Positions 1-64,000 of a stretch of 64,000 nt of DNA are shown here, one piece after another; position 1 is the stretch's first letter; each line of letters opens with the position of its first letter. Source of the DNA: Ktedonobacteraceae bacterium (lineage in GTDB: Bacteria > Chloroflexota > Ktedonobacteria > Ktedonobacterales > Ktedonobacteraceae); the NCBI GenBank assembly GCA_035653615.1, contig DASRBN010000033.1, positions 186,001 to 250,000 on the forward strand, in the 5' to 3' direction. A program made the position numbers and the translations under genes. The notes under the pieces are model-generated. The model saw nothing but the letters and a program-made list of their open reading frames with translations, was not told the origin of the DNA and did not search any database.

Positions 1-745
1 GTTCGATGCGTGGAATTTCCGCGTATTCCTCATCGAGCAATTTGTATCCTCGCTCCAGGTATAATTCTGCCAGTCTGGCCCCCTTCTCGCTTGGATCAAC
101 CGCAGCTGTTATTAGTTCGGTGCTGCGATATTTTTCAGGCAAGGGCGAGGTGATCCGCTGCATGCGCCGCTTCGTATCCTGCAGCAATTGAGTATCGTGT
201 CCCTCAAGCGCGTAACGTGCCACACCTATCAATTTGCCCAGCTCCGCCAGGCGCTGCCGCTCGGTCATCGTTTGTATCAGCAATTCTTCCGCGTCCAGAT
301 CATCCAGTGCCTCTTCATCCTCGGCCGGTTCAATAGAGGGAGTGGTAGCAAAAGCCGAAGCGTAGGTCACATAGTATTGTCCATATTCCTGGCATGCCTG
401 CGCTACCAGTTGCATGCGTTGCGGTTCGTCACGCGGATTGACGGTTCCAATTTCGCACAGATCATCATCACGTCGTTCCGCCAGCACCTGCAAATGCTCC
501 AGCGCGCTTCCTTCCTCCAGCATAGGAGGAATGGGCATCACGGGAACATTCGTCGCATCCTGCAGTTCCTCTTGCGATAATTGGGAAGCTAAAAAAGATG
601 GAAGGTATTTTGCAAGAGAGAGCGGTATCGGTGGAACAACGCAATAGGTGGAGAGAATCGTGCGCGAATTATTAGTGCTGCGTGCCACAAAGATGGCGTG
701 CCCCTTTGGTGCCTGTGGATCACCACGCAAGAAACGTATACTCAT
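1..745 (-). CDS. Conserved hypothetical protein, 3' end missing
   Basis: An open reading frame runs without a stop from an ATG at 745 (minus strand) off the left edge of the window, giving 248 codons. The start is preceded by AGGAAGG about eight bases upstream. The visible protein begins MSIRFLRGDPQAPKGHAIFV and is soluble, with no membrane segment or signal peptide. It has an acidic stretch (EPAEDEEALDDLDAEE) at about residues 143-158, followed by a helical, charged region. I do not recognise the family. It lies in the same direction as the TPR gene downstream on the reverse strand and may share its transcript. Reading frames on the plus strand here are shadows of this gene. Confidence 0.75.
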   Translation of the reverse strand, partial: MSIRFLRGDPQAPKGHAIFVARSTNNSRTILSTYCVVPPIPLSLAKYLPSFLASQLSQEELQDATNVPVMPIPPMLEEGSALEHLQVLAERRDDDLCEIGTVNPRDEPQRMQLVAQACQEYGQYYVTYASAFATTPSIEPAEDEEALDDLDAEELLIQTMTERQRLAELGKLIGVARYALEGHDTQLLQDTKRRMQRITSPLPEKYRSTELITAAVDPSEKGARLAELYLERGYKLLDEEYAEIPRIE

Positions 746-861
746 AACATTTTCCTTCCTGCCATATCATAAGGCGGTTCTCCTCATCGTCCGCCATCAA
801 AATCAGCAACCTATCTTTGCCCTCTAATAATATCCCGTTTCGTCACACATGTACATAGTAG

Positions 862-3081
862 TCATAATCCTTTTCGTACCTGCCTGAGTCGTTTGATCAA
901 ATCTTTGTTCGCGCGTATCTCCTCGTCGGTCAAATCTTCCCCGCTGGTCGGGAGCGAATCCTCGTAGGCTTTCAATTGCTGCTCGATTGCTGGCATCCCT
1001 GCTATACGCACAAACGATGTGAGAATCGCTCGCCCCTGCTCATCCTCCTGCTGGCGCACCGCTGTAATGATTGCCTGCGTATACAATTCGGCATATTGGT
1101 GCAGGAACGTACTCCATTGCTGAGGTGTACTCAACGTCTTGACTACCTGTTCTACCAGCGCGATGGCCTTCCTGAATTCATTCATGGCCGCATTCAGGTC
1201 TCCGCGTGCCAGGAAAACGCCGCCGTGTTCATAACGCGCGTCGGATTCGCCCAGCAGTTGCCGCTGTTCCTGATATAGCGTCAATGCCTGGTCAAAGCAA
1301 TTGAGCGCCTCATCCACTTCATCATTTCCTGCTCGCGCCATTCCCAGTGCCAGCAGGGCATCGGCCTGCCCCACCTGGTCATCGGCCTGCTTGAAGCGCA
1401 GGATCGCCCCCTCACAATGCTCAATCGCCTCATCCCATTGTTCCCGTCCCACCAGCGTTTGTCCTACGCCAAGCATTGCGGCAGCATCACCATCAGTGCT
1501 CTCGATCAGTTGAAACTGCCGTCCCGCTTCCAGAAATGTTGTCGAGGCTGCTTCAAGATTGCTCTGCGAAAGATATGCGCGAGCCATGCCCAGCAGGGCT
1601 TCCGCCGCGTAATATGGCTCCTGTATGCCCTCTGCCTGGTTGTGAGCGTCACTAAAACGCTTTTCGGCCTGCGCGAAATCTCCCTGCGTCAATAGCAATT
1701 GACCCTCCACCACCAGCATCAGGGGTACCAGGTGAGCAGCCAGTTCATTCCCTGTGACTATTCGCTGCGCAGTTGCCAGGTATGATTCCGCTTCATCCAG
1801 CCTGGCAGTAAGCACTGCCAATCGCGCCCTGCGTGCCGCGGCCTCTGCCACGCCCAAAACATGATCTGGCTCCTTGCTCCGTTCCATGCCCGCCTGGACC
1901 TCACTATAATTGCGTTCTGCCTGCGCAACTTTCCCCTGCTTGTAATAAATGTCACCCAAGCCCAGCAGCGCCCGATACTCGACACGAGTGTCAGACAACG
2001 CGCGTGCCATGCGATGCGCATCTTCAAAGGTTTGCCTGGCGCGATTCAGAAAGCCTCTCAACCGCTGAATCTCGCCCAATCCAACCGTCGCCTCCGGTTG
2101 GCCAAGACGGTATCCCTCCGACTTAAACATGCGCAATGCCCGCTCCATCTGCCCGCTCGCGTAGGAAAGCTGTCCGCGCCGCGCGTTGATCTCACCTAAC
2201 AGCCGGCTCGCGGAAGCAACTCCCAGACCGGAGTGCATATTCGTGTAATTTTGTTGCGCCTGCTGCGCGCTGATAAGTGCCTGATTAATGTTATTGCGCA
2301 GGAAATAAATCTCCGCCAGCCCCAGGTTACAATCAGCCTCTCCTAATTCATATTCTATTAGCCGTGCCGCGTTATAGGCATCGACAAACGTATCCGTCGC
2401 CTTATCAAGTTGCAGCTGATCCAGGTAGACGCGCGCTAGCCCCACCAGCCCATCGACGCTACCATATTTATCGCCCATATCATCATAGGCCTGCAATACC
2501 TGCTGGTAATCGGCAATCGCTTTATCGAACTGCTCCGTCAGGCGCTCGATATCGGCCAGGCTGCGCCGCGCATCGGCTTCATTGATGCGATCCCTGGCTT
2601 TAGCGTAATAAGAGATGGCCTGTGAATAGTGCTCGGCGGCCTGCTCGATGTTCCCCCGTTGAAACTCGATGTGCCCCAGCGCCAGCGTAGCATTACCCTG
2701 CCCTCCTGCATCCTCCTGCCCTGTGTATAGATTCCACGCATCTTGATAGGCCTCTTGCGCCCGCTCAAGATGCCCCAACTGGCGCTCAAGGTGTCCCAGC
2801 GCCAGCGTACTGGCCGCCTGGCTCAATACACTGCCGGCCTCCCGGTACAGGTTAATCGCTCGCTGGTAACTATTCGCTGCCGCCTCCAACTGATTTTGCT
2901 GTCGTTGCACATCCGCCAGCAAATTCCGGCTATCCGCCGCTCGTTTGAAATCATGCAGCAGCCGGAAACGTATCTCCGCATCAGATAGCGCCTCCGCTGC
3001 CACATCCAGTTTGCCATCATTGAGGGCAGTAATACCTGTTTGAAAACGATTCTCAGCCGCTTTTGCATCTTCTGTAGTCAT
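862..3081 (-). CDS. Tetratricopeptide repeat protein
   Basis: A 739-residue protein made almost wholly of tetratricopeptide repeats from about residue 10 to 680. The repeats show the usual pattern of small residues at positions 8 and 20 and frequent A-x-x-x-L-x-x-Y/F elements. They are spaced about 40 residues apart, as in the GPSM/LGN-type long-helix TPRs (for example 'QAASTLALGHLERQLGHLER' and related copies). No signal peptide, membrane helix or enzymatic domain is visible, so it is probably a cytoplasmic scaffold for protein-protein contacts. Its partner is unknown. It starts just downstream of an ATGAGGGAT purine-rich stretch and is followed on the same strand by the partial hypothetical gene. 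Confidence 0.85.
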   Translation of the reverse strand: MTTEDAKAAENRFQTGITALNDGKLDVAAEALSDAEIRFRLLHDFKRAADSRNLLADVQRQQNQLEAAANSYQRAINLYREAGSVLSQAASTLALGHLERQLGHLERAQEAYQDAWNLYTGQEDAGGQGNATLALGHIEFQRGNIEQAAEHYSQAISYYAKARDRINEADARRSLADIERLTEQFDKAIADYQQVLQAYDDMGDKYGSVDGLVGLARVYLDQLQLDKATDTFVDAYNAARLIEYELGEADCNLGLAEIYFLRNNINQALISAQQAQQNYTNMHSGLGVASASRLLGEINARRGQLSYASGQMERALRMFKSEGYRLGQPEATVGLGEIQRLRGFLNRARQTFEDAHRMARALSDTRVEYRALLGLGDIYYKQGKVAQAERNYSEVQAGMERSKEPDHVLGVAEAAARRARLAVLTARLDEAESYLATAQRIVTGNELAAHLVPLMLVVEGQLLLTQGDFAQAEKRFSDAHNQAEGIQEPYYAAEALLGMARAYLSQSNLEAASTTFLEAGRQFQLIESTDGDAAAMLGVGQTLVGREQWDEAIEHCEGAILRFKQADDQVGQADALLALGMARAGNDEVDEALNCFDQALTLYQEQRQLLGESDARYEHGGVFLARGDLNAAMNEFRKAIALVEQVVKTLSTPQQWSTFLHQYAELYTQAIITAVRQQEDEQGRAILTSFVRIAGMPAIEQQLKAYEDSLPTSGEDLTDEEIRANKDLIKRLRQVRKGL

Positions 3082-3363
3082 GACATCTATCCCTCATAAG
3101 AGGAGAATTGCCTCTGCAAGCTCATTCTCTATGTAAATAGTTCTCTTGTTCTCGAAAAATTATGGCGCGTAATAATTGTAGTGCGTCAGGAGAAGAATGT
3201 CAAAACGCCCGGTGCTCCCCATATTCTCGATAGGCTTGACAGGACTGCCGTGGTAAGATACTCTACACTAAACGGTCTGGCATCATTTCTCGATTCTGTC
3301 AAAAGGGCATCCTTCTGAAAAGATGCCTCCAGTCGTAATATTCATGACATAAGGAGCTACCGC

Positions 3364-3789
3364 ATGTACGAAGACACCTTAGCGAACGTGCCTCTCTTCT
3401 CAGGTCTGGACAAGAAAGAATTACGTGAACTCGCGAGAAGCGTCCAGGAACGGACCTATAGCCCTGGCACAGTCATCGTCAAACAAGGCGACACAGGCTC
3501 CGGGCTGTATATCATCACCAAAGGTAGAGTGCATATTACCCAGGTCTCCGACCCCGATAGACCTGAAAAAGACCTTGCAACCGCCGGCCCCGGAGAGGTA
3601 ATCGGCGAAATGGCGCTGTTGGATGACCTGCCACGCTCTGCCACTATGACAGCTGTCGACGAGGTAACAGCCCTGCTGCTCCCTGTCTGGGAATTTCGTA
3701 CCGCCATGCGCAATTCCCCTGATATCGCTATCAAATTGCTCGCGGTGCTCAGCCGCCGCCTGCGCAATGTCGAAAAGCCAGCTCGTTAA
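3364..3789 (+). CDS. Cyclic nucleotide-binding domain protein without a DNA-binding domain
   Basis: A 141-residue protein consisting of one cNMP-binding (CAP_ED) beta-roll. It shows the typical N-terminal 'VPLFSGLDKKEL' helix, the P-G-x-x-I-x-x-Q-G-D element (residues about 38-50) and the phosphate-binding cassette region 'GEVIGEMALLDDLPRSATM' (residues 78-96). The Gly-Glu-Met-Ala and the Arg-Ser-Ala positions match ligand-binding members. The chain ends after the C-helix, so there is no Crp-type helix-turn-helix. It therefore probably senses a nucleotide, or has only the fold, and acts through a partner. A good Shine-Dalgarno (AAGGAG) precedes the ATG. Confidence 0.85.
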   Translation: MYEDTLANVPLFSGLDKKELRELARSVQERTYSPGTVIVKQGDTGSGLYIITKGRVHITQVSDPDRPEKDLATAGPGEVIGEMALLDDLPRSATMTAVDEVTALLLPVWEFRTAMRNSPDIAIKLLAVLSRRLRNVEKPAR

Positions 3790-3856
3790 AGTTGTGCAAT
3801 GGCGTCAATAAGAGACCGGTGATGAGTTTCCACAAATTAGTCGGGCAATGAACGTG

Positions 3857-3943
3857 GGCCGATAAATCGGCGATGTGTATGGCAAACCGGCCCCTACACC
3901 CCGTAGGGGCCGGTTTGCCATACACATCGCCGATTTATCGGCC
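3857..3943. repeat. Perfect 41-bp inverted repeat (family C type ends)
   Basis: Bases 3857-3897 are the exact reverse complement of 3903-3943, separated by only five bases. The outer ends carry the GGCCGATAAATCGG motif that recurs across the window (repeat family C) and the inner ends carry GTAGGGGCCGG. It lies between the cNMP-binding gene and the convergent nrdR. It can form a very stable hairpin and may serve as a bidirectional terminator, but its match to the other copies suggests a mobile short repeat. Confidence 0.85.
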
Positions 3944-3990
3944 TCTTACCAGATGCTCTTACCAGGCATTCTCGCAAGAAGTCGTCGTCA

Positions 3991-4488
3991 TCACGCATTA
4001 TCCCCCGCATATATCCCATCGGACTCCTGCTGGTTGGCCTTCTTGCGGTTGAGCAGCGCCTCTAACTCCTCCAGCATCGTCTCCGCATCGTTAAAGGAGC
4101 GGTAGACACTCGCGAAGCGAATATAGGCGATCTTATCCATATGCCGCAATCGCTCCATCACCAGCTCACCAATCGCGCTACTCGAAATCTCCTGCTTCCC
4201 CTGGCGATACAGTTCCTGCTCGATCTCCTCAACTGTATTTTCGATCTCACCCATAGGCAGCGGGCGTTTCTCACACGCCTTGCTGATACCCACAAACAGC
4301 TTCTGCCGGTCAAAAGCCTCTCGCCTCTGGTCGCGCTTGATCACCATCAACTGCGACTTCTCAACGCGCTCATATGTGCTGAAACGCCCCTTGCACTGCT
4401 CGCACTCCCGCCTGCGATGAATAGCATCTCCCACGTCCCGCGAGTCCTTCACGCGCGACTCGGTTCCTCCGCAATATGGACATTTCAT
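3991..4488 (-). CDS. nrdR: NrdR transcriptional repressor of ribonucleotide reductase genes
   Basis: 165 residues with the full NrdR architecture. An N-terminal zinc ribbon has Cys3, Cys6, Cys29 and Cys32 (MKCPYCG ... RRECEQCKGRF). An ATP-cone domain follows at about residues 49-139, containing the expected 'VIKRDGxREAFDRQKL'-like element (here VIKRDQRREAFDRQKL). In the family, NrdR binds ATP/dATP through the cone and represses nrd operons by binding NrdR boxes. No nrd gene is in this window, so it acts in trans. The acidic C-terminal tail after residue 150 is slightly longer than in E. coli. Confidence 0.96.
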   Translation of the reverse strand: MKCPYCGGTESRVKDSRDVGDAIHRRRECEQCKGRFSTYERVEKSQLMVIKRDQRREAFDRQKLFVGISKACEKRPLPMGEIENTVEEIEQELYRQGKQEISSSAIGELVMERLRHMDKIAYIRFASVYRSFNDAETMLEELEALLNRKKANQQESDGIYAGDNA

Positions 4489-4582
4489 ACATGCGCTCCC
4501 ACATCTAGCGTACTTAATAATGGCATTATTGTATCACAGCACGCAATGTGGGAGCGCTTCTTTTCCGCGAACACGGGCAATG

Positions 4583-4915
4583 TCAAGCAGACACTCTTTG
4601 CGCTTCATTCATATCGCCCGCGTTATGCGGTGCCGGCATCGCCTCATCATTCCGCGAGGACATGGAAGCTTGCAGGGTCTTCTTTGCCCTGGTTATACCA
4701 TCTGGTGGCGTCTTGCCAACATAACCCGACCGCAGACGCGAACCCTCACGCCAGTAGGCGTACCAGTACGGCCCATGTCCCTTCCCCTCGCGACAGGTCT
4801 TACACGAAGGCTTGCCGCATTTACGATACTGCAATTGATACGTGATGTGCTGATCCTTTGGTAATTGCGTCATGTGCCGCTTACCCTTCCGCAATTCAAT
4901 CTGGCACCCGTTCAT
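4583..4915 (-). CDS. Small DUF6788-like cysteine-containing protein
   Basis: A 110-residue reading frame; an internal ATG at 4873 would give 96 residues and is equally possible. The core 'YRKCGKPSCKTCREGKGHGP' followed by 'YWYAYWREGSRLRSGYVGK' resembles the DUF6788 family as I remember it: a C-G-K-x-x-C-x-x-C metal-binding-like knot followed by an aromatic H-G-P-Y-x-Y strand. Its function is unknown. Members are often found near mobile or repeated DNA. It lies just upstream of nrdR on the same strand and could be co-transcribed with it. Confidence 0.6.
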   Translation of the reverse strand: MNGCQIELRKGKRHMTQLPKDQHITYQLQYRKCGKPSCKTCREGKGHGPYWYAYWREGSRLRSGYVGKTPPDGITRAKKTLQASMSSRNDEAMPAPHNAGDMNEAQRVSA

Positions 4916-5464
4916 CTTGCCGTCCTCAACTCATTTCAGCACCGCGGCTTTTTAATGAGAAGAAGCTCTGCCCCTACAGTTTCCCCGGCAGATGAAAAGG
5001 AAACGATACTTATTCATGTACGTACCGCTAACAGCATAACATCATTGCATGAACATTTTATGAATCTTTGTGCGAACAAGATGAAACATTGTTCATCTTA
5101 ATAGCAAGTATACCAGGAAACAAATTGCTTTTCAATGACACATCCTTCATCTTGATCTTCAATGCCCAGGGTACCAGTGTTTCTTTCCCAGCTAACCCCA
5201 CCATCGAAAGAAGAATGGTATAATAGAGATACACCATTCGCTCATGGGTACATGTTTCCTGAGGAATGGAAAATCACTGTCCCATGCGTTTTGTCTTGTT
5301 GTTGGTACGGAAAGCGTCGGCTTCAATCCGGCAAGCAATAGCACCGCAGTACCTTCTGTGAAGTAGTTGTTGCGAGAACTCTAGCCTTTCCAGTCGCCGT
5401 CCAGCCAGGACATGGAAAGATGGGCTTCGTCCTACCAGATTGAGCCGGAAGTAGGAGGCAAACC
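4916..5464. other. Intergenic region upstream of hpf
   Basis: About 550 bases without a convincing gene. It is more AT-rich than the flanking coding DNA. It contains an 8-bp inverted repeat (AAGATGAA/TTCATCTT) at 5078-5099 that could be an operator or a weak terminator, and an extended -10 promoter-like element at 5216-5224. Short reading frames here have no usable ribosome binding site or family resemblance. Confidence 0.5.
5216..5224 (+). promoter_or_regulatory. Putative extended -10 promoter for hpf
   Basis: The sequence TGGTATAAT matches the extended -10 consensus TGnTATAAT. No good -35 box is seen 17 bases upstream, which is acceptable for extended -10 promoters. It would leave a leader of about 235 bases before hpf. 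The same TGnTATAAT form appears before icd and the phosphofructokinase gene. Confidence 0.4.
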
Positions 5465-6100
5465 ATGCAGATCATTATCAAGGGTAAGCAGATGGAAATC
5501 ACGCCCCGCTTGCGCCAGTATATCGAGCGTAAGGTAGGGCGGCTCTCCCGTTTTCTTTCTGATAATGCTCGTATAGAGGTCACTGTCACCGAGGAACAAA
5601 CCCGCAGCGCCCGCGACCGCTACTCGGTACACCTGGCATTGTCCAATAGCGCTCACCCGATTCATAGTGAAGTCAGCGCCGACACAGCCATCAAGGCCTT
5701 TGACCTGGTATTGGATAAAGTCAGCGCGCAACTGGGACGTCAAAAGGATCGACAGACCAGTGTGAAGCGCCATCATACCCCCGCTATGAAGATTCTCTCA
5801 CTGTCGCGCTCTGGGGCACTTACATCTCTGGAAGAAGGCGACCAGGGCGAAGAAAATGAAGAATCTGTTTCGGCTATTACAGAAGAGCATAATGAGGAAA
5901 TCTGGTCGCAGATCATGGAGATCCGGCGTATTCCCACCAGGCCCATGAATGATCAACAGGTGATAGCGCAGATGGAGGCCCATGGCCTCTCGTTCTACCC
6001 CTTTTTTAACCATGAAACGCAGAGTGTCAATGTCATGTATCGTCTTGAAACAGGTGGCTATGGCTTGCTTGTTCCTTCATTAGAACAGGTCGAGTCATAG
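5465..6100 (+). CDS. hpf: Ribosome hibernation promoting factor, long form
   Basis: A 211-residue protein of the long HPF (YvyD/RaiA) type. Residues 1-95 form the S30AE ribosome-binding domain (MQIIIKGKQMEITPRLRQYI start, conserved basic face). A charged linker follows at about 105-145. The C-terminal domain at about 150-205 contains 'RRIPTRPMNDQQVIAQMEA' and 'FYPFFNHETQSVNVMYR', the dimerisation module that drives formation of 100S ribosomes in stationary phase or stress. A GGAGG ribosome binding site lies seven bases before the ATG. It is monocistronic and followed by a repeat-rich gap. Confidence 0.95.
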   Translation: MQIIIKGKQMEITPRLRQYIERKVGRLSRFLSDNARIEVTVTEEQTRSARDRYSVHLALSNSAHPIHSEVSADTAIKAFDLVLDKVSAQLGRQKDRQTSVKRHHTPAMKILSLSRSGALTSLEEGDQGEENEESVSAITEEHNEEIWSQIMEIRRIPTRPMNDQQVIAQMEAHGLSFYPFFNHETQSVNVMYRLETGGYGLLVPSLEQVES

Positions 6101-6123
6101 ACCTCACAGACTGGAGGCAGTCT

Positions 6124-6245
6124 GATCAATCGGCCCCACATCTCCCTCATCGGGGCCGATTCATCGGCCCCTAATATCCCGTAGGGGCCGGGCAGTCCTG
6201 TCTGGGGGACAGGCATACCGCGCCCACCGCCGATTGATCGGCCCC
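6124..6245. repeat. Repeat family C cluster downstream of hpf
   Basis: This stretch contains GGGGCCGATTCATCGGCCCC (6152-6171), a second TAGGGGCCGGGCAG unit at 6182-6195, and CGCCGATTGATCGGCCCC at its right end. A short CAGACT/AGTCTG hairpin just before it (6107-6124) may terminate hpf transcription. The motif is shared with copies at 3857, 53468, 54617, 59326 and 62861. Confidence 0.75.
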
Positions 6246-6339
6246 GTCCCCAGATTATTTTGTCAAAGCCCGTATCGAGTCCAGCGTGAGGTAGTCCACA
6301 AAACGCTCTAGCTAAAGGATGATAACCCCGGAAATCTCT

Positions 6340-6975
6340 TTAATACAAACCGATTTCAAAACGCCACGGTTCTAGCGGCGGGTCCTCGAATTGTCCCAAT
6401 GGATCGGCGGCCTGCACAATCAACCTGTGCGCATTTGAAGAGGGCAATGGACGAAAGCGCGCGCTCCCCTGGTACACCGCCGAATTTGCATCTCCCGCAA
6501 GCTCTGGCCGCGCCAGTAAAATGCCGCCCCGGTCTCCTGCCCAGCGCATCCCGGTATCATCGCGCAGGAAGAAAATCAACCGTGGCACAAAAGCAAAACC
6601 CGCCGCCAGCGGTGGCCGCATCCAGATATAATGCAGCTCGAAATGCTCCTCGTACCACTGCATCTGGTGCAGGAACAGCGTCATATCCCGGTGTTTCTGT
6701 TCTATCTCAAGCGTCATTGTCCGTAATGGCCGCTGGCGCGAAACCGAAGGTGCATCTAATGGTAGACTCTGAGGCGCAGCAATCACTACAGGCGGACGCG
6801 ACGCAAGCTCCAGCGCTTTTGCCGAAAAAGGCGTCGGATCAGACATAATCTCATTACATAATTGCAGACAGGCCTCGCAGATGTAGGCAGCACCTGGGCC
6901 GGCTACCATACGCCGGACTTCTGGTGGGCGTTGCCCGCAAAAAGAACAGCGAGCCAGTGACCGATCATAATTCAT
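6340..6975 (-). CDS. ClpX-type C4 zinc-finger protein
   Basis: A 211-residue protein whose first 45 residues match the ClpX N-terminal zinc-binding domain: C-S-F-C-G at residues 10-14 and C-E-A-C-L-Q-L-C at about 33-40 (ARCSFCGQRPPEVRRMVAGP ... AYICEACLQLCNEIM). The remaining 160 residues have no AAA+ module. They look like a separate beta-rich domain with no family I recognise. In ClpX this zinc finger mediates dimerisation and substrate or adaptor binding, so a role in protein-protein contact is possible. A good AGGAAGG ribosome binding site precedes the ATG. Confidence 0.7.
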   Translation of the reverse strand: MNYDRSLARCSFCGQRPPEVRRMVAGPGAAYICEACLQLCNEIMSDPTPFSAKALELASRPPVVIAAPQSLPLDAPSVSRQRPLRTMTLEIEQKHRDMTLFLHQMQWYEEHFELHYIWMRPPLAAGFAFVPRLIFFLRDDTGMRWAGDRGGILLARPELAGDANSAVYQGSARFRPLPSSNAHRLIVQAADPLGQFEDPPLEPWRFEIGLY

Positions 6976-7100
6976 GTCTACCTTCCTGCTAGATCATTGG
7001 TTGACCCTTGCGGTCTCGTCATCTCCGCTCCACATCTATGGAAGCGAGCGCCTGACCAGAACCTGCCGGTTTTGTCAAATCGCTTCTAACGATACCGCAA

Positions 7101-7976
7101 CTATGACGAATGCAATGCAGTAACAGCAGCTTGATATAATCCCAACCGCTCTAACATGGAAGCGTGTGCCTCCCATTCCAGTCTATCATCGAGCGGAGCC
7201 AATGGGCCTGGTACTGGCGAGTGCCCGTCAGTCTCAAAAGGCCTGGAACCGTTCTCTTTCCCACCCTCCTGCTCGTACCATTCTTCCTCCGCCCTATCAA
7301 TCGCACCGTATTTACGAGACAACGCTAATGAGATCAGGTGATCGGCAAAGTGCGGATTTTTAGGCAACAGCGAGCCGTGCAGGTAGGTTCCAAACGTATT
7401 CCGGTAAACCGCTCCCTCGGTATGGTCCTCGGCATTATTTCCATAGCCTTTCAGCACTTTCCCTAGCGGCTTAGCCGTTCCGAGATATGTGCGGCCTCCA
7501 TGATTCTCGAAGCCAACCAGCGTTTTACCGTTCCAACTGATAGCAATATTGCCGATGCAGCGCGCTACCTGCGGCCCTTTGTGGATCGTCCAGGCGTCAA
7601 ATACGCCCAGGCCCCGCATGTCAGGACCCTCCGCCGGCCGGTAATAATGCGCCAGCAGTTGATATCCTCCGCAAACCGCCAGCACCGGCATATCGTCCTC
7701 AATTGCAGCCCACAACCCGATCCCCTTGACCTCATACAAATCTTGCGCCACCGGCGCCTGCTCTTTATCCTGCCCGCCACCGATAAACAACATATCATAC
7801 TCGTCCGGCGCCAGCGCATCACCGATGCCCAGACCCACGACACGCAGTTCAATATTGCGCAGCTCGCACCTCCGGCGCAACGTTAAGATATTGCCTCGAT
7901 CACCGTACAAATTCAATTGATCTGGATACAAATGCCCCAGAGTGAGGGAGTAACGAGGCATGGTCTGCTCGTTCAT
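7101..7976 (-). CDS. gatD: Lipid II isoglutaminyl synthase, glutamine amidotransferase subunit GatD
   Basis: A 291-residue class I (triad) glutaminase of the CobB/CobQ type. The nucleophile Cys102 lies in 'VLAVCGGYQLLAHY' and His200 in 'GTYLHGSLLPKNP', with the family residues 'YGDRGNI' near the N terminus. GatD supplies ammonia to MurT, and together they amidate D-Glu of lipid II stem peptides in many Gram-positive-type bacteria. Its start codon overlaps the murT stop (ATGA), so the pair is translationally coupled. The last 60 residues (from about 230, rich in Glu, Gly and Pro) extend beyond the core domain and look variable. Confidence 0.93.
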   Translation of the reverse strand: MNEQTMPRYSLTLGHLYPDQLNLYGDRGNILTLRRRCELRNIELRVVGLGIGDALAPDEYDMLFIGGGQDKEQAPVAQDLYEVKGIGLWAAIEDDMPVLAVCGGYQLLAHYYRPAEGPDMRGLGVFDAWTIHKGPQVARCIGNIAISWNGKTLVGFENHGGRTYLGTAKPLGKVLKGYGNNAEDHTEGAVYRNTFGTYLHGSLLPKNPHFADHLISLALSRKYGAIDRAEEEWYEQEGGKENGSRPFETDGHSPVPGPLAPLDDRLEWEAHASMLERLGLYQAAVTALHSS

Positions 7977-9772
7977 GGGCCTTTCTCCTCCCAGTAATGA
8001 GGTGTCAAACCTCGCCGCTCCAATTCACGATGAACTTCTAACAAGCCCGTATACGTTGGCACTATAAACAACGTTTCACCGGCAGGCGCCCGGCTGATGG
8101 CCGCATCCAGCGCTTTCGCAATGCCATATTCCCTGAGTTCAATCCCCCCTTGCTGAGTAGTATGGGCGTACCCTTGCGGTCGCCCGCCACTATTTTCTCC
8201 CTCCAACCGCTCCCCGCTATTTTCCTCTTCCAGTCGCTCGCCCGCCTCAGAAGACGGCTCATTTTCTGCCGTTGAAATCGCCGGCCCCTTTACGTTTTTC
8301 GCCGACCGGATTCGTCTCAGCCTGCGGCGCTCCTTCGCATCCAGGCTTCTGGTAGCCGCGCGCAGAGGTGCAGGTGGCACGATCTTCATCGTGTCCACAT
8401 CTACTCCTGCGTACTTCAGGCGCAATGCCAGGTCCAATGCGCGCGTTCCCGCAACTGTCAGAGAATCGGTGTGTCCAACTAGGCGCTCAAAATCGACATC
8501 CCAGATCCACGAGATATCGCGCCCATCGGCAATATTATCGTTCAGAATGAACAGAACGTGACGCTGCGTACCATCGCTAAACAGCGTGCGCAGCACCTCA
8601 TTGAATCCGGTAGGATTTTTTGCCAGCAGCAAGCGTAATGTGCGTCCATCGACCTGAACGCGCTCGCCACGTCCAAAAACCGGCTTGAACTGTTCAATGC
8701 CCGTGGCTATCGGACTCCAGGAGATTTCTAATGCTTGCGCCACCGCGATTGCCGCCAGCGCATTGTACACATTATATAGCCCCGGCAGCGGAATAACGAT
8801 TTCTCCCCTGTGTTCTGGCGTCTCAACCTCAACACGCAGCCGGTCTAACCCCTCATTCGCTACTTTCACCGCTCGAACGGAAGGTTGAGGTCGCCCATAC
8901 CCGCACCCGGGACAGAAATAGTGGCCTAAATGACTATAGAAACGCACGTCGTAGCTGTAATCGGTGCCACAGCGCGAACAGGTGCGCGTATCTAAGGTCT
9001 GGTGCCTCTCCGGTACATCTCCAAGATGAAGCTCAGCATCATCGATGCCGAAATACACAACCTTGCCATCAAAATTTCCGTCTAAAACAGCGATGCCCGG
9101 ATCATCGGCATTCAATACCAACGTCGTGCTATCGGGCAGCATTCGTACAGCCTTTTGCCAGCGGGCCGCGACGCTATCGACTTCGCCGTAGCGATCCAGC
9201 TGGTCGCGAAAAAGGTTGTTGAAGACGACCACACGGGGATGTACAGACTCCACAAACTGCGGTACAACAGCCTCGTCAACCTCAAAAACCGAGATTGCCT
9301 GTCCCGAACGACGCAGTCTGCCATCCGGCTGGGCGCGAATCACCAGCGCCCCTGCCACGCCGCGCATCAAATTCGAGCCTTCCCGGTTGCGCCACACGCG
9401 CAGGCCGGCGTCGCTTAAGATTGCGGCGATGAAGCCGCTGGTCGTCGTTTTCCCATTCGTACCTGTAACCAGTATGCTTCCATAGCGCAATTGTTTCGAA
9501 AGATGCCCCACGATATCCGGGTACAGGCGCTGTGCCACCACGCCGGCAATGCTGGTGCCACCACCCAGGTGCAAACGGCGGCTCAACGCGCCCGCCGCTC
9601 TTCCACCCAGCACAGCCAGTCCTGCGCGCAATGAACTACGCCGTCGCCTGCTATAACGATGACTTTCAACAGATGTATGATCAACAGAGGACTGTTCTTC
9701 CCCTGCGCTGCTTCGCGGTCTTTTGATACGCCCGTCCCTTTTCACCAGGCGTGGCGACTTCTGTTTCCCCAT
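7973..9772 (-). CDS. murT: Lipid II isoglutaminyl synthase, Mur ligase-like subunit MurT
   Basis: A 599-residue Mur-ligase homologue. It has the ATP P-loop TGTNGKTT (residues 103-110), a four-cysteine zinc ribbon inserted in the central domain (Cys265, Cys268, Cys287, Cys290) typical of MurT, and the 'ADGRDISWIWDVDF' motif with Asp419 that faces GatD. It binds and activates the D-Glu carboxylate of lipid II. Two additions are unusual: a basic N-terminal extension (residues 1-45) and an insertion at about 475-545 in the C-terminal domain. The insertion contains an internal duplication (GERLEEENSGERLEGENSGG) and ends in residues encoded by a copy of repeat family B (8158-8188). Confidence 0.93.
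   Translation of the reverse strand: MGKQKSPRLVKRDGRIKRPRSSAGEEQSSVDHTSVESHRYSRRRRSSLRAGLAVLGGRAAGALSRRLHLGGGTSIAGVVAQRLYPDIVGHLSKQLRYGSILVTGTNGKTTTSGFIAAILSDAGLRVWRNREGSNLMRGVAGALVIRAQPDGRLRRSGQAISVFEVDEAVVPQFVESVHPRVVVFNNLFRDQLDRYGEVDSVAARWQKAVRMLPDSTTLVLNADDPGIAVLDGNFDGKVVYFGIDDAELHLGDVPERHQTLDTRTCSRCGTDYSYDVRFYSHLGHYFCPGCGYGRPQPSVRAVKVANEGLDRLRVEVETPEHRGEIVIPLPGLYNVYNALAAIAVAQALEISWSPIATGIEQFKPVFGRGERVQVDGRTLRLLLAKNPTGFNEVLRTLFSDGTQRHVLFILNDNIADGRDISWIWDVDFERLVGHTDSLTVAGTRALDLALRLKYAGVDVDTMKIVPPAPLRAATRSLDAKERRRLRRIRSAKNVKGPAISTAENEPSSEAGERLEEENSGERLEGENSGGRPQGYAHTTQQGGIELREYGIAKALDAAISRAPAGETLFIVPTYTGLLEVHRELERRGLTPHYWEEKGP
8158..8188. repeat. Repeat family B copy inside murT
   Basis: The unit GGGCGTACCCTTGCGGTCGCCCGCC closely matches the copy at 49112-49141. 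It is translated in frame in MurT as roughly GGRPQGYAHTT, in a region absent from typical MurT proteins. Confidence 0.7.
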
Positions 9773-10187
9773 CCTATTCCTCCGTCACGATTTACATTAC
9801 ATAAATCTTATAATTTGCAGCATAGCATGCAGGCGCAAGCTGGTCAAGTAGGCGCGACCCTTGAGGTCGCCCTCCACAAAAAACGCTTTGAGGTCGCCCG
9901 CCCATGCCTTTTCCGAGGAATAGATGCTGGACAACCCGTGTTATTCTTGCGTAGAACATTTTGTTGAAATAAACGTGTCATGTAGTAATATGCTGTTTCG
10001 CTGTTAAGTTTCAAGGAAGGCGAGCGAAAAATAAGTATTACATCAGGCCTGGTTCGGGTCATTGGTGAAAACAACCCCTTGTCAAGATATGCTATCCTAT
10101 GCAATGAGCATGGAATATGGATGTGTCGGCGGGGCGAATAAACCACTCGCGGTTTGTTTCGCCCACTCATTAGATCAGGTATAGGGA
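9773..10187. other. Divergent intergenic region murT / topA with repeats
   Basis: About 415 bases between the divergent murT and topA genes. It contains two partial family B repeats (GTAGGCGCGACCCTTGAGGTCGCCC at about 9848-9875 and GAGGTCGCCCGCCC at about 9890-9904). An imperfect inverted repeat, GGGCGAATAAACC / GGTTTGTTTCGCCC (10132-10164), sits just upstream of the topA start. Promoters for both genes must lie here, but I could not place them with confidence. Confidence 0.5.
10132..10164. repeat. Inverted repeat upstream of topA
   Basis: The arms GGGCGAATAAACC and GGTTTGTTTCGCCC pair with one or two mismatches around a six-base loop (ACTCGC), ending 23 bases before the topA start. It could be a regulatory hairpin in the topA leader or another dispersed repeat. 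Confidence 0.5.
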
Positions 10188-12623
10188 ATGGCTAAGAAAC
10201 TTGTAATTGTAGAATCTCCGGCGAAAGCCAAAACTATTGAGAAATTTCTGGGGCGCGACTTCGAGGTGCGCGCCTCCATGGGGCATATTATAGATTTGCC
10301 CAAAAAGGGCCTTGGAGTAAATACACGCAAAGACTTTACACCACAATATGAAATCATTGAGAAAAAAGATAAGCTGATCAATGAATTGAAAGCGGCCTCC
10401 AAACGCGCGGATGAGGTCTACCTGGCGCCCGACCCCGACCGCGAAGGCGAATTCATCGCGTGGTCGCTGAAACACACGCTTGATCTCAAAAATCCACGCC
10501 GTGCCGTCTTCAATGAAATCACGAAAGGCGCCGTCCAGGAAGCCATACGCAAGCCTCGTGATATCGATGAAGACCTCTTCAACGCCCAGCAGGCTCGTCG
10601 TGTCTTAGACCGCCTTGTCGGCTATAAAATCAGCCCATTGCTCTGGCGGCGCATTCAATCGGGCACCAGCGCCGGGCGCGTTCAGTCCGTGGCTCTGCGA
10701 CTCATTTGCGACCGTGAGGCCGAGATCCGGGCCTTTGTCCCGGAAGAATATTGGAGCATCATCGCGCTGTTGAGCAAACAGGGGCAGCAAGAACGCTTCG
10801 AAGCCAACCTCATCGCGCGCGTCAAAGATATCGCGGCCCTGGGCAGCGAAGACATGGGTTCAGAAGGCGAAGAGCCGGCCAATCCTTCGCTCAATGGCTC
10901 AAGCGGCTCGAATGGCGCGCAAAAAGTACGGGCCGAAAAGGGGCGCATCAAAATCGTTTCAAAAGAAGAGGCCGATACCATCCTGGCCGATTTAAAGGGC
11001 GCGACCTATACCGTCCTCAAGATTGAGGAGAAGGAGCAGCGCCGCCAGCCATTCCCGCCCTATACCACCAGTACCTTGCAGCAGGATGCCTCGTCCCGCC
11101 TCTACTTCAAGCCCAAGAAGACGATGAGCCTGGCACAGCAACTCTACGAGGGCATCGAACTCGGCGAGCGTGGGCATCAAGGTCTCATCACCTACATGCG
11201 TACCGACTCGACTCGCATCTCTGAAGAGGCACAGGCCAGGGTCAAGGCGTACATTGGGCAGGAATTTGGCCAGCCATATGTCGGGCAGGGCCGCACCGGG
11301 AAGGCTAAAGCTACCACCCAGGATGCCCACGAAGCCATTCGACCGACCGATGTCACGCTGACACCGCAGATCGTCAAGCCGCATCTCTCTGCCGACCAGT
11401 TCAAGCTCTATAACCTGATCTGGCGGCGCTTCGTGGCCAGCTTCATGACGCCTGCCGTCTTTGATACCGTGCGTGTAGACATTGTAGCAGCGCAGTATGT
11501 CTTTCGCGCTACCGGCTCGCATCTCAAGTTTCCAGGCTTCCTGGCGGTATGGCAGCGTGAAGAGGACGAAAAATTGCTGCCCGCCCTTAAGGTCGATGAA
11601 GTACTTGACCTGCGTGAATTGAAGCCGGAGCAGCATTTTACGCAGCCGCCTCCACGCTATACAGAAGCAAGTTTGATCAAGGAGCTTGAGGAGCAGGGCA
11701 TTGGCCGTCCCAGTACCTATGTACCAATTCTCAGCACCATTCAGGATCGTGGCTATGTCGATCAGGATCAGCGCCGCTTCGTGCCTACCTGGTTAGGCGA
11801 GACGGTCAACGAGGTAATGAACAAGCACTTCCCCGACATCGTCGATACCGGTTTCACCGCCGAGATGGAGCGCAAGCTGGACGAAGTCGAAGAGGGCCGC
11901 ATATCCTGGACAGAATTTTTGCACAGCTTTTATGGTGATTTCAAGGTCTTGATGGAAAAAGCCGAGGCCGAGATGAACCGTGTGCAGAAGCCTGTTGAGG
12001 AAATAGATGAACCATGCCCGGAGTGCGGGCGCAACCTTGTCATTCGCACCGGGCGCTTCGGTCGTTTCATCTCCTGTTCGGGCTTCCCCGAATGCCGTTA
12101 TAGCCGCTCCTTCGTCAATAAAACCGGCGCGTTGTGTCCCGTATGCGGTGGCGACCTGGTAGAGCGTAAGACAAAACAGAAAAAACGTATCTTCTTCGGG
12201 TGTAACAATTACCCAACCTGCAATTTTGCCATCTGGGAGCGTCCCGTGCCCGATCTCTGTCCCAGGTGTGGCGGATTGATGGTCATCCCACGCGCCGGGC
12301 AGGACCCCGTCTGCTACGCGGAAGTTGTTGCCGTCCAGAAATCAGCTGAGGAGAAACCCAGGCCGGATGGCACAACCACGCGCCGCACCACACGCAAAAA
12401 AGCCGAAACCCCAAATCCAGAATCTGAACTGGCCGCAACCGGCTCTGTAGCTACTATTTCCCGCCGTTCCACCTCCAGGACAAAAAAGATGGCTGCCGGG
12501 ACATCGAGTAATGGGAAGGTTCCCAAATCTACAACACGCAAAGCCAGAACGACGACCTCAACAAGGGGTAGAGCAAAGAAAACGACCGCACGATCTTCTA
12601 CCGCAAAGAAGAAATCAGAATAG
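10188..12623 (+). CDS. topA: DNA topoisomerase I
   Basis: An 811-residue type IA topoisomerase that relaxes negative supercoils. The Toprim domain is at residues 3-115 (VIVESPAKAKTIEKFL; DPDREGE at 82-88). The catalytic tyrosine is Tyr336 in ITYMRTDSTR. The C terminus holds C4 zinc-finger modules (CPECG...CSGFPEC, CPVCG...CNNYPTC and CPRCG), followed by a Lys/Arg/Thr/Ser-rich tail of about 85 residues. A polar low-complexity segment (about residues 218-252, rich in Gly, Ser and Asn) interrupts the region before the second Toprim-flanking domain and looks like a flexible insertion. It is transcribed away from murT. Confidence 0.97.
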   Translation: MAKKLVIVESPAKAKTIEKFLGRDFEVRASMGHIIDLPKKGLGVNTRKDFTPQYEIIEKKDKLINELKAASKRADEVYLAPDPDREGEFIAWSLKHTLDLKNPRRAVFNEITKGAVQEAIRKPRDIDEDLFNAQQARRVLDRLVGYKISPLLWRRIQSGTSAGRVQSVALRLICDREAEIRAFVPEEYWSIIALLSKQGQQERFEANLIARVKDIAALGSEDMGSEGEEPANPSLNGSSGSNGAQKVRAEKGRIKIVSKEEADTILADLKGATYTVLKIEEKEQRRQPFPPYTTSTLQQDASSRLYFKPKKTMSLAQQLYEGIELGERGHQGLITYMRTDSTRISEEAQARVKAYIGQEFGQPYVGQGRTGKAKATTQDAHEAIRPTDVTLTPQIVKPHLSADQFKLYNLIWRRFVASFMTPAVFDTVRVDIVAAQYVFRATGSHLKFPGFLAVWQREEDEKLLPALKVDEVLDLRELKPEQHFTQPPPRYTEASLIKELEEQGIGRPSTYVPILSTIQDRGYVDQDQRRFVPTWLGETVNEVMNKHFPDIVDTGFTAEMERKLDEVEEGRISWTEFLHSFYGDFKVLMEKAEAEMNRVQKPVEEIDEPCPECGRNLVIRTGRFGRFISCSGFPECRYSRSFVNKTGALCPVCGGDLVERKTKQKKRIFFGCNNYPTCNFAIWERPVPDLCPRCGGLMVIPRAGQDPVCYAEVVAVQKSAEEKPRPDGTTTRRTTRKKAETPNPESELAATGSVATISRRSTSRTKKMAAGTSSNGKVPKSTTRKARTTTSTRGRAKKTTARSSTAKKKSE

Positions 12624-12662
12624 CCCCTTCCACATGTCTTATGGGATAAGCTGCATGTCGTG

Positions 12663-12671
12663 TGCTATAAT
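12663..12671 (+). promoter_or_regulatory. Putative extended -10 promoter for icd
   Basis: TGCTATAAT matches the extended -10 consensus and lies about 120 bases before the icd start, after the topA stop. A clear -35 is not visible. Confidence 0.4.
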
Positions 12672-12792
12672 CAGGTAGAAGTTAAATGTTTCTCGCTATC
12701 GCTACCAGATACTTCTTTGCATTCGAAGGTCGCGAAAAGGCGTTTCTGAACGGGAATGGGGCACCGCGTTCTACTTTAGATGGAGGAAATTC

Positions 12793-13878
12793 ATGCCGCA
12801 TGCAGTAACGCTCATACCAGGCGATGGCACAGGACCGGAAATCACCGAAGCCACCCGCCGGGTACTTGAGGCTACCGGAGTCCAGTTCACCTGGGACCTG
12901 CAGCGTGCCGGGTTGGAAATGTTGGAGAAGCATGGCACCGTCTTACCAGATCAAGTCATCGAATCGATTAAACGCACGAAGGTCGCTTTAAAAGGACCTA
13001 TCACCACCCCGGTCGGCAAAGGCTCCCGCAGCGCAAATATGGCCCTGCGCAAAAAACTCGATCTCTATGCCAACCTTCGCCCTGCTAAAACCTACCAGGG
13101 CTTACGTTCGCGCTATGAAAATATCGATATGATTATTGTTCGTGAGAATACCGAAGACCTCTATGCCGGTGTTGAATTTCAGCGCGGCACTCCCGAACAG
13201 CAGGAAATTCTTGAGACCATCGCCCGCACAACGGGAATGCACCTTGACAATGAGTCTGCCATCAGCATCAAATTTATTTCTGTGATGGCGACGCGCCGCA
13301 TCGTCAAGTTCGCTTTCGAGTATGCGCGCGCGAACGGTCGCCGCAAAGTGACCGCCGTACATAAGGCCAATATCATGCGGTATTCCGATGGCCTCTTCCT
13401 TGCTATCGCTCAAGAGGTTGCTAAGGAATATCATGATATCCAGTTTGAGGATCGCATCGTCGATAACATGTGCATGCAACTGGTGCAGAAGCCGGAGCAA
13501 TACGATGTGCTGGTGCTGCCCAATCTCTACGGCGATATTATTTCTGATCTTTCGGCAGGCCTTATTGGTGGTCTGGGGGTCGCGCCTGGCGCGAACATCG
13601 GCAGCCAGTACGCGGTATTCGAGCCGGTACACGGCAGCGCCCCCAAGTATGCGGGTCAGAACAAGGTCAATCCGATGGCGATGATGTTCTCCGGTGTGCT
13701 CATGCTCCGCCATCTTTGTGAAAAGAATGCCGCCAATCGCCTGGAGAAAGCCATTGCTCAGGTCATTGCCGAGGGCAAAAATGTTACCTACGATCTCAAG
13801 CCGCGCCCGGATGATCCAACCGCTGTGGGAACCTCGCAGGTAGCAGACGCCGTCATCGAAAAATTGCAGAAACTGTAA
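12793..13878 (+). CDS. icd: Isocitrate dehydrogenase, short NAD-type
   Basis: A 361-residue member of the isocitrate/isopropylmalate dehydrogenase family. It shows 'LIPGDGTGPEITEATRRVLE' at the start and the substrate-binding 'SANMALRKKLDLYANLRPAK' (Ser and the Arg residues). 'IIVRENTEDLYAGVEF' is the hallmark of isocitrate rather than isopropylmalate dehydrogenase. 'DLSAGLIGGLGVAPGANIG' and 'HGSAPKYAG' lie at the cofactor site. The short length and the lack of the NADP phosphate-binding Lys/Tyr/Arg set as I know it suggest NAD use, but that is less certain. It makes 2-oxoglutarate in the TCA cycle; sucCD for a later step lie at 61721-63791. Strong GGAGG ribosome binding site. Confidence 0.9.
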   Translation: MPHAVTLIPGDGTGPEITEATRRVLEATGVQFTWDLQRAGLEMLEKHGTVLPDQVIESIKRTKVALKGPITTPVGKGSRSANMALRKKLDLYANLRPAKTYQGLRSRYENIDMIIVRENTEDLYAGVEFQRGTPEQQEILETIARTTGMHLDNESAISIKFISVMATRRIVKFAFEYARANGRRKVTAVHKANIMRYSDGLFLAIAQEVAKEYHDIQFEDRIVDNMCMQLVQKPEQYDVLVLPNLYGDIISDLSAGLIGGLGVAPGANIGSQYAVFEPVHGSAPKYAGQNKVNPMAMMFSGVLMLRHLCEKNAANRLEKAIAQVIAEGKNVTYDLKPRPDDPTAVGTSQVADAVIEKLQKL

Positions 13879-13914
13879 TGCTCCACTGCATACTGCAAGA
13901 AAGGACATCTGTTT

Positions 13915-14322
13915 ATGGAACCAATGTCGGTCAACGATATGGTCGCCGATGCGCGTACCCGCATAAAGGGCCTATCTAAGCAGGAGATGGAACGCGAACT
14001 TGAGGCGGGCGAGGCTGTCATTATCGATATACGTGATCCCCGCGAGCGCTGGCGTGAAGGTGCAATTCCAGGGGCGAAACACGTCCCGCGCGGCATGCTC
14101 GAGTTCTGGGCCGATCCGCAATCCGAGTATCACAAACGTTTTATGGACCCCGAAAAGCGCACGATTCTCTACTGTGCCGGCGGTTTGCGTTCATCATTAG
14201 CAGCAGATGTTTTGCAGAAGATGGGCTACAAAGACGTAGCCCATCTGGAAATGGGTTTTGACAGGTGGAAAGCTGAAGGCGGAGCCTGGGAAGAGGTTCC
14301 GGTTCCTGAGAATCTGAAGTAG
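13915..14322 (+). CDS. Rhodanese-like domain protein
   Basis: A single-domain rhodanese of 135 residues. 'VIIDIRDPRERWREGAIPGA' gives the CH2A-type strand and the active-site loop is C-A-G-G-L-R with Cys87, consistent with a sulfurtransferase able to carry a persulfide. It starts 36 bases after icd on the same strand, so the two are probably co-transcribed. The sulfur donor and acceptor are unknown. The selD gene nearby uses selenide, but a link is only speculative. Confidence 0.9.
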   Translation: MEPMSVNDMVADARTRIKGLSKQEMERELEAGEAVIIDIRDPRERWREGAIPGAKHVPRGMLEFWADPQSEYHKRFMDPEKRTILYCAGGLRSSLAADVLQKMGYKDVAHLEMGFDRWKAEGGAWEEVPVPENLK

Positions 14323-14368
14323 GAACCCGGTATCTTTTCTTCTCATTAAGCCACTTTTGATATTCCCA

Positions 14369-15433
14369 TTATTCAACTCTTTCCTTGCCTAGAGAACCCG
14401 CTGTTGTGCGCCACTTGTGACGTGCCTGGATATAGCGCACCGTGCCGGAGCGAGAACGCATCATCACTGACGAAGTGCGCGCACCCCAACCGTAATATTC
14501 CACGCCTGCCACCAGCTCCCCGCTCGTTATGCCTGTAGCCGCGAATGAGACATCGTTGCCTTTCACAAGATCATCTGTATCTAGAACCTGGTCGGGGTCA
14601 ACGCCGTTCTCCCTCAAGCGATCCCGTTCCCGGTTCAGCTCTTGCACCAGGTCAGAGGGACTAAGGTTTCCGCGATCCTTTTCCGTCAAAGGCCAGATCT
14701 TGCATTGAATTTCCCCCCCAACGCATTTAATGGCTGCCGCTGCCAGCACCGCTTCAGGGGCGCCTCCGATACCCATCAACACATCAACGCCCGTATAGTC
14801 TTCCATAGCGGCTTGAATCGCTGCCGACACGTCGCCATCGCTGATCAGCCGGATGCGCGCTCCAGCCTCTCGAATCTGGCGAATGATATCCTTGTGACGT
14901 GGACGATCAAGAATTACAACCGTGACATCATCGATACGAGCGGAACGTACCTTGGCAATACGCTGCAGATTCGTCGCCACCGGAGCATTGATATCGATCA
15001 CTCCCCTGGCTATCGGGCCAACGGCGATCTTTTCCATATAGTAGACGCCTGGAGGGGCCGAATACATGGTGCCCCGTTCCGCCGTAGCTACAACGGCCAG
15101 CGCTCCAGGAAGCCCCAACGCGAGCAGCCGCGTGCCATCAACCGGATCAACAGCCACATCTACGTCCGGTGGTAAGCCATTGCCAACCTGCTCGCCTACG
15201 TAAAGCATAGGAGCCTCGTCCTTTTCGCCCTCACCAATCACTACAATACCATTCATATCAACACCATCGAGCGCTTTACGCATGGCATCTACAGCCGCCT
15301 GGTCAACTTTCTCCTTATCCCCTTTGCCCATCCAGCGTCCCGCGCTCAATGCAGCCGCCTCGGTGACGCGCACCAGTTCCATGGCGAGATTGCGCTCCCT
15401 GGTACCCGACTCCTCAAAACGTGTTTCCGTCAT
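14369..15433 (-). CDS. glpX: Fructose-1,6-bisphosphatase class II
   Basis: A 354-residue GlpX-type phosphatase. It has 'VVIGEGEKDEAPMLYVGE' and 'AVDPVDGTRLLALG' (metal-binding Asp/Glu set of the Li+-sensitive phosphatase fold), 'MGIGGAPEAVLAAAAIKC' and the C-terminal 'ATGITSGELVAGVEYYG'. It hydrolyses fructose 1,6-bisphosphate in gluconeogenesis. I prefer the ATG at 15433 because AAAGGAGG lies ten bases upstream; an in-frame ATG at 15487 would add 18 residues. In cells with a PPi-dependent phosphofructokinase (24666) this enzyme gives an irreversible route in the gluconeogenic direction. Confidence 0.95.
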   Translation of the reverse strand: MTETRFEESGTRERNLAMELVRVTEAAALSAGRWMGKGDKEKVDQAAVDAMRKALDGVDMNGIVVIGEGEKDEAPMLYVGEQVGNGLPPDVDVAVDPVDGTRLLALGLPGALAVVATAERGTMYSAPPGVYYMEKIAVGPIARGVIDINAPVATNLQRIAKVRSARIDDVTVVILDRPRHKDIIRQIREAGARIRLISDGDVSAAIQAAMEDYTGVDVLMGIGGAPEAVLAAAAIKCVGGEIQCKIWPLTEKDRGNLSPSDLVQELNRERDRLRENGVDPDQVLDTDDLVKGNDVSFAATGITSGELVAGVEYYGWGARTSSVMMRSRSGTVRYIQARHKWRTTAGSLGKERVE

Positions 15434-15505
15434 AAATAAGCCATCCTCCTTTGACTTCTGTATGTACTGCTCGGGATCGTCTCTCATTTTTTGTCCTACA
15501 AGACG

Positions 15506-16153
15506 CTAAATAGTTACCTGCCGGCGTCGTACACGACAATGTTCGGCCAACATGATAGCGCGTAGCTTCTCCACCGCCTCTTCAAGATGGCCTTGCCTAT
15601 TTAAGATGATATAATCGTAGCGATCCTTCTCTGCAAGCTCTAGCTGGGCATCTGCTAATCGTCTCTGGCGCTCCTCTGATGTCTCGGTCTTGCGTTCATC
15701 CAACCTCTGCGCAAGCTCCTCCATCGATTCAGGGGCTAGAAAGATGAAAATTGCATCCGGCACCTTGCGTCGCACTGTAGCAGCGCCCTGCACATCGATT
15801 TTCAGCAGCACATCCTTGCCTGCTTGTAGAGTGTCCCGGATGGGCTTTCGTGGCTGCCCATACCAATTCCCATGCACTTTTGCATATTCCAGCAGTTCAT
15901 CATTCGCTACCATGCGATTGAACGTCTCTTGATCGACAAAATGATACGGATTGCCCTCACTCTCTCCCAGGCGAGGACGACGTGTCGTAATGGAAGAAAC
16001 AACGTAAAAATCCATTCCCTGTTCTTTAAGCGTCTTGATAACTGTGTCTTTTCCGGTACCGGAAGGAGCTGAAAGCACAAAGAGCAATCCCTGGTAGTTC
16101 GGGGGCTGTGAAGCTCCCTGTTGGGAAATCAATCGCTCCGCGTTCAATTGCAT
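15506..16153 (-). CDS. gmk: Guanylate kinase
   Basis: A 215-residue GMP kinase. The P-loop is 'SAPSGTGKDT' (residues about 29-38), followed by 'SSITTRRPRLGESEGNPYHF', the GMP-binding element with Arg and Tyr, then 'DVQGAATVRR'. The C-terminal lid helices are normal. About 20 extra N-terminal residues precede the core. It transfers phosphate from ATP to GMP. It is on the same strand as glpX and 70 bases upstream of it, with an AAGGAAAG ribosome binding site. Confidence 0.96.
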   Translation of the reverse strand: MQLNAERLISQQGASQPPNYQGLLFVLSAPSGTGKDTVIKTLKEQGMDFYVVSSITTRRPRLGESEGNPYHFVDQETFNRMVANDELLEYAKVHGNWYGQPRKPIRDTLQAGKDVLLKIDVQGAATVRRKVPDAIFIFLAPESMEELAQRLDERKTETSEERQRRLADAQLELAEKDRYDYIILNRQGHLEEAVEKLRAIMLAEHCRVRRRQVTI

Positions 16154-16218
16154 GCAACTTTCCTTCTCTAATGGAGATGTTACGAACTACAACACCGGTA
16201 TACGAAAGGCCTACTCTT

Positions 16219-16227
16219 TGCTATACT
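16219..16227 (+). promoter_or_regulatory. Putative extended -10 promoter for rqcH
   Basis: TGCTATACT resembles TGnTATAAT with one mismatch and lies in the 254-base divergent gap between gmk and rqcH, giving a leader of about 175 bases. Confidence 0.3.
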
Positions 16228-16407
16228 ATCCTTTCAGCCGGGTAGGAAACACGTAGGAGCATTTGACACCTGCATATTATGATAAGTGCGGTAACAAAAG
16301 AGAAAAAATCCCCAAAGGACTCTTAAGAACTGCTCCTATCAGTATTGTACAACACACACCTGTAACTTGTGTAGGCAGGGTTTTAATAGAAAGTCAGGAA
16401 CCACTCT

Positions 16408-18345
16408 ATGTATGTCGATGCCATAACACTTGCGGCAGTCGTCGACGAATGGCATATGTTGCTTTTAGGCGCGCGGATAGATACGATTATCCAGCCAACA
16501 GAGCACTCTATTGCCCTGCAATGCTATGTGTCCGCACGGGAGGGACAGGCCGGTCGGAATCACTGGCTCTATCTATCAGCTCACCCGCAACTGGCCCGTG
16601 CGCACCTTACCACCCGCAAGCCCGCAAAAATTTCTAGCGAGCCGCCGGCTTTTGTCATGCTGCTGCGCAAATATCTGGAGGGCAGTCGCATCGAATCGAT
16701 TTCCCAACCGCGTTGGGAGCGTGTGCTGGAAATTGTCGCCGGCCATCGTAGCGCTGAAAGCGAAGAGCGCACCCGCAGCCGTCTCATCATCGAAATCATG
16801 GGCCGCACCAGCAATATCATTCTTTGCGATGAGCAAGGAATGATTCTTGGCAGTCTCAAACATGTAGGGCCTGATATTAATCGCTATCGCATCATCGCCG
16901 CCAACGTGCAGTATGTTCCACCCCCAGCGCAGACGCGTACATTCGCGGACCAGGTGCTGCCTCGCCTCGATCCAACCACGATCACCGCCGCTCAACTGGC
17001 TATACTCGTGGTAGAAGAGCCTGCCGAACCACCGGCCGCACCTGCGAAAAAGGGACGTTCGCGCCCGCAGGAGCAACAAAAGCTCTGGCAACTTCTCATC
17101 AGGAACCTGCTCGGCTTCAGTCCCCTCGTCGCGCGGGAAGCCGTCTATCGTGCGACCGGAGATTCGGAATCTTCGCTCGACATCTCAGAAAACACCTGGG
17201 AAGAGTTAGCCCGCAACACGCGTGAACTGGCCTCGCTCTATGATACCCACGCCTGGAAACCACAACTCGTGGAGCGCCTGGACGGGGATTCCAGCACCTC
17301 ACCGGCATTTCCTATAGCCTTTGCCCCTTATGCGCTGGAGCAGTATGCCGCAATGCCAGGAGCGCGCATACGTACTTCGCCATCCATCAACATCATCATC
17401 GACGAATATTACGCGGGCGCGGAATGGCGCGATGCTATGGAGAGCGTGCGTTCTCCAATACGAAAAGTCCTGCAAACGCAGCGCGAGCGCACTATTCGCA
17501 AGGCCCAATTGCTGCAACACGAGCTGGCCGCGGCTGAGGAAGCGAATACCTATCGCCTGCACGCTGAATTGCTGCTGGCCTATCAACATGAAATAACGCG
17601 GGGACAAACAAGCGTCACCGTGCAAAACTATTTTGATGATCAGGCCGCCGAGGTAACAATTCCGCTTGATCCGCGTTTTGATGCCGTGGGCAACGCTAAT
17701 CGCCTGTTCAACAAATATCATAAACTGCGCCGGGGACTTGCCCTCGTTCCAGGTCAGATCGAACAGAATGCCGCGGAACTGGCAACCATCGAGCAGTTGC
17801 TAGCCGACCTGGCGCTGGCAGAGACGCCGGCTGAAGTCGCGCTCGTTAAAGTCGAGGTGCAGGCAGCCGGCTACATGCGCGGCGCGAAAATGGGGAAATC
17901 GCCTGCCGCAGGTTCTCCGGGCAAACAGGCGAAGAAAGGGAAATCTGGCAAACATGCGAAAGGGAAACCCGTTCTACCCGGCGGCGGCATCCCCTTGCAC
18001 GTACAGAGCCGCGATGGATTCACCATCTTGATCGGCAAAAACAGCCGCCAGAACGAGGAAGTGACTTTCCACCAGGCCTCGGCAAACGATATCTGGCTTC
18101 ATGCCCGCGGCGTCCCTGGGTCGCATGTAATCATCAAAGCAACTGGACGCGATGTTCCTCGTAGCACCATAGAGCAGGCAGCAAGCCTCGCTGCCTGGTA
18201 CAGCCAGGCGCGTGGCAGCACCAGTGTTCCCGTTGATTATACCTTGCAGCGCCATGTGCGCCATATGAAAGGCGGCGGACCGGGAATGGTCATTTACGAG
18301 CGCGAGAGAACCTTATATGCCGAACCATCATCTCTCGCGCGATGA
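16408..18345 (+). CDS. rqcH: RqcH-type NFACT ribosome quality control protein
   Basis: A 645-residue NFACT-family protein (formerly annotated as fibronectin-binding). It has NFACT-N (residues 1-200, beginning MYVDAITLAAVVDEWHMLLL), a helical coiled-coil middle (about 330-470) and the NFACT-R domain near 545-640. NFACT-R includes 'DIWLHARGVPGSHVIIK' and a late 'HVRHMKGGGPGMVIYERERT'. In bacteria RqcH binds stalled 50S-peptidyl-tRNA complexes and adds C-terminal alanine tails. A Lys/Gly-rich linker at about 490-520 is species-specific. Its 3' end overlaps the convergent rpoN gene by 18 bases. Confidence 0.93.
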   Translation: MYVDAITLAAVVDEWHMLLLGARIDTIIQPTEHSIALQCYVSAREGQAGRNHWLYLSAHPQLARAHLTTRKPAKISSEPPAFVMLLRKYLEGSRIESISQPRWERVLEIVAGHRSAESEERTRSRLIIEIMGRTSNIILCDEQGMILGSLKHVGPDINRYRIIAANVQYVPPPAQTRTFADQVLPRLDPTTITAAQLAILVVEEPAEPPAAPAKKGRSRPQEQQKLWQLLIRNLLGFSPLVAREAVYRATGDSESSLDISENTWEELARNTRELASLYDTHAWKPQLVERLDGDSSTSPAFPIAFAPYALEQYAAMPGARIRTSPSINIIIDEYYAGAEWRDAMESVRSPIRKVLQTQRERTIRKAQLLQHELAAAEEANTYRLHAELLLAYQHEITRGQTSVTVQNYFDDQAAEVTIPLDPRFDAVGNANRLFNKYHKLRRGLALVPGQIEQNAAELATIEQLLADLALAETPAEVALVKVEVQAAGYMRGAKMGKSPAAGSPGKQAKKGKSGKHAKGKPVLPGGGIPLHVQSRDGFTILIGKNSRQNEEVTFHQASANDIWLHARGVPGSHVIIKATGRDVPRSTIEQAASLAAWYSQARGSTSVPVDYTLQRHVRHMKGGGPGMVIYERERTLYAEPSSLAR

Positions 18346-19791
18346 CGCGATGCCCATTTCCTCGCGGTACTTCGTCACTGTGCGGCGGGCCACCGGTATC
18401 CCGCGCGCGGTGAGCAGGCGCGCCAGTTCATCATCGCTCAGGCGGTGTTTCGGTTCCTCGGACGCAATCAACTCGCGCAGTACATCTTTCACGCCCAGCG
18501 AACCATCGAAGAAATCCGCGACAGGTATCAGGCGACCATTTGGCAGCAGCGCGTACTTATTCGCCGTTGTCCGGCTGACCGTCCCTTCATCCAGATTCAG
18601 GCGTGAAGCGACTTCCGCCCGCGTCAGCGGCCGTAGATAGCGCACACCCTTCTCGAGAAACTCGCGTTGATAATCGACAATCAGTTCCGCTACCCGCTTC
18701 AGGGTACGCCAGCGGCGATGCATGCAATCGATGAAAAACCTGGCTCGATCCGCGTTCTGGCGTAAGTAATGGCGCACTTCATCGCTTTCCGCGTTGCTGT
18801 TCAAGTATAACGGCTGCGTGCCGTAACCCGCGCCGATCTGAAAACCGTAGCGTTTCTCCTCGATCAATTCTACCTCAAAGCCCGCTTCGCCTTTGCGGAT
18901 GATGATATCGGGGCGAATATATGAAGCAAATGTAGGGACAGTGCCTCGTGCCTGTCCGGGCAGAGCAGCGTCAAATGCGTGCGCCGGAAACGGATGAAGC
19001 GAACTGCGAATGTACAATGCTGCCTGCCTGATCTCTTCTTCCGTCACTTTCAGAGCGCGAGCGACCTCGCTGAACTGGTTGCGGCCCAGCCGGTCTAAAT
19101 AATCCTCAATCAGCACTTTTGCCAATGGATGCGGCTCTTCCTGCTCGCTGATCGCCTGCAGTTGGATCAGCAGGCATTCGCGCAGGTTTCGCGCCCCAAT
19201 GCCGGTCGGCTCCAGCGTTTGCAACTGGCTAAGTACATATTCGACACGCTCCACGGGAACCTCTAACAACCCGGCAATCTCTTCCACGCTCACTTCCAGG
19301 TAGCCGCGTTCATTCAAATTACCCACCAGTTGCTCAGCGATCTCGATATCATCCGGTGTAACAAGCGCCTCCAGTTGTTGCAGCAGCACTTCCGCCAGTG
19401 TCTGGCTCATGGGGATGCGTGCCAGTGGGTCAAATTCGTCCTCGTCATCACTCTCAAATGCCGCATAATCGGAAATATCGTAGGGATGATACTCGCCCCA
19501 TTGCTGCTCGCCCTGAAGTTCATCGCCAGGCAGCGTCTCTGGCGCCGGAAAAGATGGTTCCGTGGGCTGCGTGTAATGCCCGCAAGAGGCACAGGCAGGT
19601 CCTTGTACCAGCGAGCCGCAAAAAAGGCATACCCGGTGTTCAATCACCTCAATCGCCGGATTCTCCATCTGTTCCTGCGCCACCGCCCGCTCTATTTCCT
19701 CCGCGGAAAGCTGCAACATTGTACTCGAGGTAATCAGCCGCGCGCTCACTCGCAGCACGTGATCTGGTTTTTGTGTCGGTTCCAGTCGCAT
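18328..19791 (-). CDS. rpoN: RNA polymerase sigma-54 factor
   Basis: 487 residues with all sigma-54 parts: region I near the N terminus (MLQLSAEEIERAVAQEQMEN), the core-binding domain (about 120-300), the C-terminal HTH and the RpoN box 'ARRTVTKYREEMGI'. The ATG at 19791 is chosen for its AGGAGGGGAG ribosome binding site. Two features are unusual. First, a C-x2-C-x8-C-x2-C zinc-ribbon-like knot (VCLFCGSLVQGPACASCGHY, about residues 53-72) sits just after region I. Second, an in-frame family A repeat encodes 'PGQARGTVPTF' inside the core domain. Sigma-54 needs AAA+ activators; none is in this window. Confidence 0.95.
   Translation of the reverse strand: MRLEPTQKPDHVLRVSARLITSSTMLQLSAEEIERAVAQEQMENPAIEVIEHRVCLFCGSLVQGPACASCGHYTQPTEPSFPAPETLPGDELQGEQQWGEYHPYDISDYAAFESDDEDEFDPLARIPMSQTLAEVLLQQLEALVTPDDIEIAEQLVGNLNERGYLEVSVEEIAGLLEVPVERVEYVLSQLQTLEPTGIGARNLRECLLIQLQAISEQEEPHPLAKVLIEDYLDRLGRNQFSEVARALKVTEEEIRQAALYIRSSLHPFPAHAFDAALPGQARGTVPTFASYIRPDIIIRKGEAGFEVELIEEKRYGFQIGAGYGTQPLYLNSNAESDEVRHYLRQNADRARFFIDCMHRRWRTLKRVAELIVDYQREFLEKGVRYLRPLTRAEVASRLNLDEGTVSRTTANKYALLPNGRLIPVADFFDGSLGVKDVLRELIASEEPKHRLSDDELARLLTARGIPVARRTVTKYREEMGIASSRER
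18932..18958. repeat. Repeat family A copy inside rpoN
   Basis: GTAGGGACAGTGCCTCGTGC followed by CTGTCC, nearly identical to copies at 35199, 55742 and 58812. It is read in frame through rpoN on the minus strand. Confidence 0.75.
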
Positions 19792-19811
19792 GTATCTCTC
19801 CCCTCCTATCA

Positions 19812-20492
19812 CTAAATCCACCCGCGACTAAGCAGGGCATTGTACGCCGCCTCCTGTTCTGCTGCCTGTTTATTGCGCCCATGCCCTCTGCCCGCCACCT
19901 GCGAGCCTAGCATGACTTCTACAGTAAACTCCCGGTCGTGCGATGGCCCCTCCTGGCTAACCAGGCGATACGAAGGGGTGATACCGTCACGCGCCTGTGC
20001 CAGCTCCTGAAATAAGGACTTGTTGTCCTTAAACAGGCGTTTCTGCACAATAGTATGTGCCAGGGGCTCCAATCGAGGCAGCAGGAAATCGCGCGCCACC
20101 TCTATACCCTGGTCAAGATAGATAGCGCCCAGAACCGATTCAAAAGCAGCTGCCAGGACACGTTGTCCTCCACCACTGTGCTGCTCTCCCCGGCCCATCA
20201 GCAAATAATTCCCCAGCTGCATCTCGCGTGCGAAGCTCGCCAGCGTATCTCTTTTTACCAGGATCGCTCGTATATCGCTCAATTCCCCCTCGCTCAACTC
20301 TGGAAAAGTCCGGTACAGGAAATCCGCGCTAACGAAAGCCAGGATAGAGTCGCCCAGGAACTCTAACCGTTCATTCGAACTCAGTCCCGCGCCCGCCGTT
20401 TCAAAAATATATGATCGATGCGTCAGGGCCAGTTGCAAAAGCTGCGGATTTCCAAAATGTACGCCCAGAGCCTCTTCCAGCGCTTCATTCAT
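19812..20492 (-). CDS. rnc: Ribonuclease III
   Basis: A 226-residue dsRNA endonuclease. The RNase III signature NERLEFLGDS (about residues 34-43) and the second acidic cluster around 'LGAIYLDQG' give the metal-binding Glu/Asp residues. A dsRNA-binding domain occupies about 155-225 (including GxGxNKQAAEQEAAYNAL-like residues). I place the start at the ATG at 20492, which overlaps the selD stop as ATGA. The longer frame upstream overlaps selD and encodes no family sequence. It processes rRNA precursors and structured mRNAs. Confidence 0.95.
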   Translation of the reverse strand: MNEALEEALGVHFGNPQLLQLALTHRSYIFETAGAGLSSNERLEFLGDSILAFVSADFLYRTFPELSEGELSDIRAILVKRDTLASFAREMQLGNYLLMGRGEQHSGGGQRVLAAAFESVLGAIYLDQGIEVARDFLLPRLEPLAHTIVQKRLFKDNKSLFQELAQARDGITPSYRLVSQEGPSHDREFTVEVMLGSQVAGRGHGRNKQAAEQEAAYNALLSRGWI

Positions 20493-21547
20493 CGCAATAC
20501 CTCCAGAACCACCTGTGTCACATCCTCTGCTCGTCCTATCACCTGGCCTATGCGCCAGAATTGCGCGCCCGTCGTTCCATCCCGCCGTATCGACTCCCAT
20601 GCCTCTGCACTCACGGCAGCAAAAAGGCCGCCGGACGTTTGGGGATCCCATAAAATCTCGCGCTCGAAACCATCCACGCCCTCATCAATATGTACATGAG
20701 GAGCAAGATACGTTTCATTGCGGTGCGCGCCGCCCGTAATGCATCCCAATTCGGCATAATGCCGTGCGTGAGGAAGTACAGGCAGCGCATCAAATTGGAA
20801 TCGCATATTGGTAAGACTTTGTATTGCCATCTCCCAGGCATGCCCCAGCAAGCCAAAACCGGTAATATCGGTAACGGCATGCACGCCTGGACGCAGAAGC
20901 GCACGCGCGGCATCGCGATTCAATTGCATCATCGATTGCAGGGCCGCTTCAAGATCGCCCTCCTCAACCTCGTCGCGTTTGTGCGCGGTGGTAATCAAGC
21001 CCGTCCCCAACGGCTTGCTGAGAATAAGCACATCCCCAGGCTGCGCTCCACCCTTGGTCAGTATGGCGTTGGGGTGAACAATGCCGGTCACCGCCAGGCC
21101 ATATTTTGGCTCCTTATCGGAAATGGTATGTCCGCCGGCAATCACTGCCCCTGCTCGTGCTACCGTATCCGCGCCCCCGCGCAGGATTTCGCTCAGGATG
21201 CCTGGGGCGAGATTATCGGGCCATGCCACCAGGTTAATCGCCATCAGCGGCGAACCGCCCATCGCGTAGACATCGCTCAGCGCGTTGGCAGCAGCAATCG
21301 ACCCGAAGGCATAGGGGTCATCTACCACCGGCGGAAAGAAATCCGCGGTGCTGATAACAGCCTGCGCCTCGTTGAGGCAATATACAGCAGCGTCGTCAAT
21401 GGCATTCAGCCCCACCAGCAATTCGGGTGGTGCCGCGTGTGCAATCAATGGTCGCAGAACCTGCGCCAGGGCCTCCGGCCCCATTTTAGACGCTCAGCCG
21501 GCGCAACTTGCCAGTGATGTCAGCCGAATTTGCCGACCTGTGGACAT
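20489..21547 (-). CDS. selD: Selenide, water dikinase; selenocysteine-containing (in-frame UGA)
   Basis: SelD makes selenophosphate from selenide and ATP. A start at the ATG at 21484 would truncate the N terminus. Reading upstream in the same frame gives MSTGRQIRLTSLASCAG, then TGA (21496-21494), then ASKMGPEALAQVL. The TGA falls exactly where SelD proteins have the catalytic Cys or Sec (E. coli Cys17 in HGAGCGCK), followed by the conserved Lys. Translation from the ATG at 21547 (AGAGG ribosome binding site six bases upstream) therefore gives 352 residues with Sec18. The rest is a full AIRS-type fold with 'DDAAVYCLNEAQAVISTADFF', 'DVYAMGGSPLMAIN' and 'TDITGFGLLGHAWEMA'. Its stop overlaps the rnc start. 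A machinery of SelA, SelB and tRNA-Sec is implied elsewhere. Confidence 0.9.
21469..21481 (-). promoter_or_regulatory. Candidate bacterial SECIS hairpin in selD
   Basis: Immediately downstream of the UGA codon in the mRNA (12 bases between), GGGCC-GGA-GGCCC can form a tight five-base-pair hairpin, which may extend with flanking pairs. Bacterial SECIS elements lie in the coding region at this distance. The loop does not obviously match the E. coli GGUCU apical loop, so this is a candidate only. Confidence 0.45.
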
Positions 21548-21699
21548 AGGTATCCTCTGATCTCTCTAGCTCAGGTAACGAAAAAGAGTATGACAAATCA
21601 CGTACCGGTACCGTATTTGTAACGCCATTGTAGCGCGTCGAAAGCCTGAACGTCAATGTGTGTTGGTTATGCTGTTTTGCTGTGTTTTACTCTCGACAG

Positions 21700-22160
21700 C
21701 AATACCTCCACTATGCTACACTGCAATCACGCTCGAACAAACAGGAAGACGCGATTCACTTGCGGCAGCATATACATTAGTATCCCTGGCTTTTGGCAAA
21801 GAGAACAGAACTGAGCAAGATTGGCTCTTAAGGAGGGTCAGTAATATGGATGATGTACTACGTGAGACACCTGTCTACCAGGAAATGACTCGATGGGCGC
21901 GAGAGGAAGGCCTGGAACAAGGGTTTGAGAAAGGTCTTGAGAAAGGTCTTGAGAAAGGTCGTCACGATGGCTTGCAGCAAGCTCTTCTCGCTATCCTGGC
22001 AGAACGTTTCCCAAAACTCATACGCCTGGCAAAGAGACAATTGGCAATGATAGATACGCCCGAAGTTCTACAGCTTTTAATCGTCAAGATGAGTATTGCT
22101 CAAACCCTGGAAGAGGCGAAACAATACCTGCTCGAAGCGGATGAAGATGAAGAGGAATAA
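21700..22160 (+). pseudogene. Remnant of an Rpn-family (PD-(D/E)XK) nuclease/transposase-like gene
   Basis: The frame encodes only the C-terminal part of this family: 'RRDSLAAAYTLVSLAFGK', then 'LLRRVSNMDDVLRETPVYQE', then the typical Glu/Gly/Lys repeat 'GLEKGLEKGLEKGRHDG' and a helical tail ending in acidic residues. The catalytic N-terminal half is missing, and the bases upstream encode no recognisable remainder. A short product of about 104 residues from the ATG at 21846 is possible. The repeat contains three tandem copies of GAGAAAGGTCTT, a likely slippage site. Confidence 0.65.
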
Positions 22161-22203
22161 TACTTCACTAGACTTGTGTTCACCTGTATGGTACCCTTAA
22201 GAA

Positions 22204-22632
22204 GGTGGGTTTGAGTAAGACAGGCAATCACGGGTCGCAAGGCCCGAGGAAAGTCCGAACTCCACAGAGCAGGATGCTGGATAACGGCCAGTGAGGGTGA
22301 CCTCAAGGAAAGTGCAACAGAAACATACCGCCCGGCACCAGAAAGAAAAAGGTGCAATTCAATGCATCTATGCCGGGTAAGGGCGAAATGGTGAGGTAAG
22401 AGCTCACCAGCAGCCGGGTGACCGGCTGGCTGGGCAAACCCCATCCGGAGCAAGACCAAATAGAGGGGATAGCGCGCCACACGTTGGTACGCTTGCAGGT
22501 TGCTCGCCTGTCAACCCTCGGGTTGGTCGCTTGAGGCGTTGGGTAACTAACGTCCTAGAGAGATGATTGCCACCTGCACCGTCGTAAGGCGCGCAGGTAC
22601 AGAATTCGGCTTATGGCTTGCTCAAACCCACC
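22204..22632 (+). ncRNA. rnpB: RNase P RNA
   Basis: The ends pair perfectly as helix P1 (GGTGGGTTTGAG at 22204-22215 with CTCAAACCCACC at 22621-22632). Conserved elements are present in order: GAGGAAAGTCCGAACTCC (CR-I), the ACAGAAA and GGTAAGGGCGAAA-type core, and AGATGATTGCC near the 3' end (CR-V). The length of about 430 bases suits a bacterial type A RNA. It is the catalytic part of RNase P, which trims tRNA 5' leaders. The reading frames on both strands here are spurious. Confidence 0.95.
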
Positions 22633-22655
22633 CACCCACATCGCTATCAATAAAA

Positions 22656-22709
22656 ATAACCTGGAAGTCACAGAGGTCTCTTAAACAACCTCCCCGGCTC
22701 CCAGGTTAT
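22656..22709. terminator. Possible hairpin after rnpB
   Basis: ATAACCTGG (22656-22664) pairs with CCAGGTTAT (22701-22709) around a 36-base loop. The region lies between rnpB and a convergent small gene and could stop both transcripts. No strong T-tract follows. Confidence 0.3.
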
Positions 22710-22736
22710 CTGTGTCCCGATCTATTTACAAGCAGC

Positions 22737-22937
22737 TTACTTGCTCAGGCGATCATGTTCAACCAGCCAGCGAATGAAATCCAGACGATGTTTTTCCTCC
22801 ACCATCTCGCGATACTCGACCTGCTCGCTCACATGGTTTTTCATGAAAATGATTCGTGTCGCTTCTATTTCAGAAAATCCCTTTGAAAGCAAACGCTCAA
22901 AGTCTGCGTTATCTGTCGTATAAACGTGATCCGACAT
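22737..22937 (-). CDS. Small hypothetical protein
   Basis: A 66-residue charged, helical protein beginning MSDHVYTTDNADFERLLSKG. An upstream in-frame ATG at 22964 would add nine residues. It contains 'SEIEATRIIFMKNHVSEQVE' and ends 'LDFIRWLVEHDRLSK', which looks like a compact three-helix domain. There is no signal peptide or motif I can name. Codon usage and amino-acid composition look genuine, so I keep it at moderate confidence. Confidence 0.55.
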   Translation of the reverse strand: MSDHVYTTDNADFERLLSKGFSEIEATRIIFMKNHVSEQVEYREMVEEKHRLDFIRWLVEHDRLSK

Positions 22938-23396
22938 AAATCCAATGCTCCCTCTATCATACATAAAGGAACGACCTAAGAACCAAACCCGCGCAGACGA
23001 CTGGTAGCCTCTTTGTTAAGTACACGCTGCCAGGCGCCTGCAAGATGCACTTCCGGCTTAGAAGTCGATTAATATATTCCACCGCTTGTATGAGAAGTCT
23101 CCAAGGTTACGCCTTTGTAGAGACTTGTATCCCTCCTCACTACTTAACAACTTCTTTTTGGAAGCAGAAATTCCGGTCTCCCTCCGCCTGCTCTCTCGAA
23201 CAAGTGGGTGGAATTCCCCGGACCTCTTTGTCGAACAGGGAGACAAATCAAGGTATATTAGACCAGATTTTCTCGGATGCATTTCTTTCTATACTCATAT
23301 ATACGAACTGAGCCTCAAAAAGTGACGGGTTTTTCCCCCCTCTGTAGAATGAGAAGAGAATATGTTACTGACTATTATAAGGAAGTGCTTCGTCAA
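22938..23396. other. Intergenic region, no clear gene
   Basis: About 460 bases of lower GC than the surroundings. Short frames on both strands lack ribosome binding sites and resemble nothing known. I see no strong hairpin or repeat copy. Confidence 0.5.
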
Positions 23397-24581
23397 ATGC
23401 CAGGCTCATCAGATTCGCACAATCAACATGTGATCATTATCACAAGACCGCGGGAACAGCGAGAAAACAATAGAAATCAACATCCTGTCCTATCCGGAGT
23501 TCTCACCGTTTTGCTGGCAGTTGCGTCCATAGCCGCTCTCTGGCATATCTTCATCATCACGCGGCAGACCGGCGCAGTGAATCCTCCTGCCAACTGCCTG
23601 CAATTGATACGTACAACAGACTATACCCAGCTGGTACATTTGCAAACGCAGTCACAGGAAATGGAAGCAGTGCAATTCATCGACCAGGTTGTGGGTGGCC
23701 AACCGGCGGCGCTCGTCCAGGTAACGAACCAGAACGCCGGGCATACGCTCGATGTCTATGTCTATGGCTGCGTCATGCAGAAGCAACATCCCCGGCTCGC
23801 AGCGTTATTTACGCAACATGGCCTGGTTCAAGGAACCGTATCCATCAGTCAAACAAACACCTTGATCACAAGCGCCCTCGATACCTCTCTACCCGCGGCT
23901 AGTAGCGCGCTTTTGCAGCCATTGCAACAGAACGTCTATCGCGAATATGCCTGGCATAACGGAACGTTTATCCAGGTACGTTTCCCCGGCCTCTACCCGG
24001 TTGCCAGCAGCAGCGAAGCAATGGCATTGCAGCAGGAAGCCGACAATGGACAATCATTGCCCTGGTCTGACCCGCTTGCTACTGCTGAGCAGATGGCGCG
24101 CGATATTTTTAAATGGCCGCTCATCAGTACTCAAGATAGTGTGCTGAGCAACGATGGCATGACTGCCCAGGTACAATTAGTGCAGCAGAGTCCGCCGCTA
24201 CAGGTCACAGTTACCTTGAAGCGACTCGTTCAGCACGATAACAAGGGCCTCTGGTTTGTAACAGCAGCAAAAACCTCCGGTCTTACCCTGGATCAAGCCA
24301 GTTTTGATATGCCCCTTACTTCTCCCCTCCAGCTTCACGGAACCGGAGTCCTGGTGGATGGTCAAACTACTATCCAACTTTTCGATCATACCTTGTCGCC
24401 CATAGCCACCACTAATGCCCAATTACATGTCAATCCCGACGGCACCTATACATGCACGCTCGCTTATGCGAGTATAGCGCACGCTCAGCAGGGCCTGCTG
24501 CTGATCCAATCTCTTCCGACCCAGGCGAACTATAGTATCGAGCCGGGTCAATTGCTGCTAGTGGGAGTTATTCTGGGATAG
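23397..24581 (+). CDS. Membrane-anchored extracellular protein of unknown function
   Basis: About 394 residues from the ATG at 23397 (AAGGAAG upstream); in-frame ATGs at 23349 and 23277 are alternatives. One membrane helix near residues 30-55 (VLSGVLTVLLAVASIAALWH) follows a basic N-terminal segment, so the rest should be outside. The exported part has a mixed alpha/beta region (about 70-290). The last 90 residues form a beta-rich domain reminiscent of the Ig-like Gmad2 domain of spore-germination proteins ('SPLQLHGTGVLVDGQTTIQL' and 'NPDGTYTCTLAY'). That similarity is impressionistic. It is just upstream of the phosphofructokinase operon but has its own spacing. Confidence 0.7.
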   Translation: MPGSSDSHNQHVIIITRPREQRENNRNQHPVLSGVLTVLLAVASIAALWHIFIITRQTGAVNPPANCLQLIRTTDYTQLVHLQTQSQEMEAVQFIDQVVGGQPAALVQVTNQNAGHTLDVYVYGCVMQKQHPRLAALFTQHGLVQGTVSISQTNTLITSALDTSLPAASSALLQPLQQNVYREYAWHNGTFIQVRFPGLYPVASSSEAMALQQEADNGQSLPWSDPLATAEQMARDIFKWPLISTQDSVLSNDGMTAQVQLVQQSPPLQVTVTLKRLVQHDNKGLWFVTAAKTSGLTLDQASFDMPLTSPLQLHGTGVLVDGQTTIQLFDHTLSPIATTNAQLHVNPDGTYTCTLAYASIAHAQQGLLLIQSLPTQANYSIEPGQLLLVGVILG

Positions 24582-24612
24582 TCCATCCCACTCGACGCCA
24601 TCCCATCTCCCT

Positions 24613-24621
24613 TGATATAAT
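24613..24621 (+). promoter_or_regulatory. Putative extended -10 promoter for the PFK-deoB operon
   Basis: TGATATAAT matches the extended -10 consensus exactly, 45 bases before the phosphofructokinase start and after the previous gene's stop. Confidence 0.45.
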
Positions 24622-24665
24622 GTGCAGAGAAAACAAAACCCTGCTCAGGCTAGATGGGGAGAAAT

Positions 24666-25880
24666 ATGTCATTATTTCCGGCAACAGGCGGCAATCTCAT
24701 CATCGGGCAATCCGGTGGGGCAACGGCCGTCATCAACGCCAGCCTTGTCGGAGCATATGAGGCTGCGCTGGCTGAAGAGCGCATCGAAAGTATTTACGGC
24801 ATGCTCTATGGCGTCCAGGGATTATTACAAGAACAGATCGTAGACCTGCGCGCCGAATCAAACCAGGTATGGCCCGCGCTGCTTCATACGCCCTCGGCTG
24901 CCCTTGGCACCTGCCGCTACAAGCTGCAAGACCATGATGCCGGACACATCATCGACATTTTGCGCCGCTACGATATCCACTCTATGCTCTATATCGGCGG
25001 CAACGATTCCGCCGACACTGCCCATCAACTGGCTCTGGCCGCCCGCCATGCCGGTTACGATTTGCAGGCCATCAGCGTCCCCAAAACCATCGATAACGAT
25101 CTACCGGCTACCGATCATTGCCCCGGCTACGGCAGCGCGGCCCGCTTCCTTGCCCTGGCGACGATGGATTCGACCATGAATACGATTTCCATTCCGTGGC
25201 ATTATCCGGTCAAAGTCATAGAAACGATGGGGCGTGATGCGGGTTGGCTTGCCGCCTCCTCAGCCCTGGGGAAGCGCGATGAAGACGACGCGCCGCATAT
25301 TATTCTCGTCCCCGAACAGCGTTTCAATGCCGATCGCTTTCTTGAGCAGGTTGAGCAGGTATATCGCCGCGTAGGATACGTTGTCGTAGTCGCCGCGGAG
25401 ACCATTCGCGATGAACAGGGGCAGCAATTAGGCGCCATCAACCAGGCAGGAACAGATGCCTTTAACCATCCCTTGCTCAGCGGAACGGCGGAGTACCTGG
25501 TAGAGCTGGTCAAGCAGCATCTCAAGCTACGTGCCCGCTTCGACAAACCCGGCGACCTGCAACGCATGGCCTCTTTTGCCGTCTCACAAACCGATCTCGA
25601 AGAGGCGTACCTGGTAGGAAAAATGGGCGTACAGGCGCTTTTGGCCGGCGAAAGCGATAAAATGGTAACGCTGGTACGTCACACAGAGCCGGCATACCAT
25701 TGCTCAACGGGATTAGCAGACCTGGCCCAGATCGCCAACGCCCAGAAGCTGTTACCCGATAACTTCCTGGACGAAAGCAGGACGATGGTAACGCGGGCCT
25801 TTTACGAGTACGCGTCACCGTTGATCGGCGAACCGCTGCCGCAGTATACGCGATTGCGAAAAATAGGAGTAACTAAATGA
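24666..25880 (+). CDS. 6-phosphofructokinase, probably pyrophosphate-dependent
   Basis: A 404-residue PFK-family enzyme from the ATG at 24666 (GGGGAG upstream). The nucleotide or PPi site reads GGNDS (111-115), where ATP-type enzymes have GGDGS. The catalytic loop is PKTIDND (139-145) with Lys140; a lysine here and a bulkier acidic residue in place of the glycine are the accepted marks of PPi use. 'ETMGRDAGWLAA' gives the substrate-binding Gly-Arg. It interconverts fructose 6-phosphate and fructose 1,6-bisphosphate reversibly. The stop overlaps the deoB start, so this begins a sugar-phosphate operon. Confidence 0.88.
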   Translation: MSLFPATGGNLIIGQSGGATAVINASLVGAYEAALAEERIESIYGMLYGVQGLLQEQIVDLRAESNQVWPALLHTPSAALGTCRYKLQDHDAGHIIDILRRYDIHSMLYIGGNDSADTAHQLALAARHAGYDLQAISVPKTIDNDLPATDHCPGYGSAARFLALATMDSTMNTISIPWHYPVKVIETMGRDAGWLAASSALGKRDEDDAPHIILVPEQRFNADRFLEQVEQVYRRVGYVVVVAAETIRDEQGQQLGAINQAGTDAFNHPLLSGTAEYLVELVKQHLKLRARFDKPGDLQRMASFAVSQTDLEEAYLVGKMGVQALLAGESDKMVTLVRHTEPAYHCSTGLADLAQIANAQKLLPDNFLDESRTMVTRAFYEYASPLIGEPLPQYTRLRKIGVTK

Positions 25881-27058
25881 CAGGTCTCAAACGAGCCATC
25901 GTAGTCGTTCTTGATGGTGTCGGCGCGGGAGCTAATCCTGACGCTCATGCCTATGGCGATGATGGTGCCAGCTCGCTCGAACACTGCGCTCAGGCCATCG
26001 GCGGGCTGGAGTTGCCCAACCTGGGACAAATCGGCATCGGCAACATCACACCCATCCTGGGTACGCCACCGGTCGAACATGCCAGGGGAGCATATGGGCG
26101 CATGACCGAGGCAGCCGCCGGCAAGGACAGCACCACAGGCCATTGGGAGATGATGGGCGTCATCCTCCGCAAACCTCTTCCTACCTATCCGCATGGATTT
26201 CCTGCGGACCTTGTGGAGCGCTTCGAACAGGCTATAGGTCGCAAAGTCCTCGGCAATAAGCCGGCTTCGGGTACGGAGATCATCAAGGAACTGGGTGAAG
26301 AGCATCTTCGCACCGGTCGCCCCATCCTCTATACCTCGGCGGACAGCGTTTTTCAGCTCGCGGCGCACCAGGAAGTTATTCCACTTCCCGAACTGTATCA
26401 TATGTGTGAAGTCGCACGTGCTATGCTTACCGGAGAACATGCCGTTGGGCGCGTCATAGCTCGTCCATTTATCGGCACACCTGGTAATTTTACTCGTACA
26501 GAACATCGACGTGATTTCTCGCTCGCGCCGCCAGGAACAACACTGCTCGACGTGCTGAAGGAAAGCGGCAAAGAGGTCATCGGCATCGGCAAGATCGAAG
26601 ACCTCTTTGCCGGGCGTGGCCTCACGCAGCGCGATCATACCGAAACGAATCGTGATGGTATGGCCGCGACACTTCGCTGGCTGGAACGAGACTTCACCGG
26701 TCTGCTCTTTGTCAATCTGGTAGAATTTGATATGCTGTGGGGCCATCGCCGTGATAGCCAGGGCTATGCGCAGGCGCTGCGGGATGTCGATGCCTGGTTC
26801 GCGCAGGTGCAGCAGCTGATGAGGCCGGGTGATGCCATATTCTTCACCGCCGATCATGGCGTAGACCCGACCTATCGCGGCACCGATCATACACGCGAAC
26901 ACGTGCCACTCCTTGCCTACGGGGAACCTGTACGCGCGGGAGTAAATCTCGGTGTTCGTTCGACCTACGCGGACCTTGGCCAGACACTCGCTCACGCCTT
27001 TCACGTCGAACCACTCGCCGCCGGCACAAGTTTTGCCGGCGATATTGGATTGGCCTGA
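25877..27058 (+). CDS. deoB: Phosphopentomutase
   Basis: A 393-residue alkaline-phosphatase-superfamily phosphomutase. It has the metal-binding 'VVVLDGVGAG' at the start, the phosphorylatable Thr in 'GKDSTTGHWEMMG' (about residues 85-97) and late metal ligands in 'ADHGVDPTYRGTDHTRE'. It converts ribose/deoxyribose 1-phosphate to the 5-phosphate, linking nucleoside salvage to central metabolism. It is translationally coupled to the phosphofructokinase gene by an ATGA overlap. Confidence 0.95.
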   Translation: MTGLKRAIVVVLDGVGAGANPDAHAYGDDGASSLEHCAQAIGGLELPNLGQIGIGNITPILGTPPVEHARGAYGRMTEAAAGKDSTTGHWEMMGVILRKPLPTYPHGFPADLVERFEQAIGRKVLGNKPASGTEIIKELGEEHLRTGRPILYTSADSVFQLAAHQEVIPLPELYHMCEVARAMLTGEHAVGRVIARPFIGTPGNFTRTEHRRDFSLAPPGTTLLDVLKESGKEVIGIGKIEDLFAGRGLTQRDHTETNRDGMAATLRWLERDFTGLLFVNLVEFDMLWGHRRDSQGYAQALRDVDAWFAQVQQLMRPGDAIFFTADHGVDPTYRGTDHTREHVPLLAYGEPVRAGVNLGVRSTYADLGQTLAHAFHVEPLAAGTSFAGDIGLA

Positions 27059-27106
27059 CCCGGCCCATCCACTCCACGGCAGGGATATTACTAGAGAAAA
27101 AATATT

Positions 27107-27667
27107 ATGACTGAGGTACAACGAAACGACACTTATCCGGTTTTACATGGGGAGCGCGTCTATTTACGCCGTCCCAGGATGCAGGACGCGCAGTATGTTT
27201 TTCATTGGGAGCGCGACGACGTAGTCTGGCGCTACGATCCCCGCCGTCCCTACTCACAAAACATGCGCGAATTTCTACCCGTTTTTGAGCGCAATTATGT
27301 GCAGGGCAACGGGCGGCAATTCTGGTTCATCATCGAAGATGAGCAACATATCCCCATTGGTACCATCACCTATTTCAATATCGATTATCGCCTCGGCCAG
27401 GTTGAAGTAGGGCTGGGATTGGGAGATCGCTCACGCTGGGGCAAGGGTTATGGCCCGGAAGCTATCCGCACCCTGGTCGCCTATCTTTTCACCCTGCCCG
27501 GCATCGCCCGTATCTACGCGGAAACTGCCCTGGCTAATCATCCGGCACGCCGTGCTTTCGCCAAGGCCCATTTTACGGAAGTTGGCCAGATTTATGACCC
27601 GCGCAGCACCGGCGAACCCTGGATACTTTTAGAAATTTGGAAAAGGGAGTATTACTCTAGGAAATGA
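27107..27667 (+). CDS. GNAT-family N-acetyltransferase (RimJ/RimL type)
   Basis: 186 residues with a RimJ/RimL-like GNAT fold. 'VYLRRPRMQDAQYVFHWERD' begins the domain, and the acetyl-CoA binding segment is near 'DRSRWGKGYGPEAIRTLV' (Arg/Gln-x-x-Gly-x-Gly/Ala). 'YAETALANHPARRAFAKAHF' is the characteristic Asn-x-x-Ala/Ser-x-Arg/Lys element. The substrate is unknown. It lies between deoB and the phosphomannomutase gene and its stop overlaps the next start (ATGA), so it is part of the operon. Confidence 0.85.
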   Translation: MTEVQRNDTYPVLHGERVYLRRPRMQDAQYVFHWERDDVVWRYDPRRPYSQNMREFLPVFERNYVQGNGRQFWFIIEDEQHIPIGTITYFNIDYRLGQVEVGLGLGDRSRWGKGYGPEAIRTLVAYLFTLPGIARIYAETALANHPARRAFAKAHFTEVGQIYDPRSTGEPWILLEIWKREYYSRK

Positions 27668-29025
27668 ATACGCCTAATGTAAAAATCGATCCTGGCATTT
27701 TCGGCGCGTATGATGTACGCGGCATTTATGGCCAGGATATGAATGAAGAGGTCGCCTATCGCATTGCGCGAGCCGCTGCCCAGTATCTGCAAGTGCCTGC
27801 AATCGCTGTCGGGCGTGATATGCGGCTTTCATCACCTCAACTGGCTGCCGCTATCACACAAGGCATCATCGATCAGGGCATCGATGCCATTGATCTTGGC
27901 ATGACGACCACGGATGAGCTATATTTCGCGGTCGGCAACTTCAATTACCCTGCCGGTATCATGATTACCGCTTCGCACAATCCTCCTGAATACAACGGCA
28001 TGAAATTGTGCCGCGCGCAGGCCGCCCCCATCAGCATGGCAACCGGCCTTTCCGATATCCGCGACCTGGCCATGCACGGCAATTTCGCTGAACCTGAGCA
28101 CAAGGGGCGCGTCATACAGCGAGATGTCCTTGATGACTACGTCAAACATGCGCTTTCATTTATCGATGTGAGCAAGATCAAGCCCCTCAAAGTGGCCATT
28201 GATGCTGGAAACGGCATGGCAGGTATGGTCATTCCCCGTGTCTTTCAATACCTTCCCTGCACGCTCATCCCATTGTATTTTGAACTGGATGGCAGCTTTC
28301 CCAATCACCCCGCCAGTCCGATTGAGCCGCAGAACATGGTAGATTTGCAGCGCAAAGTACGGGAGACCAGCGCCGATCTTGGCGCTGCCTTTGACGGGGA
28401 CGCCGACCGCATGTTCCTGGTAGATGAACATGGCAATCTCGTAGATAGCTCCATGGTGACGGCTATCGTGTCGGAAAGCCTGCTGCATAAGCATCCCGGC
28501 GCCAGCATCCTCTACAACCTGATTGTCTCCAAAAGCGTACCCGAACTCATCACCAGGCTCGGTGGCAAGGCCATACGTACCCGCGTCGGCCACTCCTTTA
28601 TCAAGGCCGAAATGCGCAAAACAAACGCCATCTTCGGCGGTGAGCATTCCGGGCATTTCTATTTTCGTGATAACTGGTACGCCGACTCCGGTCTCATTGC
28701 TTTCCTGGTCGCGTTGGAACTGGTCTCCATCGAAGGAAAACCCCTTTCGGAATTGCTCGTACCCCTCGATCAATGGGTGCGCAGTGGCGAGATCAACAGC
28801 CGCGTCAGCGATGTAAAGGGCAAGCTGGATGCCCTCGAGCAGCGCTATGGGAAAGAAGCAAAAAGCGTGGATTACATGGACGGCATCACAGTAGAATACG
28901 AGAACTGGTGGTTCAACGTGCGTCCGTCCAACACTGAGCCGATGTTGCGCCTCAATGTCGAGGCTAAAGACAGGGCATTGATGGAGCAGAAACGCGATGA
29001 ACTACTCGCCTTCATCCGCGGGTAA
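27664..29025 (+). CDS. Phosphomannomutase/phosphoglucomutase
   Basis: A 453-residue alpha-D-phosphohexomutase. The catalytic Ser104 lies in ITASHNPPEYNG, the metal loop is DGDADRMF (about 241-248), the sugar-binding loop is 'GEHSGHFYFRD' (about 325-335), and the phosphate-binding 'RPSNTEPMLRLNVEA' is near the C terminus. This is the AlgC/ManB-type enzyme that interconverts the 1- and 6-phosphates of mannose or glucose. It can supply sugar nucleotides for the glycan genes at 41-52 kb, though it is also housekeeping. Confidence 0.93.
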   Translation: MNTPNVKIDPGIFGAYDVRGIYGQDMNEEVAYRIARAAAQYLQVPAIAVGRDMRLSSPQLAAAITQGIIDQGIDAIDLGMTTTDELYFAVGNFNYPAGIMITASHNPPEYNGMKLCRAQAAPISMATGLSDIRDLAMHGNFAEPEHKGRVIQRDVLDDYVKHALSFIDVSKIKPLKVAIDAGNGMAGMVIPRVFQYLPCTLIPLYFELDGSFPNHPASPIEPQNMVDLQRKVRETSADLGAAFDGDADRMFLVDEHGNLVDSSMVTAIVSESLLHKHPGASILYNLIVSKSVPELITRLGGKAIRTRVGHSFIKAEMRKTNAIFGGEHSGHFYFRDNWYADSGLIAFLVALELVSIEGKPLSELLVPLDQWVRSGEINSRVSDVKGKLDALEQRYGKEAKSVDYMDGITVEYENWWFNVRPSNTEPMLRLNVEAKDRALMEQKRDELLAFIRG

Positions 29026-29038
29026 GGCAGTTGGATTG

Positions 29039-29133
29039 GAGGGCGACCACCAGCGCCCGCCCCTACTATGACACGCCTCTGCTCGGTCATGCTCACGTTA
29101 TCATAGTAAGGGCGGACCCTGGTGGTCGCCCTC
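29039..29133. repeat. Repeat family B, imperfect 33-bp inverted repeat
   Basis: Arms at 29039-29071 and 29101-29133 (starting GAGGGCGACCACCAG and ending CTGGTGGTCGCCCTC) pair with a few mismatches around a 29-base loop. It sits between the phosphomannomutase and coiled-coil genes. The inner CCTACTATGA / TCATAGTA ends give the element clear boundaries. It may also work as a terminator. Confidence 0.75.
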
Positions 29134-29344
29134 TCGATGTCCACCCGTCAAGAATTGGGATGATTCATGTTGTCTGTAACCAACTTTCACCGGCTCAAAT
29201 TTAGCTTGCCTCTCGTTTTTTCTCATTTTATATGGTACTCTCTTACTGATTCGTAACAATAGTTTCATCGTTTTTGAGGCTGAAAGGCAGAGCCATATTT
29301 CCATAAAATCTTGATTGCGCAACTATTGAGGAGCCGGGAAAGAG

Positions 29345-29629
29345 ATGCCAGCAGATCGAGAATCACAGATGGCTCAAATTCTGCGCTTTGAGCAGCAATT
29401 TGAGCGCCTTCAACAAAAATATAACCGCCTGGAAGCACGCCGGACGCAAATACAGCAGCAACTGGGTCGCCTGGAGCAGCAGTATAATAAACTGGAAGCA
29501 AGCATCGACAAGCGTCAACAGCAGTTGGAACGCATCATGAAACAACAGACCTCCCTCTTAAGGGAACAACAACAGTTGGAACAACTCATTACATTGTTAA
29601 AAGAGCAGCATAAAAATGAGACAGAATAA
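29345..29629 (+). CDS. Small coiled-coil protein
   Basis: A 94-residue, almost entirely coiled-coil protein. Gln-, Leu- and Glu-rich heptads run from residue 8 to 90 (for example 'RRTQIQQQLGRLEQQYNKLE', 'QQQLERIMKQQTSLLREQQQ'). There are no cysteines and no membrane segment. A purine-rich GAGGAG lies upstream. It is probably a structural or partner-binding protein; I cannot assign a function. Confidence 0.7.
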   Translation: MPADRESQMAQILRFEQQFERLQQKYNRLEARRTQIQQQLGRLEQQYNKLEASIDKRQQQLERIMKQQTSLLREQQQLEQLITLLKEQHKNETE

Positions 29630-30275
29630 TGTAACCATTGTTTCGTTGGTAAAAGATAGGATGCTATAGAGACCATTATTTTAAGCGGAGCCAGATTCTC
29701 AAAAATCCTTTTTCACTTATTATCCATCTCAAATGCAAATGGTATATCCTTCATCACGCTCAACAAATACGTCCATACAACCAGGCTTTTTAAAGCCGCC
29801 GGCAAAGCATCTCTCTGCCCGCTTGATCTACTCATCTTTTAACGCTTCGGTGCTATGGAGATAGGTCTCCCCACGAAAGAAAGCTCGCTAACTATCAATA
29901 ATCTAATTTGGAGTACGATATTGCTCAGTAATATCTACTATATTATGATGTGCTTATTCACTCATTAAAGTAAGCCTGCCTAAAAAGAGTAGAAAATCTA
30001 TTGCATATTACCCAAAATTATGTTATAACTTCTTAGGGTTTCTACGGAAAAAGTTGTGGGATTCCATAGAAAAAATCCAGAAAACTACCTAGAAAAACAT
30101 CGCTGTCTTTCTAGGGGAAAATCCGCTTCCTGGGGAAGGAGCACGATTACGCAAAGTTTTGTCTCGCTTTGAGAATCCGGCTCATTGCCAGGAAGTCAGT
30201 TCTTGCGAACAACCCTTAGAGTAACGTTGGGTATTCTCTAATCAGGGCATCAGCTAGCAACGTAAAGGATAGATT
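29630..30275. other. AT-rich intergenic region before the biosynthetic region
   Basis: About 650 bases with no supported gene and clearly lower GC than its surroundings. It contains a perfect 8-bp inverted repeat CCTAGAAA/TTTCTAGG at 30088-30115 (12-base loop). Several related TTTCTA / TAGAAA words lie around 30039-30115 and could be regulator sites for the LuxR-type gene that follows. The drop in GC marks the left side of the accessory region. Confidence 0.5.
30088..30115. promoter_or_regulatory. Candidate operator palindrome upstream of the LuxR-type regulator
   Basis: CCTAGAAA-(12)-TTTCTAGG, perfect arms, about 160 bases before the regulator start. Nearby TTTCTACGG and CCATAGAAA words resemble half sites. 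Function is inferred. Confidence 0.3.
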
Positions 30276-31040
30276 ATGTCTCACCTTGGACTTGAACACG
30301 AATCTGCCACAGAATTCGCGATCTCAGGAGCTTCGACCTTGTCCGAAAAAGCACTCACCATTTTAGTGGTAGACGATCATGTGCTGATTCGTCAGGCAAT
30401 TAGCCATATACTTGTTGCTCAGCTAGAGATAGAGCGCGTCGTGGCCGCTCAGGACTATGTTGAAGCAAGAGAATTGGCGGCAAAGCTCCAGCCCGATATT
30501 ATCTGGCTTGATATGCGAATCAATCATTCTAACAGTATTTCAGAAATAGGCCGCCTACGAAGAATTTCTCCCTCATCCAGCATCATCGTCTTAGCAGATC
30601 AAGAGGACGAACACGAAGCCTTTGCCGCCATCATGGCAGGCGCGCAGGGCTATCGTTCTAAGCAGGACCTTGATGAAGGTGAAGTAATGGCATCCATTCA
30701 TATGATCCGCCGCGGAGAATTCGTCTTGCGCCCGTCGCTGGCCGCGCTTGTCGTTCATCGCTTGCGAGCTGCCGCCTTGCCATTATGGGGATCGGAAAGC
30801 AATCATGGAAGCCATCCATTGATGCGCAACACCGAATTTAACGGATTGGCACATCTCACAGCGCGCGAACGTGAAGTACTCCAGCTAATCAGTCAGGGAT
30901 ATCGCGATCGCGATATCGCTGAAGGGTTGCATATTTCTGAAAAAACCGTTCAAAAGCACGTTCAAAGCATCCTGAACAAACTTGGCGCTCAGAATCGTAC
31001 CGAAGCCGCATATCTCATCCATCGCCAGTCCTTCACCTGA
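30276..31040 (+). CDS. NarL/LuxR-family response regulator
   Basis: 254 residues: a receiver domain (about 27-145) and a C-terminal LuxR HTH (about 190-250, 'LTAREREVLQLISQGYRDRD' and 'ISEKTVQKHVQSILNKLG'). The acidic pair VVDDH, the phospho-acceptor Asp in 'IIWLDMRI' and a Lys in 'YRSKQDL' are present, but the usual Thr/Ser switch residue is Ala (IVLADQED). No sensor kinase gene is next to it. It stands just ahead of the NRPS genes, on the same strand, and is the best candidate for their regulator. A terminator-like hairpin follows. Confidence 0.88.
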   Translation: MSHLGLEHESATEFAISGASTLSEKALTILVVDDHVLIRQAISHILVAQLEIERVVAAQDYVEARELAAKLQPDIIWLDMRINHSNSISEIGRLRRISPSSSIIVLADQEDEHEAFAAIMAGAQGYRSKQDLDEGEVMASIHMIRRGEFVLRPSLAALVVHRLRAAALPLWGSESNHGSHPLMRNTEFNGLAHLTAREREVLQLISQGYRDRDIAEGLHISEKTVQKHVQSILNKLGAQNRTEAAYLIHRQSFT

Positions 31041-31050
31041 TCTATGGTGA

Positions 31051-31107
31051 AAAGCAAACGGGAGCGCGGTAGAACTACGGCAGTTCTATCATGCCCCCGT
31101 TTGCTTT
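31051..31107 (+). terminator. Nested hairpin terminator after the LuxR-type regulator
   Basis: AAAGCAAACGGG (31051-31062) pairs with CCCGTTTGCTTT (31096-31107), and inside it TAGAACT pairs with AGTTCTA. It begins ten bases after the stop codon, so it probably ends the regulator transcript and leaves the NRPS gene with its own promoter. Confidence 0.7.
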
Positions 31108-31309
31108 ATGAAGGTCATCTACGTAAAATTCCCTACGTACTTTTCACTCTACAGCAATTCTCCTTTCCTTAGTATCCACTCAGAAAAATCAAGCGAGGAA
31201 ATCTGGCGCAAAGTTTCGTACTTTCAAGGTTGTTCCAGTCTCTATCTCTTGATAAGCTATCTTTATAAATATGTGAAAATTCATAAGAGAAATCTCGGAG
31301 GACATATAC

Positions 31310-33172
31310 ATGGTTGTAGATGATTATCCATCCGATCAATCGATACATCAACTTTTCGAAGCTCAAGCCGCGCGCACACCAGCTCGCGTCGCTCTTATCT
31401 CCGGGCAGCAGCGAATAACCTATCAGGAATTGAACCGGCAGGCCAATCAACTGGCCGCCTACTTGCGTCGCTCAGGTGTAGGACGAGAGGCACTGGTAGG
31501 CATTTGCATGGAACGTTCGATAGAGATGGTCATCGGACTGCTTGGTATCCTCAAGGCAGGAGCTGTCTATGTGCCACTCGATCCAACCTATCCCCGCGAA
31601 CGCCTCGCTTTCATGCTCGCTGATGCTCACCCGGCAATTTTGCTAACGCAGCAGCATCTCGCCGCACGGCTTCCCCCGCATGATCGCACCATCTGCATAG
31701 ATAGAGACTGGCAGGCAATTGCTCAAGAAAATGAAGAAAATGTTTCCAGCGGCGCAGGCAGGGACAATATTGCCTATATGCTCTATACTTCCGGCTCTAC
31801 CGGTACGCCCAAGGGTGTGCTTGGAACGCATCGCGCAGCAATCAATCGCTTTTGCTGGATGTGGAATACCTATCCATTTGAGCCGGGCGAAGTCTGCTGC
31901 CACAAAACATCGTTAAGTTTTGTGGACTCGGTCTGGGAGATTTTTGGACCACTCCTGCAAGGTATCCCGGCGGTCATCATTCCCAACTCGATAGTGAAAG
32001 ACCCTCAGCAACTACTTCAGACGCTGGCCGCCCATGCTGTTACCCGTATCGTACTTGTTCCATCGCTTCTCAGGGTGCTATTGGAATCGGAACATCTACA
32101 AGATTTGCTACCCCGCCTGAAGTACTGGATCAGCAGCGGCGAAGCGCTACCCATGGACCTGGCACAGCGCTTTCTAAAGCAGATGCCCAATAGCATACTC
32201 CTCAACCTGTATGGTTCCTCGGAAGTGGCCGCCGATGTGATGTATTACGATGTGCGCGACTATACCTCTCAAGCCAGCATTCCGATTGGTCGTCCGATTG
32301 CTAATACCCAGATCTACCTGCTGGATGAGCAAATGCTGCCGGTTCCTATTGGTGCTCCGGGAGAACTTTATGCCGGTGGGGATGGCCTGGCACGCGGCTA
32401 TTTCAATCGCCCAGAGCTAACCGCCTCTCGATTCGTTCCCGACCCGTTTAGCGGCAAACCGGGAGCGCGGCTTTACAGAACAGGCGATATAGCCCGCTAC
32501 CTGGACGACGGCAATATCGAATATCTGGGCCGCCTCGATCATCAAGTGAAGGTGCGCGGCATACGTATTGAACTGGGCGAGATCGAATCGGTGTTGGGAC
32601 AGCATCCCGCCGTGCGCCAGGCGGTCGTGATAGCCCGTGAAGACGCGCCGGGCGATAAGCGCCTGGTGGCCTATATTGTCTTGCATGAAAAGCAGACCGC
32701 ATCCTCAGATGAACTATACAATCACACCCTGGAACGCCTGCCGGATTATATGGTACCCGCCGCCTTCGTTTTCCTCGCGCGCTTACCACTGACACCGAAC
32801 GGAAAGCTGGATCGACAGGCATTGCCGCTACCCAGGCCAGTTCGTCCAGACCTTTCATCGGACTTCCTGGCCGCCCGCACGCCAGTTGAGGAGACCATCG
32901 CTGCCACCTGGTCGCGGGCGCTGGGAATCGAGCAAATTGGCATCCACGACAACTTCTTTGAGTTAGGCGGCCATTCTCTGCTTGCTATGCAAATGCTTTC
33001 GCAGCTGCAAGCCGACTTCTCGGTAGAGTTGCCGGTGCATCGTTTCCTCGAAGCTCCTACCATAGCTCAACTCGTAGAATTGCTCCAACAAGGTCAAAAC
33101 AATGGCTCAACGTCTCATAAACCTTCACTGCGGTCTATCTCACGCGAGGCATACCGTATGCCTTCGTCTTGA
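31310..33172 (+). CDS. NRPS loading module, adenylation + peptidyl carrier, beta-amino-acid-type pocket
   Basis: 620 residues: an adenylation domain (about 10-500; A3 LYTSGSTGTPKGV at 158-170; A7 'YRTGDIARYL'; A10 'PLTPNGKLDR') and a carrier domain with Ser556 in DNFFELGGHSLLAMQ. There is no condensation domain, so it is a starter module. Aligned by eye to GrsA, the ten pocket residues read V-D-W-V-I-S-L-A-D-K. The normal Asp235 that holds an alpha-amino group is Val, and the set matches the code I recall for beta-alanine-activating domains. A beta-alanine-like starter (or a diamino acid bound through its beta-amine) is therefore predicted. GGAGG lies before the ATG. Confidence 0.92.
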   Translation: MVVDDYPSDQSIHQLFEAQAARTPARVALISGQQRITYQELNRQANQLAAYLRRSGVGREALVGICMERSIEMVIGLLGILKAGAVYVPLDPTYPRERLAFMLADAHPAILLTQQHLAARLPPHDRTICIDRDWQAIAQENEENVSSGAGRDNIAYMLYTSGSTGTPKGVLGTHRAAINRFCWMWNTYPFEPGEVCCHKTSLSFVDSVWEIFGPLLQGIPAVIIPNSIVKDPQQLLQTLAAHAVTRIVLVPSLLRVLLESEHLQDLLPRLKYWISSGEALPMDLAQRFLKQMPNSILLNLYGSSEVAADVMYYDVRDYTSQASIPIGRPIANTQIYLLDEQMLPVPIGAPGELYAGGDGLARGYFNRPELTASRFVPDPFSGKPGARLYRTGDIARYLDDGNIEYLGRLDHQVKVRGIRIELGEIESVLGQHPAVRQAVVIAREDAPGDKRLVAYIVLHEKQTASSDELYNHTLERLPDYMVPAAFVFLARLPLTPNGKLDRQALPLPRPVRPDLSSDFLAARTPVEETIAATWSRALGIEQIGIHDNFFELGGHSLLAMQMLSQLQADFSVELPVHRFLEAPTIAQLVELLQQGQNNGSTSHKPSLRSISREAYRMPSS

Positions 33173-33403
33173 TAGAGCTGGACGTGTAATGGGTGGGACG
33201 GACAACCACAAAAAGAGGTCTCTACGCACTTTTCTATAGTTGACGCTCACACACTACCCGAAATTACCTATAAAAATCAGCGGAAAAACTCATTGCAAAA
33301 TTTCGTGCTTTCATGGTTGTCCCTGGCCGGCTCTCTTGCTAAACTCTTTTGCAGAGAGTACACGAAATCTCTCAATTTAGATCACAATCATAAGGATACT
33401 GTA

Positions 33404-36400
33404 ATGGCCCTGACTTCTGAGTCACCCCTGTCAAAGCAGCAAGATATCTACGCCTTTCCTGCATCTTTCGCGCAGCAAGGTCTCTGGTATATCGATCAAA
33501 TACATCCACACAATACCATCTATAACCTGTTCTCCACGCTGCATATTCGCACTGCTGTCAACACAGATGCCCTTGCTAGCAGCATTCAGGCAATCATTCA
33601 GCGGCATGAAGCACTGCGCACAGTTTTTGTGGCGCACAACGGCCAGCCACTGCAAATGATCCTTCCACAGCTGGAGGTACCGTTTACGGTTGTGGACCTG
33701 GAATATCTACCTGAAGCGGCACGACAGGCCGAAATGCTACGGCTCGCGAATGCGGAGGTGCAGCAGCCCTTTGATCTGGCTCATGGCCCCCTGCTGCGTA
33801 CCACCCTCTTTCGCCTGGGGGCCAGGGAATTTCTCCTGCTGCTGACCATTCACCATATCATCTACGATGGCTGGTCGGTGCATGTCTTCTTTCGCGAACT
33901 GGCCGCGTATTATCAGGCTTTTGACAAAGGTTCGCCGCTCGCATTGCCCGCGTTACCCGTTCAATATGTCGATTTCGCCGTCTGGCAACGCGAATGGTTG
34001 AGCGGTGAAAGGCTCGATGAACAGCTTGCCTACTGGAAGCAACAACTGGCCGGCGCACCTGCCCTGTTCGAACTCCCAACCGATCGACCTCGACCGGCTA
34101 TCCCAACCAGCAGGGGTTCCCTGCGCCTCTTTCAGTTTTCAAGAGCATTTACCGAAACGCTGAGAGCTCTCAGCCGGCAGGAAAAGGTCAGCCTGTTCAC
34201 CACCCTCGTTGCTTCCTTTCAGACATTGCTGTATCGCTACACCGGGCAGGAGGATTTGCTGCTCGGTACCGATACTGCTGATCGCAGCCAGGCAGGAACG
34301 GAAGATTTGATCGGCTTTTTCGTCAATACCCTGGTGTTGCGTTGTGATCTATCCGGCAATCCTACCTTCCATGAACTCCTGGGCAGGGTACGCCAGGTGA
34401 TCCTTGAGGCTTACGCGCATCAAGACGTGCCCATCGAAGTGCTCGCTCGCGAACTCCGGCCTGACCGCTCCCCGGGTCAAAATCCTTTCTTCCAGGTCAT
34501 GTTGTCGCTTGACCTCTCATCCCCTGACCTGCCGCCGCATTGGGAACTGCTGCCATTGGAGTTGAAAACAGGTTCCGCCAAGTTCGATCTCTCATTCGAG
34601 ATGCAGGACCGCTCGGATGGCCTGCTTATATTCCTGGAGTACAACACCGACCTCTTCGATGAAACAACCATTGTGCGCATGATGGGCCATTGGCAACGCT
34701 TGTTGGAAGGAATCGTCGCCGACCCCCAGCAACATATTGCCGACCTGCCGCTTTTGACCGCCGGTGAGTGGCAGCAGCAGATCATTGACTGGAACGCTAC
34801 CTCAGCAGACTTTCCCCAACACTGCTGCTTCCCCCAGCTATTTGAAGAGCAGGTCGCCCGCACACCCGATGCTATCGCAGTCGTCTTCGAGCAGGAGCGA
34901 TTCACCTACCGGCAACTGAACCAGCACGCGAATTACCTGGCACACCATTTGCAAGACCGTGGTGTCGGTCCCGAAACCATCATCCCTCTCCTCGCGGAAC
35001 GCGGCAGCGCCTTCATCATCGCAATGCTGGGCATCATGAAAGCTGGGGGAACCTATCTCCCGCTCGACCCGCGTCACCCTGCCGCGCGCCTGCGCCAGGT
35101 GCTTGAACACAGTGGCTCGCATTTTCTGCTTGCCACGAAAAAGTTCGCCCCCATCCTTTCCCAGATCACCGCCCCCAATCCCGATCCCGATTCCACCCGT
35201 GGGGACAGCGCCTCGTGCCTGTCCTTCCCACGGCCCGATCAATCTGGCCCCTACGAGATTCTTTACCTTGAGGATATTTTCGCCATAGCGGATACGAACA
35301 TGGCTCAGAGTAATTTGCCTGTGCGCGCAACGCCTCGCAACATGGCGTATGTCATTTATACATCTGGCTCAACCGGAACGCCCAAGGGGGTGATGATCGA
35401 GCATCGTGGAATGTTGAACCATCTCTATGCCAAGGTCTCCGATCTCAAACTCTCCGCGGCTGATAGGATAGCGCAAACCGCTTCGCAATGCTTTGATATC
35501 TCAGTCTGGCAATTTCTGGCCGCTTTGCTCGTAGGCGGGCGCGTTCACATCTTTCCCGACGAGGTGGCTCATCACCCGCTGCACCTGCTTGAGCAGGTTG
35601 ATCAGCACGAAATCTCCATCCTCGAAACCGTGCCATCCCTGCTGCGCGTCATGCTCGAGTCCATCGAAAATGGAAGCAATGCCTATCCTCGCCTGCAACA
35701 CCTGCGCTGGCTTATTCCAACAGGAGAAGCCTTGCCTCCAGAGTTCTGTAAAAGATGGTTGAATATCTACCCCGGAATTCCTTTGTTAAATGCCTATGGG
35801 CCTACCGAGTGTTCGGATGATGTCACCCACTTCCCTATCCATCATCCTCTTGCCAACCAGCAGCTACACACCCCCATCGGCCGGCCGATTCAGAACATGC
35901 AGCTCTACATCCTTGACCGGCAGTTACATCCTGTACCCATTGGCGTCAATGGCGAATTGTACGTAGGCGGCATAGGCGTAGGTCGTGGCTACCTCAATGA
36001 CCCGCAGCGCACAGCCGAATCATTTGTACCCAACCCCTTCGTAAGAACCAACCAGATCGCGACCCCACAAGACCAATCCCCCGGCTCTGTCTTATATGCC
36101 GACCAATCCCCCGGCGAAGCCGTAGGGGCCGATTTATCGTACACACCGCCGATTTATCGGCCCTCGCCCAATCTCACACCCGAATCCGGCGCAAAGCTCT
36201 ATAAAACTGGTGACCTGGTTCGTTACCTCTCTGATGGCACCATCGAATTCCTTGGCCGTATTGATCACCAGGTCAAAATACGTGGCTATCGCATCGAGTT
36301 GGGGGAAATCGAATCTGCGTTGCGCCAGCACAACAGCGTGCAGGATGTAGTTGTCATCGTTCGTGAGGATACAACCGGCAACAAATCCCTTGTCGCCTAT

Positions 36401-36967
36401 GTCGTAGCATCATCGGATGTCACTGCGAACGAACTGCGAACCTCTCTAAAGCAAAAATTGCCCGATTACATGATTCCATCTGCCATCGTGCTGCTAGAAT
36501 CGCTACCGCTCACGCCAAATGGCAAAGTAGATCGCCGCGCCTTACCCGTCCCTCAGTACGAGCGATTCGAGCCAGGTGAACGGTTTGTAGCTGCGACTCA
36601 ACCCATCCAACAGCAGCTTGTCCAGATCTGGGAGGAACTCCTGGCGATTCGACCTATCGGTATCCAGGATAACTTCTTCGAAATCGGAGGCCATTCCCTC
36701 CTGCTCGTTCGCCTGCTTGACCGCATCGAACAGGTCTTCGGCAAAAAGATTCCCATAGCTACCCTGCTGGCCGCCCCAACGATTGAGCAACTGGCTCATA
36801 TCCTGGCCGCCGAACCCGGTAGGGACAGCGGCCTGTCCCTATCCCGGTCGGGGCACGAGGACAGGCACCAGGACCCCAGAGAGGACAGGGACAGGCCGCT
36901 GTCCCTACAGGACTTATTGTCTTCAATGAAAGCGGTCTGGAAAAGGTCGCGCCCTGGAAAGGCGTAA
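33404..36967 (+). CDS. NRPS extension module, condensation-adenylation-carrier
   Basis: 1187 residues from the ATG at 33404 (AAGGA upstream; a longer frame from 33293 lacks a site). The condensation domain (about 15-450) has an intact HHIIYDG at 150-156. The adenylation domain (about 470-1065) has an A3 YTSGSTGTPKGV. The carrier domain has Ser1098 in DNFFEIGGHSL. The pocket reads D-I-W-E-I-T-A-D-D-K by my alignment. Asp235 is normal, and acids at 278, 330 and 331 suggest a cationic side chain such as 2,3-diaminopropionate. No thioesterase or reductase follows. Three in-frame repeat insertions (about residues 599-617, 890-921 and 1138-1169) interrupt loops and the tail. Confidence 0.92.
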   Translation: MALTSESPLSKQQDIYAFPASFAQQGLWYIDQIHPHNTIYNLFSTLHIRTAVNTDALASSIQAIIQRHEALRTVFVAHNGQPLQMILPQLEVPFTVVDLEYLPEAARQAEMLRLANAEVQQPFDLAHGPLLRTTLFRLGAREFLLLLTIHHIIYDGWSVHVFFRELAAYYQAFDKGSPLALPALPVQYVDFAVWQREWLSGERLDEQLAYWKQQLAGAPALFELPTDRPRPAIPTSRGSLRLFQFSRAFTETLRALSRQEKVSLFTTLVASFQTLLYRYTGQEDLLLGTDTADRSQAGTEDLIGFFVNTLVLRCDLSGNPTFHELLGRVRQVILEAYAHQDVPIEVLARELRPDRSPGQNPFFQVMLSLDLSSPDLPPHWELLPLELKTGSAKFDLSFEMQDRSDGLLIFLEYNTDLFDETTIVRMMGHWQRLLEGIVADPQQHIADLPLLTAGEWQQQIIDWNATSADFPQHCCFPQLFEEQVARTPDAIAVVFEQERFTYRQLNQHANYLAHHLQDRGVGPETIIPLLAERGSAFIIAMLGIMKAGGTYLPLDPRHPAARLRQVLEHSGSHFLLATKKFAPILSQITAPNPDPDSTRGDSASCLSFPRPDQSGPYEILYLEDIFAIADTNMAQSNLPVRATPRNMAYVIYTSGSTGTPKGVMIEHRGMLNHLYAKVSDLKLSAADRIAQTASQCFDISVWQFLAALLVGGRVHIFPDEVAHHPLHLLEQVDQHEISILETVPSLLRVMLESIENGSNAYPRLQHLRWLIPTGEALPPEFCKRWLNIYPGIPLLNAYGPTECSDDVTHFPIHHPLANQQLHTPIGRPIQNMQLYILDRQLHPVPIGVNGELYVGGIGVGRGYLNDPQRTAESFVPNPFVRTNQIATPQDQSPGSVLYADQSPGEAVGADLSYTPPIYRPSPNLTPESGAKLYKTGDLVRYLSDGTIEFLGRIDHQVKIRGYRIELGEIESALRQHNSVQDVVVIVREDTTGNKSLVAYVVASSDVTANELRTSLKQKLPDYMIPSAIVLLESLPLTPNGKVDRRALPVPQYERFEPGERFVAATQPIQQQLVQIWEELLAIRPIGIQDNFFEIGGHSLLLVRLLDRIEQVFGKKIPIATLLAAPTIEQLAHILAAEPGRDSGLSLSRSGHEDRHQDPREDRDRPLSLQDLLSSMKAVWKRSRPGKA
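35199..35255. repeat. Repeat family A (plus C fragment) inside the NRPS gene
   Basis: GTGGGGACAGCGCCTCGTGC then CTGTCC, followed by CGGCCCGATCAATCTGGCCC at 35231-35250. Translated in frame as roughly TRGDSASCLSFPRPDQSGP between adenylation motifs A2 and A3, where standard domains have a short loop. Confidence 0.75.
36116..36164. repeat. Repeat family C inside the NRPS gene
   Basis: GTAGGGGCCGATTTATCG ... CGCCGATTTATCGGCCC is read in frame between adenylation motifs A6 and A7. It is preceded by a short direct duplication of GACCAATCCCCCGGC (36071-36085 and 36101-36115). Confidence 0.75.
36818..36909. repeat. Double repeat family A inverted pair at the NRPS C terminus
   Basis: GGTAGGGACAGCGGCCTGTC at the left and GGACAGGCCGCTGTCCCTAC-type sequence at the right form an inverted pair, with a further GACAGGCACCAGGACC unit between. 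It encodes a hydrophilic tail rich in Arg, Asp and Ser after the carrier domain. Confidence 0.75.
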
Positions 36968-37053
36968 CACAGGAGGCATGTCATTCTGAGCGAGGGGAAG
37001 AGTCTCTGCCAGGAAAGGCTTAAATACCATCAATACTTGAAAAAGGAGATCAT

Positions 37054-37254
37054 ATGAGCAATACTAATGAACAGGACGATAACATTACCTACAAAGTAGT
37101 CGTCAACCATGAAGAGCAGTATTCGATCTGGCCTGCCTCCCGCGAAAATGCCCCTGGCTGGCGTGATGCGGGCAAAACAGGTTCAAAAGCAGAATGCCTG
37201 GCGTATATCAAAGAAGTCTGGACCGACATGAGGCCGCTTAGCCTCAGAACGTAG
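37054..37254 (+). CDS. MbtH-like protein
   Basis: 66 residues with the complete MbtH signature: '[12 protein letters not shown]' with the invariant Asn, Glu, Gln and Trp-Pro, '[20 protein letters not shown]', then '[11 protein letters not shown]'. MbtH proteins bind and activate NRPS adenylation domains. Its place directly after the NRPS genes, with a strong AAGGAG site, indicates that it serves one or both of them and that the NRPS system is expressed. Confidence 0.97.
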
Positions 37255-37262
37255 GCATCGCA

Positions 37263-38336
37263 ATGAACACTACTTCCGAGCAAGGCAGGAGAAAATCGAA
37301 TCTCTTCATAATTATCCTTCTCCTCCTCTTATCAGTAGGAATCTCCGCGTATTGGCTCAACAACACCGGCGCCAGGCAGGCTGCCTATACATTTCCTCGC
37401 GCGATCTCAAGGGTCGTTTATGGCGTCAATGTTGATATAAGCGCAATGATCCCGGGTTCGGGCTATACGGTCTGGGATCCCCAGGGAGGAGACTTTTTCG
37501 ACCTGGCTTCCCGGCTCGGTATCAATACGTTGCGCATCACGGATGTTCGCTGGGCTACTACCGGTCAGGAGCGTAGCAGGGCAACCTGGAAGCAGATTTT
37601 CGATAAGGCCGCGAGTCATCATATCAACATCATCCTGTTACTGGCAGACGGCGGCAATAAATCCGCGCTGGAAGAAGCCCATACCCTGCTGGGCGATTAT
37701 GGGCTGGCCTCTGCTGCCGCGCTCTGGATGGTAGACCTGGCCAATGAACCGGATGTAAGCGATCCTCAACAGATGAGGGAACTGCGACAGGAGGCTTTAT
37801 ATGTACACCAGGTGGCTCCCAAAATTCCCGTTACCATAGGAGGTTGGAAGAGCGAGATTGTGGGATCGCCTGGCACATACGATTGGCAAGACCCCGCGGA
37901 TATACCGAAACTCATTAATCTGGTGGATGTCGTTTCGCCTCACCTGTATGGATTCGAACAGGACGCGCAGAATGACGTAACGCCTGCTCAATTGACGCAA
38001 CGTTTCCTTGCTGCCGTCCTGCAACAGGCACGAGGCAAACCTGTGTTGCTCGAAGAATTCGGCGCCAGCAATGGTCTGGCGACAACCACTGCCGCCACTC
38101 CAACTGGGGGTCCTTCCTGGCAGGCTTCAGTCTACCGCAGCGTTTTAGCCGCGGTCTCAGCCGAACACGCTGAAGGAGTCATGGGCGCCGTGGCCTGGAT
38201 TATCGCGCCCCGTCCTGTCTGGCCAAATTCTGATAGTTATCAAGGAGACATGACGGGCTGGGCTTTTGTCCTGAACCATGGCCAGCGTCTTTTACCGGCT
38301 GCGAAGGTATTTTCCATCATACAGCATAGTGGATAG
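37263..38336 (+). CDS. Membrane-anchored clan GH-A glycoside hydrolase-like protein
   Basis: 357 residues. A basic N terminus and one membrane helix (about 13-32, 'LFIIILLLLLSVGISAYWL') anchor an extracellular TIM-barrel. The acid/base 'DLANEPD' (Asn-Glu, about residue 158) and the nucleophile 'VLLEEFGAS' (about 262) are the two catalytic glutamates of clan GH-A enzymes such as GH5. 'VVSPHLYGF' gives the conserved His-x-Tyr. It starts eight bases after the MbtH gene, so it belongs to the NRPS transcript. It may trim or remodel the surface glycan made by the genes downstream. Confidence 0.8.
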   Translation: MNTTSEQGRRKSNLFIIILLLLLSVGISAYWLNNTGARQAAYTFPRAISRVVYGVNVDISAMIPGSGYTVWDPQGGDFFDLASRLGINTLRITDVRWATTGQERSRATWKQIFDKAASHHINIILLLADGGNKSALEEAHTLLGDYGLASAAALWMVDLANEPDVSDPQQMRELRQEALYVHQVAPKIPVTIGGWKSEIVGSPGTYDWQDPADIPKLINLVDVVSPHLYGFEQDAQNDVTPAQLTQRFLAAVLQQARGKPVLLEEFGASNGLATTTAATPTGGPSWQASVYRSVLAAVSAEHAEGVMGAVAWIIAPRPVWPNSDSYQGDMTGWAFVLNHGQRLLPAAKVFSIIQHSG

Positions 38337-38361
38337 ATGCAAAGAAAGCATAGGAAGTTTC

Positions 38362-39465
38362 ATGGAGGTTCATCACATTTCAGATACAGTAGCAGCAAGT
38401 TCCGCCTTGCGCGTAATCGCCATTGACCCTCAAACTGACGAGCGGTGGGAAGAACTGATGCGCGATACACCGGCAAGTTGGATCTATTATGCACCCGCCT
38501 GGTTCCAGGTCTTGCAAGAGGTATACGGCTACAAACCGGCACACCTGGCCTGTGAGGATGAAGCCGGTCGCTTAGTCGCCATCCTGCCACTCTTCTACCA
38601 GCATGGATGGCGCAGCGGCCGCATCATAAAATCCGTCTTTACCGGGCCGCTCACCAGTAGTGACGCGGCCCGCCTGGCCCTTTTGCGAGCGACCGTCGCG
38701 CGTTTCCGAGCGCGGTCGTATGTCAAACTGCACCTCAAGTTGCCATCGAATTCATTCGATGGACTGGTGGAGGGTATGGTTGGACGCCCCGCGTACTCGA
38801 CATATGTGCTGGCCCTGCCCGAGTCAGCCGATTCCCTGCGCCTGGATCCTACCATTAAAAGGGCTATCAACAAGGCAATCAGGTCAGGTGTGGAGGTGCG
38901 CGAGGCGGAAACAGAAGCCGAGTTGCGCTCCTGGTACGAGTTGTACTTACAGACGATGCGTAAATTCGATGCATTGCCCAATCCATACCGCTACTTCAGG
39001 GTGGCATGGCAGCGACTGCGCTCAAAAGGCATGCTGCGTCTGCTGCTGGCCGAGCAAGTGGAGGCAGGACGCAGGAGGTTGATAGCTGGTTTCCTGTACC
39101 TGCTGTGGGGCGCGACCATCTCCTATGCCTGCGCGGGCTGGCGCGACGAGAATCAGGCCTTGCGCCCCAACGACCTGTTGCACTGGCGCGCCATGCAAGA
39201 TGCCTGCGCAGCAGGGATACGCTGGTATGATTTTGGCGATGTCGAACCGGGCAACAGCGGACTGGCACGCTATAAGGCCAAGTGGGGCGCGGAGCCAACG
39301 CTGGTGTATGATTACAGCTACCCTCCGGCGTCTCAGCGCGCGAGCGACACACCGGCGCTTATGAGCGACCGGGCACAGCAGCTGATGCAGTTCGCCTGGC
39401 GCCATTTTCCTGCCAGGATGGTGGGGGCATTAAGTGATTGGTACTATGCCATGCATCTTTACTAA
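38362..39465 (+). CDS. FemAB/GNAT-fold aminoacyl or acyl transferase, copy 1
   Basis: 367 residues from the ATG at 38362 (AGGAAG upstream). It has the double-GNAT architecture of the FemAB/Acetyltransf_6 (BioF2) family: 'ASWIYYAPAWFQVLQEVYGY' at the start, 'RRLIAGFLYLLWGATISYAC' in the second GNAT half, and the closing motif 'WYDFGDVEPGNSGLARYKAK'. Family members move amino acids from aminoacyl-tRNA to peptidoglycan precursors (FemX/FemA) or act in exopolysaccharide systems. It could transfer the NRPS-bound amino acid to a glycan or lipid carrier, but that is inference. A close paralogue of identical length lies 380 bases downstream. Confidence 0.82.
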   Translation: MEVHHISDTVAASSALRVIAIDPQTDERWEELMRDTPASWIYYAPAWFQVLQEVYGYKPAHLACEDEAGRLVAILPLFYQHGWRSGRIIKSVFTGPLTSSDAARLALLRATVARFRARSYVKLHLKLPSNSFDGLVEGMVGRPAYSTYVLALPESADSLRLDPTIKRAINKAIRSGVEVREAETEAELRSWYELYLQTMRKFDALPNPYRYFRVAWQRLRSKGMLRLLLAEQVEAGRRRLIAGFLYLLWGATISYACAGWRDENQALRPNDLLHWRAMQDACAAGIRWYDFGDVEPGNSGLARYKAKWGAEPTLVYDYSYPPASQRASDTPALMSDRAQQLMQFAWRHFPARMVGALSDWYYAMHLY

Positions 39466-39847
39466 AATTTCAATCCCAGACGGGTTCAGGAAAGGGTCTG
39501 GCTCCTGCTGCTTCCCTGCTGGGGCAGCATAGCGGCTAAACCCGAACACATCAGGTGTACATATACTCATCATAGGTAAGTACGCACGATAGGTGGGGGA
39601 CACTATCCTGCTTCCGATGAATATACACATGCTGTGCGGTTCAACCGCACGTTGTTGCGCGTGCAGTGCATACAATACACACGTACCTGTATCCTGCCTG
39701 ACTCGCCAACAAATATGAGAGCATGAGATTGCCTTTCAATCCTATCCCCGGTTGAATAATTTGCCGGCCAGCAAGGCCTATACTCAAAAAGGAAAGCCTG
39801 CTTCCTTTCCCGGATTACCGCTCCGGCTCTCAGCAGGCGGAGGTATC
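39466..39847. other. Gap between the two FemAB-like genes
   Basis: About 380 bases without a gene. It holds a near-perfect palindrome GTGCGGTT-C-AACCGCAC at 39634-39650, possibly an operator or a terminator for copy 1. A GTGCAGTGCATACAATACAC stretch lies downstream. I see no dispersed repeat copy here. Confidence 0.5.
39634..39650. promoter_or_regulatory. 17-bp palindrome between FemAB-like genes
   Basis: Two perfect 8-bp arms around one central base. Function unknown; an operator is more likely than a terminator because no T-tract follows. Confidence 0.3.
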
Positions 39848-40951
39848 ATGAAGACACGACTTACGTTCGCGCATTCAACATTGTCTATGCCCTTACGCGT
39901 TAGCGAGATCGATCCCCAGACCGATGCGCGCTGGGAGACTTTTTTGTCCGGCCTGCCCGGCATCTGTATTTTTTACACTCCCCCCTGGTTGCGCGTTTTG
40001 GAGGAGACATATGGCTACAGATCATTTCACCTCATCTGTGAAGATGCGAGCGGCCACACGATGGGCGTGCTGCCGCTGTTCTACTCACGAGGATGGCGTA
40101 GCGGGCGCGTCTTGCGCTCTGTCTACACCGGTCCCCTTGCCCTCAGCGATGCCGCCCGCCTGGCCTTATTACAGTTCGCGCTCAAGCGTGTTGACACTGA
40201 AGATGACGTGAAATTACGCTTCAAGATGATGTCTAACGCGATTGATGGTCAGGTAGGTGGAATGACTGGCGTACCGGCATACGAAACGTATATGCTGGCT
40301 TTGCCGGAAAGAGTAGAACTGCTGCGCGTGGATTCGGCTATTCGCCGGGCCGTGAACAAGGCGCTCCGGCTGGGTGTAAAGGTGCGTGAGGCGGAGAGCG
40401 AGCGTGAGCTCCGCGCCTGGTACCGGCTCTACGCGCATACCATGTGTAAGCTGGCACTGCTGCCGAATCCTTACCGCCTCTTTGAACTGGCATGGCGCTA
40501 CCTGCGATCCAGAGGCATGCTGCGCCTGTTGCTTGCGGAATACGTCAAAGAGGGTAAGAGAAAATTGGTGGCAGGTAACTTGCTACTATACTACGGACAA
40601 ACGATCTCTTTTGATTCTTCTGGTTGGAGCGAGCAGGATCAAGCGCTCAGGGCCAACGACCTGCTGCACTGGCAAGCAATATACGACGCCTGTGCCGCTG
40701 GCGCACGCTGGTACGATTTTGGCGATGTAAGCCTGGATAATGCGGGACTGGCGCGCTATAAAACGAAATGGGGAGCAAAACCCGACCTGATCTATGGTTA
40801 TAGCTACCCCGTACTGCATGGCGTGAGCAATGAACAAAAAGCGAATGAGCCAGGTGCTATGCGGCGCCTGATCCGCGTTGCCTGGCACCACTTACCGCCG
40901 GGCATGCTTGGGCGAGCCAGCGCCTGGTACCATAAGCTCCATCTCTATTAG
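39848..40951 (+). CDS. FemAB/GNAT-fold aminoacyl or acyl transferase, copy 2
   Basis: 367 residues from the ATG at 39848 (GGAGG upstream), homologous over its whole length to the preceding FemAB-like protein. Shared elements include 'EIDPQTDARWE', 'GVLPLFYSRGWRSGR', 'RAVNKALRLGVKVREAESER' and 'WYDFGDVSLDNAGLARYKTK'. The two copies differ most in the substrate-side helices, suggesting successive transfer of two different residues, as with FemX/FemA/FemB. It ends the plus-strand group; the glycosyltransferase block that follows is convergent. Confidence 0.82.
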   Translation: MKTRLTFAHSTLSMPLRVSEIDPQTDARWETFLSGLPGICIFYTPPWLRVLEETYGYRSFHLICEDASGHTMGVLPLFYSRGWRSGRVLRSVYTGPLALSDAARLALLQFALKRVDTEDDVKLRFKMMSNAIDGQVGGMTGVPAYETYMLALPERVELLRVDSAIRRAVNKALRLGVKVREAESERELRAWYRLYAHTMCKLALLPNPYRLFELAWRYLRSRGMLRLLLAEYVKEGKRKLVAGNLLLYYGQTISFDSSGWSEQDQALRANDLLHWQAIYDACAAGARWYDFGDVSLDNAGLARYKTKWGAKPDLIYGYSYPVLHGVSNEQKANEPGAMRRLIRVAWHHLPPGMLGRASAWYHKLHLY

Positions 40952-41092
40952 CGCCGCGATCATTTGTAACAATGGGGGCCACAGTAGGGGCGAGGGAGCG
41001 TGCTCTGCCCTCGCGCACTCAATGGCCGCTAGAATCCTGAAAATCTTCGACCTGTCGAGAGCAAAGAATCTGATTATCGCTCAAAAGCCTGG

Positions 41093-42253
41093 TCAGAGTT
41101 CTTCAATCAACGCCATATACCCATCTACAGTGCGGTCCCAGGAATGCGGATCGCGGTAGCGCCTGCCGCGTAGTTGCGCCACCTTTCGCAGCGCGTCTCG
41201 TAGGGCCTCCGCATCTCCTGGCGGCACCACGATTGCCCCTTCATACTCCGCGACAGCCTCGACTAAGCCGCCCACACGCGTGACCACAACGGGGAGTCCG
41301 CAGCTCATAGCGATGTGCAGGGCGCCGCTGCTGGACGCCCGCCGGTAGGGTAGGATGACGGCATCGGCGCCTGCGAAGTATTGGGCCACCTCGTCGTCGG
41401 CTACATAGCGGTTGACGAAGGTGATGCGCTGGCGATAGGGACTCTGCTCGATGAGGGCAGCGGGTTGCGTGCATCCCTCCCAGGTTTCGCCGACGACTGT
41501 GAGCCGGTAGCCCTCGATCTCGCTTGCGGGTAAGGCATCGAAGGCGCGGATGAGGTCTTCGAGTCCTTTATAGGGACGAATGAGGCCGAAGAACAGCAGG
41601 TTACAACTGCTGGCAGAGTCTGTGGGCGAGATCTGTTCAGGCTGCGGCGTTGTGCTTGCGGTGTAAGATGCGTAGGGGCCATGGCCGATCAGCGAGACAG
41701 GGCGTTGTCCCAGGCGGTAGGCATGGGCCAATAGCTTGCGGTCATGTTCCGAATGCACGACGTAGCCATGGGCGAGGCGTAGCAACAGGGGAGCGAGCAA
41801 CCGCACGTAGGTGGAAACGAGCGGTAGTTTTGCCTCCCCAGGGTCAAGCACTTCGTGAAACTCAATCACGACACGCGCGTGTAAGAGCCTGGCGGCGAGG
41901 GCGAGCAGGAGATAGGAGTGCAGCACGGTTGCGCTCCACCATTGGAGGGTGACGACATCGGGTCGCTCGTGCCGCAGGAAGAGCAGCGCGCGCAACATGC
42001 TGGGCAGCCAGTACCAGTTAATACCATCGAAGATACGCGCGCGAGGGTCGTATGCCAGCTTCGTGGTGATACTACCGACGCGCCGGTGTCCCGGATAGAG
42101 GCGGGTTGGCAACAACTGTCGCATCAGGATGGCCGATACGATGTAACTGCTTGCGAGAGCGTTGACAAGGTGCAGTGTGTAGTAGCTGATTCCTCCCAGG
42201 AAGCGTGTTCCCGCGCCAATGACGCATATCCGTAGTGGCAGGTTCTCTTTCAT
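41093..42253 (-). CDS. Glycosyltransferase family 4
   Basis: A 386-residue GT-B enzyme. The N-terminal acceptor domain has 'GGISYYTLHLVNALASSY'. The C-terminal donor domain has 'LLFFGLIRPYKGLEDLIRAF' and the GT4 Glu motif 'ILPYRRASSSGALHIAMSCG' followed by 'GLPVVVTRVGGLVEAV'. It transfers a sugar from a nucleotide donor to a growing glycan, probably at the cytoplasmic face. It is the promoter-distal gene of the minus-strand glycan block, followed by a convergent gap with a GC-rich repeat-like stretch near 40982-41020. Confidence 0.9.
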   Translation of the reverse strand: MKENLPLRICVIGAGTRFLGGISYYTLHLVNALASSYIVSAILMRQLLPTRLYPGHRRVGSITTKLAYDPRARIFDGINWYWLPSMLRALLFLRHERPDVVTLQWWSATVLHSYLLLALAARLLHARVVIEFHEVLDPGEAKLPLVSTYVRLLAPLLLRLAHGYVVHSEHDRKLLAHAYRLGQRPVSLIGHGPYASYTASTTPQPEQISPTDSASSCNLLFFGLIRPYKGLEDLIRAFDALPASEIEGYRLTVVGETWEGCTQPAALIEQSPYRQRITFVNRYVADDEVAQYFAGADAVILPYRRASSSGALHIAMSCGLPVVVTRVGGLVEAVAEYEGAIVVPPGDAEALRDALRKVAQLRGRRYRDPHSWDRTVDGYMALIEEL

Positions 42254-42259
42254 TCCGCT

Positions 42260-43636
42260 CTAATCTCCTTGCGCGATTTTTCTCATTATATCGTCTGTAT
42301 CTTCTGTTGCTTGATGCTCTGTGACTGAACCAGGGGCCATTGCCGGGACAATATGTCGCCGGTGGCGGGCGAGCAGGGCATCAATCGCTGCTGCCACGCT
42401 GCCGCTGCCCTCGCCGATCAATACAGCCACCGGTACGGCGGCAATCCCCAGCAGGGGCAGCAAGAGCCAGGCGAGTACGAGCATGACACCGGCCATACCC
42501 AGGTTGAGCAAAGCCGCCGCTCGTAGACGCTGGTGAACACGTAGCACACTGACGTAGACGCTGGTAATGGCATCTGGCACTGCTGAAATAGCTTCAATAC
42601 GTAAGACGATAGCGCCATGCGCCGCGTAGCTTTGCCCAAAGACGAGCAGGATATAATAGCCGCCCAGGAAACACAGCAGCATGCCCGGCGCTAAAATAAA
42701 GGCGATAATTTTCGCGCTGGAACGTACTTTATGCGCGAGGTCACCTGCGGCGTGCGACCCCTCCGCAAAGAGAGAGGTGGCCACCGCGGCCGAGCCTACG
42801 AGCAGGAAATCGCCCACGCGTGTTGCCGTGTAGTAATAGGCGTTATCCGCTGCTGATAGCCGTACCAGCACAAAAACAGGTAAAAGGTAGCCGGCGGCCT
42901 GGCCACCAAGGTTGATGAAATAATTGCCGGTAAGCGCCGAGAGCATGGAGCGTATCTGCCCGGCGATGCCCCGCAAGGCCAGGCGATAATCCCGTCCAAG
43001 GCGTGGCACCTGCACAGCGAATGCCGGAATAAGGGCGATTGCCATAGCCAGGACCGCTGCCAGAAAGATGCCAGATCCGCCAGCTGGCGCCAGCAGCAGG
43101 ACGGGCAGCGCGACAAGCGGTATTTTGAGCAGCGCAACGAGAGCATTGCGTATCAGCATATGCTGCGTGGCACGTTCGGCAACGAATGTCTGATCTAGCA
43201 GCGTGGAAACGCTCATCAACGGTATGCTGAGAATAAAAGCCAGCGCATACCCAGGATGCAAGATGATGATGGAGAATTGCGACGAGAAGAGCGGCAATGC
43301 CATCACAGCTATAATTCCGACGAGTAAACCCGCGACAATACCTGTAATCAATCCTGCATTCACTGTGAGCGACCAGGCAGTTCCATTTTTGCGACCGGGG
43401 AGCAGCTGTACGAGTGTAGGACCCATACCCATGTTGGCGAGCAGCGCTGCCAGCGTCATAGCCGAGATGAGCGCCGAACCCAGGCCAACGGCAGAGGCAG
43501 TGTAGAGGTGCGCGGCCAGTATCCAGAAGAAGTAACCGAGTACAGAGGTGGCGGTCCCTGTGCCGATGATATAGATACTGTTGCGCAGCAGGGAAAAGCG
43601 CTGTATCCAGGCCAGTAAGGAGCGTATCCCTTTCAT
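42260..43636 (-). CDS. Wzx-like flippase (MOP superfamily)
   Basis: About 458 residues and 12-14 predicted membrane helices, starting at the ATG at 43636 (AGGTGA six bases upstream); a GTG nine bases earlier is an alternative. It has the polysaccharide_synt/MATE-like pattern, for example 'YIIGTGTATSVLGYFFWILA' at the start and 'GSALISAMTLAALLANMGMG'. Such proteins flip undecaprenyl-linked oligosaccharides across the membrane. Together with the adjacent polytopic protein it suggests a Wzx/Wzy-type export route for the glycan. Confidence 0.85.
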   Translation of the reverse strand: MKGIRSLLAWIQRFSLLRNSIYIIGTGTATSVLGYFFWILAAHLYTASAVGLGSALISAMTLAALLANMGMGPTLVQLLPGRKNGTAWSLTVNAGLITGIVAGLLVGIIAVMALPLFSSQFSIIILHPGYALAFILSIPLMSVSTLLDQTFVAERATQHMLIRNALVALLKIPLVALPVLLLAPAGGSGIFLAAVLAMAIALIPAFAVQVPRLGRDYRLALRGIAGQIRSMLSALTGNYFINLGGQAAGYLLPVFVLVRLSAADNAYYYTATRVGDFLLVGSAAVATSLFAEGSHAAGDLAHKVRSSAKIIAFILAPGMLLCFLGGYYILLVFGQSYAAHGAIVLRIEAISAVPDAITSVYVSVLRVHQRLRAAALLNLGMAGVMLVLAWLLLPLLGIAAVPVAVLIGEGSGSVAAAIDALLARHRRHIVPAMAPGSVTEHQATEDTDDIMRKIAQGD

Positions 43637-43656
43637 GATCGTCACCTGTTACTGCG

Positions 43657-44439
43657 TTAATGCAGCCATAGCATGACATGGCGGTAGGGAGCTGCCGGCA
43701 TATCCACACGGTACAGCATGGCCTCTACCGTTGATGTATCCGTATGCTGAGCTTGCGGTAGCGCGAGCGTTACCTGCCAGTTCTGTCCCGACGCGAGCGT
43801 AATCAGAGGCCATTGCTTGACGATTTTGCCATCTTCATTTACGACAAGTCGGTATTGCATGGCCGTCTGCTCCATATTTCTCATGCCGATGCGCACAGCA
43901 CTCTTCGCGGAAACTCCGCTCCCCGGTAGTATCCACAGTTGAGTAAAGCCGGGACGTGGTTGTTGTTGTGCCCCAATAGTGGAGACAACAACTCCTCCGC
44001 AGAGGATAAGCGCGGCCAGCCCAAGCAATAGCCCTTGTCCAAAAGTGAAGGCAAGACCGCGTGGGGCCGATTCATCGGCCCGTAACCCCCCCTGAAACCG
44101 TTGTATAAGCGCAATCGCGCACGCGACAAGCGTGATGCTCCCTGAGAGGACCGCCCATGAATCGGCCTGTAAGCCGAATGGCGTCAGGTTAAGCAGCAAT
44201 CCACACACTATGGCGCATACCAGGCTAAGGCCCAGGCTCAAAACGAGGCGCTCGATAGCATTCAATGTCTTTTGCGAAAATAAGGCGCTGGTGAGCGCAT
44301 AGCCTGGCAGGATCAGCACCAGCGGCAATGTCAGGACGCGTAGCAGGTTGCCGGTTGGCGGTACTAACAATGCCAGCGCTATATCAGCAAGCGCGATTCC
44401 TATGACGATAAAGATATCGAGGTATCTCTGTTTCATCAT
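43657..44439 (-). CDS. DUF1616-type membrane protein
   Basis: 260 residues from the ATG at 44439, whose A overlaps the last base of the upstream gene's TGA; a TTG three bases earlier is possible. Four or five membrane helices in the first half (for example 'VLTLPLVLILPGYALTSALF') are followed by a C-terminal extracellular beta domain (about 175-260), the layout of DUF1616 proteins found near archaeal and bacterial glycan genes. A family C repeat at 44061-44086 encodes 'RADESAPRG' in frame between two helices. Confidence 0.75.
   Translation of the reverse strand: MMKQRYLDIFIVIGIALADIALALLVPPTGNLLRVLTLPLVLILPGYALTSALFSQKTLNAIERLVLSLGLSLVCAIVCGLLLNLTPFGLQADSWAVLSGSITLVACAIALIQRFQGGLRADESAPRGLAFTFGQGLLLGLAALILCGGVVVSTIGAQQQPRPGFTQLWILPGSGVSAKSAVRIGMRNMEQTAMQYRLVVNEDGKIVKQWPLITLASGQNWQVTLALPQAQHTDTSTVEAMLYRVDMPAAPYRHVMLWLH
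44061..44086. repeat. Repeat family C fragment inside the DUF1616 gene
   Basis: GTGGGGCCGATTCATCGGCC followed by CGTAAC; in frame, in the loop between membrane helices. Confidence 0.7.
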
Positions 44440-46682
44440 CAAGTACTCCCTGGAAAAGTTTTCCGTCTATCGTACTCGTTTGTCCCCTGTTTGGGGAAAG
44501 ACGGTTTGGGTACCGGAACGGGCGTCGATGGAAGCGGCTGGCCTGAAAGAGTGCCATTGCTGATCTGTTCTACATCGTAGATGATGATGTCGCCGCTATC
44601 AAAGATGCGACTGACACCCGGCACAACATCGAATTTTTCAAGCGCTGCCCGGTCAATGGGTTGTGTATAGTGCTGAGCGTCAGGCTCACCGTTGTTGAAG
44701 TAGGTTCCTGTCTCAGGCAAAGCCGTGCTGAGGCGCAGGTCAACAACGAGGTACTGAATATGATCCTGGCGCAGTATTGTCACGACGCCTGTACCGAATT
44801 GAGCAGAGAGGAATACCCACGATACAGCGATAGGGGCGCTGCCGGATGTTTCCGCGAACTGCCGTCCATAGGTTGCCATAAGCTCTGTGTTGTCGCGGTC
44901 GCTGGCAACAATATGTCCAGGCCCCAGATACGTATTCGTCCATACAGCCGCGGTAATACCTTCCGGTTCAATGGAACGATCATCGGCGGATACCTGGTAC
45001 GGGCCTGGCAGAAAACTACCCGATGAACCGGCCCCCATAGCAAGCTGACCAACGAATAGCACAGCAATCGCGTATACTGCCAGCGTCGCGCGTCCCCAAC
45101 TGGGGGTGCCCAGAATCAGAAAACGCCGCGCTGCCACCGCCAGAACGAACGCTATTGCTACGAACAGAAACTCTGTTGATCGACTTGCTACCTCCGCTCC
45201 TGTTTGCGTCAGATGCAGTATCAAGATGCCCGGAAAGGCAAATACCGCGCAGGCCAGGGCGAGGGCAAAGGCATTGTCGCGATAACGCCGCCAGGTCGCG
45301 AACAGCCCAAAAGGAAGCCCCAACAGGATCAGCAGTAACGAGGCATACACCATCAAGCGTTCCCACGGCGGCGCTCCAGTCGAAGCAGTGCTTTGAAAGG
45401 GCTGTCGCGCCTGGCTATGATGAGCCACTATCTGTACCAGCTGGCTTAGCGCCCCGGTAACATGTGGAGTCAGGTACGCCAGGGCAGCGCCTCCTGTATA
45501 GACCAGCCAGGCCGTTGTCAGTACCAGGCTCACCAGTACTATTCCACCCGGGCTTGCCTGTACCTGTAATCCAGCGCGGGCCGATAAATCAGCGCTGGGC
45601 GCGATCAATCGGCCCCTACGCGCCGCCGTGGGATGTCCCGCTCTCCACAGCAGCAGAAATACCACCGTCCAGACAACGAGAAAACCCAGCAGCATAAACG
45701 AGGTGAGATGGTGCGTCACAACTACCGCACCTATTCCCAACCAGGCCGCTATCGTGAAACCCGGGCGTGGTTGCATCGAAGTATCTCCGCGGCGAACCAC
45801 GAGGAACAACACAAATACGGCAAGTGATAATGCCAGGGACTCGTATGCGAAGATCGAGTCGAAGAACACGAAGTTTGGATTCGTCATGTACAGCAAGGTG
45901 GCAATTCCCGCTATCCACATGGAACTGCTAATACGTTCATAGATCAGGTAAAGAGACGGGACGAATACCAGCCATGCCGTACCAATGAGCACACTTCCGG
46001 CAACGAAAATAGAAAGCCCTGTAAGACTGCTCAGCGCGTTGGTAACAATCTCAAGCCCGGGATAAAAGGCGCTGATCGGCAGCAGTGGATTCGCGGAAAA
46101 AAGGTGCCCGCTCGCGGCAATATCCTGCGCCGTTCGCACGTGTAAGAACTCATCATAACCGGCGAAATACAGCGGGTACTGTAAAACCTGGACAAAATAC
46201 AGGCTGATTGCCAATACAACAAGAAGGCCAACCCGCTCTCGTCTTGCCGGTTTTTGAGAGAGTAAGCGCGCCGCGACCGGCAGAAAAATCGCTATCAGCC
46301 CGAACCAGAACAGCGGCTCGCCCCATGCTGCGGAAATGCGCCCTCCCTCGTATGCCAGGGCCACCAGGAATACTCCAATGGCGCACGTTACTGATAATAC
46401 CGGCAACCATCCCCACTCCCTGGCTATCGCTTTGCTCCGCAAGGCTTTTAGATTGACATCTGTAACTGGGAGATAGCGGATGCGTATCATATCAGCCATC
46501 TCTCGCTCTGCCACTGGAGACGTGCTATCCTCTGCCTGGGCTTTTGCCCGCGTATGCTCTGGCGCAATGTGTTCACCGCAGCCAATGCAGAAGTGCGCGC
46601 CCGGCAATAGCGGTTCGCTACAGTGAGGGCAAAATACTTTATCTGATGGGTTTTCACTCCCTACCGGTTTCGCTATTTCCAT
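44439..46682 (-). CDS. Zinc-ribbon polytopic membrane protein, possible polymerase or glycosyltransferase
   Basis: 747 residues. An N-terminal zinc ribbon, C-x2-C-x10-C-x2-C (FCPHCSEPLLPGAHFCIGCG, about 18-37), is followed by a large block of some 13-14 membrane helices (about 90-560) and a C-terminal soluble domain (about 570-720). The membrane part, with an acidic loop after the first helices (YDEFLHVRTAQDIA), resembles dolichyl/undecaprenyl-phosphate sugar transferases (GT-C) or O-antigen polymerases. That loop contains Asp/Glu residues as in GT-C active sites. A family C repeat encodes 'RRGRLIAPSADLSARAG' in a loop. Fusion of a zinc ribbon to such a protein is unusual. Confidence 0.75.
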   Translation of the reverse strand: MEIAKPVGSENPSDKVFCPHCSEPLLPGAHFCIGCGEHIAPEHTRAKAQAEDSTSPVAEREMADMIRIRYLPVTDVNLKALRSKAIAREWGWLPVLSVTCAIGVFLVALAYEGGRISAAWGEPLFWFGLIAIFLPVAARLLSQKPARRERVGLLVVLAISLYFVQVLQYPLYFAGYDEFLHVRTAQDIAASGHLFSANPLLPISAFYPGLEIVTNALSSLTGLSIFVAGSVLIGTAWLVFVPSLYLIYERISSSMWIAGIATLLYMTNPNFVFFDSIFAYESLALSLAVFVLFLVVRRGDTSMQPRPGFTIAAWLGIGAVVVTHHLTSFMLLGFLVVWTVVFLLLWRAGHPTAARRGRLIAPSADLSARAGLQVQASPGGIVLVSLVLTTAWLVYTGGAALAYLTPHVTGALSQLVQIVAHHSQARQPFQSTASTGAPPWERLMVYASLLLILLGLPFGLFATWRRYRDNAFALALACAVFAFPGILILHLTQTGAEVASRSTEFLFVAIAFVLAVAARRFLILGTPSWGRATLAVYAIAVLFVGQLAMGAGSSGSFLPGPYQVSADDRSIEPEGITAAVWTNTYLGPGHIVASDRDNTELMATYGRQFAETSGSAPIAVSWVFLSAQFGTGVVTILRQDHIQYLVVDLRLSTALPETGTYFNNGEPDAQHYTQPIDRAALEKFDVVPGVSRIFDSGDIIIYDVEQISNGTLSGQPLPSTPVPVPKPSFPKQGTNEYDRRKTFPGST
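45578..45620. repeat. Repeat family C inside the polytopic membrane protein gene
   Basis: GGGCCGATAAATCAGCGCTG then GGCGCGATCAATCGGCCCCTACG, an inverted arrangement of the C motif, read in frame in a loop between membrane helices. Confidence 0.7.
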
Positions 46683-46694
46683 GCGTTCTTTGCC

Positions 46695-47948
46695 TTAATT
46701 GCCTGTTGCCGGGGCGGCTGCTTTTTGCAGCAAACCCTTGTACACATGCTCGATACGTGGTACAACCGTACTGGCCTGAAATCTGTCAACGTTCCGTAGC
46801 GCGGCTTCTCCCATGCCCTTACGTACACCGGGATCGGCAAGCAGGCGCCTGATGGCCTGTTGTAGGGCAGGTGCGTCGCCAGGCTCTACCAGCAGGCCAG
46901 TTTCGTCGTGTGTCACCAGTTCTGCCAGGCCGCCAATGCGGGAGGCAATCACCGGACTCCCTACCGACATCGCCTCCATCACTACCGTGGGGCAGGACTC
47001 CGGCCCGACCGACGGCAATATCGCAATGAAGCAGCGACGCAACGCCTCTATGACGGCCTGGCGAGGCCAGTCCTTAAAAACAAACACATTGCCAGGACAA
47101 TCTTTGCTTAGAACCGGCCAGTCCGATGTTTCATAGCCGATGAGAACGAGTGGAGGCGCATCACTGAGCCCGGCGTAAGCCTTCAGCAGGACATCTACGC
47201 CTTTCTGCCGGTTGAAAGCCCCTACAAAAAGCAGGTAGGGTTCGTTGGGGAGCTGCGCGGCGTAGGACGTAGTGTCACTCCGCGCTACACCAATATCATC
47301 GGGTATAAAGTTGGAAATGACCTGGAAAGGTAATCGCTGCGCTGCCAGGCCATTGCCCAGTGCCACCGCCTGGCTCACGGGAAGGAACATATCGACAAGA
47401 CATCTTCTCACCTGTCCCATGACGCGATCAGCGAGTACCGTAGGCACACCTTTCCCCGGCCCGTAATACTGGATGCCGCAGCGCAGGCACTTTGAAAGCC
47501 CAGGCCCATTACAGATTGAATCGTTCAGGAGCAGCGTCGTTTTCACACACACCAGGTCATAGTTATGCAGTGTCACTACCAGCTTCGCGCCGCTCCATAG
47601 CTTCAGCGGCAGATAGGAATAGACGAGCCAGTTATGAGCGTGTACGATCTGCGGGCGTCCATCGCGGATGATCTGCCTCAATGCCAGCGTCACTTCTGGA
47701 TCGGGAAACGGCGGCGCGTATTGTCTCCCGCTATCTCTGAAGAGCCACGGTAAGCGACGTGTTGAGGAGCGAACCCGGTACACCTTTACTCCCGCGTCCA
47801 TCTCGAATGCGGCCAGCCCGGTATGCCATAGCGTCACTACGGCTACCTCGTGCCCGCGCGCCGCAAGCTCAGTACTCAGTGATCGCACGTGTATCGCTCC
47901 TCCTCCAATTATTGGCGGGTAGAACTGCGTGAGCATCATGATACGCAT
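46695..47948 (-). CDS. Glycosyltransferase family 4
   Basis: 417 residues, GT-B fold. The N-terminal 'LTQFYPPIIGGGAIHVRSLS' holds the Gly-Gly loop, the donor domain has 'YLLFVGAFNRQKGVDVLLKA', and the Glu motif is 'PSVGPESCPTVVMEAMSVGS', followed by 'PVIASRIGGLAELV'. An intermediate Cys-rich segment (VCVKTTLLLNDSICNGPGLS then KCLRCG) is common in this subgroup. The gene's 5' end overlaps the 3' end of the neighbouring GT4 gene by 13 bases, so the two are coupled. Confidence 0.9.
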   Translation of the reverse strand: MRIMMLTQFYPPIIGGGAIHVRSLSTELAARGHEVAVVTLWHTGLAAFEMDAGVKVYRVRSSTRRLPWLFRDSGRQYAPPFPDPEVTLALRQIIRDGRPQIVHAHNWLVYSYLPLKLWSGAKLVVTLHNYDLVCVKTTLLLNDSICNGPGLSKCLRCGIQYYGPGKGVPTVLADRVMGQVRRCLVDMFLPVSQAVALGNGLAAQRLPFQVISNFIPDDIGVARSDTTSYAAQLPNEPYLLFVGAFNRQKGVDVLLKAYAGLSDAPPLVLIGYETSDWPVLSKDCPGNVFVFKDWPRQAVIEALRRCFIAILPSVGPESCPTVVMEAMSVGSPVIASRIGGLAELVTHDETGLLVEPGDAPALQQAIRRLLADPGVRKGMGEAALRNVDRFQASTVVPRIEHVYKGLLQKAAAPATGN

Positions 47949-49081
47949 ACCGGCCTCCGCGCTATTGTCTCGTAAAGGGCCAGGAGGCTACTGGCACAGG
48001 CATCCCATGTCGGTAACTCGACATCCCCCGGCTTGAGGGGATTGCGCAGCTGATCAACGATTGCCCTCGCCACTTCCTGGGGCGTGCTATGTAAAGGAAT
48101 ACCATATGTCAGGTCACGATTGATCAGCTCGCGCAATGCTGATGTGCTGGCAACCAGTACTGGACGCCCCAGCGCCAGTGCCTCCATTACCGCGATACCC
48201 TGGGACTCGTACTCACTGAATAACGTAATCAGGCTTGCTCCTGCAAGCAGCGCGGCCATGCCCTCCCGGTCCTCAGCAGAAACGGGCCGTATTTCTACAT
48301 ACTTATCAACCTTGAGGCTCCTGGCAATTTTTCGCAGCGTTGACTCGTAAGGTCCCGTCCCTACTATACGCACCCGCGCATCTGGAATCTCCGCCAGCAC
48401 TCCCGGCAGCGCCTCGATCAACCGCTGGTGCCCCTTATACCGTTCCAGCCGGCCAATTGAAACAATGAGAGAATCTTTTCGCCCACCCTCTGTAGGGACA
48501 ATGTCTCGTACCTGTCCTGTCTCCTCGCACAAATACGCCCCATTTGGAATGATAACGAACTGCTCCTTTGGCAGCCGCAGCCGCTCCTGAAAGAAATTGG
48601 CCTCAAATTGTGAGACGGCGATCAGCTTATGCGCGCGTGCCAGCAGTGGACGCAGCGTCTTGTAGTGTATGCCCCGCAATGCTTTGCGCAGGCCCGAAAC
48701 ATCTCCCCCACTATGAAAGGAGAGTACGAACGGCATATTGGCCCGCCATGCGCCCAGCATCGCCAGTGGAGGAACCAGGTTATGATAGCCCTGGCAGTGG
48801 ACGAGATCCCAGCGTTCCTGACTGATGAAGCGATAGATGCCGGGCGCGAAGAAGTAATCCTTCTTCTCCGGCCATGCCCGTACCCTATAGGTGCGTATGC
48901 CCTCGGACTCCTCAAAGGCAGGCAGCTGTCCGCTCACATCCGTCGTCAAAACCGTAACCTCGACGCCGGCCCGTACCAGGCGCCTGCCAACCTCATAGAC
49001 ATGTGTCTCAACCCCTCCTGTATAGGGAATGTAACGGCAAGCGACCATCAGCACGCGCAGTGGGCTAAATGCGGTGGGCAT
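47936..49081 (-). CDS. Glycosyltransferase family 4
   Basis: 381 residues, GT-B fold. 'CRYIPYTGGVETHVYEVGRR' opens the acceptor domain, 'IVSIGRLERYKGHQRLIEAL' begins the donor domain and the Glu motif is 'LFSEYESQGIAVMEALALGR'. It is likely to act on the same glycan as the other transferases. A family A repeat (48491-48518) encodes 'GQVRDIVPTEGG' just ahead of the donor domain, lengthening the interdomain linker. Confidence 0.9.
   Translation of the reverse strand: MPTAFSPLRVLMVACRYIPYTGGVETHVYEVGRRLVRAGVEVTVLTTDVSGQLPAFEESEGIRTYRVRAWPEKKDYFFAPGIYRFISQERWDLVHCQGYHNLVPPLAMLGAWRANMPFVLSFHSGGDVSGLRKALRGIHYKTLRPLLARAHKLIAVSQFEANFFQERLRLPKEQFVIIPNGAYLCEETGQVRDIVPTEGGRKDSLIVSIGRLERYKGHQRLIEALPGVLAEIPDARVRIVGTGPYESTLRKIARSLKVDKYVEIRPVSAEDREGMAALLAGASLITLFSEYESQGIAVMEALALGRPVLVASTSALRELINRDLTYGIPLHSTPQEVARAIVDQLRNPLKPGDVELPTWDACASSLLALYETIARRPVCVS
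48491..48518. repeat. Repeat family A copy inside a GT4 gene
   Basis: TGTAGGGACAATGTCTCGTA then CCTGTCCT, a diverged copy of the family A unit, read in frame. Confidence 0.65.
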
Positions 49082-49102
49082 CCCTGAACCTCTCTTTCAT
49101 CT

Positions 49103-50128
49103 TTACCTGCTCCGTAGGGGCGTACCCTTGTGATCGCCCGCTACACCCTTATCCTCGTGCTCACCTGTCCCACTCGACTGCTCGCGCTCCTGCTGGCCCA
49201 TCTCCAGCTCGCCCGGCTCTCCATAGCCCCAGCAGGCCAGGTCGCGCTGGAGTAAATCCTGCAACCTCTGCACATCTCCGGCATAGTGTGCCCGGAGTTG
49301 CGCTTGAATCTGGGAGTCCATCGAAACGCGTTCTACCGACATGCCGATAAGTTTGCTGGCCCAGGCCTTGCGTAGATGGAGTGGTATCAAGGACTTGATG
49401 CGTTTCTCCAGGCCGTTAGGGTTGAAGATGAATCTATTCAGGGGCGTGTAGAGCTTGCGCGACTTCGGCATCCCGGAAAGGTTGTAGCGCACTGAAGTAT
49501 TGATGGGCACATCTTCCTTTACCCCCAGGAAAGTAAATACATCCCGCAATGCCTGCGCGGGATTGGTGTAAAATTCCTCGTACAGCAGCACTTTCACCTG
49601 CTGCTCCCCAAATACCTCCACGTAGTGACGAACATGCTCGTAATAGAAGCTCAATGCTTTATATCGCCACATCGGCTCGAAGCCCTTTAGCTTGCGCTCT
49701 TCCTCCCGCTCTAAACCTTGCTCGAGGCTTAACGTTTCGCGGCCATCACGTGCCAGGAACATGTAAGCGCTGTGGGTTCGATCTACTGGCTCGCGTAAGA
49801 GCATGATGATCCTGGCATCAGGAACCGCCTGTGCAATGCGCTCGGCAGTGCCGGGCAGATGAAGGTAAAAAGCTGAAGATTCGCCGATCGCCTTCTTTCC
49901 TGCAGCGCCGGCAAAAAGTTCAGCATAGGCATCCGCGTCTCGCACCAGCAGGTTTCTTATGCCCTCATCCCCCGGCCCCGTACAAGGCGGAAATTGGTCG
50001 GCGGCAAAATAGTGCGACTCTTTTCTCGTTGTAATGAAGATTTCGGGATGCTGGGCAAGATATTGATCGAGAGATGTCGTCCCCGACCTTGCCGCTCCGA
50101 TAACGAAAAAGTTTGGCAGCATTTTCAC
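49103..50128 (-). CDS. PAPS-dependent sulfotransferase
   Basis: 341 residues, starting at GTG (50128) behind a GGAAGGAGAG site. The 5'-phosphosulfate loop is 'VIGAARSGTTSLDQYL' (about 9-24). The 3'-phosphate-binding element is 'IIMLLREPVDRTHSAYMFLA' (about 107-126) with Arg and Ser. These are typical of Sulfotransfer_1/3 enzymes that sulfate carbohydrates. The APS kinase gene at 55814 would supply its donor PAPS. The last residues (about VAGDHKGTPLRSR) are encoded by a family B repeat that also brings the stop-proximal sequence. Confidence 0.88.
   Translation of the reverse strand: MKMLPNFFVIGAARSGTTSLDQYLAQHPEIFITTRKESHYFAADQFPPCTGPGDEGIRNLLVRDADAYAELFAGAAGKKAIGESSAFYLHLPGTAERIAQAVPDARIIMLLREPVDRTHSAYMFLARDGRETLSLEQGLEREEERKLKGFEPMWRYKALSFYYEHVRHYVEVFGEQQVKVLLYEEFYTNPAQALRDVFTFLGVKEDVPINTSVRYNLSGMPKSRKLYTPLNRFIFNPNGLEKRIKSLIPLHLRKAWASKLIGMSVERVSMDSQIQAQLRAHYAGDVQRLQDLLQRDLACWGYGEPGELEMGQQEREQSSGTGEHEDKGVAGDHKGTPLRSR
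49112..49141. repeat. Repeat family B copy at the sulfotransferase 3' end
   Basis: CCGTAGGGGCGTACCCTTGT then GATCGCCCGC; it encodes the terminal residues of the sulfotransferase. Confidence 0.7.
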
Positions 50129-50149
50129 TGCGCTCTCTCTCCTTCCCTG

Positions 50150-50986
50150 CTAGAGCGCGACCCAATTGCCGCGCAGTCTTCCATACACGCTGCGAACTTG
50201 CCGCCGCACGTCACTTCGCACTCGTTTAAAAGAGGATGCGATCAGCGGCCCGTGACCCCTTGAAAGAGCGGCGTCGAGCGCCTGCGTGCCGGTATCCGGC
50301 CACACCATCAGGCGGGCCAGCGCGTAAGGATCGTCATCAAGCGAACTCAACGCTCGTCCAATCGCGCAGGCCGAGGCAAAACCGGCTTCCCGCACAATGT
50401 GCTTTACGCGCGGCGTGTAATATCCGAATGGATAGGCAAAGCTTGACACTTGCAGACCGAGTTGATCTTCCAGCAGGTTTTTAGAGCGCACGACTTCATC
50501 GCGTATGCGAGAAGAGGAGAGCATATCCAGTTGCGGGTGCGTATGGCTATGCGCGGCGCATTCGATCCCCTGTTCGCTGATCTCGCGCAGTTGCTCCCAT
50601 GCCAGCACCGGGCGGTTTCCCTCTCCAATATGTTGCAACCAGCGGCTCGTTCCCCCAACGAACGCCGTTGCGACATAAAGGGTGGCCGTGAAGCCATAAC
50701 ACTGGAGGGCCGGAAGCGCGTGTGTATAAAAATCCGCGAAGCCGTCATCGAATGTCAAAATCACGCACCGCTCTGGTAGCCTCTCATCTCCTGCCATGGC
50801 CCGCACAAATTGCGAAACGGTCATTGAAGTGTAGTGATGTTGGGCAAGAAACGAAAGATGTGCATCAAACGTCTCTGGCCGTACAACGCAGGGCTTAAAT
50901 CTGGGGCTTGCCTGGCGTGAAATGCTATGAAACATAAGAATTGGTATGTTTTGTTTCTTCGTGGATAGAACCACTTTTACCCTCAA
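50150..50986 (-). CDS. Polysaccharide deacetylase (NodB/CE4 family)
   Basis: 278 residues with the CE4 motifs: catalytic and metal Asp pair in 'LTFDDGFADF' (about 76-85), metal His in 'AAHSHTHPQLD' (about 147-157) and 'FAYPFGYYTPRV' (about 184-195). It removes N-acetyl groups from hexosamines. There is no signal peptide; the start is probably the TTG at 50986, with a GTG four codons later as an alternative. A cytoplasmic deacetylase could expose free amines for N-sulfation or aminoacylation by the neighbouring enzymes. Confidence 0.87.
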   Translation of the reverse strand: MRVKVVLSTKKQNIPILMFHSISRQASPRFKPCVVRPETFDAHLSFLAQHHYTSMTVSQFVRAMAGDERLPERCVILTFDDGFADFYTHALPALQCYGFTATLYVATAFVGGTSRWLQHIGEGNRPVLAWEQLREISEQGIECAAHSHTHPQLDMLSSSRIRDEVVRSKNLLEDQLGLQVSSFAYPFGYYTPRVKHIVREAGFASACAIGRALSSLDDDPYALARLMVWPDTGTQALDAALSRGHGPLIASSFKRVRSDVRRQVRSVYGRLRGNWVAL

Positions 50987-50998
50987 TCGTCTCGTCCT

Positions 50999-51024
50999 GT
51001 AAGGACAGCGGCTTGTCCCTGTCC
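50999..51024. repeat. Repeat family A copy upstream of the deacetylase gene
   Basis: GTAAGGACAGCGGCTTGTCC then CTGTCC, in the short gap between the GT2 and deacetylase genes. Confidence 0.65.
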
Positions 51025-51062
51025 CCCATTGGATTGTTAAAATTCATCAGGAAAACGGGTCG

Positions 51063-51884
51063 TTATTGCGTTATGCTGATTGGTTCCGTTGCGCTATGAC
51101 CGTTCCAGGCATTGGCCTCATGCTGGAGCGCGCGAGCCATGCGGACAGATCGGATAACCGAGTGCCCATTTGCCCATTCCGACATAATCATTTTCAGCAC
51201 GCGCCAGCCGTCCTTTACGACATGAAAATGGCTGGTGCCGTAGATGCGCGCATGCTCGTAGCTGGGCACCTCTACAATCTCCAGGTTGGCCTTGCAGGCG
51301 CGCAAGTGAAGCTGCGCTTCAATTTCAAAGCCATTGCAATCAATATCGAAGTAATCAAGGCAATCTTTCCAGAAAGCGTTGAAGCCACAGAACATATCCG
51401 TGAAGCGAATGCCAAAAAGCCGGTTGGTGATTGAGATCAGCACGCGACTCCCGTAACGACGCAGCGCGGTAATATCCGCACTGCCGCCATTACCGATGAA
51501 ACGCGAGCCTTTCGCCAGGTAGGCTCCCGCGTGCAAGGCCGCGATAAAGTGCGGTAATTCCCTGGGATCGCTCGAACCATCGGCATCCATCATCACGATA
51601 ATATCGCCGGTTGCCGCCTTAAAACCCACCTGTAACGCCGCGCCCTTGCCGCGCCCATTCGTCGTTCGCAAGATACGAATGGTTGGCAACACCGCGACAG
51701 CTACTTCTTCAGTATCATCGGTCGAATGGTCATTTACGAGAATGACTTCATGAACCCAGCTGGGAAGCTGTGGTAACAGGTGCTGTAAATTCCTTGCCTC
51801 ATTATGTGCCGGAATGACAATGCTTATGCGCGCGTTTCCATCTTTGCCCTTCTGGCTCAGAGAACCCGCAGCTACGACTTCCAT
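51063..51884 (-). CDS. Glycosyltransferase family 2 (DPM1/DPG synthase-like)
   Basis: 273 residues from the ATG at 51884; an upstream frame to 51944 overlaps the leader. It is a single GT-A domain: 'ISIVIPAHNEARNLQHLLPQ', 'VILVNDHSTDDT', and the DxD motif 'VMMDADGSSDP'. It has no membrane helices. The layout fits polyprenyl-phosphate mannose/glucose synthases. It would make the lipid-linked sugar used by a GT-C enzyme such as the neighbouring polytopic protein. It is the promoter-proximal gene of the minus-strand block. Confidence 0.88.
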   Translation of the reverse strand: MEVVAAGSLSQKGKDGNARISIVIPAHNEARNLQHLLPQLPSWVHEVILVNDHSTDDTEEVAVAVLPTIRILRTTNGRGKGAALQVGFKAATGDIIVMMDADGSSDPRELPHFIAALHAGAYLAKGSRFIGNGGSADITALRRYGSRVLISITNRLFGIRFTDMFCGFNAFWKDCLDYFDIDCNGFEIEAQLHLRACKANLEIVEVPSYEHARIYGTSHFHVVKDGWRVLKMIMSEWANGHSVIRSVRMARALQHEANAWNGHSATEPISITQ

Positions 51885-52363
51885 AGCCTTTACCTTTCCA
51901 TTCCAGATATCTATCTTTCTCAAGTTTCTGCCGGATGTAGTCACCGGAAACAGCTTCCAGAGCCGCCTCCAGAAGTATTTGCCGGAGCAGGGGTTGGAAT
52001 ATTGTTCATACTGCTGGCTCTTACCCCCAATATCGCCTGAAGCCAGGTCTATGGCTCAGTTGAGCGCATATCAACCTGCCTGGAATATAGCACGATACTT
52101 GCTGGCAAGCAGTGGGAAAACTGCGGAAATTTTTCCTGCGTAGCAATGCCTATCAACGACGGGAAGTAACGAGTAGCTTCAATGGGGGGACGTTTCTTCT
52201 CACTACTCGAGCTGGAGGGAGTGAAATCACTTACTTGCTTTTCTCGTTGTCGGCAGCATCTTTGAATGCTACATTTCTTTCAGCATCACAGGGGGATTAA
52301 AGACGAGTGGTCTGTTTATCCATTGGGATGATGTGTCCGGGGCAGACTCAGAAAGGTACATGC
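51885..52363. other. Divergent regulatory gap between the glycan block and the diaminopropionate genes
   Basis: About 480 bases with no supported gene. It must hold divergent promoters for the minus-strand GT2-led block and for the plus-strand sbnA-like gene, but I find no clear -10/-35 pair. The right part is more AT-rich. Confidence 0.45.
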
Positions 52364-53431
52364 ATGGAATCTCTATTGATGGATGCCAGGAGTATTCCGC
52401 AGTTAACGACCGAGCATATGCGCAGCCTTATGCATCAGATAGGCAATACACCCATAGAACCCATTTATCTTGTGATCGATGGCAGGGTCAGAGCGGTCTA
52501 TCTCAAGCTCGAAGGAGCAAATCCTGCCGGCTCCGTCAAGGATCGAACCGGATTTGCCCTCGTACAACATCTGGAAAATCGCTCCCTCTTACATAAAGGT
52601 TCGGTCGTAGTTGAGTCTACCTCAGGCAATCTTGGGGTTGCTCTCGCTTTCATTTGCCGGGCCAAAGGCTATTCATTCCTGGCAGTCGTCGATCCAAAGA
52701 CAACCCGGGAAAACTTAGATCGCATGCAGGCCCTTGGAGCTATGATTGATCTGGTTGATCATCCTGATGCCAATGGTGGATATCTCCTCTCGCGATTGGA
52801 ACGTGTGCAGGAACTCCTCCAGCTTTCTGACAACTACGCCTGGACCGACCAGTATTCAAACAGCGCGAATCCCTACATCCATTATGCCACCACCGGCCCA
52901 GAAATCTACCGGCAACTGGATGGAAAGGTGGATGCGGTCTTCGCCGCGGTATCGACCGGAGGAACATTGGCCGGTATTGGCCGCTTCTTCCGTTCAGCCA
53001 GTCCCAATACATCTATCGTTGGCGTCGATGCGCGTGGATCAGTCGTTTTTGGTACGCCTCCCGGCGCTCGCAAATTAACCGGTATTGGCTCCTCCCGGCG
53101 TTCGAGCTTCATCACCGGGGATGTTTATGATACCTATTTGCTCGTTGGCGATGAAGAGGCGTTTGCCTTTTGCCATGCCCTGTACTCTGCCACCGGTATC
53201 AAGGTCGGTGGTTCCAGCGGAGCCGTTCTCGCGGCGTGTGCCAGGTATCTTCAAGATCATCCAGAACTGGAGCGCGTCGTCTGCCTGTGCGCGGACAGCG
53301 GAGAAAATTATAACTCATCAATATATGACGATTGCTGGCTGCGAGAGCATGGCATAGCCCTTTCGCAGCATCACCTGGACCCGGTACAGGACATCCTGCC
53401 TGCCATGGCTCGCTATTCACCTGTACGATAG
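52364..53431 (+). CDS. sbnA: SbnA-like PLP enzyme (2,3-diaminopropionate pathway, step 1)
   Basis: 355 residues from the ATG at 52364 (AAAGG seven bases upstream). It is a fold-type II PLP enzyme: Lys in 'PAGSVKDRTGF', substrate loop 'ESTSGNLGVALAF', phosphate-binding 'STGGTLAGIG' and 'VGGSSGAVLAACAR'. It is closer in length and features to SbnA than to cysteine synthase. SbnA joins O-phospho-L-serine and glutamate to give ACEGA, which SbnB oxidises to L-2,3-diaminopropionate. The SbnB-like gene follows directly, which supports this assignment. The exact substrate is inferred. Confidence 0.87.
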   Translation: MESLLMDARSIPQLTTEHMRSLMHQIGNTPIEPIYLVIDGRVRAVYLKLEGANPAGSVKDRTGFALVQHLENRSLLHKGSVVVESTSGNLGVALAFICRAKGYSFLAVVDPKTTRENLDRMQALGAMIDLVDHPDANGGYLLSRLERVQELLQLSDNYAWTDQYSNSANPYIHYATTGPEIYRQLDGKVDAVFAAVSTGGTLAGIGRFFRSASPNTSIVGVDARGSVVFGTPPGARKLTGIGSSRRSSFITGDVYDTYLLVGDEEAFAFCHALYSATGIKVGGSSGAVLAACARYLQDHPELERVVCLCADSGENYNSSIYDDCWLREHGIALSQHHLDPVQDILPAMARYSPVR

Positions 53432-53467
53432 GGACATCGCCACGGCACGCCATATTACTACGGCTGT

Positions 53468-53545
53468 GCCGTAGGCCCCGATTGATCGGGGGCACCACCG
53501 ATTGATCGGCCTCGGTCCCTTGCCGGAATACGTTGTGAAAATTGA
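53468..53545. repeat. Repeat family C with conserved tail between sbnA and sbnB
   Basis: GCCGTAGGCCCCGATTGATC then GGGGGCACCACCGATTGATCGG, followed by the tail CCCTTGCCGGAATACGTTGTGAAAA that also follows the copies at 54617 and 59326. Confidence 0.75.
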
Positions 53546-53567
53546 AGATGGCCTTAAGGAGATACAA

Positions 53568-54620
53568 ATGACTTTTTCAATAGATAATCATATCCTCTAT
53601 CTTTGTCAGCAAGATGTAGAGCAGGCTTGCCAGAAAATTGACAGTGTGGCAGTCATACGCGAAGTGTTCCGCCTGCACGATGCCGGGCAGACCATCTTGC
53701 CCGATGAAGCCTACCTTGCCTGGACCAATGATCAGGGGGAAAGTGTCAGAAGCCTCAACATGCCTGGCTACGTTGGTGGCTCTCTGGGGATTGCCGGAAC
53801 CAAGATCATTAATGGCAATATCGCTAACCCCCGGCGTGGCCTGCCGCGCGCAAGCGGACTGACCCTCCTCTATGATCCAATCTCTGTTCGTGTCACCTGC
53901 ATCATGGAAGGCGCCTATATCTCAAGCCTGCGCACCGCCAGCGTCACCGCCCTTGCCGCCGACTTATTGAAAGCAGCGGAAATTGAGAGCCTTGCCATCA
54001 TCGGCGCGGGCGTACTCGCTCGCGCGCATATTGAGCTGCTTGCCGGGCGATTGCCACATCTGCGCCATATCCGCATATTTGATCTGGCACAAGAACGCAT
54101 AACATCCCTCCAGCAGCAGCTTGCTCCCCTGCTGGAGGCAAAACGGATAGAGATGCAGCCGGCGGCAACCGCCGAAGAGGCAATTCGAGCAGCACAATTG
54201 ATAGTACCCGTCACCACTACCACCGATGGCTATATTCACTATCACTGGTTACGACCCGGTTCGCTACTTGTCAATATCTCACTGGATGATCCCCTGCCAG
54301 AAGTCGTACTCAAAGCAGATCGCGTGATCGTTGACGATTGGAATCTCGTCAAGAACGACTCGCGACGCCTGGTAGGAAGGATGTATCGCGCAGGAAAGGT
54401 AATCGGACCGCACGCTCCAATTGAGCTAACCGGCAAGGACTGCCGCCGCATCGATGCACAGTTGGGAGAAATTGTCTCAGGAAAGGTTATTGGGCGAAGC
54501 AGCCCGGACGATATCATCCTGGTCAATCCTTTTGGCCTCGCGATTGAAGACGTAGCGCTCGCCGTCCGCGTCTACCAGGCCGCTCAAGAACTCGGCATAG
54601 GAATACTCTTGCCCCTGTAG
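53568..54620 (+). CDS. sbnB: SbnB-like dehydrogenase (2,3-diaminopropionate pathway, step 2)
   Basis: 350 residues from the ATG at 53568 (AAGGAGA seven bases upstream). The longer frame from 53502 runs into a repeat and is rejected. It belongs to the ornithine cyclodeaminase/mu-crystallin family, with the Rossmann 'LAIIGAGVLARAHIELLAG' (about 143-161) and 'MEGAYISSLRTASVTALAAD' (substrate Arg). SbnB uses NAD to split ACEGA into L-2,3-diaminopropionate and 2-oxoglutarate. Together with sbnA it should make the diamino acid for the NRPS. The stop codon TAG is part of a repeat that starts there. Confidence 0.87.
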   Translation: MTFSIDNHILYLCQQDVEQACQKIDSVAVIREVFRLHDAGQTILPDEAYLAWTNDQGESVRSLNMPGYVGGSLGIAGTKIINGNIANPRRGLPRASGLTLLYDPISVRVTCIMEGAYISSLRTASVTALAADLLKAAEIESLAIIGAGVLARAHIELLAGRLPHLRHIRIFDLAQERITSLQQQLAPLLEAKRIEMQPAATAEEAIRAAQLIVPVTTTTDGYIHYHWLRPGSLLVNISLDDPLPEVVLKADRVIVDDWNLVKNDSRRLVGRMYRAGKVIGPHAPIELTGKDCRRIDAQLGEIVSGKVIGRSSPDDIILVNPFGLAIEDVALAVRVYQAAQELGIGILLPL

Positions 54621-54710
54621 GGGCCGATTGATCGCACCCAGCGCCGATTCATCGGCCCGCGCATTTATTGCCGCAATACGTTGTGAAAAACCATGATCGG
54701 CCCGCGTAAC
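54617..54710. repeat. Repeat family C with tail, after sbnB
   Basis: GTAGGGGCCGATTGATCG then CACCCAGCGCCGATTCATCGG, then TTGCCGCAATACGTTGTGAAAAACCATGATCGGCCCG. The left end supplies the sbnB stop codon. Nearly identical to the copy between sucC and sucD. Confidence 0.8.
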
Positions 54711-54742
54711 AGTCATACATGAATCAAACAGAAGGACAACTG

Positions 54743-55807
54743 ATGAGGGTGAATCTCTTAAAACAACCATCGCGCAGGCTTAAATTCGAGCGTATCATGC
54801 ACAACGGCGAGGAATTGCTCTATCGCCTGATTATCGTGCCGCTCGTCGCGTTCCTACCCGCTTCTTTGGCCTATGGCGTGGCCGCCTTGCGTGGCAATTG
54901 GTACTATCGCTTGAATACCTCTACGCGAGAAGAGATCATCCATAACCTCGAAAGCATCTTTGGGGATCAGATGAGCCTGACAGAGCGTCAACAGGTGGTC
55001 CGGGACTATTTTCGTCGCCGCTCATGCGAAGCAATAGATGTAATGCGGCTCGCTGGCAATGGTCGAGCATTAGCACGGCTGGTAGAGATACGAGGAACGG
55101 AACACATAAAAGCAGCTCTGGTGGCAGGCAAAGGAGCCATCGTCTGCAGCGCGCATTTTGGTTCCTATAATAGCTGCTTTTCCTTGCTTGGAGTTCATGG
55201 ATTCCCTGTCACTGCGGTTGGCGATTGGAGATCCAACGCGGATTCAAGGATGTCGTCCTTACAGCGCTTCTTCTGGCGGCTCATTCAACAGAATCCACTC
55301 GCGCGCCACCGCCGTAGACCAAATATCGAGCCTGAAAAGGAGCGCTTTGGTACCGCCATGCAAATGGTAGAAGTTCTACGCGCGAACGAATTGATTACCA
55401 TGGCGGTCGAGACCCCTGTGTATCCCGATGACCGGGCGCGGGCCGTTCCCGTGGATTTCCTCGGACAAAAGATGCTACTCTTGCCCGGAATCATTAGCGT
55501 CGCTCAACTGACAGGAGCGCCGGTGCTTGTGATGGTAGTACGTCGTCTGCCAGATTGGCGGAACCAGGTCATGGAGATATCACCTCCACTCTCACTCGCT
55601 GGCGATGAAATCACTGTTTTCAAGCGTCTCATCCAGCAATTGGAAATACCTGTGCGTCAAAATCCTGCCTATTGGGACTGGTTAGGAAGTAACCAGAATT
55701 TGATCGCTCTTGGATTTTTTTCGGCCCAGGAAGAGGTTCACTGTAGGGACAGCGCCTCGTGCCTGTCCGCTGGTCCCAGCATAGCACAACATGAAATTCG
55801 GAGGTGA
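54743..55807 (+). CDS. LpxL/HtrB/PatA-like acyltransferase
   Basis: 354 residues from the ATG at 54743 (GAAGGA six bases upstream). It is a lysophospholipid acyltransferase-type protein: a hydrophobic N-terminal segment (about 25-50), then the catalytic region 'AIVCSAHFGSYNSCF', then 'RANELITMAVETPVYPDDRA' in the acceptor pocket. The usual H-x4-D/E is H-F-G-S-Y-N here, so the acid may be replaced by Asn or supplied elsewhere. Relatives acylate lipid A or phosphatidylinositol mannosides. The last 15 residues or so (CRDSASCLSAG...) come from a family A repeat. Confidence 0.8.
   Translation: MRVNLLKQPSRRLKFERIMHNGEELLYRLIIVPLVAFLPASLAYGVAALRGNWYYRLNTSTREEIIHNLESIFGDQMSLTERQQVVRDYFRRRSCEAIDVMRLAGNGRALARLVEIRGTEHIKAALVAGKGAIVCSAHFGSYNSCFSLLGVHGFPVTAVGDWRSNADSRMSSLQRFFWRLIQQNPLARHRRRPNIEPEKERFGTAMQMVEVLRANELITMAVETPVYPDDRARAVPVDFLGQKMLLLPGIISVAQLTGAPVLVMVVRRLPDWRNQVMEISPPLSLAGDEITVFKRLIQQLEIPVRQNPAYWDWLGSNQNLIALGFFSAQEEVHCRDSASCLSAGPSIAQHEIRR
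55742..55768. repeat. Repeat family A copy at the 3' end of the acyltransferase gene
   Basis: TGTAGGGACAGCGCCTCGTG then CCTGTCC, in frame, encoding most of the C-terminal tail. Confidence 0.75.
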
Positions 55808-55813
55808 AAACGT

Positions 55814-56407
55814 ATGACCGACCGCGGCTTTACCCTCTGGTTTACGGGGCTTTCCGGCGCCGGTAAGAGTACTCTGGCCAGAGCCGTCGAACGGCGCTTG
55901 AAATTGCATGGCCGCAATGTTGAGATACTAGATGGCGACATTGTACGCACTCACCTGAGCAAAGGTCTCGGCTTTAGTCGCGAAGACCGCGATACCAACA
56001 TCAAGCGCATTGCTTTCGTCTGTAAACTGCTCACACGCAATCAAGTGATCAGCATTGCAGCTGCCATCTCTCCCTATCGCGAGGCACGCGAATGGGCGCG
56101 CAGAGAAATCCGCGATTTTGTCGAAGTCTACGTCAGGTGCCCGCTAGAGATCTGCCGTCTACGCGACGTAAAAGGCCTCTACAGGCTCGTTGACGAAGGA
56201 AAGATTAAGGGCTTTACCGGTATTGACGACCCTTACGAGGAGCCACTTCACCCCGAACTGTTGATAGAAACCGATAAAGAGGCCATCGAAGACAGTGTCA
56301 ATCGCATCTTCGTCAAACTCGCGGAGCTTGGCTATCTGCCGCCCGAAGACCTGTACGAGGACACCGGAATCCTGACAGATGAGCTTATGGCCTGGGGATA
56401 CCTGTAG
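55814..56407 (+). CDS. cysC: Adenylylsulfate (APS) kinase
   Basis: 197 residues. P-loop 'FTGLSGAGKSTLA' (about 9-21), 'DGDIVRTHLSKGLGFSREDR' (APS-binding Asp/Arg/Phe), 'VYVRCPLEICRLRDVKGLY' and 'FTGIDDPYEEP' are all diagnostic. It phosphorylates APS to PAPS, the donor for the sulfotransferase at 49103. No ATP sulfurylase or PAPS reductase lies next to it, so it probably serves sulfation, with APS made elsewhere. It starts six bases after the acyltransferase stop (GGAGG site) and the stop TAG lies at the edge of a family A repeat. Confidence 0.95.
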   Translation: MTDRGFTLWFTGLSGAGKSTLARAVERRLKLHGRNVEILDGDIVRTHLSKGLGFSREDRDTNIKRIAFVCKLLTRNQVISIAAAISPYREAREWARREIRDFVEVYVRCPLEICRLRDVKGLYRLVDEGKIKGFTGIDDPYEEPLHPELLIETDKEAIEDSVNRIFVKLAELGYLPPEDLYEDTGILTDELMAWGYL

Positions 56408-56430
56408 GGACAGCACCTGGTGCCTGTCCT
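56403..56430. repeat. Repeat family A copy after cysC
   Basis: TGTAGGGACAGCACCTGGTG then CCTGTCCT; its TAG is the cysC stop codon. Confidence 0.7.
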
Positions 56431-56478
56431 GATCGCCCTCGCCGCAAAATCCGAACATCAAAAAAGGAGTGAACTGTA

Positions 56479-57033
56479 TTGGGCATTAGCATTCTCTTTA
56501 TAGTCGTGGAACTTGTGTTGATCGTCCTGGCCCTCTTAGCCATCGCGCGCACAGGCTATTTACGCCTGAGCAGTTCGATAGGCATCGCCAGAGATGGCTT
56601 CCCACCAGGAAAATCAGCGCCATCCTGGAGCCTGCCAGACCTGGATGGACATTTAAGAGTCGTTCCGGCGCGAGATCACTGGCAATTGCTCATCTTCGCT
56701 AACCAGTCTCTAGAAGCCTTCCCTGAGCTTATCGACGGCATGCACTACCTGTCGCGTCACGAACAGGATTTAGAAGTGCTCGTTATCTCGCGCGATAGCA
56801 GGGAAGACTGCCGCAACCTGGTACAAGAGCAGCGGCTCCAGGTACCCATTGTGCCTGTCGATCCCGCGTTTTATGACCGTTATCGCGTGCGAGTCATGCC
56901 ATTTGTTTTCTTTCTTGATCCAGACGGTATCGTTCGCTGGGTCGGCCTTGTTGGAGCTGAAGAACCGTTAATTCACGCCTGGCGCATGGCCCAGGTGCCT
57001 CTTCGCTCCGGTGAAGCATCGGAGGTAAAGTAG
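56479..57033 (+). CDS. MauD-like thioredoxin-fold protein without CxxC
   Basis: 184 residues, starting at TTG (56479) nine bases after AAGGAG. One N-terminal membrane helix ('LFIVVELVLIVLALLAIART') and a thioredoxin-like extracellular domain: 'GFPPGKSAPSWSLPDLDGHL' resembles the redoxin/AhpC-TSA and MauD families. The position of the CxxC is replaced (FANQSLEAFPEL), so it should not be a disulfide oxidoreductase by itself. 'VRVMPFVFFLDPDGIVRWVG' is the conserved cis-Pro strand. It lies first in a tightly packed set with MauE, a CxxC MauD and two Cys-rich secreted proteins. Confidence 0.75.
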   Translation: MGISILFIVVELVLIVLALLAIARTGYLRLSSSIGIARDGFPPGKSAPSWSLPDLDGHLRVVPARDHWQLLIFANQSLEAFPELIDGMHYLSRHEQDLEVLVISRDSREDCRNLVQEQRLQVPIVPVDPAFYDRYRVRVMPFVFFLDPDGIVRWVGLVGAEEPLIHAWRMAQVPLRSGEASEVK

Positions 57034-57034
57034 C

Positions 57035-57583
57035 TTGCTGCAAAATACATTACAGGTACTTATTTTCCTTGCCAGGGCCTCGCTTGCGGCAGTACTCGTC
57101 GCGGCGGGTGCGGCAAAGCTCGCGGATGTCCGCGGTTTTGCCGTCACGCTCGGGGGGCTTGGCATAGCCACTCGTCTGGATTTCCTGATTCGCGGGCTTG
57201 CCTTCCTGTTTCCTTCCCTGGAACTCCTGCTGGGGATAGCCCTCGTCAGCGGCCTCTGGCCGACTCTTATTAACATCGTCGTCGTAGTGCTCATGGGTAG
57301 TTTCAGTCTTGTAGTGCTCTATGCCTTGAGGAGAAAGCTCCATGTAGCGTGTAGATGCTTCGGAACGCTCAGCGATTCGCAGTTCAGCGGCAAGGGGCTT
57401 ACTCGCAGCATATTACTCACGCTCTTAGCCATCATCGTTCTGGGGGGTGGAAGAGCATACTCTCTCCAATTCGTGGCGCCACCGGTTGCCATTCTCCTGC
57501 TTGTCAGCGGCTTCCTGCTCTTTGGTCTCACAGCAGCGCAGGCAGCCAGGTCCATAGCAGTACTTAAAGAAAGGATGATCTGA
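57035..57583 (+). CDS. mauE: MauE-like membrane protein
   Basis: 182 residues, TTG start right after the previous gene's stop (GGAGG upstream). Four or five membrane helices of the DoxX/MauE type, with the diagnostic CRCFG motif at the membrane interface (about residues 105-109) and 'LLLGIALVSGLWP'. In methylamine utilisation MauE works with MauD to form the many disulfides of the small subunit. Here it is coupled to mauD-like genes and Cys-rich proteins, which supports the same disulfide-forming role. Confidence 0.85.
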   Translation: MLQNTLQVLIFLARASLAAVLVAAGAAKLADVRGFAVTLGGLGIATRLDFLIRGLAFLFPSLELLLGIALVSGLWPTLINIVVVVLMGSFSLVVLYALRRKLHVACRCFGTLSDSQFSGKGLTRSILLTLLAIIVLGGGRAYSLQFVAPPVAILLLVSGFLLFGLTAAQAARSIAVLKERMI

Positions 57584-58182
57584 TGTATCTCACGTTCGCG
57601 GATATCGCCCTGCCATTGTGGCTTTTTGCCGGCCAATGGGTACTTCTCTTCGCTCTGGGTTTCCTGGTGTTCGTGATGTTCCGCCAGATCGCCCTCTTTG
57701 AGCGGCTCAAGGACGCAGGTTCTGAGCGAGAAGGTCTAACGGTTGGAGAGAAAGCTCCTTCGTTTGTCTATCAACCCGTGAATAGGAGAGCCAATCCACC
57801 GGCTCGCTTCGAACCGGCTGGCAGCTGGTCCCTACTCCTATTCGCGGACCCCAACTGCTCAAGTTGTCAAAGCACGCTACTCAGTCTAGAGCGCCTGGCT
57901 CCCAGGTTGACGCAATCAATGCAACTATTGGTCGCGACAACCGCGGAACCTGCTGTAATTGCAGCCGCCGAGGCATTCCGGCAGGCAACCGTCGAAATTG
58001 GCCGTATTCCTGCCGACGTCTCTATGCGGTTGTATCGCACCACTGTCACTCCATTTGGACATCTCATTGATCCGGAGGGCATAGTTCGGGCCAAAGGCGT
58101 CGTCGCGGACGAAGCGTCGCTACGGAAATTAGTGCGTCAGGGCGATCAAAAGCCCGTCAATGTAGAGTTTACCGTCTCTTAA
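57583..58182 (+). CDS. mauD: MauD-like thiol-disulfide oxidoreductase
   Basis: 199 residues. An N-terminal membrane helix ('WLFAGQWVLLFALGFLVFVM', about 13-32), then a thioredoxin-fold domain with the redox motif C-S-S-C in 'FADPNCSSCQSTLLSLE' (about 91-107) and the cis-Pro strand 'TTVTPFGHLIDPEGIVRAKG'. It is translated from an ATG overlapping the mauE stop (TGATG). MauD proteins form or shuffle disulfides in the periplasm or outer space. The substrates are most likely the two Cys-rich proteins that follow. Confidence 0.88.
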   Translation: MYLTFADIALPLWLFAGQWVLLFALGFLVFVMFRQIALFERLKDAGSEREGLTVGEKAPSFVYQPVNRRANPPARFEPAGSWSLLLFADPNCSSCQSTLLSLERLAPRLTQSMQLLVATTAEPAVIAAAEAFRQATVEIGRIPADVSMRLYRTTVTPFGHLIDPEGIVRAKGVVADEASLRKLVRQGDQKPVNVEFTVS

Positions 58183-58198
58183 AAGGGGGAAATACACC

Positions 58199-58636
58199 AT
58201 GCTTGAGGAATTTGATAAGCAGATCAGTATCCTATCCGAATCATTTGCCCGCAAGTTCAACCGGCGCAAAGTGATCGGCACTACCGTCAAAGGTGTTTTT
58301 GCGACAGTCGCCGCCGCCTCTATTGGTCAACTGACCAATCTGGGGCAGGCGTTTGCTCAAACCTGCACGTGCGACGAAGGCTGGACGCGAGGGAAACCAT
58401 GCAACTACTATGGCTTTAATTGTCCCAATAATGGTTGCCCAGGTGCCTGCTCCGTCTGTTATAAGCCCAGTTGCGGCGGCTGGTGCGATTATTCCAATGG
58501 ACACTGGGTCTCCTGTAGTGGCCTGGGTCCCAGCCATAAAGGCTACCGCCTGTGCTGGGACTGTTGGAGATGCGGCAACAAGGGCGGTTACTGCCAGCCA
58601 AAATGTTCCTGCCTCAGCAATTGCATCGGCTGCTGA
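58199..58636 (+). CDS. Disulfide-rich secreted MauA-like protein, copy 1
   Basis: 145 residues. A leader with a twin-arginine-like motif (FNRRKVIG, about 20-27) and an Ala-rich segment ends near 'GQAFAQ', giving a mature part of about 90 residues with some 18 cysteines. The core 'GHWVSCSGLGPSHKGYRLCW' followed by D-C-W and 'CSCL' resembles the methylamine dehydrogenase light chain around Trp57 and the disulfide core. The C-terminal part with the second TTQ tryptophan (Trp108) is missing, and there is no heavy-chain gene. It is probably a secreted structural or ligand-binding protein matured by MauD/MauE. Confidence 0.8.
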   Translation: MLEEFDKQISILSESFARKFNRRKVIGTTVKGVFATVAAASIGQLTNLGQAFAQTCTCDEGWTRGKPCNYYGFNCPNNGCPGACSVCYKPSCGGWCDYSNGHWVSCSGLGPSHKGYRLCWDCWRCGNKGGYCQPKCSCLSNCIGC

Positions 58637-58858
58637 TCCTTGCGTGCAAAGGAATCGCGGGCTTGCGTCCTCGCGCCCACGTAAGGTCGCACCCTGGTGG
58701 TTGCACGTGTCCGTGCAGGGATCAAACAGGAACTCCGCAAATTCCTCTGTTCCGGTGTATCCTCTCAGAGGATGGCGGGGCAGGGCCATGTGCCCGCCCT
58801 GCCAACTGGTTGTAGGGACAGCGCCGTGTGCCTGTCCTTCTAGAAAAGAGAGTTCAGC
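58637..58858. repeat. Repeats B and A between the two Cys-rich genes
   Basis: A diverged family B unit (GTAAGGTCGCACCCTGGTGG at 58681-58700) and a family A unit (TGTAGGGACAGCGCCGTGTG then CCTGTCC at 58811-58837) fill the 222-base gap. Confidence 0.65.
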
Positions 58859-59287
58859 ATGTTCGAGGAATTTGATAAACAGGTCAGTATCTTGTCCGAA
58901 TCATTCGCGCGCAAATTCAACCGGCGCAAGGTAATGAGCGGTACCATCAAAGGAGTATTCGCTACCATTGCCGCCGCCTCTATTGGTCAGCTAACCAACC
59001 TGGGGCAGGCCTTCGCCCAGTCTTGTACCTGTGACGAAGGCTGGACGCAGGGTCATCCATGTAACTACTGGGGGTATCCTTGTCCCAGCAATGGCTGTCC
59101 ATCCGGCATGAAAGTCTGTTACAAGCCCAGTTGCGGCGGCTGGTGCGACTATTCCAATGGGCACTGGGTCTCTTGTAGTGGCCTGGGTCCCAGCCATAAA
59201 GGCTACCGCCTGTGCTGGGATTGTACCAACAGGAACAATCCCTGCCATCCCAAATGCTCCTGCCTGAGCACCTGTCTCGGTTGCTAG
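58859..59287 (+). CDS. Disulfide-rich secreted MauA-like protein, copy 2
   Basis: 142 residues, closely similar to copy 1 along the whole length. The leader is nearly the same (SILSESFARKFNRRKVMSGT...), as is the core 'CGGWCDYSNGHWVSCSGLGP'. Differences are concentrated in the segment 'CNYWGYPCPSNGCPSGMKVC' and in the C-terminal region after 'LCWDC', where copy 1 has an extra Trp/Cys pair. The recent duplication followed by focused divergence suggests two related functions, for example different partners. No cofactor-forming MauG gene is nearby. Confidence 0.8.
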   Translation: MFEEFDKQVSILSESFARKFNRRKVMSGTIKGVFATIAAASIGQLTNLGQAFAQSCTCDEGWTQGHPCNYWGYPCPSNGCPSGMKVCYKPSCGGWCDYSNGHWVSCSGLGPSHKGYRLCWDCTNRNNPCHPKCSCLSTCLGC

Positions 59288-59325
59288 TCCTTGCGGGGGC
59301 CAGTCAATCGGCTCCACGGCTCTGC

Positions 59326-59452
59326 CGTAGGGGCCGATTGATCGCGCCCACCGCCGATTGATCGGCCCGCGTCCCTTGCCAGACAATGTTGTGAAAAACC
59401 ATGATCGGCCCGCGTCCCTTGCCGGAGCATTTTGTTAAAATTTATTACCGGT
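59326..59452. repeat. Repeat family C with two tails
   Basis: CCGTAGGGGCCGATTGATCG then CCGCCGATTGATCGGCC, followed by two tail copies GCGTCCCTTGCC(A/G)GA..TTGT(G/T)AAAA separated by CATGATCGGCCC. The tail duplication suggests the element is composite. Confidence 0.75.
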
Positions 59453-59512
59453 CCTGTGCCCATAGTATGTTCTCGAAACCCATCACAGAACCTTTGAGGA
59501 GCGCAAACAACC

Positions 59513-59692
59513 ATGATCAAAGTAGAGCGCCTGTCACAGCCTCTCCGCCTGTCCCTCACCGGCAGCATGCTCATCTGTGGCTTCATCGCGGCGGCATTGC
59601 TCCTTCACCAGGGCAACTTCGCCTCTGCCAGCGCCGTCTTCGCCATCGGCCTCGCTGCCCTCGTCGGCGCTGGCAAACTCGCTTCCCCTTGA
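59513..59692 (+). CDS. Very small membrane protein
   Basis: 59 residues from the ATG at 59513 (GAGGAG ten bases upstream) to TGA at 59690. It has a basic N terminus (MIKVERLSQPLRLSLTGS) and two hydrophobic segments (about 17-31 and 38-54, rich in Ala, Leu and Gly). There is no cysteine beyond the one in the first helix. It lies between the Cys-rich protein genes and another membrane protein gene on the same strand, and could be a small accessory subunit of the same export or maturation system. Confidence 0.6.
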   Translation: MIKVERLSQPLRLSLTGSMLICGFIAAALLLHQGNFASASAVFAIGLAALVGAGKLASP

Positions 59693-59749
59693 GGCTTCAA
59701 CGCGGCCACCACTGCCGTGTTATCCTCCGGGCGAGGATATGGACTCAGA

Positions 59750-60301
59750 ATGTTACTCTATATAGCAGCTTACGCCGTCCCCGCCGCCATCGCCTGGGGC
59801 ATATTTGCTCTCGTCTTCAGACTATTGGCCGCTATTCCCCTCTTGCTGCCCCTTTTAGCCCTCGCCTACGCTCTATGGTTCGGCCTGAACGAGCTCCTGG
59901 AATTCAGCCCCATACGACTAAGCCTGGCGTGGCAGGTGCCATCATCCTGGGTCAAGCATCGTCCCGCGCCCGTTCAGGCGCTCATCTGGGGTACCTCGCT
60001 TGGCCCTGGCCTGATCACACGCAACCCCTACGCCGGCATCTGGCTGCTCCCATTCTTGATCGTCCTGGGCCGCGACCCCGTCATGACCCTTATCACCGGT
60101 CTCCTGGTAGGAGCCGTACATGGTGGAGCGCGTGCCATCGGTGTCCTGCGCAATCGCAGCTGTATGCGCGACGACATCGACGCCTACCTCAAGATCATGG
60201 GTCAGCAGCAGCGCTGGCAGTACCTCGATGGTCTTGCCCTCCTGCTCGCCGCCGGTGCCCTCGGCGCCTATGCCATCTTTTTGCTGGGCGGCCATCTCTA
60301 G
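59750..60301 (+). CDS. Polytopic membrane protein of unknown function
   Basis: 183 residues from the ATG at 59750 (a GTG at 59717 would add 11 residues). About five membrane helices (for example 'LLYIAAYAVPAAIAWGIFAL' and 'IPLLLPLLALAYALWFGLNE'). The central loop 'WGTSLGPGLITRNPYAGIWL' is Gly/Pro-rich, loosely like CcdA/DsbD-type transporters but with no cysteine pair in the helices, so I do not assign it. It ends the plus-strand run that started with mauD/mauE, and it probably belongs to it because the spacing is short (57 bases after the previous stop). Confidence 0.6.
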   Translation: MLLYIAAYAVPAAIAWGIFALVFRLLAAIPLLLPLLALAYALWFGLNELLEFSPIRLSLAWQVPSSWVKHRPAPVQALIWGTSLGPGLITRNPYAGIWLLPFLIVLGRDPVMTLITGLLVGAVHGGARAIGVLRNRSCMRDDIDAYLKIMGQQQRWQYLDGLALLLAAGALGAYAIFLLGGHL

Positions 60302-60451
60302 ATCGCCCTATTCCCTTATACGCCAGTGGATCACCTGGCATCTGATCGAACATAACCTGCATCATGGTGGTGAAATCTCTCTCACCCTGGGCATGTACAG
60401 TCTGGAAGCGCCTGATCTTTAACCAAAAGGCCGCTCACAGCATCGATCTCA

Positions 60452-61468
60452 TCACAGATCGATACTGTAACTCTGCTCCCCCACTACAACCTGCAACAAA
60501 AACACAATTTGCAACGACTTCAGGCCCGCCGGTTCCGCGTAGGCGACTCTCCCACCCACTCCCTGCGCCCCGGCTTTAAACGTCTTGGGCAGCGTATTAT
60601 CAATCGGTGGCCGGTTCGCGCCATTAACGTACAGCCGGATGTAGTCATAACCGTAGCCGGGCGATATCGCTGTGCCGTTGTTGTTATCCACCGTGAAGTT
60701 GAGCACATAGAACTGCTGCCCCGCTTTGCTCTCGCTGCCGCCATACGAGTAGCGCACATCCACGCTTTGCAGGTGATACGTCAGGATCGACCCCTCAAAG
60801 TTGTAAGCAATCGTCAGCGATTGCGGAGATACCTTCACCGCGTATTGATTCGCATTAAACTTGCCGCTGAAAGGTATCGTCACCAGCGTTTCACCAAGCG
60901 CCGCGGAGCCAAGTTGCAGCTTTAGCGTGCTCAATTGTGTATTTTGCGCCACCGGAAAATCGATCCAGCCCGTTTCACTTTTGCCCGGCTGGGGACCCGT
61001 CGAAAGCCTCACATTGCTGGGAGCAATCGGCGCAATCTTTGGCGCAATTAAACGCGCTATATCATAATAGATCACTGCCACCGCGTAGGTATTCGGATTC
61101 GTCACCCGCATATTCAAACGTACCGCCGCGGGCCCGGCATGAATAGGATCGTCGGCGAAAGCCGTCGCGTATTGCGCGTTCAAAACCGTGAAATTCAGGT
61201 CCGCGTAAGGAAGCGCGCGCTGCACCTGGAGCGTAGTAACAGGGGGCGACGCAGTATTGGAGTTCGTATTGATCTGTAATCCCCTGAGCCAGTTCCATGT
61301 CACAAGGCTTGCCACCGTCAGCAGCAGCAGTCCCACGATCAGTATCATCCCTAGCCAGGGCTTTAACCGTGCCGCATGCTTTGTTTGCGGTGTGCGAGCA
61401 CGCGCTGCCTGAGATGCCGCTTTTTGCAGTTGCTCCACCGGGGAGGCAGATGGAACCTTTCTCGCCAT
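60452..61468 (-). CDS. DUF4352-like membrane-anchored extracellular protein
   Basis: 338 residues. A basic, Ala-rich cytoplasmic tail (1-35), one membrane helix (about 39-60, 'MILIVGLLLLTVASLVTWNW') and an extracellular beta-sandwich part with two similar Ig-like halves (about 90-200 and 230-335). Motifs such as 'RLNMRVTNPNTYAVAVIYYD' and 'FYVLNFTVDNNNGTAISPGY' are typical of DUF4352/DUF11-like domains. It has no enzyme motif and may bind ligands at the surface. It is convergent with the previous gene. Confidence 0.75.
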   Translation of the reverse strand: MARKVPSASPVEQLQKAASQAARARTPQTKHAARLKPWLGMILIVGLLLLTVASLVTWNWLRGLQINTNSNTASPPVTTLQVQRALPYADLNFTVLNAQYATAFADDPIHAGPAAVRLNMRVTNPNTYAVAVIYYDIARLIAPKIAPIAPSNVRLSTGPQPGKSETGWIDFPVAQNTQLSTLKLQLGSAALGETLVTIPFSGKFNANQYAVKVSPQSLTIAYNFEGSILTYHLQSVDVRYSYGGSESKAGQQFYVLNFTVDNNNGTAISPGYGYDYIRLYVNGANRPPIDNTLPKTFKAGAQGVGGRVAYAEPAGLKSLQIVFLLQVVVGEQSYSIDL

Positions 61469-61720
61469 ACGTTATAGTCCTCTTTTTATGAAATAGTCTC
61501 TCTGCTTTCTCTATTGTAGCAAGCTTTGCCAATTCTTGACACCCCTTTAAGCACGTGTTAGCATGGATTCAGGCTAACAGGCATATCTCCCCAAATCAGA
61601 GAGACATGCGCGTTGGGAATGGTAGGGCCAGATTGATCGCGCGCTCAGGCGCGGTTCGCCATAAACTCTACCACTACATTCCTCACTATTTATGACTATT
61701 AAAAAGGAGCTTTTGTCTCA
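61469..61720. other. Divergent gap before sucC with a diverged repeat
   Basis: About 250 bases. A degenerate family C-like unit (GGTAGGGCCAGATTGATCGC at 61621-61640) lies upstream of sucC. Promoters for both divergent genes must be here; none is clear. Confidence 0.4.
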
Positions 61721-62860
61721 ATGAAGATTCATGAATACCAGGCCAAAGACATCCTGGCGCGCTACGGCGTTCCCATCCAGCCTGGGCGCGTAGCATACAC
61801 GCCGGAAGAGGCAGAACAGATCGCCCGCGAGTTGGGCGGGCCGGTCGTCATTAAAGCCCAGGTCTATGTGGGTGGCCGCGGCAAAGCAGGTGGCATTCAA
61901 TTCGGCGATACCCCTGAAGAGGCACGCGCCGCCGCCGCCAGAGTATTAGGCATGAATATCAAAGGGCTGGCCGTCGAAAAGGTCCTCGTCGTTTCCAAAC
62001 TCGATATCGCCGAAGAATACTATCTCGGTATCATTCTTGACCGCAAGTCGCAGGCTCCCGTCGTCATGGTTTCAAAAGCGGGCGGTATCGACATCGAGGA
62101 AGTAGCCGCGACAACCCCGGAGAAGATCATCCAGCAACCTATCGATATGCGCTGGGGACTGCGCCCATTCGAGGCGCGCGATATCCTGGCGCGCGCTGGA
62201 TTGCCGCACAACGTCATCCCCAAAGGCGGAGCAATCCTGACCGCCCTTGCCAGAGCCTTTATCGAGAGCGACGCCAGCCTGGCCGAAATCAACCCGCTCG
62301 CTCTGACAACTGATGGGCAGGTGCAGGCCGCCGATGCCAAGATTCTCATCGATGATAACGGCCTCTTCCGCCAGAAGGAGTATGCCGCCTGGGCCGAGCC
62401 GGAGGAGTCTAACCCCCTGGAATACGAGGCCAAGCAGGAGGGCCTGACCTACGTCAAACTGGATGGTGATGTCGGTATCATCGGCAACGGCGCCGGCCTG
62501 GTCATGACCACCCTCGACATGGTAGCGCGCGTCGGTGGCAGGCCCGCCAATTTCCTCGATATCGGCGGCGGCGCCAAGGCCGAAGTGATGCGCAAGGCTC
62601 TGACGTTCGTAGCCCGCGACCCCCAGGTCAGGGGCATCCTGGTCAACATCTTCGGGGGCATCACCCGCGGCGAAGAGGTTGCCAGGGGCGTCATCATGGC
62701 CCAGTCCGAACTGCCCAAGGGTATGCCCATCGTCGTCCGTCTGTCGGGCACCGGTGCTGAAGAGGGTAAGGCCATGCTCAAGGATGCCGGACTCGATTGG
62801 GGTAAAGATATGCGCGAGGCCGCCGAGAAGATCGTCGCCGCCATCCGTGAGAGAGAATAA
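61721..62860 (+). CDS. sucC: Succinyl-CoA ligase, beta subunit
   Basis: 379 residues. An ATP-grasp domain begins 'MKIHEYQAKDILARYGVPIQ' and includes 'VVIKAQVYVGGRGKAGGIQF'. The C-terminal CoA-ligase-type domain has 'LDIGGGAKAEVMRKALTFVA' and 'GILVNIFGGITRGEEVARGV'. With SucD it makes ATP or GTP from succinyl-CoA in the TCA cycle. An AAGGAG site precedes the ATG, and sucD follows after a 58-base gap holding a repeat. Confidence 0.97.
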   Translation: MKIHEYQAKDILARYGVPIQPGRVAYTPEEAEQIARELGGPVVIKAQVYVGGRGKAGGIQFGDTPEEARAAAARVLGMNIKGLAVEKVLVVSKLDIAEEYYLGIILDRKSQAPVVMVSKAGGIDIEEVAATTPEKIIQQPIDMRWGLRPFEARDILARAGLPHNVIPKGGAILTALARAFIESDASLAEINPLALTTDGQVQAADAKILIDDNGLFRQKEYAAWAEPEESNPLEYEAKQEGLTYVKLDGDVGIIGNGAGLVMTTLDMVARVGGRPANFLDIGGGAKAEVMRKALTFVARDPQVRGILVNIFGGITRGEEVARGVIMAQSELPKGMPIVVRLSGTGAEEGKAMLKDAGLDWGKDMREAAEKIVAAIRERE

Positions 62861-62903
62861 TGTAGGGGCCGATTGATCGCGCCCAGCGCCGATTCATCGG
62901 CCC
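62861..62903. repeat. Repeat family C between sucC and sucD
   Basis: TGTAGGGGCCGATTGATCGC then GCCCAGCGCCGATTCATCGGCCC, nearly the same as the copy at 54617. It separates the two genes of an otherwise tight operon without disrupting the sucD ribosome binding site. Confidence 0.8.
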
Positions 62904-62918
62904 TTGGAGGAGCAATAA

Positions 62919-63791
62919 ATGAGTATTTTACTTGACGATACAACACGTGTGATTGTGCAGGGCATTACCGGCCGCGAAGGTCAATTTCATACCCATAACA
63001 TGCGAGCCGCCGGTACGAAAGTCGTCGGCGGTGTCACGCCCGGCAAAGGCGGAGAAACCGTTGAGGGCCTGCCCGTCTTCGATACTGTGAACGAGGCCAG
63101 AGCCGCGACAGGAGCCAATGCATCGTGCATTTTTGTGCCCGGTCCCTTCGCCGCCGATGCCATCATGGAAGCGGCCAGCGCCGGTATAGAATTGATCGTC
63201 TGCATCAGCGAATGGATTCCCGTCATCGATATGACGCGCGCCATCCTGGTCGTGCGCGAACATGGAGCGCGCCTGATCGGTCCGAACTGCCCCGGAATGT
63301 GTACGCCCGGCTCTGGCAAGATCGGCATCATTCCTTACCAGATTTTTACTCCCGGCCCCGTCGGCTTCATCTCCCGCTCCGGCACACTGACCTACGAGGT
63401 CGTAGCCTTACTGACAGAGGCCGGTATCGGGCAATCCACCTGCATTGGCATCGGCGGTGACCCCATCATCGGCTCGACCTTCATCGATTACCTGAAGCTG
63501 TTCGAGGCCGATCCAGGCACAAAGGCCGTCGTCATGTGCGGTGAAATAGGCGGAAGCGATGAGGAAGATGCCGCCGAATATATTAAAACCATGACCAAAC
63601 CCGTCGTCGCCTTCATTTCCGGGCGCACAGCACCTCCTGGAAAGCGCATGGGCCACGCCGGAGCGATCATCTCGGGCAACACCGGAACTGCCCAGGGCAA
63701 GGTCGCCGCGCTCAAAGCCGCGAACGTGCCCGTCGCCGATACCATCTTCGATATTCCTGGGCTGGTCAAAGAAGCACTGGCAAGAGTATAA
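62919..63791 (+). CDS. sucD: Succinyl-CoA ligase, alpha subunit
   Basis: 290 residues. The CoA-binding domain starts '[20 protein letters not shown]', and the ligase domain carries the phosphorylated histidine in '[20 protein letters not shown]' (about residue 246). '[20 protein letters not shown]' is also conserved. A strong GGAGGAG ribosome binding site lies just after the repeat. The operon ends at a long inverted repeat. Confidence 0.97.
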
Positions 63792-63865
63792 TACGTATCG
63801 ACTACACCATCGACGCCACCAGGCATTACATCCGGTGGCGTCGATGGTGTAGTCGATACGTATTA
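63789..63865 (+). terminator. Perfect 32-bp inverted repeat, probable terminator of sucCD
   Basis: Bases 63789-63820 are the exact reverse complement of 63834-63865, with a 13-base loop (AGGCATTACATCC). The left arm begins inside the sucD stop codon. Only a short T-containing run follows, so it may end transcription by hairpin strength or be another mobile palindrome. Confidence 0.75.
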
Positions 63866-63891
63866 TATCTATGTGCTCCAAAGGAAAACAT

Positions 63892-64000
63892 ATGGCTACC
63901 GCGCTCATCTACGATCCAATTTTTTTAGAGCATATCACTCCGCGTAACCACCCGGAGCAACCCCAGCGCTTGCAAGCGGCTATGCAGGTGCTGGAAATGC
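63892..64000 (+). CDS. Histone deacetylase-like (AcuC/HDAC family) protein, 5' end only
   Basis: The first 36 codons only, cut by the window edge. The start is the ATG at 63892 with AAAGGA upstream. 'ALIYDPIFLEHITPRNHPEQ' followed by PQRLQ is typical for the N terminus of class II histone-deacetylase-like amidohydrolases (pattern H-x-x-x-x-H-P-E-x-P-x-R). Bacterial members deacetylate acetylated proteins, polyamines or small molecules. Catalytic His/Asp residues lie beyond the window, so activity cannot be judged. Confidence 0.8.
   Translation, partial: MATALIYDPIFLEHITPRNHPEQPQRLQAAMQVLEM

Follow-up and report, generated by a model that had tools for sequence, protein, structure and literature searches.

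How does a single NRPS gene come to carry three repeat insertions and still read as one protein? The gene in question lies in a window of 64,000 nt, which is the whole stretch of DNA analyzed here, and it encodes a protein of the condensation-adenylation-carrier (C-A-PCP) type. From its ATG to its stop codon, it is one open frame of 1187 codons without an internal stop, its condensation, adenylation, and carrier domains are all well over their Pfam cut-offs, and its coding score (254.7) is the highest among the predicted genes of the window. An A-PCP gene is its 5′ neighbor, and on the 3′ side are an MbtH gene and two FemAB/GNAT-like genes; these neighbors place the NRPS gene in a small biosynthetic cluster. 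A Pfam scan found no thioesterase domain following the C-A-PCP unit. As detailed below, it is very probable that the inserts belong to two REP-like families of GTAG-tagged hairpins, which are non-autonomous, have dispersed without direction, and have been filtered by selection, and that the NRPS has retained its fold. The coordinates of the features discussed are listed in Table 1.

Table 1. Position, strand, and basis of assignment of the features discussed, in window coordinates
Feature	Position	Strand	Basis or remark
Host gene, sigma-54 (RpoN)	18328-19821		Pfam match
A-PCP gene, 5′ neighbor of the NRPS	31310-33172		
Host gene, NRPS (C-A-PCP)	33404-36967	+	1187 aa; ATG at 33404, stop at 36967
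Insert 1, first half: family-A unit with a GTGG variant of the GTAG tag, A2-A3	35199-35224	+	Pattern match
Low-pLDDT segment of insert 1 (model residues 131-142)	35201-35236		AlphaFold2
Insert 1, second half: inverted family-C half unit	35236-35254	-	Exact match, 0 expected
Insert 2: entire extra A6-A7 stretch, ~45 aa	36044-36178	+	Alignment with 50 A domains
Low-pLDDT segment of insert 2 (model residues 419-455)	36065-36175		AlphaFold2
15-nt word, two copies	36071-36085, 36101-36115	+	Both 5′ of the C unit
Family-C unit of insert 2, read as VGADLSYTPPIYRP	36122-36162	+	Pattern match; hairpin z -3.75
Insert 3: head-to-head family-A dimer, C-terminal tail after the PCP	36819-36908	+	Pattern match; hairpin
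MbtH gene	37054-37254		
Host gene, glycosyltransferase	47936-49081		Pfam match
TAG of an element tag serving as stop codon, two genes	54618-54620, 56405-56407		

Three insert sites in the NRPS

The initial annotation placed three in-frame insertions in this gene, one between A2 and A3, one between A6 and A7, and one after the carrier domain. Their placement relative to the core motifs proved correct, and the frame is intact. The inserts had been assigned to families A, C, and A, respectively, which holds for the second site (C) and the third (A, as a dimer), but not for the first, which is a composite of a family-A unit and an inverted family-C half. The A unit reads in frame as RGDSASCLS, and the variant core of the C half is the same as in a unit of another locus (L052). 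The annotation also described a 15-base duplication flanking the second insertion. The duplication is real, but it does not flank the C unit: both copies are upstream of it and belong to an imperfect 30-nt (10-codon) tandem repeat. Because the two copies are on the same side, we rejected the repeat as a target-site duplication of insert 2. Insert 3 is beyond the PCP, outside any domain. Simulations that scattered 35 in-gene elements at random over the 1,028 predicted genes put at least three of them into one gene in 1.5% of runs; three elements in one gene are a mild outlier only, in a gene that was picked for having them.

We then compared the two A-domain spacers with those of 50 other A domains in an alignment. 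Between the anchors, the A2-A3 stretch is 93 aa long in the NRPS versus 49-75 aa (median 65) in the others, and the A6-A7 stretch is 69 aa versus 19-32 aa (median 24). Both inserts are lacking from two A domains encoded elsewhere in this genome (L102; 60 and 61% identical). A scan of named genomes with the NRPS gave 16 NRPS loci, all of them distant (26-51% identity). A motif-based spacer scan that covered 78 distinct A domains is in agreement with the alignment except for an unrelated A domain (L116), whose A2-A3 spacer is 92 aa. Ordinary variation in loop length is thus firmly rejected for A6-A7, where none of the 50 domains reaches 69 aa; it is also rejected for A2-A3, despite the spacer of L116, since there the added residues derive from the repeats in the NRPS. 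The A6-A7 loop is also slightly longer (30 and 32 aa) in two further A domains from the genome, suggesting that this loop was probably variable before the element arrived.

An AlphaFold2 model of the A domain with inserts 1 and 2, built on the same alignment, has a mean pLDDT of 88.2; insert 3 is in the tail outside the model. The sole segments of three or more residues with a pLDDT below 50 are those at the two inserts. The model matches solved A domains closely (4d4i, TMt 0.94, rmsd 2.1), and in the alignment to the solved sequences the A6-A7 insert appears as a gap stretch between matched pieces. No Pfam domain was found within the inserts. The model thus predicts that inserts 1 and 2 are disordered and that the A-domain fold is intact. 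Together with the open frame, the well-modeled fold and the low pLDDT at both sites support the earlier proposal that the protein tolerates its inserts, and we infer that the NRPS is probably still active.

Two dispersed families of GTAG-tagged hairpins

Exact searches of the whole genome (6.59 Mb) recovered 101 copies of the A core and 142 copies of the GTAG-tagged C core versus none of the reversed patterns, indicating that both repeats are beyond chance. Relaxed patterns were applied to a sample made up of the window and 60 stretches of 20 kb each (1.264 Mb, 19% of the genome). The A pattern matched 75 times, the C pattern 77 times, and the C-end pattern 109 times, compared to 0, 1, and 0 in the reversed sequence. 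Among 40 relatives, a set without a same-genus genome that could supply an empty site, the tagged A pattern is absent (0/40, versus 85 copies in this genome), and the C pattern is present in four genomes, with 2, 1, 9, and 19 copies. Individual units are 26-41 nt long and dimers about 66-90 nt, and the exact GTAG tag is found on 58 of the 75 A units. Most of the 60 clusters that contain A units are single (47); the others are head-to-head (8), tail-to-tail (2), three-unit (2), or head-to-tail (1). Two genes of the window stop at the TAG of an element tag (Table 1).

At the stem position tested in family A, 39 of the 75 units have a C-G pair and 24 a G-C pair, and the position is paired in 68; the stem thus varies in a compensatory manner at this position. 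The dimer of insert 3 forms a hairpin of -34.8 kcal/mol (z -6.63), with none of 200 shuffles as good. For two family-C units, z is -3.75 and -3.69, and for insert 1 it is -2.38; folding is weak in a lone A unit (z -1.28).

The 65 family-C copies examined (43 outside genes and 22 inside) all have the same antisense frame open. Of the 43 copies outside genes, between 3 and 24 are open in each of the remaining five frames. As the copies share ancestry, this open frame does not prove that coding has been selected. Host genes read the elements in at least four frames; since only elements with an open frame can enter the in-gene set, that set is by itself no evidence of frame selection. Loci from two further genera of this bacterial family were scanned as well: at 3 of 30 loci (from 31 matches, one of which gave no locus), a copy is within a frame that has coding signal to either side, the signal being weak in at least one of the three. 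The constant frame of family C and the occurrence of a ADQSAVGAINRPL-like peptide in many unrelated proteins would be expected if the family were unusually protein-compatible in this lineage, that is, a genome-wide protein-extending module without a classical RAYT, a possibility that we consider unlikely. It is very unlikely that the elements have been recruited, with the added peptides serving their host proteins, for example, in binding or regulation. Peptides do recur across many proteins, and the 65 open copies would fit such a role; however, the elements are read in four frames or more, each giving a different peptide, the two A-domain inserts are predicted to be disordered, neither holds a Pfam domain, and the open frame may reflect just shared ancestry and the palindrome.

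Elements inside and outside genes

Genes were called in the sample by a home-made gene finder (1,028 genes, 83.6% coding). The 142 element clusters comprise 93 intergenic, 14 gene-edge, and 35 that are wholly in genes; the in-gene share is 25%, versus 83.6% expected at random placement. Copies in genes are thus strongly depleted, yet there are many. They include 23 interior clusters (in 22 genes), eight near the C-terminus, and four near the N-terminus, which may be wrong start calls. The intergenic clusters are distributed over tandem (53 in 99 kb), convergent (17 in 26 kb), and divergent gaps (20 in 65 kb) and stretch ends (3), and, per base, they are rarer in divergent gaps than in tandem or convergent ones.

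We scanned 21 of the 22 genes that hold interior clusters, and 18 have a Pfam match with an E value of 0.001 or better, one of them below the curated cut-off. Besides the sigma-54 and glycosyltransferase genes of the window, the matches identify TsaD, RecJ, RecD2, FemAB, an AMP-binding enzyme, a histidine kinase, and protein kinases among the hosts. Insert 1 of the NRPS, the sigma-54 insert, and those of L047, L056, and L081 are inside a domain match; most others are between or past domain matches. Alignments showed that the inserts of TsaD (23 homologues) and sigma-54 (19 homologues) are in loops of variable length; for sigma-54, 24 loci were available, of which 20 were submitted, with one of these dropped and four further loci left out. 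The sigma-54 unit covers 9 aa but lengthens the protein by a net of only about 3 aa, indicating that the insertion lost flanking residues or is older. We also searched for genes split by an element, taking tandem pairs with an element between them and no more than 60 nt to each gene as candidates. Of 11 such pairs, 10 were scanned with Pfam, and in no pair were two pieces of a single domain revealed, so there was no clear case; the L072 pair (AtuA and AtuA_ferredoxin) is possibly a split fusion.

The initial annotation also suggested that insertion could be targeted to loop-coding DNA, which would require a mobilizer with a preference for such a sequence or context. Inserts 1 and 2 and those of TsaD and RpoN are indeed all in loops, but 93 of the 142 clusters are intergenic, the 35 in genes are far fewer than 83.6% coding sequence would give, and the TsaD and RpoN loops are already variable in length, such that selection alone explains the pattern. 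We therefore regard targeting as highly improbable; the depletion in genes and the variability of the host loops fit undirected insertion followed by purifying selection. The least probable explanation is that the NRPS is a decaying pseudogene gathering repeats, since its four repeat units and the missing thioesterase domain are outweighed by 1187 stop-free codons, the highest coding score of the window, three strong Pfam matches, and the adjoining A-PCP and MbtH genes.

Probable mobilization and relation to known repeats

Undirected dispersal followed by selection would most likely involve mobilization of the hairpin unit in single-stranded form. The unit would be moved in trans, probably by a RAYT-type single-strand tyrosine transposase that has been lost, is absent from the draft, or is unrecognizable. 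Insertion would be blind to genes; gene-breaking copies would be purged by selection, and copies in genes would be kept if they leave an open frame and sit at a surface loop or tail tolerant of length change. The NRPS would then bear three extra segments, probably disordered, with its fold not lost.

We searched the genome for such a mobilizer. The only PF01797 gene is IS200/IS605 TnpA-like, with an adjoining TnpB-like frame, and, as read by eye, it is without the RAYT motif NP(L/V)(R/K)xG, which is given in the available text of Nunvar et al. (2010, PMC2817692). Based on the TnpB-like neighbor and the missing motif, we ruled out this gene as a RAYT. The genome, which is 95% complete, yielded no RAYT-like gene, although its absence is not proven; according to the available text of PMC3733652, REP-transposase units can be absent in some species. 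Neither A nor C units were found near the PF01797 loci of relatives (0/29). A one-sided family-A unit is near the genome's own PF01797 gene, which could be chance at such an element density.

We take T. roseum to belong to the same phylum as the bacterium studied here. It is the sole species of that phylum named in the available text of Di Nocera et al. (2013, PMC3733652), where its GTAG REPs are described as clustered. The same text reports GTAG-tagged REPs that are intragenic and in frame, with more than one per gene in some cases. Families A and C resemble these REPs in their tag, their short hairpin, their occurrence as singles and head-to-head dimers, their mostly intergenic location, the in-frame presence of some copies in genes, several per gene, and the tags that provide TAG stops; as differences, the elements of T. 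roseum are clustered, and no RAYT was found here. Likewise, the 90-nt dimer past the PCP recalls REPINs (Bertels and Rainey, 2011, PMC3116915), which are inverted pairs of tagged REPs, but the RAYT gene flanked by the same REPs, as described in the accessible part of PMC2817692, was not found.

Two further systems are comparable in part. The RPEs of Rickettsia (Ogata et al., 2000, 2002, as cited in the available portions of PMC10969869, PMC2229807, and PMC3733652) are palindromic repeats that are in frame in many unrelated conserved genes and give recurring peptides, as is seen here; they are about 105-150 bp long, whereas our units are 26-41 nt (dimers about 66-90 nt), carry a GTAG tag, and come from an organism that, judging from its relatives, is unrelated. 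Interrupted A domains, in which a domain is inserted at a2-a3 or a8-a9 (review, PMC11355689, available text), similarly accept extra sequence between A2 and A3. However, they contain whole catalytic domains, and the NRPS inserts are short, predicted to be disordered, and derived from repeats; A6-A7 is not named as an insertion site in the available text of that review.

In-frame intragenic REPs and the RPEs of Rickettsia are thus already known, and the present case is a good new example rather than a new principle. What is new are, probably, families A and C themselves, which were matched by anatomy to GTAG REPs, a group with 24 published families, as well as their frequency inside genes, and the lack of a recognizable RAYT transposase. 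In the accessible results of a literature search on Ktedonobacter, no paper dealt with family A or C repeats. In the literature searched, proteobacterial and rickettsial cases predominate; from outside these groups, conserved proteins that include the NRPS, sigma-54, TsaD, RecJ, RecD2, and FemAB provide a dense natural set of short in-frame insertions. The case adds two repeat families, and the insertion set maps which enzyme loops tolerate added sequence. It also suggests that NRPS engineering could use A6-A7, in addition to A2-A3, as a permissive site.

Repeat units within window genes

Predicted genes of the window other than the NRPS gene hold five more repeat units, and the hosts of these units include sigma-54 and a glycosyltransferase. 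Judged from the coordinates, the TAG stop of two predicted window genes is supplied by the GTAG tag of a repeat. The window also contains a segment that is present twice, 660 bases apart, and the two copies share 79% identity over 247 nt and 95% over 111 nt. In an unrelated adenylation domain (L116; Lautropia sp. by its record title), the A2-A3 spacer measures 92 aa and differs in sequence.

Family-C units in other loci

In-frame family-C units occur within predicted coding frames at L202 and L224, loci from two further genera in this family; the coding signal in L202 is weak on one side of the unit. Elsewhere in the source genome, family-C units are clustered over 144 nt within the gene for an FAD-binding protein (L061); translated in the gene's frame, this cluster gives 49 residues. 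In another sampled stretch (L072), a family-C unit lies between adjacent AtuA and AtuA_ferredoxin genes, a pair that possibly represents a formerly fused gene split by the element.

Coordinates of repeat units and associated features
Feature	Locus	Position
Units in other predicted genes	Window	18932-18957, 44065-44080, 45579-45619, 48492-48517, 55743-55768
TAG stops from GTAG tags	Window	54618-54620, 56405-56407
Duplicated segment	Window	58195-58564, 58855-59224
In-frame family-C unit	L202	near 1501
In-frame family-C unit	L224	near 1501
Family-C cluster	L061	8158-8301
AtuA gene	L072	6219-7583
Intergenic family-C unit	L072	7585-7625
AtuA_ferredoxin gene	L072	7659-8009

What the first reader, a model, noticed from the sequence alone, without database searches (positions are those of the whole stretch)
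56479..60301. MauD/MauE system serving two MauA-like proteins without the dehydrogenase
Two paralogous secreted proteins carry about 16-18 cysteines each and a segment like the methylamine dehydrogenase light chain around Trp57, but lack the region of Trp108. No mauB, mauG or other mau genes are present. The maturation genes are kept in a tight operon. This looks like a repurposed, TTQ-free MauA fold with its own disulfide factory, plus a CxxC-less MauD-like protein and two extra membrane proteins of unknown role.
Basis: partly seen in the sequence, partly recalled or inferred. Interest (0 to 1): 0.75.

Follow-up and report, generated by a model that had tools for sequence, protein, structure and literature searches.

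The report
MauE/MauD module for cysteine-rich secreted proteins
A bacterium of the phylum Chloroflexota carries two small exported proteins packed with cysteines in the gene slot that the light chain of methylamine dehydrogenase fills elsewhere, together with the same disulfide-handling helper genes, which suggests that these helpers serve a large, mostly unstudied class of secreted cysteine-rich proteins.

Summary
The genes are real: a MauD-like protein without CxxC (56479), MauE (57035), a MauD-like protein with CSSC (57583), two paralogous cysteine-rich proteins with leaders (58199, 58859; 18 and 16 Cys) and a membrane protein (59717/59750). The genome has no detectable MauB or MauG family member. 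The claimed Trp57 segment is not supported: the mature proteins are no more like MauA than shuffled sequences (z about -1 to 2), while genuine distant MauAs of the same phylum give z 10-16. Gene order partly rescues the idea. Homologues of the membrane protein lie in MauE-MauD-cargo-membrane protein modules; in L185 the cargo is a true MauA with both TTQ tryptophans. In L213 the membrane protein is fused to MauE and the cargo is a clear homologue of the window pair (z 10). Of 44 MauE genes examined, 20 have a same-strand cysteine-rich small ORF within 1.7 kb, against 0 of 75 controls. Best explanation: a dedicated export and oxidative-folding module for a TTQ-free cysteine-rich cargo of unknown final function. 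MauE/MauD beside cysteine-rich precursors was noted before (decRiPPter); the membrane-protein link, the MauA-slot equivalence and this cargo family appear new. Structure prediction was uninformative.

The parts
56479..57033 (+). MauD-like membrane-anchored thioredoxin-fold protein without CxxC
   Evidence: PF00578 E 1.9e-6; TIGR02661 E 1.3e-7, below cut-off; hit by a MauD profile built without it, E 1e-18, no CxxC
57035..57583 (+). MauE (DoxX-like membrane protein with a CxC pair)
   Evidence: PF07291 E 7.1e-20, over cut-off; CxC present in 53 of 53 MauE domains compared
57583..58182 (+). MauD-like protein with CSSC
   Evidence: TIGR02661 E 5.6e-10, below cut-off; CSSC at the MauD active-site position
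58199..58636 (+). Cysteine-rich cargo 1: 145 aa, leader of about 54 aa with RR motif, 18 Cys in the mature part
   Evidence: homologous to the cargo of L213, z 10
58859..59287 (+). Cysteine-rich cargo 2: 142 aa, 16 Cys, paralogue of cargo 1
   Evidence: 82% identity; dN/dS about 0.17
59513..59692 (+). Possible 59-aa hydrophobic ORF; membership of the module uncertain
   Evidence: read from the sequence; no homologue was sought
59717..60301 (+). Membrane protein of the MP family (ATG at 59750 also possible as start)
   Evidence: profile links to MP proteins beside MauE/MauD/MauA in other genomes; fused to MauE in L213

Best explanation
The genes at 56479-60301 are a dedicated export and oxidative-folding module for two cysteine-rich proteins. 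The cargo is made with a long leader carrying a twin-arginine-type motif and crosses the membrane. MauD (CSSC, thioredoxin fold, membrane-anchored) exchanges disulfides with it; MauE (DoxX-like, CxC pair) is the membrane redox partner that recharges MauD; the third membrane protein (MP), fused to MauE in a relative, assists MauE. The CxxC-less MauD-like protein probably binds cargo without redox activity. No TTQ is formed, because the second tryptophan, MauB and MauG are missing. Shown here: gene content and order, conserved CxC and CxxC, co-occurrence with cysteine-rich ORFs, the MP-MauE fusion, purifying selection on the cargos, cargo homologues in the same kind of module, and a true MauA in the cargo slot of a sister module. 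Inferred: the export route, disulfide formation, direction of electron flow, and the roles of MP and the CxxC-less protein. The final job of the cargo is not known; a secreted disulfide-rich effector or antimicrobial protein is my first guess.
For: Order MauE-MauD-cargo-MP recurs in L183, L214, L215, L217 and L218 (the MauD of L217 and the cargos of L214 and L218 identified by eye), with MauA as the cargo in L185; Thermomicrobium loci have MauA, MauE, MauD and MP together. L213 has MP and MauE in one ORF followed by MauD and a cargo that is homologous to the window cargo: z 10, and 7.3 with Cys positions held fixed. Cysteine-rich same-strand ORF within 1.7 kb of MauE: 20 of 44 against 0 of 75 control genes, Fisher p 7e-11. 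Nine of ten full-length MauE copies of this genome have such a neighbour. CxC in 53 of 53 MauE; CxxC in nearly all MauD-like proteins. dN/dS 0.17 between the paralogues, 0.06 in the leader. No MauB or MauG.
Against: No experiment. The twin-arginine motif of the window cargos (NRRKVIG) is not hit by any Tat model at E<=1, although several relatives' cargos are. In lasso-peptide clusters the DoxX/thioredoxin pair was dispensable for disulfides (PMC9266682). MP stands without MauE or cargo in L182 and L216, and some weaker MP hits were not examined. About half of the MauE loci show no such ORF by the filter used. The MauE tree does not place the window MauE.
Confidence: 0.6

Rival explanations
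1. The cargos are true but highly diverged MauA descendants: MauA-fold proteins that lost the second tryptophan and the dehydrogenase partner. This can be true together with the best explanation.
For: Cargo and MauA occupy the same slot between MauD and MP (L185 against L183 and the window); leaders score weakly with a MauA profile.
Against: Mature-domain similarity to MauA is at shuffle level, while real distant MauAs give z 10-16; PF02975 is not hit; the cargo homologues from L213, L183 and L184 do not bridge to MauA either.
Confidence: 0.3
2. The cargo is a precursor of an antimicrobial or other bioactive peptide (RiPP-like), and MauE/MauD are its tailoring enzymes.
For: decRiPPter listed mauE/mauD clusters with precursors of at least 8 Cys as candidate RiPP families (PMC7794033); some other MauE loci pair a short cysteine-rich peptide with a signal-peptidase-like gene (read by eye); tandem paralogues; an NRPS-containing region lies upstream.
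Against: No peptidase, transporter or immunity gene in this module; the mature part is 88-91 aa, large for such peptides; no bacteriocin model is hit.
Confidence: 0.35
3. MauE, MauD and MP act mainly in export or release of the cargo, and disulfides form spontaneously or by a general pathway.
For: In the sviceucin cluster, deleting sviF left the disulfides intact but confined the peptide to the mycelium (PMC9266682).
Against: CxC in all MauE and CxxC in nearly all MauD-like proteins compared argue for redox work; Paracoccus MauE and MauD are reported as essential in methylamine metabolism (1997 paper cited in PMC7794033; not read here).
Confidence: 0.15
4. The neighbourhood is accidental and MauE/MauD serve general redox housekeeping.
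For: MauE-type proteins are common in these genomes.
Against: Strong co-occurrence against controls, repeated gene order and the MP-MauE fusion.
Confidence: 0.04

Closest known systems
mau gene cluster of Paracoccus denitrificans (mauF-B-E-D-A)
   Same: Order mauE-mauD-mauA with a cysteine-rich exported product directly after mauD; MauE and MauD homologues
   Different: No mauB, mauG, amicyanin or other mau genes near the window; cargo mature domain not detectably MauA; an MP membrane protein is added, and a CxxC-less MauD-like protein
decRiPPter candidate families with mauE, one with mauD, in Streptomyces (PMC7794033)
   Same: mauE (and mauD) next to a precursor with at least 8 Cys, without the rest of the mau cluster
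   Different: Their precursors were not available for comparison; here a longer cargo, the MP protein, and modules in which the cargo is MauA itself
MauA-like modules of Thermomicrobium and of L185
   Same: MauE, MauD and the MP membrane protein beside the cargo
   Different: Their cargo is a true MauA with both TTQ tryptophans; in Thermomicrobium further large ORFs lie between the copies and MauE carries a long extra N-terminal domain
DoxX plus thioredoxin pairs of disulfide lasso peptides (SviE/SviF, HumE/HumF, MslE/MslF)
   Same: DoxX-like membrane protein plus a CxxC thioredoxin-like protein next to an exported disulfide peptide
   Different: Short lasso peptides with ABC export; here an 88-91 aa mature protein with 16-18 Cys and a twin-arginine-type leader

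Membership tests
MauA, methylamine dehydrogenase light chain (PF02975) | Profile match of the mature domain | tested here: not met
   No PF02975 hit for the window proteins or in the own genome; mature-domain scores at shuffle level
MauA, methylamine dehydrogenase light chain (PF02975) | Both TTQ tryptophans (Trp57 and Trp108) | tested here: not met
   The protein ends without the Trp108 region; Trp103 cannot be aligned with Trp57 above chance
MauA, methylamine dehydrogenase light chain (PF02975) | MADH fold | tested here: inconclusive
   AlphaFold models with pLDDT 45.8 and 40.7 are uninformative
Methylamine dehydrogenase system | mauB and mauG present in the genome | tested here: not met
   PF06433 only E 0.33, below cut-off; PF03150 none at E<=1
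MauE (PF07291) | Profile match over the cut-off and CxC pair | tested here: met
   E 7.1e-20, 72 bits against a cut-off of 27; CxC
MauD (TIGR02661 equivalog) | Score over the equivalog cut-off | tested here: not met
   31 and 39 bits against a cut-off of 188.6: MauD-like, not MauD equivalogs
MauD-like thioredoxin-fold proteins | CxxC active site | tested here: met
   Met by 57583 (CSSC) only; 56479 has none
Twin-arginine (Tat) substrate | Match to a Tat signal model | tested here: inconclusive
   RR motif and hydrophobic stretch are present, but no Tat model hit at E<=1 for the window cargos; three of ten cargos from other MauE loci exceed the TIGR01409 cut-off
decRiPPter-type MauE-linked RiPP candidate | mauE plus a precursor with at least 8 Cys, without the other mau genes | tested here: met
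decRiPPter-type MauE-linked RiPP candidate | Product is a processed, modified peptide | not testable with these tools
   Needs mass spectrometry of the product

The most novel reading that the evidence does not exclude
MauA is only one specialised cargo of a widespread MauE-MauD-MP export-folding system. Its other cargos form a large hidden class of exported cysteine-rich mini-proteins, of which the window pair is a TTQ-free member sitting in the MauA slot, and the MP family is a new partner of MauE.
Probability: 0.5. Interest if true: 0.7.

Novelty: new variant of a known kind. Interest (0 to 1): 0.52.

Why it matters
MauE and MauD are known almost only from methylamine dehydrogenase, where what exactly they do is still unclear. 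Finding them, with a further membrane protein that can be fused to MauE, beside many different cysteine-rich exported proteins separates their role from TTQ. This operon, with two cargos and no enzyme, would let one test directly what MauE and MauD do to a cysteine-rich substrate. It also points to a reservoir of disulfide-rich secreted mini-proteins in Chloroflexota.

Tried and rejected
PDB, Pfam and NCBIfam sequence searches with the cargo: nothing meaningful. Cargo search in 100 relatives, in the class and in 400 phylum genomes: outside the own genome only weak hits, and the six inspected lay in unrelated frames. Plasmids, two genome-contig scans and one viral scan: no relative. Homologous cargos appeared only through the membrane protein. 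PF02975 in the class: chance hits; in the phylum it found true MauA-like proteins. The MAFFT alignment with an 'invariant' Trp was first taken as support and set aside after the shuffle tests. The MauE tree is too divergent to place the window MauE. Pfam and NCBIfam scans of cargos from other MauE loci gave Tat signals only. Literature searches on MauE with halocin C8 or Thermomicrobium gave nothing relevant.

Full report
Observation. The window lies in a 6.6-Mb genome (G000:C33:186001-250000) of the phylum that also holds Thermomicrobium-type genomes, hence Chloroflexota in the GTDB sense; its family includes genomes of up to 13.7 Mb, which fits Ktedonobacteria (inference). On the + strand, nearly without gaps, lie a MauD-like protein (56479-57033), MauE (57035-57583), a second MauD-like protein (57583-58182) and a cysteine-rich protein (58199-58636). 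A second cysteine-rich protein follows after 220 bases (58859-59287), then a membrane protein (59717-60301, with an in-frame ATG at 59750). MauE is over the Pfam cut-off; both MauD-like proteins are well below the MauD equivalog cut-off. The first MauD-like protein lacks CxxC, which is rare among about 50 MauD-like hits. The cysteine-rich pair have 18 and 16 Cys, all in the mature part, and evolve under purifying selection: dN/dS about 0.17 overall, 0.06 in the leader, and no amino-acid change in residues 86-121. No MauB or MauG family member is found in the genome.

Is it MauA? Not by sequence. PF02975 does not hit the window proteins. I collected true MauAs from plasmids, which led to Thermomicrobium roseum, and from the phylum, and ran profile and shuffle tests. 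Distant but true MauAs (Thermomicrobium, L185) score z 10-16 against Paracoccus MauA; the window proteins score between about -1.3 and 1.9 against MauA sequences, like unrelated cysteine-rich controls. The tidy MAFFT alignment in which one Trp is invariant is therefore not evidence. The only detectable likeness is in the leader, and leaders of unrelated cysteine-rich proteins score equally well.

What the context says. The membrane protein at 59717 (called MP here) has homologues: profile searches from Thermomicrobium MP to the window (E 0.005), and from the Ktedonobacterial set to L185 (1.9e-14) and L183 (1e-11), tie them into one family. Around the homologues the same genes return: MauE-MauD-cargo-MP in L183, L214, L215, L217 and L218; cargo-MP at a contig start in L184; an MP-MauE fusion followed by MauD and cargo in L213; MauE-MauD-MauA-MP in L185, whose MauA keeps both TTQ tryptophans; and MauA, MauE with a long extra N-terminal domain, MauD and MP in Thermomicrobium. 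The MauD of L217 and the cargos of L214 and L218 were identified by eye. In L182 and L216 MP stands without MauE or cargo, and some weaker MP hits were not examined. The L213 cargo is a clear homologue of the window pair (z 10; 7.3 with Cys positions held fixed); L183 and, more weakly, L184 link on through L213. So the window cargos belong to a real family that sits where MauA sits in a sister module.

A wider pattern. This genome holds ten full-length MauE copies over the cut-off, and nine have a small cysteine-rich ORF nearby. Over 44 MauE loci of this class and a few other families of the phylum, 20 have a same-strand, non-overlapped cysteine-rich small ORF within 1.7 kb, against 0 of 75 control genes, which are ORFs of at least 150 aa in the same set of loci away from MauE (Fisher p 7e-11). 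With overlapped ORFs allowed the counts are 22 of 44 and 3 of 75. A few visible cargos miss the filter (L129, L131). Several MauE clades carry their own kind of cargo (read off by eye).

Mechanism (best guess). The cargo is exported; it exchanges disulfides with MauD; MauE, through its CxC, is the membrane redox partner; MP helps MauE; the CxxC-less MauD-like protein may hold the cargo. Only the genes, motifs, fusion, co-occurrence and selection are shown. A caution: in lasso-peptide clusters the DoxX/thioredoxin pair was dispensable for disulfides, and one partner affected release of the peptide (PMC9266682).

Known or new? MauE, once with MauD, beside precursors with at least 8 Cys was listed among candidate RiPP families in Streptomyces (PMC7794033). 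I found no paper linking MauE to such a membrane protein or describing these Chloroflexota modules (only open-licence papers are held). I therefore file it as a new variant of a known but untested kind. Structure prediction was uninformative, so a diverged MauA fold remains possible (about 0.3).

Noticed in passing
L146 (Thermomicrobium roseum plasmid NC_011961.1), L155, L187, L188, L190: Two or more MauA-like copies per cluster, those read keeping both TTQ tryptophans, interleaved with large unannotated ORFs (one with a weak PQQ_2 propeller hit), MauE with a long extra N-terminal domain, MauD and MP: possibly a divergent methylamine-dehydrogenase-like array outside Proteobacteria.
   Followed up: partly
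G000: L093, L094, L095, L097, L098, L099, L100: The same genome has many other MauE loci with different cysteine-rich small ORFs; some MauE are in one ORF with a thioredoxin-like part (L093, L094), and a class without RR leader has a signal-peptidase-like gene nearby (L095, L097).
   Followed up: partly
L099:7000-7572 and 9323-9889; L185:14306-14602: A protein with a YLGRVI(V/I)E(L/V)W motif follows cysteine-rich cargos in two distant genomes; possibly another partner of such cargos.
   Followed up: no
window 31310-56407: Two NRPS proteins (A-T and C-A-T), FemAB-like proteins, SbnA/SbnB-like genes (2,3-diaminopropionate), a sulfotransferase and an APS kinase lie upstream: probably a natural-product cluster.
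   Followed up: partly
window 53508-53524, 59364-59380, 59407-59423: Dispersed short repeat GGCCNNNGTCCCTTGCC, three exact copies, two of them between the second cargo and the membrane protein.
   Followed up: partly
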